The translations under genes were made by a program, and so were the position numbers. The notes under the pieces are model-generated. The model did no database searches. It saw only the letters and a list, made by a program, of their open reading frames with translations, and was not told where the DNA came from. Positions 1 to 29,373 of a stretch of 29,373 nucleotides of DNA are shown here, piece by piece (positions within the stretch are counted from its first letter, which is position 1; the number at the start of each line of letters is the position of its first letter). This DNA comes from a virus: the IMG/VR virus record IMGVR_UViG_3300012936_000108, positions 1 through 29,373 of that record; one strand, given 5' to 3'.

Positions 1-45
1 TGGTGGTTCTTGTGAAATTACTTAATTAATAATACCTATAAATAT
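1..45. other. Non-coding end of the window beyond the terminator
   Basis: This AT-rich stretch lies beyond the block terminator and holds no complete gene. On the plus strand one frame reads GGSCEIT and then TAA at 23-25, so it might be the tail of a rightward gene converging on the terminator. The fragment is far too short to support that. Confidence 0.3.
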
Positions 46-78
46 AAAAAGGGGACCTCATTTGAGATCCCCTTTTTT
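46..78 (-). terminator. Terminator at the end of the late gene block
   Basis: A stem of GGGGATCTC, loop AAAT, GAGGTCCCC on the minus strand is followed by TTTTTA, 43 bases beyond the stop of the giant gene. The stem is complete on the minus strand with one U-G wobble and has one C-A mismatch on the plus strand. The plus strand also has a T-run (six T at 73-78), so it could work in both directions between converging genes, but more weakly rightward. Confidence 0.88.
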
Positions 79-120
79 GGTTACAGGAACTTTGGGTATG
101 GTGCCCAGTTTTTTTGTTCC

Positions 121-3100
121 TTATTTCATGAGTTCTAATAGCTTAGCTACTCTATCTTTCTCGTACTTAAGCTTTGCAATTTCAGCTTTGCTCAAACCTA
201 AGCTATCTAACTTTCTAATTTGCTCATCTTTATTTAACGCTTTATATTTAGCTGTTCTTACAGCTTTCTTATCTACTTTTATTTTACCACCTTTGTTTTT
301 GTATATTATTAAATCAATCTTTTGTTTCTCTGTTTTAGCATTCTTTATAGTATACTCTCCGTAACCTAAACCTTTCAACATTTTTATTTGCTGTTCAGCG
401 GTTAGCTTTTTAATAGTATCGTAGTCAGTAGATCCTTTAGCTGCCTTGTAAACTTCTAAAGCTTTGTTTTTCTTAACTTGCTTTACCTGTTCTGGAGTTA
501 ATTCAGGTTGTTTACCTTTTTCTTTAAGCTGCCACTCTGGCCAACCAGCTAGCATAGCTATTCTCTGCCACATATCGTTATCCTCATTTAAAGCTCCTTC
601 TATATTTTTCATTTTATAAAACAATCTATCAATAGGTATGTTAGCTGTAGCTGAAATCACTTTTGCAAAAGCTTCGTATGCTGGGTTGTCTAAGGCAAAT
701 CCTTTTTCAAATATCTTTTCTCTTCTTTTCTTGCTATCAAAATGCCATGCAGCTTGTTTAAGTTTAGATATTTTAGAACTTATAGGTGGAGAAAACTGCA
801 TTAGTTTCCAGACTGCATCTACATATTCAGGTCTCTTTCTACCTGACCTTTCGTATATATCTAGTAAGAAGTTTTTAGCTGTAGAAACAGCAACACCTCC
901 TATACCTAAGCCCCTAAGTTGAGAATCTAATATACCGTTTATAGTTCTTTCGTACTTTTTATTTTTAACTTCGTCATCTTCTTCATCTCCAAATCCTAAA
1001 GCAAATACAGCTTGTTGTAACGCATTGAATATTATATTTTGTACAAAACCATAGTATATTATTTTACTAACATTAGATTTAGCATCACCTCTACCATTGA
1101 TTAAATCTTGAATAGCTCTTTTTTGTATTCTAACGTACTGCATAGGTGTATTACCAAAAGCAAGTATTAGCCTACCTAAATCACTAGACTGCTGAGCTGA
1201 TATTCTACTAGGATCTGAAGATTGTTGAGACTCTTCAGATATTTGTCTCCACTCTATAAGAGCTTGAGCTTCAGCTTGAGATTCTGTCATGCCGCTATTT
1301 TTCACTAAATCTTTTATTCTATTTCTGTAAAACGTAGCTCCACCCGCAGCTATAGCAAAGCTATCAGCGTATTGAGTTGGCAAATAACCTTTTTGTAGTA
1401 TATAGTTTAAAACAGCTTTAGCTTTATTCTTACTTGTAGCAGCAGCATCTGCTATTTCACTCTCTTGTATATTAAGTTTTAAACCGTTACGTCTATCCTT
1501 TAAGTAATCAGAGTTTATTAATTTAGCGAAGTCTTTCCAATATTGTTTTTGATTAGCAAATGCGGCGCCTGCTTGTAATGGATTGTTGAAACTCCAGTTT
1601 ATATAGTTAATAGAAGATATAGTTTGAAGAACTGCTGATCTAGTGTTGAAGAACATTATAGTTCCTATAGATCCATTAACATAATCTAACATTTGATTGC
1701 TTAGCCTATTACCAGTATCAAGTCTATTTCTTCCAGACTTCATTCTTTTAAGCATACCTTCTAAAGCCTCTCTATACTTTGTACCATACAAAGCTTCTAG
1801 CTTGTTTAAGTTTTTCTCACTATAAATAGCATCAACGTTTTGTTGCCACTCAGCTAAATACTTAGATCTTTTTTCTGTGTTAATTAAATCTATTAAGTCT
1901 GTAGTTATAGTCCCTACTTGCCAGTCTGGTTTAGGTTTTATATATCCATCTCCTTTTGTTATAGTTAATATTTGCTCTGCAAACATTTTTAATTTAGGAT
2001 TATTTTCTACTACGTTTTTAAGTTCTTGTAAATCTGTTTTAGAAAGACCAGGAACACTATGACCCATAAGATCATATAGGTAAACTCTAACAGCTTGTTC
2101 GTTGGTTAGTCCAGTTTCGTTTTTCTTTCTAAGATCTTTAGGAACATCTAATGATTTTTTAAGTGTTTTAAAATCGTTCATTAAATTCAACCTAGCTGCA
2201 GATAAATTTTCTTGAGCTTTAGTATAAGGATCTATTAAGTGTTTCTTATACCAAGCCATTTGTTTATCTCCTTTAATTCCTTTTGTTAACGTTGGATATA
2301 TTAAACCTAAGAAATCTTCTGCTGAATAAGGAACAAAAAACTTAAACTTACCCTTGTTAGCTCCAACAGTTTTAGCTTTAACAGGTGAATATTCTTTATA
2401 AAATTCTACACCTGTAGTTTCCTCTAGCAATTTGTTAAAGTCAATGCTCATTTGCTCAGAGCTTTTGATTTTAGCTTGCTGCACTTTGGACTTAACATCC
2501 AATTGAGACATTGCTAGTTTAACCGCTGCTACGTTTTGCATGGCGTCATCAGCGAAGTAAAAGTCGTTATAACCTTCCGCTGCTTTACCAACAAGCCACT
2601 CTGCTTTTGCTTCACCAGTAGAATTACCTAAACCAATTATATTCTCTTTCTTAAACTCTAAACCTTCTGCTTTTAAAAATTCATATATAGCTTCTTGTGC
2701 TTGAGGTGCTCTGGCAGTAAGTACAAATAAGTCTTCGTTACCTCTAGCCTTTTTTATTGTTTGAGCTACATCAAACAAGGGACCACGACCACCTTCAGTT
2801 ACATTATTGAAATCTGAAAAGTCCATGTTCCAACCTTCTTCTTTTAAATCTAAACCTTGCTTAGCAAACTCTTCGGCATTTAGTCTTATAGTCTTACCAT
2901 CTTTAGTAGCTATAACTATGTTATTGCTAGTTGCTAGCGTATCATCAAAATCAAATACCCTAATCTTTTTTATAGGTTGGTCTAATGAATTAGCGTTATT
3001 TAAAGCCTTATCTAAAGTAGAAGCTTTATTCAAAAGAGTTTCCATATCCATATTACTATTAGAACTAGACACTTCTGAATTTTTAATTTCTACCTCGTTA

Positions 3101-6100
3101 TTTCTTGTCGCTTGCTCTTGATAAAATTGTAGTGGTGGTACTCCAGCTTTTTGATCTTTAACATATAGCTTAAGCATGTCTTGAGCTGCTTTGGTATCTG
3201 TCTGTTTGCTAGCTAAATCAAATATTAACTGCTGCGTTAAAGCTATCACATTTGGGTCTTTCATTTGATCTTTAGTGAGAATATCTTGTAGTTTATATTT
3301 TTCAGCTACAGATTCACCGAGTACGAAAGTTTCAAAAGGATTGAAACCAGAGCTACCATCATTAGCGTTTATTTGTGCATTAACATCAGGGTGAAAATAA
3401 CGAACTTCAAATGGCATTGCTTTAGATAAGTCTCCAGTTCTTAAAGCTTCATACCAGCTATCCCAAAACATATCAGGCATTTTACTTTGAAAGCCTGGCG
3501 CTTTTAACATACCATCTTGGCTTTTACTTATATAAAGTTGTAAGAAATTATCCTTTATTAATTTTATAGCTAAGTCTGTATCTAAGCTATTATCTGTAAT
3601 AACTGTTAAAACAAAGTCAGCTAAATCAGCTTGAGGTATAACATGTTCTTTAACTTTCTTTCCGTCTTGTAAATAAACAGAGGTGTTACCACTAGGAAAA
3701 GCAGCGACTCTAAACATGTGTGAACTGTTTTGGCTTGCTGTACGTAGTATACCTGCTATCATTTGAACAACCTCTGGTTTGTTGTTTGATCTTTTGTAAA
3801 TTTTATCAAACTCTGATATTATCAAACCTAAACCCTTGTAGTTGTTTTCTCTTTCATTTTTATAAGTTTCATCTTTGTAATAACCATCAATGTTCTCATC
3901 AATAGCTTTCCAAGCTTTACCTAATGTAGTAAAAGTTTGAACAACAGCATCCATTTGAGTTTCGCTTAGTGGATATGTTCTGTCAGACCTGTTAGAATAT
4001 TTTTTTATTATAGTTTCTAATTGACTTTTGTTGAGGTCTTCTAAGTTTATCTTTACTTCATTGTTTAATACTTCTCCATTATATTCTTTAGATATAACAT
4101 CAGCTTCTTTTTCATTTTTAAAAGGTACATATATTGAATCTATATCTCCTTGTCTACCTAATGTTAATAGTAATTGAACACCTAGTCTATCTTCAGCATT
4201 TAGGTTTTGGCCTTTAGCTAAACCTTTATCTATGTTTGCAAAAGTTCCAGAACCTACAGTTCCAGCAATGAATGGGTAGTATTTTTGAAGTAATCTTTTA
4301 AACGTTCTAATATCCTGTACATTCGGATCACCTTTACTATTATACCCAATTAGATAATTTACACCTAAGTTTTCAACAAACTTTTTAGAGTAAACAGCAC
4401 TAAACTTTATATTAGGATCAACCTGCATTTTCCTACTTATCTCAGCTATTTCGTTAGCTGTCTTACCAGCTTTTTTAGCTGCTGATGGAGAAGCATCTCT
4501 ACCTAATTGATCAGTAATTCCTTCAGCTACTGCTGTTTTTCTATTTCCTCTTAGTCCGCTTCTAACTTCTTTACCTGTTTTTTTACTTGTTATTTTTAGC
4601 GGTGGTAATAGAAAATCTATAAGATCCTGCGGTTTGAAATCTTTAAACTCGTAAAGATTAACACCTTGTTTTGTGTTTTCTACATATACTTTATCATTGT
4701 CTAAAGCTTTATCTATGTCAGCTTGTTTAGTAAGTCTTACAGGAGGTTTTGTAAATATTCTATTCTCAGGTTTTACTTGACTTTCTAATCTAACAAACCA
4801 TTGTATAGGTAAAAGATCTTTCATTACCGGTGCCATTTTCTTAACGGTAAACTCGTACATCTTGTTATTACCTAAAGCTTTTTTAACTTTATCTGTCATC
4901 TTACCTCTGAACAAATCAGTAACTACAGATTTAAAATCTTTTTCACTAATAGGTGGAAGTTCACTTTCGTAAATCTCTACAGCAGCTGTCTCAAACTCTT
5001 CTTTTAATTCTTTGTTTATTACTTCAGGAAAATCTTTTGGTATTTTAGACTTAGGTGTTACTCTCGCCTTCTTATCTTCAACTGTATCATTGTTAGTATT
5101 AGGTGAGGTTAATTGTCTTGCTTCATCCGAGTCAATACTTTTTGTTGTTTTATTTTTATCTGCCTCTTTTGCTAATGACTTTTTAGAATCCATTTTACCA
5201 AAGTTGGTATTAGCAAATATAAATTCTCCAAAACCTTCTACACCAACAGTGGATCCATCAGCCCTTTTAGCTTCAGGATCAAAGTTAGCTAACCTATCCC
5301 TTACAGACTGTATAGCACCTGGATATTCTCCACCTTTAGATTTACTTTTAACATAATTACTTATTACCCCGTCTTTGTTTATAGGTAATCCTAATTCTCT
5401 TCCTTCATTAAAATCGAAAGTCTGATAATAAAGAGGATTAAATTTTCTAGGATCTCTAGTAAAGTTTTCAAAGTCTTCTTTTGTTTTTATATCTTTAGGT
5501 ATTAAGCTATTTATTTCTTCTAAAACTGTTAACTTATCTGAAGATTTTACATCGCTAGCTGCTATAGCAACGTCATTACCTACTTCTGTATTAATATCTA
5601 TAACTTTAGTATCACCAGGCATCGTATCAACTATCTCTGCTACTCTACTACTATAAGTTCCTATGTTTATACTACCTTCATTTAACGATTGAGCTAAGCT
5701 TATGAAATATTGTACTACATCATTTTGTCCTCTAAAAGGTATACTAAAATCGCCGTCGCTCGCGCTGTCTAAACCTTTGTTAAGTAAAAAACCAAGTAAC
5801 GCAGGCATGTTACCTTTTTTGTTTAACTTTATTTTTTTGTTACCTACGTTTTCAACGAAAGAAGCTATAACTTCTTCATAGTCCCACTTACCATCTTTAA
5901 TAATACCTGAGTTACTCTCAACTATAACTCTCCAAAGTTTAGGATCTAAGTTTTCCATGTATGAAACTATCTGTTCACCAAAAGCTTTAAATTTTTCTGG
6001 AGACTTTCTAATTAGTTCAGCTGAAGAAGAGTGAGATGTTTCATGACCACCAGTGTTAAACCTTTGGTTCTTTAACATATTAGGTTTGTATATTAAGAAG

Positions 6101-9100
6101 TTTTCAGTGCCAGTTCCTAAGTCACCGTAAAACAAACCATTCTTGCTCCCTTTTTCTAGTTTTTCTATTTGTTGATCTACAAGATCTTTATCTAAACCAG
6201 ATTCAATAAGTATTTCTTTAGCTTGATCTACATCTTCTGCTACTCTTAAATCAGGGTTAGCGGCTATGTCTTTTGCTATTTGTTCGTTAACTTTATCTAA
6301 ATCATACAGATCGTTAGCTTTATCTATTATGTCTTGCTGTGATACTTTTTTCTTTTCGGACAATGCATCAGTTGCTTTCTGAATGTAAGAGTTATATTCT
6401 TGCTTTGCTTTAGAATTAAATACAGATGCTCCTTTCAAAGCGTAGAAAGCGTTTCCAAAATATTTTTTAGACGTATAAAAGTTTTTATCTTTCTGAAGTT
6501 GGAGAAACTCTGTATTTATTTTATCTAGTAATTGTGTTTTTTCTTGAGAAGAAAAAGAGTTGTCATTATTTACTTTAGTTGCCTGAGCTTTTAAGTCGCT
6601 CATTCTAGCTAATACCATCGCAAAGTTAGCATTACCCTCTCCTTGAATACCTACATTTTTATACAACGCATCTATCTGATCAAACGTGTTTGATAACTCA
6701 ACGTTTATATCTTCTATAGCTTTATTATTGTCAGCTAATTTTAAGTTTAAGTTTTTAACTAAAACAGGATCTATAGTTCTTCTAAGATAATGGTTATTTA
6801 TCTGCTCTTTTATTCTCTTATTCTCAAGTTGTAGTTCGTTTTTATCAAACGATAGTTTGTCCATTTCGTTCTTTTGCCTAGCACCTATAAAATTTTTAGT
6901 AGTTAAAGCGTAATAAACTGGAGATATAGTAGCTACTGGACCCGATGACAATATACTAGTAGCAGCTATCTCACTTAAACCCTCTGTATAATGTCTACCA
7001 TTTAAAACGTTTTGTACAACACCGTTAACCACTTCAAAGCTAGCATCTACCGTTTGATCTGCTATTATTGAAGGCGCTTGTTGCTTTAGATATTGCATAG
7101 CACCCTCTGCATATTTAGTAGTTGCGTTACCGCCAACACTTTTCACTAAACTCTTACCTTTGTTTAATATTTTCCAAGTAGGTAAAGTTGCAAATGTAGA
7201 TTCTGAAACACCACTTAATACTGATCTCCAAAGTATACCAAATTCATTATAACTTCTTTCACCACTTATAACTTGGTTTCTCATATCAATATCTGTTTGA
7301 CCAGCAGACATCGCTCCCATAGCTACCATTGGTATAGTTGCGCTACCGCCACTAAAAAGCATTACAGCAAATTGAGGCATCTGCGTACCCGTCATGTGCC
7401 AAAACCAACTACCAAACTCACCAGCTGTTTTGAATTCTCCAAATTTTGGAGGTGGTGCGTATGGTGAGTTCATTTTATTTTGCCAACCTTTCCAAGTCAT
7501 CATGGCCTGAGTCAATGGATCTTCTTTTATCACACCAGAACCGCTTAGAGCGCTCATAGTCCAACCGTAAGGTGTTAAATACTTATAAGCACCGTAAGCT
7601 ATATCTGTAACAACGTTAGCAACAGAGAACGCGAAGTTTTGCGTGTTAGATTGTAGATCGCTATAGTTTAATTTATAAACTTCCCACTGTGTGTTTACAT
7701 CTTCTATATCATCTATTAACTTTATCTGTGTTTCACCATTCTTTTTATAAGCTAAGTTTAAGTTTAACAAATTGTCTGCTTCAGCTTTCTGCCCATCAGT
7801 AAATCTTTTTGGAACAATAACTTTAGCTAATTCACCGCTACCATCTTTATAATTTGTTGTAACTTCTACCAACTCTTCACCTGGTCTTATTGGAACGTTA
7901 TAACCTGGCACGTTTAAAACAGAGCTCATCATGTCAATATAGTTTGTACTAGCTATATTCATTTGATGTGTTAAATTTCTCTCTGTGTTTTTAGCATTAT
8001 ATAAAGCTTTCTTTTGGTTCTGCTTTAGTTTCATGCTAGTTAATATAAACGTTCCTTGAACCTTTCTTTCTTCACTCTCCCACCTGTCAACCTCAACATA
8101 GTTTTCAAAAGCTCTTTTACTTTCTTCAAAAAGTCTTTGCTCTACAACTGTTTCGTTTATAGCTTTTTTATTTATAAACTCAGTAAAGCTAGCACCACCA
8201 TTAGCCTCACTCCATTCTTGAGTATTAAAAACTTTTTTAACTCCTTCTTTTTTGTCAAAGTAAATAAACATAGCTTCTTCGCTATCTATAGAAAACTCTT
8301 CAGCAGCTTCGTAACCTTGTATATTTCTGTATTGTGACTTTTTAGATTTAGTACCTTTAGCTTTGTCGTAGTCACCTGTTAACTTATCTGCCTGACCAAA
8401 CCCACCTTTTTCAACAACGGCTGTATATGTAGGCATTGTAGAGTATTCTATTTCTCCAGTAATACCTAAGTCGTTTTCTTGTATATAACTGTTGAAAGCT
8501 ACTTGCTGAGCAGCCCTAAGCTCTTCTCTATTTAATTCTTTTCTATCTTCTTTTGGTATGTAAGCCACAGATCCAGAGTAGCTAGGATCGTAAGCCGGTA
8601 TAACAACATTAGCAAACTCAAACATGTTAACAGAAAAGTCACCAGTCTTATCGTCATAGCTTGTAGCATATTCTTTTATTATTTCTGGCTTTTTCCACTG
8701 AACATTTAAACCACCTTCATTAGATGGTGTAAGCTCAGCTTCTTTAATTAGATCTCCTATCTTTTTAAAGTTTTCCTCAAATTGATTTACAGTGTTTACG
8801 TCAGAGTGTGCAGCTAAAAAATTATTAAAAACCTTTAAATTGTGCCTAGCATATCTTCTACCTTCAGCATCGTCGCTGTAGTCGACATCTACTACTATAG
8901 TGTCATCAGATCCTTTGTGTGTTATCCTAATTTGATCTCTTCCAAAGTAACCTTCTTCCTCCAACTCGAAACCCTCTGGCATAACTTGTTCTAAGGCTGA
9001 TATTACTTGACCTTCACCTTGGTTTATAAACAAATCGGTAGTTATGTTGTTGTTAAAATAATCTAATCTATCATCTTTAGTTACGTAGCTAGGTTCAACT

Positions 9101-10086
9101 ACTTGACCATTAGAAATAACTTCGTACTCAGGTAGTAGGTTTAGGTTGTATACATCATCATCAGGTTCTATTATTTTATTAACCTTTTGTAGATAACCAT
9201 TTCTTTTTGTCTGATTCCAAGCGGCTACATAGTCGTCTATACTATCGTATTTAGGTTGAGCATATATAGAATTTTTATACTTCTTTTTAATTTCAGCATT
9301 AGATAAACCTTTGTTTTCAGGTAAAGTTTTAAACTGATCTATCGACAAGTCAGGTCTGTCTACCCACGTATCTCTTATGTGTTTAGCATCCATTATAGAA
9401 ACTAAATTTCCATTTCTATCATATTGGAAATAAGTTTCATGATCTAAATCTACCTCGTATTGCTTATCCTCTAATATTTTTTTATTTAACTGTGCATGAG
9501 CTTTTTTATTTTCTTCCTCAGCTAGATGATTGTAAGCGTCTATTCTACTATTTACAGATTCATATTTTTTATCTATAGCAGTCATGTCGTCCTTGTACTC
9601 TTTTAGAGCTTTGTTAAATAACTCCTGCTCTTCGCTAGACATTTCATAGTACAACTCCCCTTTGTCGTTTTTTCTTTGATACTTTTCTAAACCTTCTGGA
9701 AAATACAGCTTTAAATTATCTTTGTATTTATTATCAGCAGCCTCTACATCAGATTTAACAGCATCGTTTATATTCTTCATAGTGACGCCGAAGTCTTCTT
9801 TAAATTCTTTTTTTAGAATTTTAGTTGTTTTCGGATCCTCAACTTCTTCGGCTTCTTCTTGATTATCTACTTGAACACTAGCATCGACAGGTGTAGAACT
9901 TAAACCTAAATTTGTAGATTGAGATGCTACGCCGTTTGTCTCCACACCCGCATCTTGTGTTGTGGCGGCTTTTTTCTTTTTTTCGTCTTCATCCTCTACA
10001 ATTTGAAAATCACTAGGTAATTCTAACTCACCTTTAGGTTCTACAATTTCGAACTCGTTAGGTAACTCAAGCTTTTGTTCTTTCAT
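121..10086 (-). CDS. Giant multi-domain (polyvalent) internal virion protein
   Basis: A 3321-residue protein, the last gene of the block, far larger than T7 gp16 (about 1300 residues). Residues 1-90 are acidic and disordered, with a duplicated motif LELPNEFEIVE / LELPSDFQIVE (6-16 and 21-31). Hydrophobic stretches lie at about 890-935 (MPQFAVMLFSGG) and 1015-1065. A charged helical region spans about 1070-1260. A zinc-metallopeptidase-like site has HETSH at 1348-1352 and candidate third ligands E1404/E1405. A HAD-type hydrolase has DFDDT at 2379-2383, LTAR around T2457, and FADDAMQN with D2513/D2514. Conserved-looking helical blocks follow at about 2795-2830 and 2975-3035 (LILAFGNTPMQYVRIQKRAI), then two helical repeats at 3228-3263 and 3284-3319. 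It is probably packaged in the head and delivered into the cell, as for polyvalent phage proteins; which activities are real is untested. The ATG is 5 bases after the previous stop. Confidence 0.8.
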   Translation of the reverse strand: MKEQKLELPNEFEIVEPKGELELPSDFQIVEDEDEKKKKAATTQDAGVETNGVASQSTNLGLSSTPVDASVQVDNQEEAEEVEDPKTTKILKKEFKEDFGVTMKNINDAVKSDVEAADNKYKDNLKLYFPEGLEKYQRKNDKGELYYEMSSEEQELFNKALKEYKDDMTAIDKKYESVNSRIDAYNHLAEEENKKAHAQLNKKILEDKQYEVDLDHETYFQYDRNGNLVSIMDAKHIRDTWVDRPDLSIDQFKTLPENKGLSNAEIKKKYKNSIYAQPKYDSIDDYVAAWNQTKRNGYLQKVNKIIEPDDDVYNLNLLPEYEVISNGQVVEPSYVTKDDRLDYFNNNITTDLFINQGEGQVISALEQVMPEGFELEEEGYFGRDQIRITHKGSDDTIVVDVDYSDDAEGRRYARHNLKVFNNFLAAHSDVNTVNQFEENFKKIGDLIKEAELTPSNEGGLNVQWKKPEIIKEYATSYDDKTGDFSVNMFEFANVVIPAYDPSYSGSVAYIPKEDRKELNREELRAAQQVAFNSYIQENDLGITGEIEYSTMPTYTAVVEKGGFGQADKLTGDYDKAKGTKSKKSQYRNIQGYEAAEEFSIDSEEAMFIYFDKKEGVKKVFNTQEWSEANGGASFTEFINKKAINETVVEQRLFEESKRAFENYVEVDRWESEERKVQGTFILTSMKLKQNQKKALYNAKNTERNLTHQMNIASTNYIDMMSSVLNVPGYNVPIRPGEELVEVTTNYKDGSGELAKVIVPKRFTDGQKAEADNLLNLNLAYKKNGETQIKLIDDIEDVNTQWEVYKLNYSDLQSNTQNFAFSVANVVTDIAYGAYKYLTPYGWTMSALSGSGVIKEDPLTQAMMTWKGWQNKMNSPYAPPPKFGEFKTAGEFGSWFWHMTGTQMPQFAVMLFSGGSATIPMVAMGAMSAGQTDIDMRNQVISGERSYNEFGILWRSVLSGVSESTFATLPTWKILNKGKSLVKSVGGNATTKYAEGAMQYLKQQAPSIIADQTVDASFEVVNGVVQNVLNGRHYTEGLSEIAATSILSSGPVATISPVYYALTTKNFIGARQKNEMDKLSFDKNELQLENKRIKEQINNHYLRRTIDPVLVKNLNLKLADNNKAIEDINVELSNTFDQIDALYKNVGIQGEGNANFAMVLARMSDLKAQATKVNNDNSFSSQEKTQLLDKINTEFLQLQKDKNFYTSKKYFGNAFYALKGASVFNSKAKQEYNSYIQKATDALSEKKKVSQQDIIDKANDLYDLDKVNEQIAKDIAANPDLRVAEDVDQAKEILIESGLDKDLVDQQIEKLEKGSKNGLFYGDLGTGTENFLIYKPNMLKNQRFNTGGHETSHSSSAELIRKSPEKFKAFGEQIVSYMENLDPKLWRVIVESNSGIIKDGKWDYEEVIASFVENVGNKKIKLNKKGNMPALLGFLLNKGLDSASDGDFSIPFRGQNDVVQYFISLAQSLNEGSINIGTYSSRVAEIVDTMPGDTKVIDINTEVGNDVAIAASDVKSSDKLTVLEEINSLIPKDIKTKEDFENFTRDPRKFNPLYYQTFDFNEGRELGLPINKDGVISNYVKSKSKGGEYPGAIQSVRDRLANFDPEAKRADGSTVGVEGFGEFIFANTNFGKMDSKKSLAKEADKNKTTKSIDSDEARQLTSPNTNNDTVEDKKARVTPKSKIPKDFPEVINKELKEEFETAAVEIYESELPPISEKDFKSVVTDLFRGKMTDKVKKALGNNKMYEFTVKKMAPVMKDLLPIQWFVRLESQVKPENRIFTKPPVRLTKQADIDKALDNDKVYVENTKQGVNLYEFKDFKPQDLIDFLLPPLKITSKKTGKEVRSGLRGNRKTAVAEGITDQLGRDASPSAAKKAGKTANEIAEISRKMQVDPNIKFSAVYSKKFVENLGVNYLIGYNSKGDPNVQDIRTFKRLLQKYYPFIAGTVGSGTFANIDKGLAKGQNLNAEDRLGVQLLLTLGRQGDIDSIYVPFKNEKEADVISKEYNGEVLNNEVKINLEDLNKSQLETIIKKYSNRSDRTYPLSETQMDAVVQTFTTLGKAWKAIDENIDGYYKDETYKNERENNYKGLGLIISEFDKIYKRSNNKPEVVQMIAGILRTASQNSSHMFRVAAFPSGNTSVYLQDGKKVKEHVIPQADLADFVLTVITDNSLDTDLAIKLIKDNFLQLYISKSQDGMLKAPGFQSKMPDMFWDSWYEALRTGDLSKAMPFEVRYFHPDVNAQINANDGSSGFNPFETFVLGESVAEKYKLQDILTKDQMKDPNVIALTQQLIFDLASKQTDTKAAQDMLKLYVKDQKAGVPPLQFYQEQATRNNEVEIKNSEVSSSNSNMDMETLLNKASTLDKALNNANSLDQPIKKIRVFDFDDTLATSNNIVIATKDGKTIRLNAEEFAKQGLDLKEEGWNMDFSDFNNVTEGGRGPLFDVAQTIKKARGNEDLFVLTARAPQAQEAIYEFLKAEGLEFKKENIIGLGNSTGEAKAEWLVGKAAEGYNDFYFADDAMQNVAAVKLAMSQLDVKSKVQQAKIKSSEQMSIDFNKLLEETTGVEFYKEYSPVKAKTVGANKGKFKFFVPYSAEDFLGLIYPTLTKGIKGDKQMAWYKKHLIDPYTKAQENLSAARLNLMNDFKTLKKSLDVPKDLRKKNETGLTNEQAVRVYLYDLMGHSVPGLSKTDLQELKNVVENNPKLKMFAEQILTITKGDGYIKPKPDWQVGTITTDLIDLINTEKRSKYLAEWQQNVDAIYSEKNLNKLEALYGTKYREALEGMLKRMKSGRNRLDTGNRLSNQMLDYVNGSIGTIMFFNTRSAVLQTISSINYINWSFNNPLQAGAAFANQKQYWKDFAKLINSDYLKDRRNGLKLNIQESEIADAAATSKNKAKAVLNYILQKGYLPTQYADSFAIAAGGATFYRNRIKDLVKNSGMTESQAEAQALIEWRQISEESQQSSDPSRISAQQSSDLGRLILAFGNTPMQYVRIQKRAIQDLINGRGDAKSNVSKIIYYGFVQNIIFNALQQAVFALGFGDEEDDEVKNKKYERTINGILDSQLRGLGIGGVAVSTAKNFLLDIYERSGRKRPEYVDAVWKLMQFSPPISSKISKLKQAAWHFDSKKRREKIFEKGFALDNPAYEAFAKVISATANIPIDRLFYKMKNIEGALNEDNDMWQRIAMLAGWPEWQLKEKGKQPELTPEQVKQVKKNKALEVYKAAKGSTDYDTIKKLTAEQQIKMLKGLGYGEYTIKNAKTEKQKIDLIIYKNKGGKIKVDKKAVRTAKYKALNKDEQIRKLDSLGLSKAEIAKLKYEKDRVAKLLELMK

Positions 10087-10091
10087 ACTTA

Positions 10092-11612
10092 TTATTTTCT
10101 TGCTGTTCTTTTTACTTTAACTCCATTGGATAATATTACAGTATCACCTACTTTCGCATTTTTTAACAACTGTTCGTCTTGATCAACGTTAGATGTGGTT
10201 ATAAATTGGCCACTTAACCTAGAAGAACCTTGGTTATAAAAATCATCCTTACCATCTTGCCTGTTTTTGTCATACTCAGCTTTCTCACCTGGTTTATATT
10301 CTTCTCCTTTAGGGTTATACGTGTTTGGATCGTTTTTAGCTTTGTTTGTAGTTTTATTTATAATAGATACCCTCTGTAAATCTGTAGCGTTATCTTCTAA
10401 AGATTTAGTAGCTAAAAACTCTATCATAGGTTTTTTAAATTTTTCGTAATATTCTTTATATTCCTTTGTATCTCCCACCGGTACGGGAGAAGAAGGATAT
10501 TCACCCTTATACATATTACCAAACTGTACATTTGCTGTTGTTTTAGTAGGCATCATATCTTCCCATATACTTTCTCCATACTTAGAAATCATACCTTCAA
10601 ACATACCACTGGTTAATATAGGTTCACCATTGCTATCTAGAACTGGAGAACCATTTATAACTAAAGGTATACCTTTCATACTGTTTATTAAAGCTATTTC
10701 TTTATCTGCAGCTATTTCTCTTTGAGCTGTTTTAGGATCTAAAGGTGGTTCACCAGCAGCTGCTCTTCTTTTGTTTTCATCTATAAAAGATTGAGGTATA
10801 TTTGTGTAAGAATCAGTATAAGCACCTTGATTATTTTTCATAAAGCTATCATACGCGTTGGTTAATTCTTTAGAAATATCCGGAACTAACTTTATATATG
10901 GGTTGTTTTCATTTAACAATGCTTTATGAAATTCACCTAAATTTAAAACTGGACAATTACCACCGTTGTTTTTACAAGCTTCGTCGGATAAGTCTGTAAG
11001 TATTATATTAGTGCCATCGTGATCTATATCTATGTGTTTACCTAGATCACCACCTCTTCTTATTTTATCTATTATATTTAACTGAGGAGGCAATGCTCCA
11101 GTAACACTTAAAGTTCCAGCAGCTCCAGGTCCTTTTTCTGCATATATAGTCATTGCTTGTTCTATAACTTTAGAAGCTGCCATTATGTCTGTTATACCTT
11201 GAGCATACTGATCAACCATACCTTCTATTTTTAATAGTTCAGCATTAGCTAAATTGGGGTTTTTAGCTTCGCCTCTATCTAAAACTCCTGATATTTCATT
11301 ATGCTTTTGAACTAACCTGTTCATTAAGTCATTACTTTTTAAATCAAAGTCATCGTACGGCGTACCAAAAGAAGCAACCTGGTCGTTTAGTTTTTTACTT
11401 CTAGCTAGTGACTCTTTTGAAAACTCATGCATGCCGAGCTTTTTTCTCAACAGTCCAAGAGATATATCAAGACCAGCTTGCAAAGCAACGTTAGTGTTTC
11501 TAGCTTTGTTCTGCTCTCTCATCATATTTTCCCTATGTATCTCTCTGTTTTCAGGCCTAGCAGTTTCTGGAACTTGTATTGTGTTTATATCTTTAGGTCT
11601 TTCGTAGCTCAT
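10092..11612 (-). CDS. Putative internal virion protein, 506 residues
   Basis: A hydrophilic, mainly helical protein of no family I can name. It has an N-terminal basic region (REIHRENMMREQNKARNTN), a helical middle, and an acidic loop at residues 195-200 (DIDHDG) resembling a Ca2+-binding DxDxDG turn, close to two cysteines (CKNNGGNC). The last 100 residues are charged and low in complexity (PKGEEYKPGEKAEYDKNRQD), and the extreme C-terminus is a short basic segment (GVKVKRTARK). Lying between the small Ala-rich protein and the giant protein, it is the middle member of what looks like an internal virion trio. The T7 gp15 position is an analogy only. The ATG is preceded by AAAATAAAAAATT. Confidence 0.62.
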   Translation of the reverse strand: MSYERPKDINTIQVPETARPENREIHRENMMREQNKARNTNVALQAGLDISLGLLRKKLGMHEFSKESLARSKKLNDQVASFGTPYDDFDLKSNDLMNRLVQKHNEISGVLDRGEAKNPNLANAELLKIEGMVDQYAQGITDIMAASKVIEQAMTIYAEKGPGAAGTLSVTGALPPQLNIIDKIRRGGDLGKHIDIDHDGTNIILTDLSDEACKNNGGNCPVLNLGEFHKALLNENNPYIKLVPDISKELTNAYDSFMKNNQGAYTDSYTNIPQSFIDENKRRAAAGEPPLDPKTAQREIAADKEIALINSMKGIPLVINGSPVLDSNGEPILTSGMFEGMISKYGESIWEDMMPTKTTANVQFGNMYKGEYPSSPVPVGDTKEYKEYYEKFKKPMIEFLATKSLEDNATDLQRVSIINKTTNKAKNDPNTYNPKGEEYKPGEKAEYDKNRQDGKDDFYNQGSSRLSGQFITTSNVDQDEQLLKNAKVGDTVILSNGVKVKRTARK

Positions 11613-11623
11613 AATTTTTTATT

Positions 11624-12190
11624 TTAACCTGTATAGGAAGGATCATTTTGTAGTTGTGTTAGCATTGTCTGAGCTTGAAGCTCTGCATTTCTAGCTTGAT
11701 CTAATTGATTTGAAGTTCTATTTATATCAGCCATTTGTCTACCTTCGATAGTTTTAAATTTAAACTTCTCGCCTTCTGCTTGTAATCTCTGAACAGCGTC
11801 AGCGCCTTGAGCTGCACTTTTAGCATTAGCAACCTCTTGTTTTTCTATGTTAGCCGCTATACCTTTCTTACTTCTAAGAGCTGCCTGAGCTAAAGCAGTA
11901 GCACCACCTGCACTTTGACCAGTAGCTGCCATAGTGTCTAAAGTATTTGCTAAAGCTATATCAGCTTCTTCAGCTTGCATTTCAGCTGCTTGAGTAGCTA
12001 CAGGTAGATTAGCAAACTGATTAGTCATATTTTCATACGGATTAATAGCCGCTTGTCTATTTTTTACAAGGTAGTCTAGCTGTTGCTGTTTTATATTTGC
12101 CCTATCCGCAAACTTATCAGTAATGCCCTGCATTCTTGTAATCATTGCTTGCTGCGATTCGTTAAAGGCTTCTTCGCTTTTTCCTCCCAT
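11624..12190 (-). CDS. Internal virion / ejection-type protein (small)
   Basis: A 188-residue Ala- and Gln-rich, mostly helical protein. The core ADIALANTLDTMAATGQSAG followed by GATALAQAALRSKKGIAANI is a pattern I associate with small internal virion proteins of marine phages. By size and place it is analogous to T7 gp14, the first of three internal core proteins ejected with the DNA. Length, helicity and lack of a signal peptide fit a soluble protein that can insert or assemble during ejection. It begins 1 base after the GNAT-like stop and is followed 11 bases later by the 506-residue gene. The analogy to T7 is positional and compositional, not shown by homology. Confidence 0.72.
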   Translation of the reverse strand: MGGKSEEAFNESQQAMITRMQGITDKFADRANIKQQQLDYLVKNRQAAINPYENMTNQFANLPVATQAAEMQAEEADIALANTLDTMAATGQSAGGATALAQAALRSKKGIAANIEKQEVANAKSAAQGADAVQRLQAEGEKFKFKTIEGRQMADINRTSNQLDQARNAELQAQTMLTQLQNDPSYTG

Positions 12191-12191
12191 T

Positions 12192-12587
12192 TTATATTCT
12201 TTTTATTAGTTGTTCATAACCAGTGTCACCTGTTAAAAAACCTATTTCTTTTAAGTTATTATTAAAGCTTTTTATATTTCCCCAAAAAAACAAAAACTTG
12301 CCACCATCTTTTTTCCATTCTTCTTCACAAGCTTTTATTAACTCTTTTAGTATTAAGTTTCTATTATCTTCTCTATAATTTTTATCAGAAACAACCCATT
12401 GTATAGCAGCGCTATTTGAGTTAGTTTTAAACATAAATATAGCAGAAACAGGTTTACCACCACACTCAGCTATAAAACCTGTTTTAGGTAGTATATCATG
12501 ATCTACTATAGATCCATTCCACTCATACCACCACTTGTCTAAGTGTTCGAAGTCTTTGTCTTCTAGACTTCTTACTTGTATTTCCAT
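12192..12587 (-). CDS. GNAT-like acetyltransferase domain protein
   Basis: A 131-residue single-domain protein with the layout of GNAT N-acetyltransferases: N-terminal EIQVRSLEDKDFEHLDKWW, then GFIAECGGKPVSAIFMF, then strand 4 (IQWVVSD) leading to a helix (LILKELIKACEEEW), and a final FFWGNIKSFNNNLKEIGFLT that fits the late GNAT helix and strand. The acetyl-CoA loop, normally Q/RxxGxG/A, reads YREDNRNLIL here and lacks the glycines. It may therefore be inactive, use another acyl donor, or be a remote family member. The gene lies inside the tail/internal-virion block, so it might modify a virion protein or be packaged; both are inference. The leader is an AATTA direct repeat, and the stop is one base from the next start. 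Confidence 0.72.
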   Translation of the reverse strand: MEIQVRSLEDKDFEHLDKWWYEWNGSIVDHDILPKTGFIAECGGKPVSAIFMFKTNSNSAAIQWVVSDKNYREDNRNLILKELIKACEEEWKKDGGKFLFFWGNIKSFNNNLKEIGFLTGDTGYEQLIKRI

Positions 12588-12604
12588 TTAATTTAATTTA
12601 ATTG

Positions 12605-14980
12605 TTAAAATCCAGATGTTGGTATAAAATCTGTGCCGGCTGACCATAATTCTTTTATACCACCTGGATCAGTAGTTGAATCTGTTTTTATCTTAACAGT
12701 TGCAAAATAACCTTTTATACCCGTAACAACAGGACCAAACCTAACTTCACCAGGTCTAACAACAGAGTCAGATATTATGTTAGCTACATACTTGTTTTCT
12801 TTTCTATTAAAACCAGCTCTTAATGGTTGACCAGTTAAAGCATCATAATATAATCCCTCTTCGTAACTTTTAACAGGTTTTATAGTGTCATCAAACTCCT
12901 GCCAAGAACCAGCTACACTTGTCATACCTTCTTTTCCAGAAGTAAAACCTTCAACCTCCCAACCGCTTCCACCTTCGTAGCTTATAGTTGTAAAATTTTT
13001 CACTGTTGAAGGAGCTTGATTAAAAACAAACGTTATACTAGAGTCATAAACATCATTGTAAAATTTAGTTCTATAAGGATTTTCCTCTTCGTAGTGTTGC
13101 CAAAGGTTTTTAGTTTCTGTAGTATAAAACTTATTCAATATACTAAACATAAAGTCAGGTTTGTAGCTCATGAAAGAAACCCAACCATTTATTTTTTCAT
13201 CAAAAACTAACGTATAAAAGTCTTTTCTATTTTCTTCTACACCTTGTATATCTTTTATTTTGTTAGGGTATTTTTGTAATGAAACAACATATTGCTTATT
13301 GTGTATGTCCCAGCCACCTATTACCTCGGACTTGTAACTAACTCTAAAATCGCACGATGTGTTATCAAATATTTTACTAGTTGTAGGTTTATTAAACCAT
13401 AGTCTAGTAGATCCGCTTTCTAATTCTTCTATAAGAGTTATAACAATGTTATCTTCAGGAGATATAAACCCGTCAACAACTAACTTCATACCAACTTGTA
13501 TAGTTGTTTTACCACTGAAATCAAATTCACCTAACAATGAACCTGCTGCTATATCTGCTTGCGCAATACCTGATACAGAAACATAACTGTCTTCATCCAT
13601 TAGTGCTAGGTTATCTCTAAACCAGTCTAACATACCATAATTACTTATCTCTGTTAAACCATCATTAGAAAGTCTCATTATAGCATTTCTATTTCTGTCT
13701 GAAAAATACTTCCTATAGTTATATATTGCAAATGATTCTGGATTTTTACTTATTCCGTAATCACCAGTATATGGAACAAACTGACCTATAACAGCGTTGC
13801 CCGCTTGAGTTTGAGTACCACTTTCGGTTGTATATATAACATCTTTATCTATAAGTGCTCTATGTATTCTATTTTCTTGGAACACTATTAAGTTTGTATC
13901 TTCAGCATGAGTTAACTGTATCGATCCATGAGATGGATCTAGAGACTTAGTTATATCTGTTCCAACTGAGAAAACATTTGTTTGATTTATACCTGTTCTA
14001 GAGTTATAAATACCTGAGTATATTAACGTGTTTATTCTCTTTTGCTGTAAAGGTTCTGGCTCATCTAAATATGCTCTAACACCTTGACCAGTAGAAGGGT
14101 TGTTGAAACCACCTCTTATTCTACCTTCTTCTAAATACCAATTGTCAGCTGTTTGTGCAAATTTCTTTCCATAAAAAACCTTTGGACCTATAGCAGCATA
14201 AGTTATTGGTAAAAATTCTCTAACATCCTCGTTATCTGCATCATCACCACAATTACCATCGTTACCAATTATATATAATAATCTTCTAAAATCTTCTGAT
14301 GGTCCTATTTCTATTTTTGCACCATACATTTTATTACCGTTGCCATCATCGTAGATTTCTTCAAGATATTTTTTATCAAATCTTGTTATTTCTCTTACAC
14401 CATCTTCGTCCCACTCGCATTGCTCTATAGCTATATAAACAGCGCAAGGATTTCCATCTTGATTTACTCCTAAGCCACTAGTTTGAAGTTCAAAAGTTTG
14501 TGCATTTAAACTTCCAGAGTTTCTACTTTCTATTCTTTTTCTAATTTTTTGAAAAATATTTCTACCAAAAAAACCGCTTGTAGTTTGTTTTTCTTGACTA
14601 AAGAAAGGTGGTAAAAGATATTGAGTATACACAAAATTGTCTAGACTAACATTTGGGCTAGTTACTGGTCCCCAACCTTGTGCTGAGGAAGGTGAGTCAT
14701 CACTCCAAGCGCCTTGTAGCCACTTTCCTTTTCTTTTAAACGGTGCGAAAAAAGGATTATTCAGTGCATAACTATAATCAATACCTGGTCCCGGTCTTAA
14801 CCTTTTAGCTCCAGATTGCTTAGGATAATTACTTTTATCAAGTTCTAATCTATATGGACCTGGAAGTGTAGCTCCAGGAAGCCAAACACCATTTTGACAA
14901 AAGAAATCATCTTGTAATGATGACCTTACATGTCTAGCTATATAAGCGTTAAAAAAATCTACTTCAACTATTAAACTCAT
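12605..14980 (-). CDS. Large tail structural protein (nozzle/muzzle-like, part 2)
   Basis: A 791-residue protein that begins SLIVEVDFFNAYIARHV. Its central part has NTLIYSGIYNSRTGINQTNV, VFQENRIHRALIDKDVIYT, GDYGISKNPESFAIYNYRKY and MRLSNDGLTEISNYGMLDWF. The C-terminal part has GWVSFMSYKPDFMFSILNKF and ends GIKGYFATVKIKTDS. These blocks recall the tail nozzle/muzzle-type region of large phage tail proteins, with beta-propeller-like spacing, and the pair with the preceding gene may act as one assembly. There is no depolymerase or receptor-binding motif that I recognise. The leader is AAAATTAATAGAC, without a strong Shine-Dalgarno sequence. It is followed after 17 bases by the GNAT-like gene. 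Confidence 0.72.
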   Translation of the reverse strand: MSLIVEVDFFNAYIARHVRSSLQDDFFCQNGVWLPGATLPGPYRLELDKSNYPKQSGAKRLRPGPGIDYSYALNNPFFAPFKRKGKWLQGAWSDDSPSSAQGWGPVTSPNVSLDNFVYTQYLLPPFFSQEKQTTSGFFGRNIFQKIRKRIESRNSGSLNAQTFELQTSGLGVNQDGNPCAVYIAIEQCEWDEDGVREITRFDKKYLEEIYDDGNGNKMYGAKIEIGPSEDFRRLLYIIGNDGNCGDDADNEDVREFLPITYAAIGPKVFYGKKFAQTADNWYLEEGRIRGGFNNPSTGQGVRAYLDEPEPLQQKRINTLIYSGIYNSRTGINQTNVFSVGTDITKSLDPSHGSIQLTHAEDTNLIVFQENRIHRALIDKDVIYTTESGTQTQAGNAVIGQFVPYTGDYGISKNPESFAIYNYRKYFSDRNRNAIMRLSNDGLTEISNYGMLDWFRDNLALMDEDSYVSVSGIAQADIAAGSLLGEFDFSGKTTIQVGMKLVVDGFISPEDNIVITLIEELESGSTRLWFNKPTTSKIFDNTSCDFRVSYKSEVIGGWDIHNKQYVVSLQKYPNKIKDIQGVEENRKDFYTLVFDEKINGWVSFMSYKPDFMFSILNKFYTTETKNLWQHYEEENPYRTKFYNDVYDSSITFVFNQAPSTVKNFTTISYEGGSGWEVEGFTSGKEGMTSVAGSWQEFDDTIKPVKSYEEGLYYDALTGQPLRAGFNRKENKYVANIISDSVVRPGEVRFGPVVTGIKGYFATVKIKTDSTTDPGGIKELWSAGTDFIPTSGF

Positions 14981-14995
14981 GTCTATTAATTTTAA

Positions 14996-17900
14996 TTATT
15001 GGGCCCCTTTATAAATTATTGTTCTAGTACGATATTCATCTGATGTTATGCTTCCTGCTCCACCATCCGCATCTTTTATTCTAAACCTAGCCTCTATAAC
15101 TATTGCTGCTCTATTATCACCGCTACTATTATAAGTTGCATTACCAGGCATCATGGAGGGGGCAAATGCAGCTGTTTGGTATGTACAATACTTTAGTTTT
15201 GGTTCAGCAGTAGGGTTTTGTATTGTCCAAGAATCAGCACCTTTTAATTTTTCTTTAAATTGAGTATCACCATTTTTCCAGCCTATATCCCACACCCTAC
15301 CAGTATCTTTTTGAAACTTACAAGTGTTAGCAACAGGGGTTTCTATAAGCTCGTATTTTAAACCTGCCAATCTATTGTTAGGATTGCTTACACTCCCATC
15401 ACTATTTCTATAATTATTATCACCATCACTAACATCACCTGATGGAACACTACCATTTGTGGTTTGAGCAAACTGAACTAACCAAGGACCAATACCATTC
15501 GTGTCTCTAGTGTCGCAAAGATCGTTCCAATCATCTTGTGCCCATACCACACAGTTAAATGAGTTACTTGCTGATTGGGTATTAACCGTGAATTCTGGGT
15601 TATTTGGATTTGCACTAGAAGAATCATTTCTCGTAAAAGCATCACTTCCAACAAAGTTTCTTAATGGAGTAACACTAGTTACTCCTCCGCTACAACCGGT
15701 TGGTGGCAGATCTGGAGCACGTGGCGTAGAAGGTTTAGGGCGGCAGTGAGTAAGTCTTTTTATAACTGGTTTTTCATTATTAATATAAACTTGTGGTTTT
15801 GAAACAGCAACGTCAACGTTAGGATCACTAGTATCAGTTATTCTAAAGTTAACAGTGAAAGGGTTGTTTTCAGCTGCAAAGCTAGTATATGCTAGCTTAT
15901 TATCTACTACCAATCCAAACTCTGGTGGTTGACCTACTACAGAACTTTTAACTACTTTTAATGCTGTTGGTGCATAGTAAGTATCACCAGCAAAACCAGT
16001 CATACTTTCAACGTTTACTTCAAGTGTTTCACTATCCATAGTTGCACCATCTTCATCTACAACTACAAATTGTTGGTTGCTTACTAATTCACCGCTATCT
16101 TTAGACTCAGGCCAAGTTACGCTAAAAGGAGATAAACCACCAGCGGTAGCTACACAAGGAGATTGGTTACAGTTATTGTTGTTAGCTATTATTTGTGGCG
16201 TTCCTGATGGAGGTGCAAATGGCGCTACGTCGTCTTGTGTTGATTCTAAATTTTCTTCGTAATACCAACAAGTTAAAGCGCCTGCAAATGAAGATTGATA
16301 TAGCTTACCTGGCGTAGCACCAGAAGGCATGTCACTCCTTAAGAAAATCCAAGTTGCTTGACCTAAACTCTCTATAATTAAAGGATCACAGAAAGTTATT
16401 TTAGATGCAAAAACAGCATCTTCTGGTGGACAAGAATCTCTACCTGCTATATCTCCATCATCTACTAAAGGTGATTCGTTATCGTATATTATAGGTATTT
16501 CACTTGAAAAACTATATGTTCTACCAGCGTAAGTAAATGCTGGTGATAATGATACTAATGGATTAATACTATAAACAGTAGATTTTTCAGGAAATAAAGC
16601 ATCATCACAAGTAGTATACTTATAACCTGTAGCTGCTGATGGCGGAACCGCATCTGGGTCTGTTGGTGAAACACCCTGAGAAGGTGGACCACCAGCTATT
16701 AAGTTGTTTAAATCTGAAACTAAACCACTAGTAGAGGTTTCCCAAAATATTTCTATTTTAGATTCAACAGGCTTAACCTCAAAACAGGCAAACAAAGAGT
16801 TCTTACTTGTTTTGTATGGTTCTATACCTAGAGATTCACCGTCAGCCATACCTAATATTATACACGTAGGATTGTTAGATGCTGACCATATACCTTGAGA
16901 TGTAGGGTATTCGTTTTGTTCTGTTTGAGCGGCAACTTGCATACCTAAGTCTGTCATCTTACCATACGCCGATATAGAAGCTCCTTTTTGACCTAAATAA
17001 AATTGATTAGCATAAGCTCTAGTTTCACCAGCAGATTTATAAGCTCCTACTCTAGGGTATAATATTGAGTTGCTTGTTCCAAATTGCGTTTGAAGAGGTG
17101 ATACTTCTGTTAAGTCAGCAGGAACCTTATTAACATTATCAGATATTAGACTAGTAACGTTAAAGTTGTTGTAGTTAACTCCGCTACCATAACCACCTGT
17201 TACAACTTGAGCCTCTGTATTTATATCAGTTACTTGACCTAAGAATACATTGTAAAAATCTTGTGCTTGCTGCTTAACAACAACCTTGTACGCGTGCCAA
17301 CCTAAAACATTTCCTTGGCTTTCAAAAGTTAAAACAGCTCCATCTTGGTAATTAGTATTACCTAAACCTTGAACGTAAACTCCATCTTCGTTAGGATCAT
17401 CTTGTCCTATTTTAACTTGACTTACTATTGATCTCTTTATTCCTTCGTCCTCTGTCAACCCACTAACTATGTCACCAACAGATATGTTACCGTACCTGTC
17501 TGAGTCATCAAAACCGTTTAACTGTATATTTCCATCGTTTTCAGTACTGTCAACAATCTTGCTGTAAGTAAGAGGTTTATAAAGACCAGGGTATCCAGGT
17601 TCATCTAGTCTCTCTGATGGTATTCCTTTTCTAAATAATACTTTTATAGAATCACCTCTCCACTCTGACACGTTAAACGTATCTTCTTCCGCGTAGGGAT
17701 GGTAAGTGGTTGACGCATCGAAAATTTCATTTACATCTGCTATGTTTACGCTAACTTGAGATGAAGAAAATTCAGAAAGAATTACGTCAGATTGTCTACC
17801 ATATCTATCAGATAATACTATTCCAACCTGATAACTTCTGTTCTGCTTAACAGTATGTTGAGGATAAGCTATAGCTGGAAGACTGGTTAGTCTATCAACT

Positions 17901-19837
17901 TGAGGAAAATCTTCAGCAGGTGTGTCGTAGGTTCCTGGTTTATATTTTTCAGATATTCTAACATTATATCCAATGTCTTTAGGTGGAGTATGCTTGTCTA
18001 TTATATTACCATATATTATTCTATTACCAGCTATAGACTGACTTTTAGCCCTAACAGGTACTTTATCGAATACTCTTATAGTTTCGCTTTCTGGCAAAAC
18101 CTTAAATGGTTTTTTAGATTGGTAATTAAAATTAAATACGTTAGTGTCGTTTTGAGAGAAAGAATCTTCATCAATAGATATACTTTCTAAAACGTATATA
18201 GCTAGACCACCATCATGATACAATACATCAACTTCTTTTACTTTAAGTTTGTCCTTTAATTCGTTACACTTATACTCAAAAGGTATTTGAATGTTAACAT
18301 TGTTAACTGAGTTTTCAAAAGATTGTATAACTGTAGAACTTGCTATAGCAATAGATTGATCAGTATCTTCGTATATAATCTCTTCCGGATCATCATCTTT
18401 TCCAGGTATTGCTAGTGTTCCCTCTGTCACTATATAGCCATTTTGCTTTGGTATAAAAGCTGGCTGCGTAAAAGGTGATATTAAAGAATATTCACCATCG
18501 TCAAACTTAAACCTGTAAGCAAACCTTACAAACTTATTACTTAATAAATCTTGATCACCAGGCCAGTTACCTGTATAGTTAGGATTTTGATAACCTATAT
18601 ACATTGAATCACCAGGTGATATATTAGTATTGTCGTCGGTGCCTATATCTCTATTAACAATAATTTGCATGCTAGTTATTCTACCGTCTGTAGAACTTCT
18701 ATCAATTACCATACTCTGTATTTCAAGAGGTTTCTCTAAACCAGCTGCTGTTACTTGCATACCAGGTAGTATTTCTTCAGAACTCCAATTTTTTACACTT
18801 ATGTTATAAAAAGTTTGAGAAGAAAACTCAACTTTAGCGTGTGGTTTTAAAAATTCATCATATTGATTTTGACTAGTAGGAAAGCCAAACTTTATAGATT
18901 TTAGATTACCATTGTAGTTAGCTGCGTCAGCGTCATCAAATGGACCTTTAGCTTCTTTAGGATTTTCAGCGTTTGGATCTGTATTTATTCTTATGTAGTA
19001 AAGTGTTAAAATATCATTTATAGGTACAACAAACTTTTCAATTATAAAAGCTCTAAACAGTGGTCTGGAAAAAGATTTCGTACTACTAGGTGAATCCTTT
19101 CTTTTAAAACCTAAAACTTCCATACCTATTTTTAACTTAGGCCATATACTTAAATCGTTTATATAGTAATAAGTAGAATAGTCAGTATAGCCCTGTAAGC
19201 TTCCAGGCCAAGCGTTATCCCACCATTCTATATTTTCTTGATTGTATTGATTTGTTATTTCTATCTCATCTTTTAATATGGGTGTTTTATATGGGTAGTA
19301 TTTTGCCACGGACAGGTGGTCTTCATTGTAGTAATAATTAGGTTGCTCAATAGCTGTTTTCCAATTTATTTTTCTAGGTTGATTTCTATTATCGGTAAAA
19401 TAAAGTAGATCTTCTAACATGTCTACACCTAACACTTTATGTGTTTTAGAAAAGTTTAGAAACCTTCCACTAACTAAAACTATTGGTTCATCTCCAATTT
19501 TTAAATAAACTATAAAGCAGTTAGCACCTAACGGCGCTGGGTTGCTTAAGTTGTCTTCAGATTCATCAGTGTAGTCTGTTAAAAAGAATATAACAGAGTT
19601 TTCAACCTCACTTTTGACGTAGCCTATTATTGATAAGTTTTCTAAATTAGAACCTGGTACTATTTCTTTTTCTAAAGAGTTACCTAGTATATTTTCCAAA
19701 GCACCAACGTCATCGCCCTCAGATCTACTTATATTAACGTTTAAAGCATCTCTATATTCACCTGCTGATAGAAGCCTGTCATCTAAGTCTTTGTTCATTT
19801 TTGATTGAACAAAGTTATTTTTCATCTGTGGAGCCAT
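14996..19837 (-). CDS. Large tail structural protein (nozzle/muzzle-like, part 1)
   Basis: A 1613-residue virion protein. The N-terminus (SKMNKDLDDRLLSAGEYRDA, then SEGDDVGALENILGN) is a hallmark I associate with large tail proteins of marine phages. Further pieces are RFAYRFKFDDGEYSLISPFT (about residues 434-453), a beta-rich core with YQVGIVLSDRYGRQSDVILS (about 668-687), and PVESKIEIFWETSTSGL (about 1023-1039). After about residue 1045 the chain changes: it is rich in Pro, Ser, Asn and Cys and looks like Ig- or cadherin-like beta domains (GLVVDNKLAYTSFAAENNPF), ending in a Cys-containing region. A tail-nozzle role by analogy to crAss-like muzzle proteins is inference; a tail-fibre base is an alternative. 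No membrane segment or enzyme motif is seen. It is followed 15 bases later by its probable partner. Confidence 0.72.
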   Translation of the reverse strand: MAPQMKNNFVQSKMNKDLDDRLLSAGEYRDALNVNISRSEGDDVGALENILGNSLEKEIVPGSNLENLSIIGYVKSEVENSVIFFLTDYTDESEDNLSNPAPLGANCFIVYLKIGDEPIVLVSGRFLNFSKTHKVLGVDMLEDLLYFTDNRNQPRKINWKTAIEQPNYYYNEDHLSVAKYYPYKTPILKDEIEITNQYNQENIEWWDNAWPGSLQGYTDYSTYYYINDLSIWPKLKIGMEVLGFKRKDSPSSTKSFSRPLFRAFIIEKFVVPINDILTLYYIRINTDPNAENPKEAKGPFDDADAANYNGNLKSIKFGFPTSQNQYDEFLKPHAKVEFSSQTFYNISVKNWSSEEILPGMQVTAAGLEKPLEIQSMVIDRSSTDGRITSMQIIVNRDIGTDDNTNISPGDSMYIGYQNPNYTGNWPGDQDLLSNKFVRFAYRFKFDDGEYSLISPFTQPAFIPKQNGYIVTEGTLAIPGKDDDPEEIIYEDTDQSIAIASSTVIQSFENSVNNVNIQIPFEYKCNELKDKLKVKEVDVLYHDGGLAIYVLESISIDEDSFSQNDTNVFNFNYQSKKPFKVLPESETIRVFDKVPVRAKSQSIAGNRIIYGNIIDKHTPPKDIGYNVRISEKYKPGTYDTPAEDFPQVDRLTSLPAIAYPQHTVKQNRSYQVGIVLSDRYGRQSDVILSEFSSSQVSVNIADVNEIFDASTTYHPYAEEDTFNVSEWRGDSIKVLFRKGIPSERLDEPGYPGLYKPLTYSKIVDSTENDGNIQLNGFDDSDRYGNISVGDIVSGLTEDEGIKRSIVSQVKIGQDDPNEDGVYVQGLGNTNYQDGAVLTFESQGNVLGWHAYKVVVKQQAQDFYNVFLGQVTDINTEAQVVTGGYGSGVNYNNFNVTSLISDNVNKVPADLTEVSPLQTQFGTSNSILYPRVGAYKSAGETRAYANQFYLGQKGASISAYGKMTDLGMQVAAQTEQNEYPTSQGIWSASNNPTCIILGMADGESLGIEPYKTSKNSLFACFEVKPVESKIEIFWETSTSGLVSDLNNLIAGGPPSQGVSPTDPDAVPPSAATGYKYTTCDDALFPEKSTVYSINPLVSLSPAFTYAGRTYSFSSEIPIIYDNESPLVDDGDIAGRDSCPPEDAVFASKITFCDPLIIESLGQATWIFLRSDMPSGATPGKLYQSSFAGALTCWYYEENLESTQDDVAPFAPPSGTPQIIANNNNCNQSPCVATAGGLSPFSVTWPESKDSGELVSNQQFVVVDEDGATMDSETLEVNVESMTGFAGDTYYAPTALKVVKSSVVGQPPEFGLVVDNKLAYTSFAAENNPFTVNFRITDTSDPNVDVAVSKPQVYINNEKPVIKRLTHCRPKPSTPRAPDLPPTGCSGGVTSVTPLRNFVGSDAFTRNDSSSANPNNPEFTVNTQSASNSFNCVVWAQDDWNDLCDTRDTNGIGPWLVQFAQTTNGSVPSGDVSDGDNNYRNSDGSVSNPNNRLAGLKYELIETPVANTCKFQKDTGRVWDIGWKNGDTQFKEKLKGADSWTIQNPTAEPKLKYCTYQTAAFAPSMMPGNATYNSSGDNRAAIVIEARFRIKDADGGAGSITSDEYRTRTIIYKGAQ

Positions 19838-19839
19838 AT

Positions 19840-21012
19840 TTAATATTTAATTTGCTTCGACTTTCCTCTAAATACTTGAACTATTTCGTTTAGCTTAATA
19901 TTCTGCAACCTTATTTTAGCATTTCTTAACTGAGCTGATCTATCTCTTTTAAATCTTTGAACAAGATACTCTGGAATGTTAGCTCTAGTAGACAATATAG
20001 AATAAGCTATATGCATGTACATTGCTTGTTCCGCCATTTTAGGTATTTTAACATCGCCATCTTTTGCTAAACCATCTGATATGTATTCTATTAATACAGT
20101 TCTTCCAGCTATATTACTAGAAAAACTAAACTTACCTGTTCTTTTATTAATATTAAACCAACCATTTTTTTGAGCATATTGAGGTTCTAAACCATATCTT
20201 TGACCATAGTTCATTTTCCACCAGTCGTAATCATATACATAAGTGTTGTCATCTAACCTGTCTCCAGATATATTATCAGGATTATTTCTTTTCCATCTTT
20301 GCTCTATTTTAGATTGAGCAGCGAGCAGATTTGATTCCAAGTTGTCTTGAGCAGGAACTCCTTCGTCATCTTGAAGAGGAAGCTCAGTTGGTGAAGTTGT
20401 TAAATTGTTAGTAGGATATATAGTTCTTTGAACACCTGACTCATCTATCCAAGAACACCTAACATAATTAACATAATCTTGAGGTATTATAATGGATAAG
20501 CTAGGTGGTACTGTCACCTCTTGAGACTTAATACTTTTTAGTGTGTCGTAGCTAAACTCTTGTAAACCTCTTTTCGCGTGCCATATAACGTCACTTCTTT
20601 TAACTCTACTTATTAACTTACCATCTCCTACATACGCGAATATAAAATTATTAACAATGTCAACTAAAGGTATATATTCATAACTACCGTAGTTAGATTC
20701 TAAAGATGGTTGATTTAACTCGACAACAACTATATCACCAATTTGAAAATCAAATGTAGGATTACCAGTGTCTGTGCGAAACAAAACTGTGTTAGGATAA
20801 CTAAGTGAAAGTCTTTCAGGTTCTATATTTATAACTTGATCTTCTCTTAACACAGTTACTGAAAAATTAATATTAGAAACACCAAATATAGTGTCTACTA
20901 AATTAGTATTAAAAGTGCACTTAAATTTAAGAAATTGTGGTGTAGTATCTTGAACTACGAATTTTTGTTGACCAGAATAATACTGAGCGTTAGTTTCTTT
21001 TAGTAGTGCCAT
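19840..21012 (-). CDS. Probable tail/neck ring (connector) protein 2
   Basis: A 390-residue protein with a beta-rich N-terminal third (residues 1-110) and then a conserved-looking block, FAYVGDGKLISRVKRSDV and HAKRGLQEFSYDTLKSIKSQ, followed by EVTVPPSLSIIIPQDYVNYV. This block recalls a structural protein seen between capsid and large tail genes in uncultured marine and crAss-like phages. The role is plausibly similar to tail-tubular or P22 gp4-type adaptors, though I cannot demonstrate the fold. The basic, helical C-terminus (RFKRDRSAQLRNAKIRLQNI) could contact DNA or neighbouring rings. It is packed 3 bases after the previous gene and 2 bases before the next, so it is surely part of one transcript with them. 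Confidence 0.75.
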   Translation of the reverse strand: MALLKETNAQYYSGQQKFVVQDTTPQFLKFKCTFNTNLVDTIFGVSNINFSVTVLREDQVINIEPERLSLSYPNTVLFRTDTGNPTFDFQIGDIVVVELNQPSLESNYGSYEYIPLVDIVNNFIFAYVGDGKLISRVKRSDVIWHAKRGLQEFSYDTLKSIKSQEVTVPPSLSIIIPQDYVNYVRCSWIDESGVQRTIYPTNNLTTSPTELPLQDDEGVPAQDNLESNLLAAQSKIEQRWKRNNPDNISGDRLDDNTYVYDYDWWKMNYGQRYGLEPQYAQKNGWFNINKRTGKFSFSSNIAGRTVLIEYISDGLAKDGDVKIPKMAEQAMYMHIAYSILSTRANIPEYLVQRFKRDRSAQLRNAKIRLQNIKLNEIVQVFRGKSKQIKY

Positions 21013-21015
21013 TTC

Positions 21016-21798
21016 TTATGCTTTTTTATTTGCTTCATTAGCTTGGAGTTCTCCAGCAGCAGCTTGAATTATTGTAGGATCTTTAACAACAACTCCAGCG
21101 TATTTAAGTATTTCAAGTATAACCTCTGATTGTAGATTATCACTTATTTCAAAATCTTGAGAAGAGCCTCCTATTATTGGGTTGCTACCAGTGTATACTT
21201 TATCCCAAACGTATTGACCTAAATCACCTACAGCGTAAGCCCATACAACGTCCTGTGGCTTTCTTACGTAATTAAATGTAACATCACCAGCTTCTGGAGA
21301 ATACCTTGGAGATCTAGGAAATACTGTTAATTCGTTTTTTTGGTAAGTTGCTATAGGAAAATCTAGTGACGGTTGTAATATTGGAGATAATAATTGTTGA
21401 TTAAATTCTCTTTTATCTAGTATTTCTATTTCTGGACTAGAATCCACCGCTGTAAAATAAACAGAACCTAATCTATATACACTAGGTTTAGGAGGTGAAG
21501 AGCTAGCACCAGGTTCTCTGTAAATAGTAACATTGTTAGTACCACCAACAACAGCTGACGCAATGTTTGTCTCTTCAAATATTTGAATCTCATCGTAAGC
21601 TTGATCTATTTTAGAAGCAAACTCTGTTTCTAATTCAGGCATTCTTAAAAACTGAGAGTAGTTGTCAAACATTTTTTCAAACATTTCAAGCTGCACTTGA
21701 GTTGCTATTTTGTTGAACTCATCTGGCGTTAAGTATCCTCTTTGCTCTTTGTTCATTATACTTAATACCGTAGTGTATACAGTGTTAACGTTTATCAT
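21016..21798 (-). CDS. Probable head-tail connector / ring protein 1
   Basis: A 260-residue protein, first gene after the second terminator. The N-terminus (TVYTTVLSIMNKEQRGYLTP, then EFNKIATQVQLEMFEKMF) is helical and matches, from memory, a family sitting between capsid and tail genes in marine and crAss-like phages. There it is treated as a portal-proximal ring or adaptor. The middle is beta-rich (IATYQKNELTVFPRSP, VTFNYVRKPQDVVWAY) and the C-terminus is helical and Ala-rich. The leader is AAACCCGTAAAT, without a Shine-Dalgarno sequence. It is followed after 3 bases by another connector-like gene. A structural role in the neck is likely; the exact position in the particle is inference. Confidence 0.75.
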   Translation of the reverse strand: MINVNTVYTTVLSIMNKEQRGYLTPDEFNKIATQVQLEMFEKMFDNYSQFLRMPELETEFASKIDQAYDEIQIFEETNIASAVVGGTNNVTIYREPGASSSPPKPSVYRLGSVYFTAVDSSPEIEILDKREFNQQLLSPILQPSLDFPIATYQKNELTVFPRSPRYSPEAGDVTFNYVRKPQDVVWAYAVGDLGQYVWDKVYTGSNPIIGGSSQDFEISDNLQSEVILEILKYAGVVVKDPTIIQAAAGELQANEANKKA

Positions 21799-21810
21799 AT
21801 TTACGGGTTT

Positions 21811-21838
21811 AAAAAAAGGCGGCGAATAGCCGCCTTAA
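21811..21838 (-). terminator. Intrinsic terminator between the 254-residue gene and the first connector gene
   Basis: A perfect inverted repeat, AAGGCGGC, loop TATTC, GCCGCCTT, is followed on the minus strand by a run of T that makes seven in total. This is a textbook rho-independent terminator for leftward transcripts. It lies 12 bases upstream of the ATG of the first connector gene, so downstream genes depend on read-through or on a promoter inside the preceding gene. Confidence 0.93.
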
Positions 21839-21851
21839 TTATTATCACTTG

Positions 21852-22616
21852 TTATTTGAGTTTTTTCTCTATTGACTTAAAAACCTCTATACCTTCGTCT
21901 GTTTTTAACCAAGACGACATAGCTGAGTATGGGTTTTCGTCAAAAGGCACGTTCATTAATTTTCTACCATTTGATCCCCATTTAAAAGATCTTTGATCAC
22001 TAGATAGTTTAATTATACCTCTTTCAGCAGCTACAATACATAAGTTTCTTAACTGTAAATCTTCGTCTTGAGCTAAGTCTATGAATAAAGCTGGGTTTCT
22101 TCTAGCAAACAATAGAGCATCTCTTTTAAGTTCTTTAGAACTCATCTTAGATACATTATTTCCTAACTCTGTTCTCATTATAGCTTCCATAAAGTCTACA
22201 TCCATTTGAACAGCCATGTTCATTGCAACAACTTGAAGTTCTAAGTCCTCTGTTTGAACTTTAGCTACCTCAACAGCATCGTGCTCTTTAAATAATCTAT
22301 TTTTGTGTGGATGTTTTTCTAAAAACTCTTGTAAATTTCTTTTTTCTTTTGGCACGTATAAAAATCCATCTTCAAAAACTATATGTTTTAAAGTTACCTG
22401 TCCTTTTTGTTCATCAACAAAAACTGATTTTTGGTTTGTAGCGTACCTTAATTCTCTTTCATATCCTTTTTCTGGGTCAAACCAAACTAAAGGATACCTT
22501 CTAGTATGCTTACTAGACAATGTAAATGTTAGTGGTGATTGGTTATTAAGTAAATAGTAATGTCTATCTTTATAAATCCACTTGTCTTCTTTTAATTCTT
22601 TTTCTTTTGATTCCAT
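21852..22616 (-). CDS. Conserved-looking phage protein of unknown function, flanked by terminators
   Basis: A 254-residue protein with no enzymatic motif I can see. The N-terminal half is basic and aromatic (YATNQKSVFVDEQKGQ, GFLYVPKEKRNLQEFL). The C-terminal half is helical, with KMSSKELKRDALLFARRNPALFIDLA, then FKWGSNGRKLMNVPFDENP, and ends in a short helix. The pattern recalls an unannotated protein found beside the capsid in marine phages, so it is probably an ordinary member of the head module. A head-completion or nucleic-acid-binding role is possible but unproven. It sits between two strong intrinsic terminators, one about 20 bases before its ATG and one 13 bases after its stop. There is no room for a separate promoter upstream except inside the terminator or the preceding gene. 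Its leader is A/T only. Confidence 0.8.
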   Translation of the reverse strand: MESKEKELKEDKWIYKDRHYYLLNNQSPLTFTLSSKHTRRYPLVWFDPEKGYERELRYATNQKSVFVDEQKGQVTLKHIVFEDGFLYVPKEKRNLQEFLEKHPHKNRLFKEHDAVEVAKVQTEDLELQVVAMNMAVQMDVDFMEAIMRTELGNNVSKMSSKELKRDALLFARRNPALFIDLAQDEDLQLRNLCIVAAERGIIKLSSDQRSFKWGSNGRKLMNVPFDENPYSAMSSWLKTDEGIEVFKSIEKKLK

Positions 22617-22636
22617 AATATAATATATAATAATTT

Positions 22637-22664
22637 AAAAAAGACCCCGCGTTAGCGGGATCTT
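22637..22664 (-). terminator. Intrinsic terminator after the capsid genes
   Basis: On the minus strand the sequence folds as AAGATCCCGC, loop TAAC, GCGGGGTCTT, followed by a T-run ending at 22637. The stem is complete on the minus strand if one U-G wobble is allowed. On the plus strand the same position would be an A-C mismatch, so the hairpin is built for leftward transcripts. It lies 17 bases after the stop of the 132-residue gene and about 20 bases before the ATG of the 254-residue gene. It should end or reduce the capsid transcript. Confidence 0.9.
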
Positions 22665-22681
22665 ATAATTGTTATGAAGGT

Positions 22682-23080
22682 TTATGCTTGTCCTCCGTCT
22701 CCGTCTCCGTCTCCGTCACCATCATCTGCAGGGTTTGCAGGGACAGCAGCGTCAACCAAACCTAGTCCATTCACAGCGCCAGCAGCACCTGAAAGAACTT
22801 GAGATTGAGCAGCTAAAACAGAAGGGGCATTTTTAATGGCCTTCTCTTTTAACGCGGTTAATTGAGCAGATCTTTCTTTTTTCTGCTCTTCGGATCCTTG
22901 CAATCCAGCTATTAGTTGATCTATAGCGTTAAGTGATACAGCTTCTACTTTACAGTAAAATATATCACCATTAGTCATAGTAAACTTCGTAGTGTTTTCA
23001 GGATATGTGTCACCAGCTCCTTCAAAACTCTTTACAACGCCGTGCATTGCTGTTCCGTTATCAGCTCTTAATGTTCCCAT
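22682..23080 (-). CDS. Small head-associated protein with Asp-Gly repeat tail
   Basis: A 132-residue protein 31 bases downstream of the capsid gene and the last gene before a strong terminator. Residues 1-60 look like a small beta-rich domain (KFTMTNGDIFYCKVEAVS). Then come a helical segment with GSEEQKKERSAQL and an Ala/Gly-rich linker. The tail at residues 119-130 is DDGDGDGDGDGG, encoded by a 6-base repeat. Being in the same transcript as the capsid suggests a head decoration, fibre or completion role and high expression, but this is inference. The Asp-Gly tail could bind Ca2+ or simply be flexible. I do not recognise a family with certainty. Confidence 0.75.
   Translation of the reverse strand: MGTLRADNGTAMHGVVKSFEGAGDTYPENTTKFTMTNGDIFYCKVEAVSLNAIDQLIAGLQGSEEQKKERSAQLTALKEKAIKNAPSVLAAQSQVLSGAAGAVNGLGLVDAAVPANPADDGDGDGDGDGGQA
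22693..22717. repeat. Hexanucleotide tandem repeat (tccgtc)n inside a coding region
   Basis: About four copies of a 6-base unit (tccgtc on the plus strand, GACGGA on the coding strand) lie at the 3' end of the 132-residue gene and encode Asp-Gly pairs. Since the unit is six bases, copy-number changes would lengthen or shorten the Asp-Gly tail by two residues per unit without a frameshift. Confidence 0.85.
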
Positions 23081-23111
23081 AATTTCTATATTTTAAAATG
23101 TTAATAATTAA

Positions 23112-24602
23112 TTAAGCTCCTTTGAATAACACGAAGTTATTAGCAGCTTGTACAACTAAACATCTTTCAGATAAGAAATTAACTCTCATAGCATCAAGAT
23201 CAGAAGTGTAAGCACCTCCCACAGATCCAGTGATCCATGATTTGTATCTTCTGTCTTCAGTTTCAGAAGCTCTATATCTTACATGTAAGAAAGGTCTTCT
23301 AATGTTTGATCCTAACATTTGATCGTAAACTGTTGTAGTACCAGCTGGAACCATAACACCATCAATAGCGTTAGACATTCCTCTAGTAGTAGCATCGTTT
23401 AAATATTTCCAGTCAGTTTTGTAGAAGTCATAAGAACCTCTTCTGAAACCAGAAAAACCAAAGTTAAGTGCCATTTCAGCTTCATTGTCAAAAAGACCGT
23501 AAGAAGCAGCAGCAACACCAGCATATCCTCCGCCAGCCATTGCAGCAATCATGTCGTCAAAATCAAGAGCAGTAGATCTTGATAAGAATAACATGTTTTC
23601 TTCAATTGCACCTTGAGTATCTAATTGCTTAAGTATCTCATCAAAATCAGCTAGAGCGCCGTTACCTGGAGCAGCAGCACCAGAGAATCCAGAGTATATG
23701 TTACCTCTTTGCTCTATAGCAGAGAATAAACCTTCAGTTCCCTGAATGTTAACATTAGCACCCTCTGCAACACCATATTTGATTTTAATTTCGTTAGAAG
23801 CTTTAACACCTTCAACCATTGACATTTCTAAGTAATCATCGAAACGTAATCTTGTTTCAGACTCAGACTTTAAATACCATAAGTATCCTGATGTACCGTC
23901 TTCAGTAGCAACTTCAACCCAACCAATTTGAGCAGTATCAGAACCGTTAATCTCAAAATTGTCTTTAAGAATAATAGGTCTGTTTGAAAACTGTGTAAAT
24001 TGTGGCTCTATAGATCCAGACATTCCAGTTGAACCTTTAGCAAATTCAGAACCGTAAACAAATAAATCAATATCCTGACCTGATAACGTATCAATTTTAC
24101 CAGCGTATATAGATACAACAATTTCAGCGTTGGTTTCACCTTCAACAGCTGTTACTACAGCTTTTCTAGTTACTAATCCAGTAGCAGAATCACTTATTAA
24201 AATTGTTTGACCAACTCTAATAGCTCCACTTGGATCATTACCTAATGTTAGGTCGATCGTACCTGAAGTTTCGTCTCCTTCTGTTCCTTCTTTGAAAGAG
24301 CAGTTTTTGTAAGCAACGTGTAGTCTATTCTGCTCAGACCAAATAACCTGATCAGATGTCATTGGCATTTCAGCGCCAACCATTCTTAAGAATCCAGATA
24401 ACGTTCTGTTACCGAATCTTTCTACTTCCGCTTCATACAGTTCTGGTAAGTACTGTTGTGCAAAAGTACCTCCACCGTCAGCACTATTAAAATCTAAATA
24501 ATTAGAATTTAAAGTCATTTTCTTTGGTTGAGGTTGTATACCTGGAGCATTAGACACTAATTTAGCATCTGTCATAACTCCTGTTGGTTTAACTTCACTC
24601 AT
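23112..24602 (-). CDS. Major capsid protein
   Basis: A 496-residue protein in the position of the major head subunit. The sequence resembles, from memory, major capsid proteins on marine phage contigs: QYLPELYEAEVERFGNRTL, VGAEMPMTSDQVIWSEQNRL, FRRGSYDFYKTDWKYLND and SERCLVVQAANNFVLFKGA at the very C-terminus. An HK97 fold is expected for tailed phages but cannot be shown from sequence by eye. No prohead-protease gene is visible nearby, and the first 35 residues look like a flexible arm. The ATG follows the 17-base leader ACTTAAAACTATAAAAA, which lacks a Shine-Dalgarno sequence although this should be the most highly expressed gene. It is co-transcribed with the 132-residue gene before the first terminator. 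Confidence 0.9.
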   Translation of the reverse strand: MSEVKPTGVMTDAKLVSNAPGIQPQPKKMTLNSNYLDFNSADGGGTFAQQYLPELYEAEVERFGNRTLSGFLRMVGAEMPMTSDQVIWSEQNRLHVAYKNCSFKEGTEGDETSGTIDLTLGNDPSGAIRVGQTILISDSATGLVTRKAVVTAVEGETNAEIVVSIYAGKIDTLSGQDIDLFVYGSEFAKGSTGMSGSIEPQFTQFSNRPIILKDNFEINGSDTAQIGWVEVATEDGTSGYLWYLKSESETRLRFDDYLEMSMVEGVKASNEIKIKYGVAEGANVNIQGTEGLFSAIEQRGNIYSGFSGAAAPGNGALADFDEILKQLDTQGAIEENMLFLSRSTALDFDDMIAAMAGGGYAGVAAASYGLFDNEAEMALNFGFSGFRRGSYDFYKTDWKYLNDATTRGMSNAIDGVMVPAGTTTVYDQMLGSNIRRPFLHVRYRASETEDRRYKSWITGSVGGAYTSDLDAMRVNFLSERCLVVQAANNFVLFKGA

Positions 24603-24619
24603 TTTTTATAGTTTTAAGT

Positions 24620-25750
24620 TTATTTTTTTCTTGTTTTTATTTTCAACTTAGAACTGTCAACACCTGAAATAGCACGAACTTTAAAACCATTTATTGTTAA
24701 TGACTCGTTGTTTTGAGGTCTAGATGCAGCCTCAATGTTTTTCGATTTATTAACAATCTCTTTAGTCGCGTCGGTTTTACCCTGCTCATAAAAATGTTTT
24801 GCAATTTCGTCCATATTTCTAGCAGCATACATAGCTTTGTGGTAGTTTTTGTGATCTACTTCTTCTTCACCCGATAGAAACCTTCCTACGAGACCTTGAA
24901 GTTTTGATTGTTCTTCTACAACTCTATCAACGTTTTTGACATTATACCTAAACTTTTTATCACCAAGGTTAAACTCAAAACCTTTGAAATCCTTAGCAAA
25001 GTAGTTTTTAGTTTCGTCTTCAAACGATTGTAATTTCTGCTTTCTTATATCTTGTTCTTTGTTGTATCTATTGAAAAAGTCTAAAGCTTTTTGTTGATCT
25101 TCGCTAATAGAGGGTTTCAACTTGATCTCCTCATAATATTTAGCTTTTGTCTCTTCTAAAAAACCTTTGGCTTTGGCAATTTCTTCTTTAAAAGCGAGTT
25201 TCTTTTTCTTTATATCTCGCTCTTCATCAACCTCCTCGTCATACGAAAATTTATCTTCCATAATAAAAGATATTTCGTCACTATCTAAGTGAGGTTTAGT
25301 ATTTTTATAATATTCTCTTAATAAAGTTTTTTCATCAACGTTAGAATAATCTATATTTAATCTAACATAATCTTGTATTGTACCACCTGTATCTGACATG
25401 AAGTCAGCTAGCTTTTTTAAACTAGATGGTAATTCATATACAGTCTCTTTTATTTCTTTAGCTTCTTCGGTAGGTTTTTCTTCTTCGTGTGTTGATCCCA
25501 CTTCTTGCAGTTCCACGACTTGTTCTTCCTTCTCCTCATTAGACTGTAACACAGTTTCCTCTGGTTTTGACTCTTGAACGGCATCTTCTTCTTTATTTAA
25601 TTCAACAACCTCTTCTTTATCTTCTTTATTTGACAAGTCAACCTTCGTTGTGTTATCAACTTGTTTAGCTAGGTTTTTAACTTTCTTTTTAACTTTAAAT
25701 TCACCTTGCGTCAACTCACCATCTGGAGTTTCTTTTATTTCTTCTGACAT
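24620..25750 (-). CDS. Probable capsid scaffolding protein
   Basis: A 376-residue hydrophilic protein between portal and major capsid, the classic place for a scaffold that guides capsid assembly and then leaves or is degraded. The first 110 or so residues are extremely acidic and low in complexity, with runs of Glu, Lys and Val (KEDKEEVVELNKEEDAVQE). The middle, about residues 170-260, is charged and predicted helical or coiled coil. The last part is basic and ends KLKIKTRKK, a plausible capsid-binding tail. I see no protease motif. The leader (AACTATTATATTATATT) has no Shine-Dalgarno sequence. Function rests on position and composition rather than a recognised motif. A minor head protein is the main alternative. 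Confidence 0.72.
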   Translation of the reverse strand: MSEEIKETPDGELTQGEFKVKKKVKNLAKQVDNTTKVDLSNKEDKEEVVELNKEEDAVQESKPEETVLQSNEEKEEQVVELQEVGSTHEEEKPTEEAKEIKETVYELPSSLKKLADFMSDTGGTIQDYVRLNIDYSNVDEKTLLREYYKNTKPHLDSDEISFIMEDKFSYDEEVDEERDIKKKKLAFKEEIAKAKGFLEETKAKYYEEIKLKPSISEDQQKALDFFNRYNKEQDIRKQKLQSFEDETKNYFAKDFKGFEFNLGDKKFRYNVKNVDRVVEEQSKLQGLVGRFLSGEEEVDHKNYHKAMYAARNMDEIAKHFYEQGKTDATKEIVNKSKNIEAASRPQNNESLTINGFKVRAISGVDSSKLKIKTRKK

Positions 25751-25772
25751 AATATAATATAATAGTTAATAA

Positions 25773-28160
25773 TTACTGTGATAATAAATCACTGTATTTT
25801 GCATTGAAATCTATAGGTGGTCCATCTGTTTGTCTCTGATTTATCATCTCACTTTGTTGGCTACCTTCTAGTTTAATTCTTTCGTCTTTTCTTTGTTCGA
25901 TCATTTTTTCTTTTTGATCAACCTGTTGCATATCCATTTCTTTTAACTGCTTGTCAAAACCATATTTTATTTGCATTAAGTTTTGGTCAATCTGAGCTTG
26001 AGCTTGCATTTCGTTTATTTTAAACTGAGACTTACCTTGCTCTATTTGCAGTGTTGTTTCAGCTAAAGCTGTCTGCTTGTTCATTTCAGCTAAAGCAGCT
26101 CTCTCAGCAGCTTGTGCGTTTGCATCAGCTTGTACCCTCATATTCTCCTGAGCTCTAGCTTGATCTTCAGCAGCTTTCTTTTTTCGTTTAAATTTAAGAA
26201 CTTGATTCGCTAATTTAAGATTTTTTATTTCTCTTATTTCTATAGCATCTTCTAAATTTATACTTTGAGTTTGTAAAGATACTTGAATACTATTTTCTAA
26301 TTGTGCTTTTTCCTCTTCATCTGGCATCAGCTCTAAATATATACCAAATTCAAAAAGATTTAATTGATACATATCTTCTAAAGTTCCAGTATTGAAAGTG
26401 CTTATGCTTGATCTTAAAGCTTGTCTAGTTAATGGGTATTCTAAAGCATCGTTAACTCTAAGAGATATATTCTCACAAGTTTTAGCTGATAAGTATAAAC
26501 TAGCTTGTACTATATGTTTAGTAGCTGTGTTTGAATTTGCGGCAGCTAATTTTTGTAAACCTACTAGTGAATCTTTATTAGGAACACTACCATCTCTAGC
26601 TTCATTTAAACCAGTAACATCTCTCATCATTTGTAAATAGTACTGATAAGCTTGTATTAAAGCACCCATCTTACCAGCTCCACTATTAGTGTTCAACTCT
26701 TGTATAGGAACTTTCCCTGGGTTAGCTCCACCATCTTGAGTCATTGATCTACCAACTATACTACCAGTTTGAAAATACATATTTAAAGCTTCCTGTGGAT
26801 TGTAAGTAGTTCCATTACCAAGATCAACCTCAGCCAAACCGTCAACATCTAGGAAAACACCATCTGGTACTGTTCTTGCTAGAACTTGTTGAAGTTTTAA
26901 ATGAGTTAACTGTATCATATCGGCAAAACCAGTCATTCTACCTACTAAAGATTCTATTCTACCTTTGTACATTTTAGGTGCACAAATATTATAACTCATG
27001 TTTACTTTAACAAGGTTTGACATTGGTCTTGTCATGTTTTTAGACATACCCCATTTAAGCATAGTGTCGTGGCCAAGTATTTTAGCGCCGCTATATAATA
27101 CTTCTATAGACCTAGATATTCTATCAAAGTTATCGTTTTTAGGTGGATTAAATGTGTCTGGCTTTTCTAATGTTTTTTCTAGACCGGTGGGAGTTTCTTT
27201 AATTTTAAATACTTGGTTACTGTATGTTTTGTATTCAAAATATAAAACAGCTATATTGTTACCATCTCTTCTACCGTTGTATTGATAGTTATAACTTTCT
27301 AGCCCAGGATATTTTTCTATTTTTAAAAGTTCTTCGTCTGTTAGATGCGGAAACTCTTTCTTAAGTTCAGACAAGCTTATGTATTTAACTTCACCTACAT
27401 ACCATATATCTTGAAAGTTTGGATCGTTAGTATAAGAATAAACTAAATTAGCTGGATCCACGTAATCAACTTTTATTCCCTCTGACAAGTTAAAACTAGT
27501 CTTAACAGCGCCAATACCTAAAACAACTAAGTCCTCTGATATTCTTCTTCTAGTTAAATCATATTTATTAAAAGCTAATGTGTTAGTTATAGCTTCTTCT
27601 TCAGCTATTTCTATAGATTGCTTATAATTTAATTGCATGTGAACATCTAATTCCTCTTTATTTTGAGGTAACTCTTCTGGATTAGCAGTAGAGTACATGT
27701 TCATTCCTGTTACTGATTGTATTTTATCTATAAGTTTTTTACCTTGTATATCTCTAAGTAAAGCATCTGCATAGGCAGTTCTTGCTTTCATAGATTCTGG
27801 GTCTTGAGCGTAAGCCTTGACATCATACAGCTTTCCGTCCATACCATTTACAACAATATCAACAAATTTAGGTATAATAGGAACAGGTTTCCAATCTAAG
27901 TTTAAATAACTTAAATCTCCATTTATTGCTAATTCATCTTTGTATTTCTGAACAGACTGTTCGCCTCTAGCGTATAGTCTAAGGTTTCTAAAATTATTAA
28001 AGTTAGTATCATACCTACCGCCAGTCATGGATCTGGTACCACCAAACCAATCACCTTCGATAGCTCTAGCAACTTTCCTACCGTAGTCTAAACTTGCTTT
28101 TACCTCGTCAGATACAACCTGATCTGGAAAAGAGCTACCATTATAAGTTTTTATTTGCAT
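25773..28160 (-). CDS. Portal protein
   Basis: This is the probable dodecameric portal at the packaging vertex, through which DNA enters and leaves the head. At 795 residues it is in the long portal class. The conserved-looking core includes PVPIIPKFVDIVVNGM (about residues 92-107), SIEVLYSGAKILGHD, FADMIQLTHLKLQQV and RDVTGLNEARDGS. All of these recall portals of uncultured marine phages, as I remember them. From about residue 640 the chain becomes rich in Gln, Lys, Glu and Ala (QAQIDQNLMQIKYGF and similar), predicting a long coiled coil that may reach toward the head interior or scaffold. It starts one base after the TerL stop with no Shine-Dalgarno sequence, and is followed after 22 bases by the scaffold-like gene. 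The order TerL, portal, scaffold, capsid supports the call. Confidence 0.9.
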   Translation of the reverse strand: MQIKTYNGSSFPDQVVSDEVKASLDYGRKVARAIEGDWFGGTRSMTGGRYDTNFNNFRNLRLYARGEQSVQKYKDELAINGDLSYLNLDWKPVPIIPKFVDIVVNGMDGKLYDVKAYAQDPESMKARTAYADALLRDIQGKKLIDKIQSVTGMNMYSTANPEELPQNKEELDVHMQLNYKQSIEIAEEEAITNTLAFNKYDLTRRRISEDLVVLGIGAVKTSFNLSEGIKVDYVDPANLVYSYTNDPNFQDIWYVGEVKYISLSELKKEFPHLTDEELLKIEKYPGLESYNYQYNGRRDGNNIAVLYFEYKTYSNQVFKIKETPTGLEKTLEKPDTFNPPKNDNFDRISRSIEVLYSGAKILGHDTMLKWGMSKNMTRPMSNLVKVNMSYNICAPKMYKGRIESLVGRMTGFADMIQLTHLKLQQVLARTVPDGVFLDVDGLAEVDLGNGTTYNPQEALNMYFQTGSIVGRSMTQDGGANPGKVPIQELNTNSGAGKMGALIQAYQYYLQMMRDVTGLNEARDGSVPNKDSLVGLQKLAAANSNTATKHIVQASLYLSAKTCENISLRVNDALEYPLTRQALRSSISTFNTGTLEDMYQLNLFEFGIYLELMPDEEEKAQLENSIQVSLQTQSINLEDAIEIREIKNLKLANQVLKFKRKKKAAEDQARAQENMRVQADANAQAAERAALAEMNKQTALAETTLQIEQGKSQFKINEMQAQAQIDQNLMQIKYGFDKQLKEMDMQQVDQKEKMIEQRKDERIKLEGSQQSEMINQRQTDGPPIDFNAKYSDLLSQ

Positions 28161-29373
28161 TTATTTTATTATTTGTGATAAACTACCTTTGTTATTATAC
28201 TTTTTAATACCTAAGTTTATTTTTTTCATACCTCTATCGGCAACTGGTTTGTATCTATTTTTGTTACAAGCCATAATGGCTAAACCAGAACTTATGGTGG
28301 CATCATGCTTTGTTCTATTGTTTATATTGAATGTTGCCCAATCTTCCAAAGTTTTTTGAAAATACATATCTCCATAACCTTGGTCTAAATTTCCAACATA
28401 AGTTTCTATATAACTTTCAATAGCTGCTGCATGCGCTTGTTTAATATCTTCACTTGAGTTTGGTATTCCACCTATTTCTTTTTCAGTTGTGGATAACTTA
28501 TTCCAAACTTTGTCAGGTCTATTCATACTGAAACCTCTATAACCTCTTCTTTTTAAATAATACAAAAATCTAGGTTTATTGTTTTCAGCAAGTATTGGCA
28601 TACCATAAAAATGTAAAGCCATTAGTATCTCTTCAAAAAATATTTCAGCCGTTTGAGGTCTAGCTATATATTCTAAAAAAAAGTGATTAGGCGGCGCGTC
28701 TTCCATTGAGAACTTAGTTAATCCATGAAGTGATCCATTAGAGCCTTTACCATCGACAGTGCCAGAAATATCGTAACTATCGAGACCAAATGCTCCAATG
28801 TGTTCATTTCCAGGATACTTAATTCCATTTTTTATTATTATATTGTTTTGCAAGTTCAAAGGCGGAACCCATGAAACTATAAATCTACCATTTTCATTAG
28901 GCATGAATATAACCTTAGAATCTTTAATACCCTGAGTCCACATAAAACTACCTCTAGTTATAGACTTTATATTGTTAAACTCATCGTTATAATCTATTTG
29001 TTGATATATCTTTGTTAAATTAAATAAACTATCTTTTGTTTCGTCTCTAAAAGCATGAGCTTCAGTTCTTGGAAACTGTCTATAATATTCATTTAAACTA
29101 TCACTATCATTTTTTAATCCTTCGACTTCGTTTTCCCAGTGTTCGATAACTCCAATTTCAATTGGTAAACCATCTCTTCCAATTTTTTTATCTTCGCTTG
29201 AAGTGAATACAGGTAATCCAAAAGTATCCATGAATCCTTCGTAATTCCATTCCATAGGTATGAAGAAAGAATAGAGTCCGCTAGACGTTTGTCCGTTTCT
29301 ATTTCTTTTTGTAACGTCTGAACTGTAGTAAAGTTTTTTGAAATTGTTTCCACCTTTATCTAACGCGTTTGAA
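28161..29373 (-). CDS. terL: Terminase large subunit (TerL), 5' end beyond the window
   Basis: This is the phage DNA-packaging motor subunit, whose C-terminal nuclease cuts concatemeric DNA at the portal. The reading frame stays open upstream of the Met at 29255 to the right edge. Those extra codons read ...NRNGQTSSGLYSFFIP, a stretch familiar to me from TerL proteins, so the gene is truncated and that Met is internal. The visible part is the end of the ATPase region plus the RNase H-like nuclease domain. Candidate catalytic acids, numbered from the Met at 29255, are D159 in AFGLDSYD, E224 in PILAENN and D318 in TKHDATISSG. The Walker A and B motifs lie outside the window. The stop codon at 28161-28163 directly abuts the portal ATG, so the two genes are probably translationally coupled. 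Terminase next to portal is the usual phage order. The identification is strong; the triad assignment is inference from spacing. Confidence 0.9.
   Translation of the reverse strand, partial: SNALDKGGNNFKKLYYSSDVTKRNRNGQTSSGLYSFFIPMEWNYEGFMDTFGLPVFTSSEDKKIGRDGLPIEIGVIEHWENEVEGLKNDSDSLNEYYRQFPRTEAHAFRDETKDSLFNLTKIYQQIDYNDEFNNIKSITRGSFMWTQGIKDSKVIFMPNENGRFIVSWVPPLNLQNNIIIKNGIKYPGNEHIGAFGLDSYDISGTVDGKGSNGSLHGLTKFSMEDAPPNHFFLEYIARPQTAEIFFEEILMALHFYGMPILAENNKPRFLYYLKRRGYRGFSMNRPDKVWNKLSTTEKEIGGIPNSSEDIKQAHAAAIESYIETYVGNLDQGYGDMYFQKTLEDWATFNINNRTKHDATISSGLAIMACNKNRYKPVADRGMKKINLGIKKYNNKGSLSQIIK

Follow-up and report, generated by a model that had tools for sequence, protein, structure and literature searches.

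Two hairpins, T1 and T2, which flank a gene for a 254-aa protein (p254) downstream of the capsid gene, appear from their sequences to be conserved transcriptional punctuation of crAss-related phages. In the reading that we favor, and to which we give a probability of roughly 60%, they would separate the head, p254 and connector/tail units from one another; in the clade to which the DNA belongs (clade W), transcription would restart at p254 from a putative late promoter, TATATTATATTATG, and the tail would be served either by read-through or from a second element, AACAAGTGATTATAA.

The window, by which we mean the whole stretch of DNA analysed, is a 29.4-kb virus record (29,373 nt) with all of its large genes on the minus strand. 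Their order is terminase, portal, a 376-aa scaffold-position gene, the major capsid protein (MCP), a 132-aa gene, T1, p254, T2, genes of 260, 390, 1613 and 791 aa, and others. The last gene in this order (121-10086) encodes a 3321-aa protein with a polynucleotide-kinase-like stretch at 2364-2542 (phrog_415, E 1.6e-6) and no Pfam family match. The 791-aa protein is the crassvirus muzzle by its matches to PF25731 and PF25729, and this protein, together with a head gene order like that of phi14:2 and crAss001, identifies the phage, as judged from its genes, as a crAss-related podovirus. The scaffold-position gene (24620..25750, minus strand), an ORF between portal and MCP, has a homologue at the same position across relatives and matches no PHROG or Pfam family; it is the presumed opening gene of the head unit. 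The MCP (496 aa; 23112..24602, minus strand) matches phrog_13704, a virion structural protein family (E 6.6e-89), and its homologues in Cellulophaga phages are annotated as structural or major capsid proteins. No hairpin separates MCP from the 132-aa ORF that follows it (22682..23080, minus strand), and by this anatomy the two are probably co-transcribed; no phmmer relative of the 132-aa protein was found in other loci. Beyond p254 (21852..22616, minus strand), the 260-aa gene (21016..21798, minus strand; phrog_14543, virion structural, E 6.1e-18) holds the position of a ring protein and is the first of the tail/connector unit; in crAss001 the ring proteins gp34 and gp35 come after gp33.

T1 (22635..22664) was recognized from the letters, an energy scan, conservation and covariation, and T2 (21809..21836) from the first three of these. 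The T1 stem (22664-22641) has 10 bp and a 4-nt loop and is followed by TTTTTT, and that of T2 (21836-21816) has 8 bp and a 5-nt loop and is followed by TTTTTTT. The next ATG lies about 18 nt past the U-run of T1 and 10-12 nt past that of T2. An earlier note had described two intrinsic terminators bracketing the 254-aa gene, and both are indeed present on the coding (minus) strand. Its description of them as lying directly after the capsid genes holds for the post-capsid position as such, but the 132-aa gene separates T1 from MCP here. Within the surrounding 1.5 kb, T1 and T2 reached -16.0 and -14.0 kcal/mol, respectively, and the runner-up hairpin with a U-run, inside the p254 gene, -11.5 kcal/mol. 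A simple scan of positions 10000-29373 gave 11 terminator-like sites vs 9.1 (sd 2.8) in shuffles; because this is the number expected by chance, the terminator count was rejected as evidence. T1 and T2 stand out among those sites by strength alone, as the two with the most G-C pairs. A standard sigma-70 promoter scan was uninformative as well (90 hits vs 72 in shuffles).

What sets T1 and T2 beyond chance is their conservation at these two junctions. IMG/VR supplied relatives of p254 and MCP (the best 80 loci each of about 600 stretches), to which regions from seven isolates were added. The 150 loci with both genes became 136 after dropping identical p254 DNA, and consist of clade W and a few isolates. 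The hairpin threshold was -9 kcal/mol or better, and 5 loci that ended too early were dropped for the junction after p254 (n=131). A hairpin with a U-run was found before p254 in 129/136 loci and after it in 115/131. Elsewhere in the same loci the counts were 0/85 (terL-portal), 11/135 (portal-scaf), 1/134 (scaf-MCP), 0/92 (p260-p390) and 0/18 (p390-p1613), with 0.23 per kb within genes. When the U-run was not required, hairpins were present in the 80 nt upstream of p254 in 131/136 loci and in the 80 nt downstream in 130/131, vs 37/408 and 35/393 dinucleotide shuffles (about 9%); the corresponding figures before MCP, the 390-aa gene, the portal gene and the scaffold-position gene were 3/136, 7/93, 1/106 and 27/135. 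The T1 stem also covaries: in a set of 31 sequences, picked for stem diversity from 60 offered plus the window, double changes occurred at 4 of the 8 pairs and a single pair was ever broken, in 2/31 sequences. Consensus folding of T2 gave no pairs, from a MAFFT alignment that had the stems out of register. With a GC-rich stem-loop, an immediate U-run and a structure under selection, T1 and T2 can be regarded as genuine intrinsic terminators, which would presumably stop transcription to some degree.

The same arrangement was present outside clade W. Further p254 relatives, again with identical p254 DNA removed, fell into clades A (MW202828-like), B (Elemovirus) and C (phi38:1/Calle, Pervagoviridae). 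In a tree of 64 selected MCP rows, a well-supported branch sets each of the clades W, A, B and C apart from the rest; the placement of W beside A was weakly supported (86/70) and came with a long-branch warning. Clade A had a hairpin with a U-run behind MCP in 70/72 loci and before the 260-aa gene in 73/74, with 0/266 at its other junctions. In clade B these values were 18/18 (12/18 within 110 nt of p254) and 15/20, and in clade C 4/4 and 4/4, with 1/4 at portal-scaf. We also considered a sample of 11 records with crAss001-like MCPs, in which stems without a U-run were judged by eye. A hairpin with a U-run follows MCP in crAss001, cr126_1 and Kolpuevirus, and in phi14:2 with a short U-run; cr53_1 and cr131_1 have a GC hairpin without a U-run, ProJPt a weak GC stem, cr6_1 and cr113_1 AT-rich stems only, further down, and Fpv3 and cr115_1 no hairpin after MCP. 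Steigviridae crassviruses retain a T1-type hairpin. There is no room for T2 in crAss001 and phi14:2, where the p254-like gene is followed immediately by the next one.

The earlier note had argued that no promoter can fit between the hairpins and the following start codons, a view that proved wrong for relatives with the same layout because promoter boxes lie behind their T2 or T1. The Bacteroidetes sigma-ABfr promoter is characterized, in the part of PMC6847099 used here, by TTTG or TAnnTTTG, the latter being the -7 element. We scanned for TAnnTTTG, that is for the -7 box only, within the 70 nt upstream of each ATG, with shuffles that keep base composition only; J0 denotes the junction before the scaffold-position gene, J1 that between T1 and p254, and J2 that between T2 and the 260-aa gene. 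The box was found at J0, the start of the head operon, in every locus of clades A (50/50), B (15/15) and C (4/4; 69/69 together), and behind T2 at J2 in 73/74, 20/20 and 4/4 (97/98 together). At J2 of clade A it starts 21-23 nt before the ATG in 67/73 loci and adjoins the U-run in the consensus. Behind T1 at J1 it was present in 17/18 loci of clade B, 1/72 of clade A and 0/4 of clade C. Control junctions gave, for A, B and C respectively, 0/54, 0/16 and 1/4 (scaf-MCP), 1/70, 0/19 and 0/3 (p260-p390), 0/64, 0/18 and 0/3 (p390-p1613), and 18/28, 1/8 and 3/3 (terL-portal). Clade W differed: its counts at J0, J1 and J2 were 1/129, 0/129 and 2/105, with 8.9, 9.0 and 3.8 expected from shuffles. Upstream of ORFs the box occurred in 0/67 and 0/60 cases in two long W contigs (7 and 6 on the opposite strand), in 16/73 in elemo and in 9/82 in phi38:1, and in the window itself it is absent between either hairpin and the next ATG. 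By these counts clade W has lost its TAnnTTTG boxes.

Clade W carries a 14-mer of its own, TATATTATATTATG, a putative late promoter or initiation element. The window contains two exact matches, one ending in the ATG of the scaffold-position gene at J0 (25748..25761, minus strand) and one ending in the ATG of p254 at J1 (22614..22627, minus strand); with up to 2 mismatches there are 5, vs 1.2 expected. In 1.45 Mb of loci the motif, with one position open to either T or C, lies at 101 starts of the scaffold-position gene and at 109 starts of p254. The remaining copies are 6 labelled inside p254, which are probably early start calls, and 1 other, with 0 on the opposite strand. Ten long W contigs have two exact copies each, except G002 with one. 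Behind T2 in the window there is neither TATATTATATTATG nor a TAnnTTTG box, and other gene starts of clade W have A-rich leaders. Given that pentamer-repeat leaders also precede the start codons of some other W genes, TATATTATATTATG could instead be a translation or operator element.

A second clade-specific, promoter-like element, ACAAACTAAATACGA-N9-GATAATA, stands before early genes of clade W, with 27 sites in 6 W genomes (e.g. L281:13039-18980, L307 and L312) and 0 in shuffles, in elemo, in phi38:1 and in the MW202828 region. The ATG follows GATAAT by exactly 6 nt at 14 of the 27 sites and by 5 nt at 2, and is farther away or unassigned at 11. This spacing suggests leaderless mRNAs, and with 16/27 elements ending 5-6 nt from an ATG a promoter that abuts the start codon looks common in clade W. 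Both this element and the 14-mer, which ends exactly at the start codon of p254, also speak against the no-promoter argument within clade W.

A candidate for a protein that reads TATATTATATTATG is a 249-aa sigma-70-like protein of W genomes, which matches sigma-70 region 2 (PF04542, E 3.3e-5, at the curated cut-off), the RNA polymerase sigma factor family phrog_351 (E 8.8e-18) and SigA chains (E 3.7e-7). The gene (L282:1571-2320 in the contig of G003, a W relative; it is not in the window) was found in 6/10 W contigs and 0/14 A, B and C genomes, the four W contigs without it being 42.7-48.3 kb long. In L282 it neighbours a gene for a 206-aa protein with weak HTH matches, and in G004 (8176-8855) it is broken by stops, through sequencing error or decay. 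The correlation between sigma-like gene and boxes is one evolutionary event. It is a tentative proposal, somewhat short of even odds, that clade W swapped the Bacteroidetes promoter language for its own: a phage sigma would read the 14-bp TATATTATATTATG as a late promoter at start codons, at p254 behind a terminator; head and p254 mRNAs would be leaderless and arise from terminator-promoter cassettes; and early genes would use ACAAACTAAATACGA-N9-GATAATA as a second, clade-specific leaderless promoter.

In the favored reading, T1 and T2 would cut the late region into a head unit (scaffold-position gene, MCP and 132-aa gene), p254, and the connectors and tail. In clade W, TATATTATATTATG at the scaffold-position and p254 starts would act as a late promoter read with the phage-encoded sigma factor, initiation there would yield near-leaderless mRNAs, and p254 would thereby be transcribed anew past T1. 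Beyond T2, the tail unit would depend on read-through or on AACAAGTGATTATAA, a conserved element immediately ahead of the T2 stem. Capsid mRNA would consequently be high, with p254 and the connector/tail proteins at separate, lower settings. Against this reading, T1 has no box behind it in clades A and C, and p254 must be reached there by read-through or from an unseen source.

This lack of a box at T1 in A and C would suit serial attenuation in the style of T7, with one upstream late promoter, leaky T1 and T2 and no restart, such that capsid exceeds p254 and p254 exceeds tail. The absence of any known promoter behind T2 in clade W points the same way, as does a third hairpin (T0), which lies directly behind MCP in 30/31 W loci in which extra gene(s) put more than 600 nt between MCP and p254 and in only 1/67 loci with the window layout (an MCP-p254 space of 200-600 nt); no 14-mer follows it in the 30 third-hairpin sequences inspected. 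The addition of T0 where extra genes follow MCP fits a step logic. The promoter box directly behind T2 in A, B and C and behind T1 in B, and the 14-mer that marks the p254 start in W, count against a cascade without restarts, and we consider it possible but rather unlikely. Of the three-step drop that the earlier note had envisaged, the terminator-type hairpins, the T7-like position and a likely role as steps survive, but the no-promoter argument does not. An antiterminator, also sought, was not found in family scans. T0 has a shorter U-run (TTTATTAA) in L006, L007, L019 and 27 other loci.

The U-runs bear on whether the hairpins are instead 3'-end stabilisers or processing sites of RNA, which would shield capsid mRNA or divide one mRNA from the next once cleavage has occurred. 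At least 5 T are found within 8 nt past the last G-C pair in 126/136 hairpins at J1 and 110/130 at J2, and this prevalence, like the boxes directly behind T2, fits a terminator rather than a processing site. About 14/130 J2 and 5/136 J1 hairpins (read from the listing) do keep a long stem without a real U-run, and some Crassvirales likewise retain a post-MCP hairpin without one, which speaks for a stabiliser; we judge this explanation improbable. Loci with the long stem kept and the U-run gone are L139, L141, L142, L143, L146 and L150 after p254 and L133, L136 and L158 before it. In this sub-clade of W the hairpin either works without a U-run or serves a different purpose.

Between the p254 stop and the T2 stem lies a further conserved element, represented in the window by AACAAGTGATAATA (21839..21853, minus strand). 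Its W consensus is TAACAaGTgAttATAAt (logo of 112 W sequences), and 47 matches were found after p254. In the form AACAAGTGATTATAATA, this element has a 16-nt identical copy at the start codon in the muzzle position of the W genome G003. That T2 of clade W is mainly the 5'-terminal hairpin of a tail mRNA from a promoter at AACAAGTGATTATAA, hence a leader and only secondarily a terminator, is very unlikely. In its favor, the conserved element adjoins the stem on its upstream side, also in the U-run-less sub-clade, and its copy adjoins the muzzle-position start codon. Against it, a transcript of this kind would end immediately at the U-runs, up to 8 T long, of the majority of W T2 hairpins; the copy at the muzzle position is too near the ATG for a standard -10 box, and the clade A sequences inspected have no such element.

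The gene between the hairpins encodes a protein of phrog_34748 (E 2.3e-28), whose position after MCP is conserved. It occurs in 85 phage records, as many as MCP and in the same host groups, by totals and not row by row. In relatives it is hypothetical among neighbours with structural labels: phi18:3 gp105 is unlabelled next to proteins with MS/MS evidence, and phi38:1 gp94 is unlabelled next to proteins called structural by similarity. An AlphaFold model (pLDDT 78.8, pTM 0.54) retrieved crAss-like viral proteins with Foldseek, 11 of them at an E of 0.001 or less; one of the proteins retrieved, from phi14:2, has 294 aa, which is the length of the post-MCP gene g090 there; no PDB fold (best E 1.4) and no Pfam family was found. 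Its C-terminal part resembles crAss001 gp33 in an hhalign profile comparison (prob 92, E 6.2e-7). The main text of the crAss structural atlas (PMC10172136) contains no mention of gp33 or scaffold. In assembly, p254 probably acts as a factor that is non-structural or present in few copies. The spot behind p254 also receives insertions, as small genes or more than 1 kb of extra sequence before the matched tail gene (L160 8306-9409, L163 8344-10126, L002, L016, L018, L046 and L114); in phi18:3 the inserted sequence is on the opposite strand.

Our literature searches, covering titles and parts of PMC6847099, PMC8375218, PMC6235969, PMC10172136 and PMC13288928, found neither this arrangement nor any terminators or promoters described for the capsid region of crAss-like phages. 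For crAss001, the portion of PMC8375218 used here names host RNA polymerase as the likely enzyme for middle and late genes, and the word terminator is absent from it. crAss001 and other Steigviridae share with the window the order of scaffold-position gene, MCP and p254-like gene, and in several of them a hairpin with a U-run directly after MCP, but they have no T2. Clades A, B and C resemble the Bacteroidetes sigma-ABfr system in the -7 box at the head-operon start and behind T2, whereas the window and clade W lack that box at these junctions. T4 late promoters consist of a -10 element only and are read by gp55. The W element is likewise short and AT-rich and lacks a clear -35, and W genomes encode a phage sigma candidate, but the element adjoins the start codon. 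The switch of promoter language in clade W, together with a sigma-like gene absent from relatives, leads to a hypothesis on phage takeover of transcription. In T7, the terminator T-phi follows capsid gene 10, and here too an intrinsic hairpin with a U-run lies between the capsid and the tail/connector genes. T7, however, has one terminator and its own single-subunit polymerase, whereas two terminators here bracket one extra gene and, in the window's relatives, promoter boxes are fused to them. Termination after the capsid gene, a known trick of T7, would thus be double, promoter-fused and kept across crAss-related phages; these abundant, mostly uncultured viruses would gain a testable map of late transcription, in which p254, a conserved crAss-related protein, would be singled out by an expression setting of its own.
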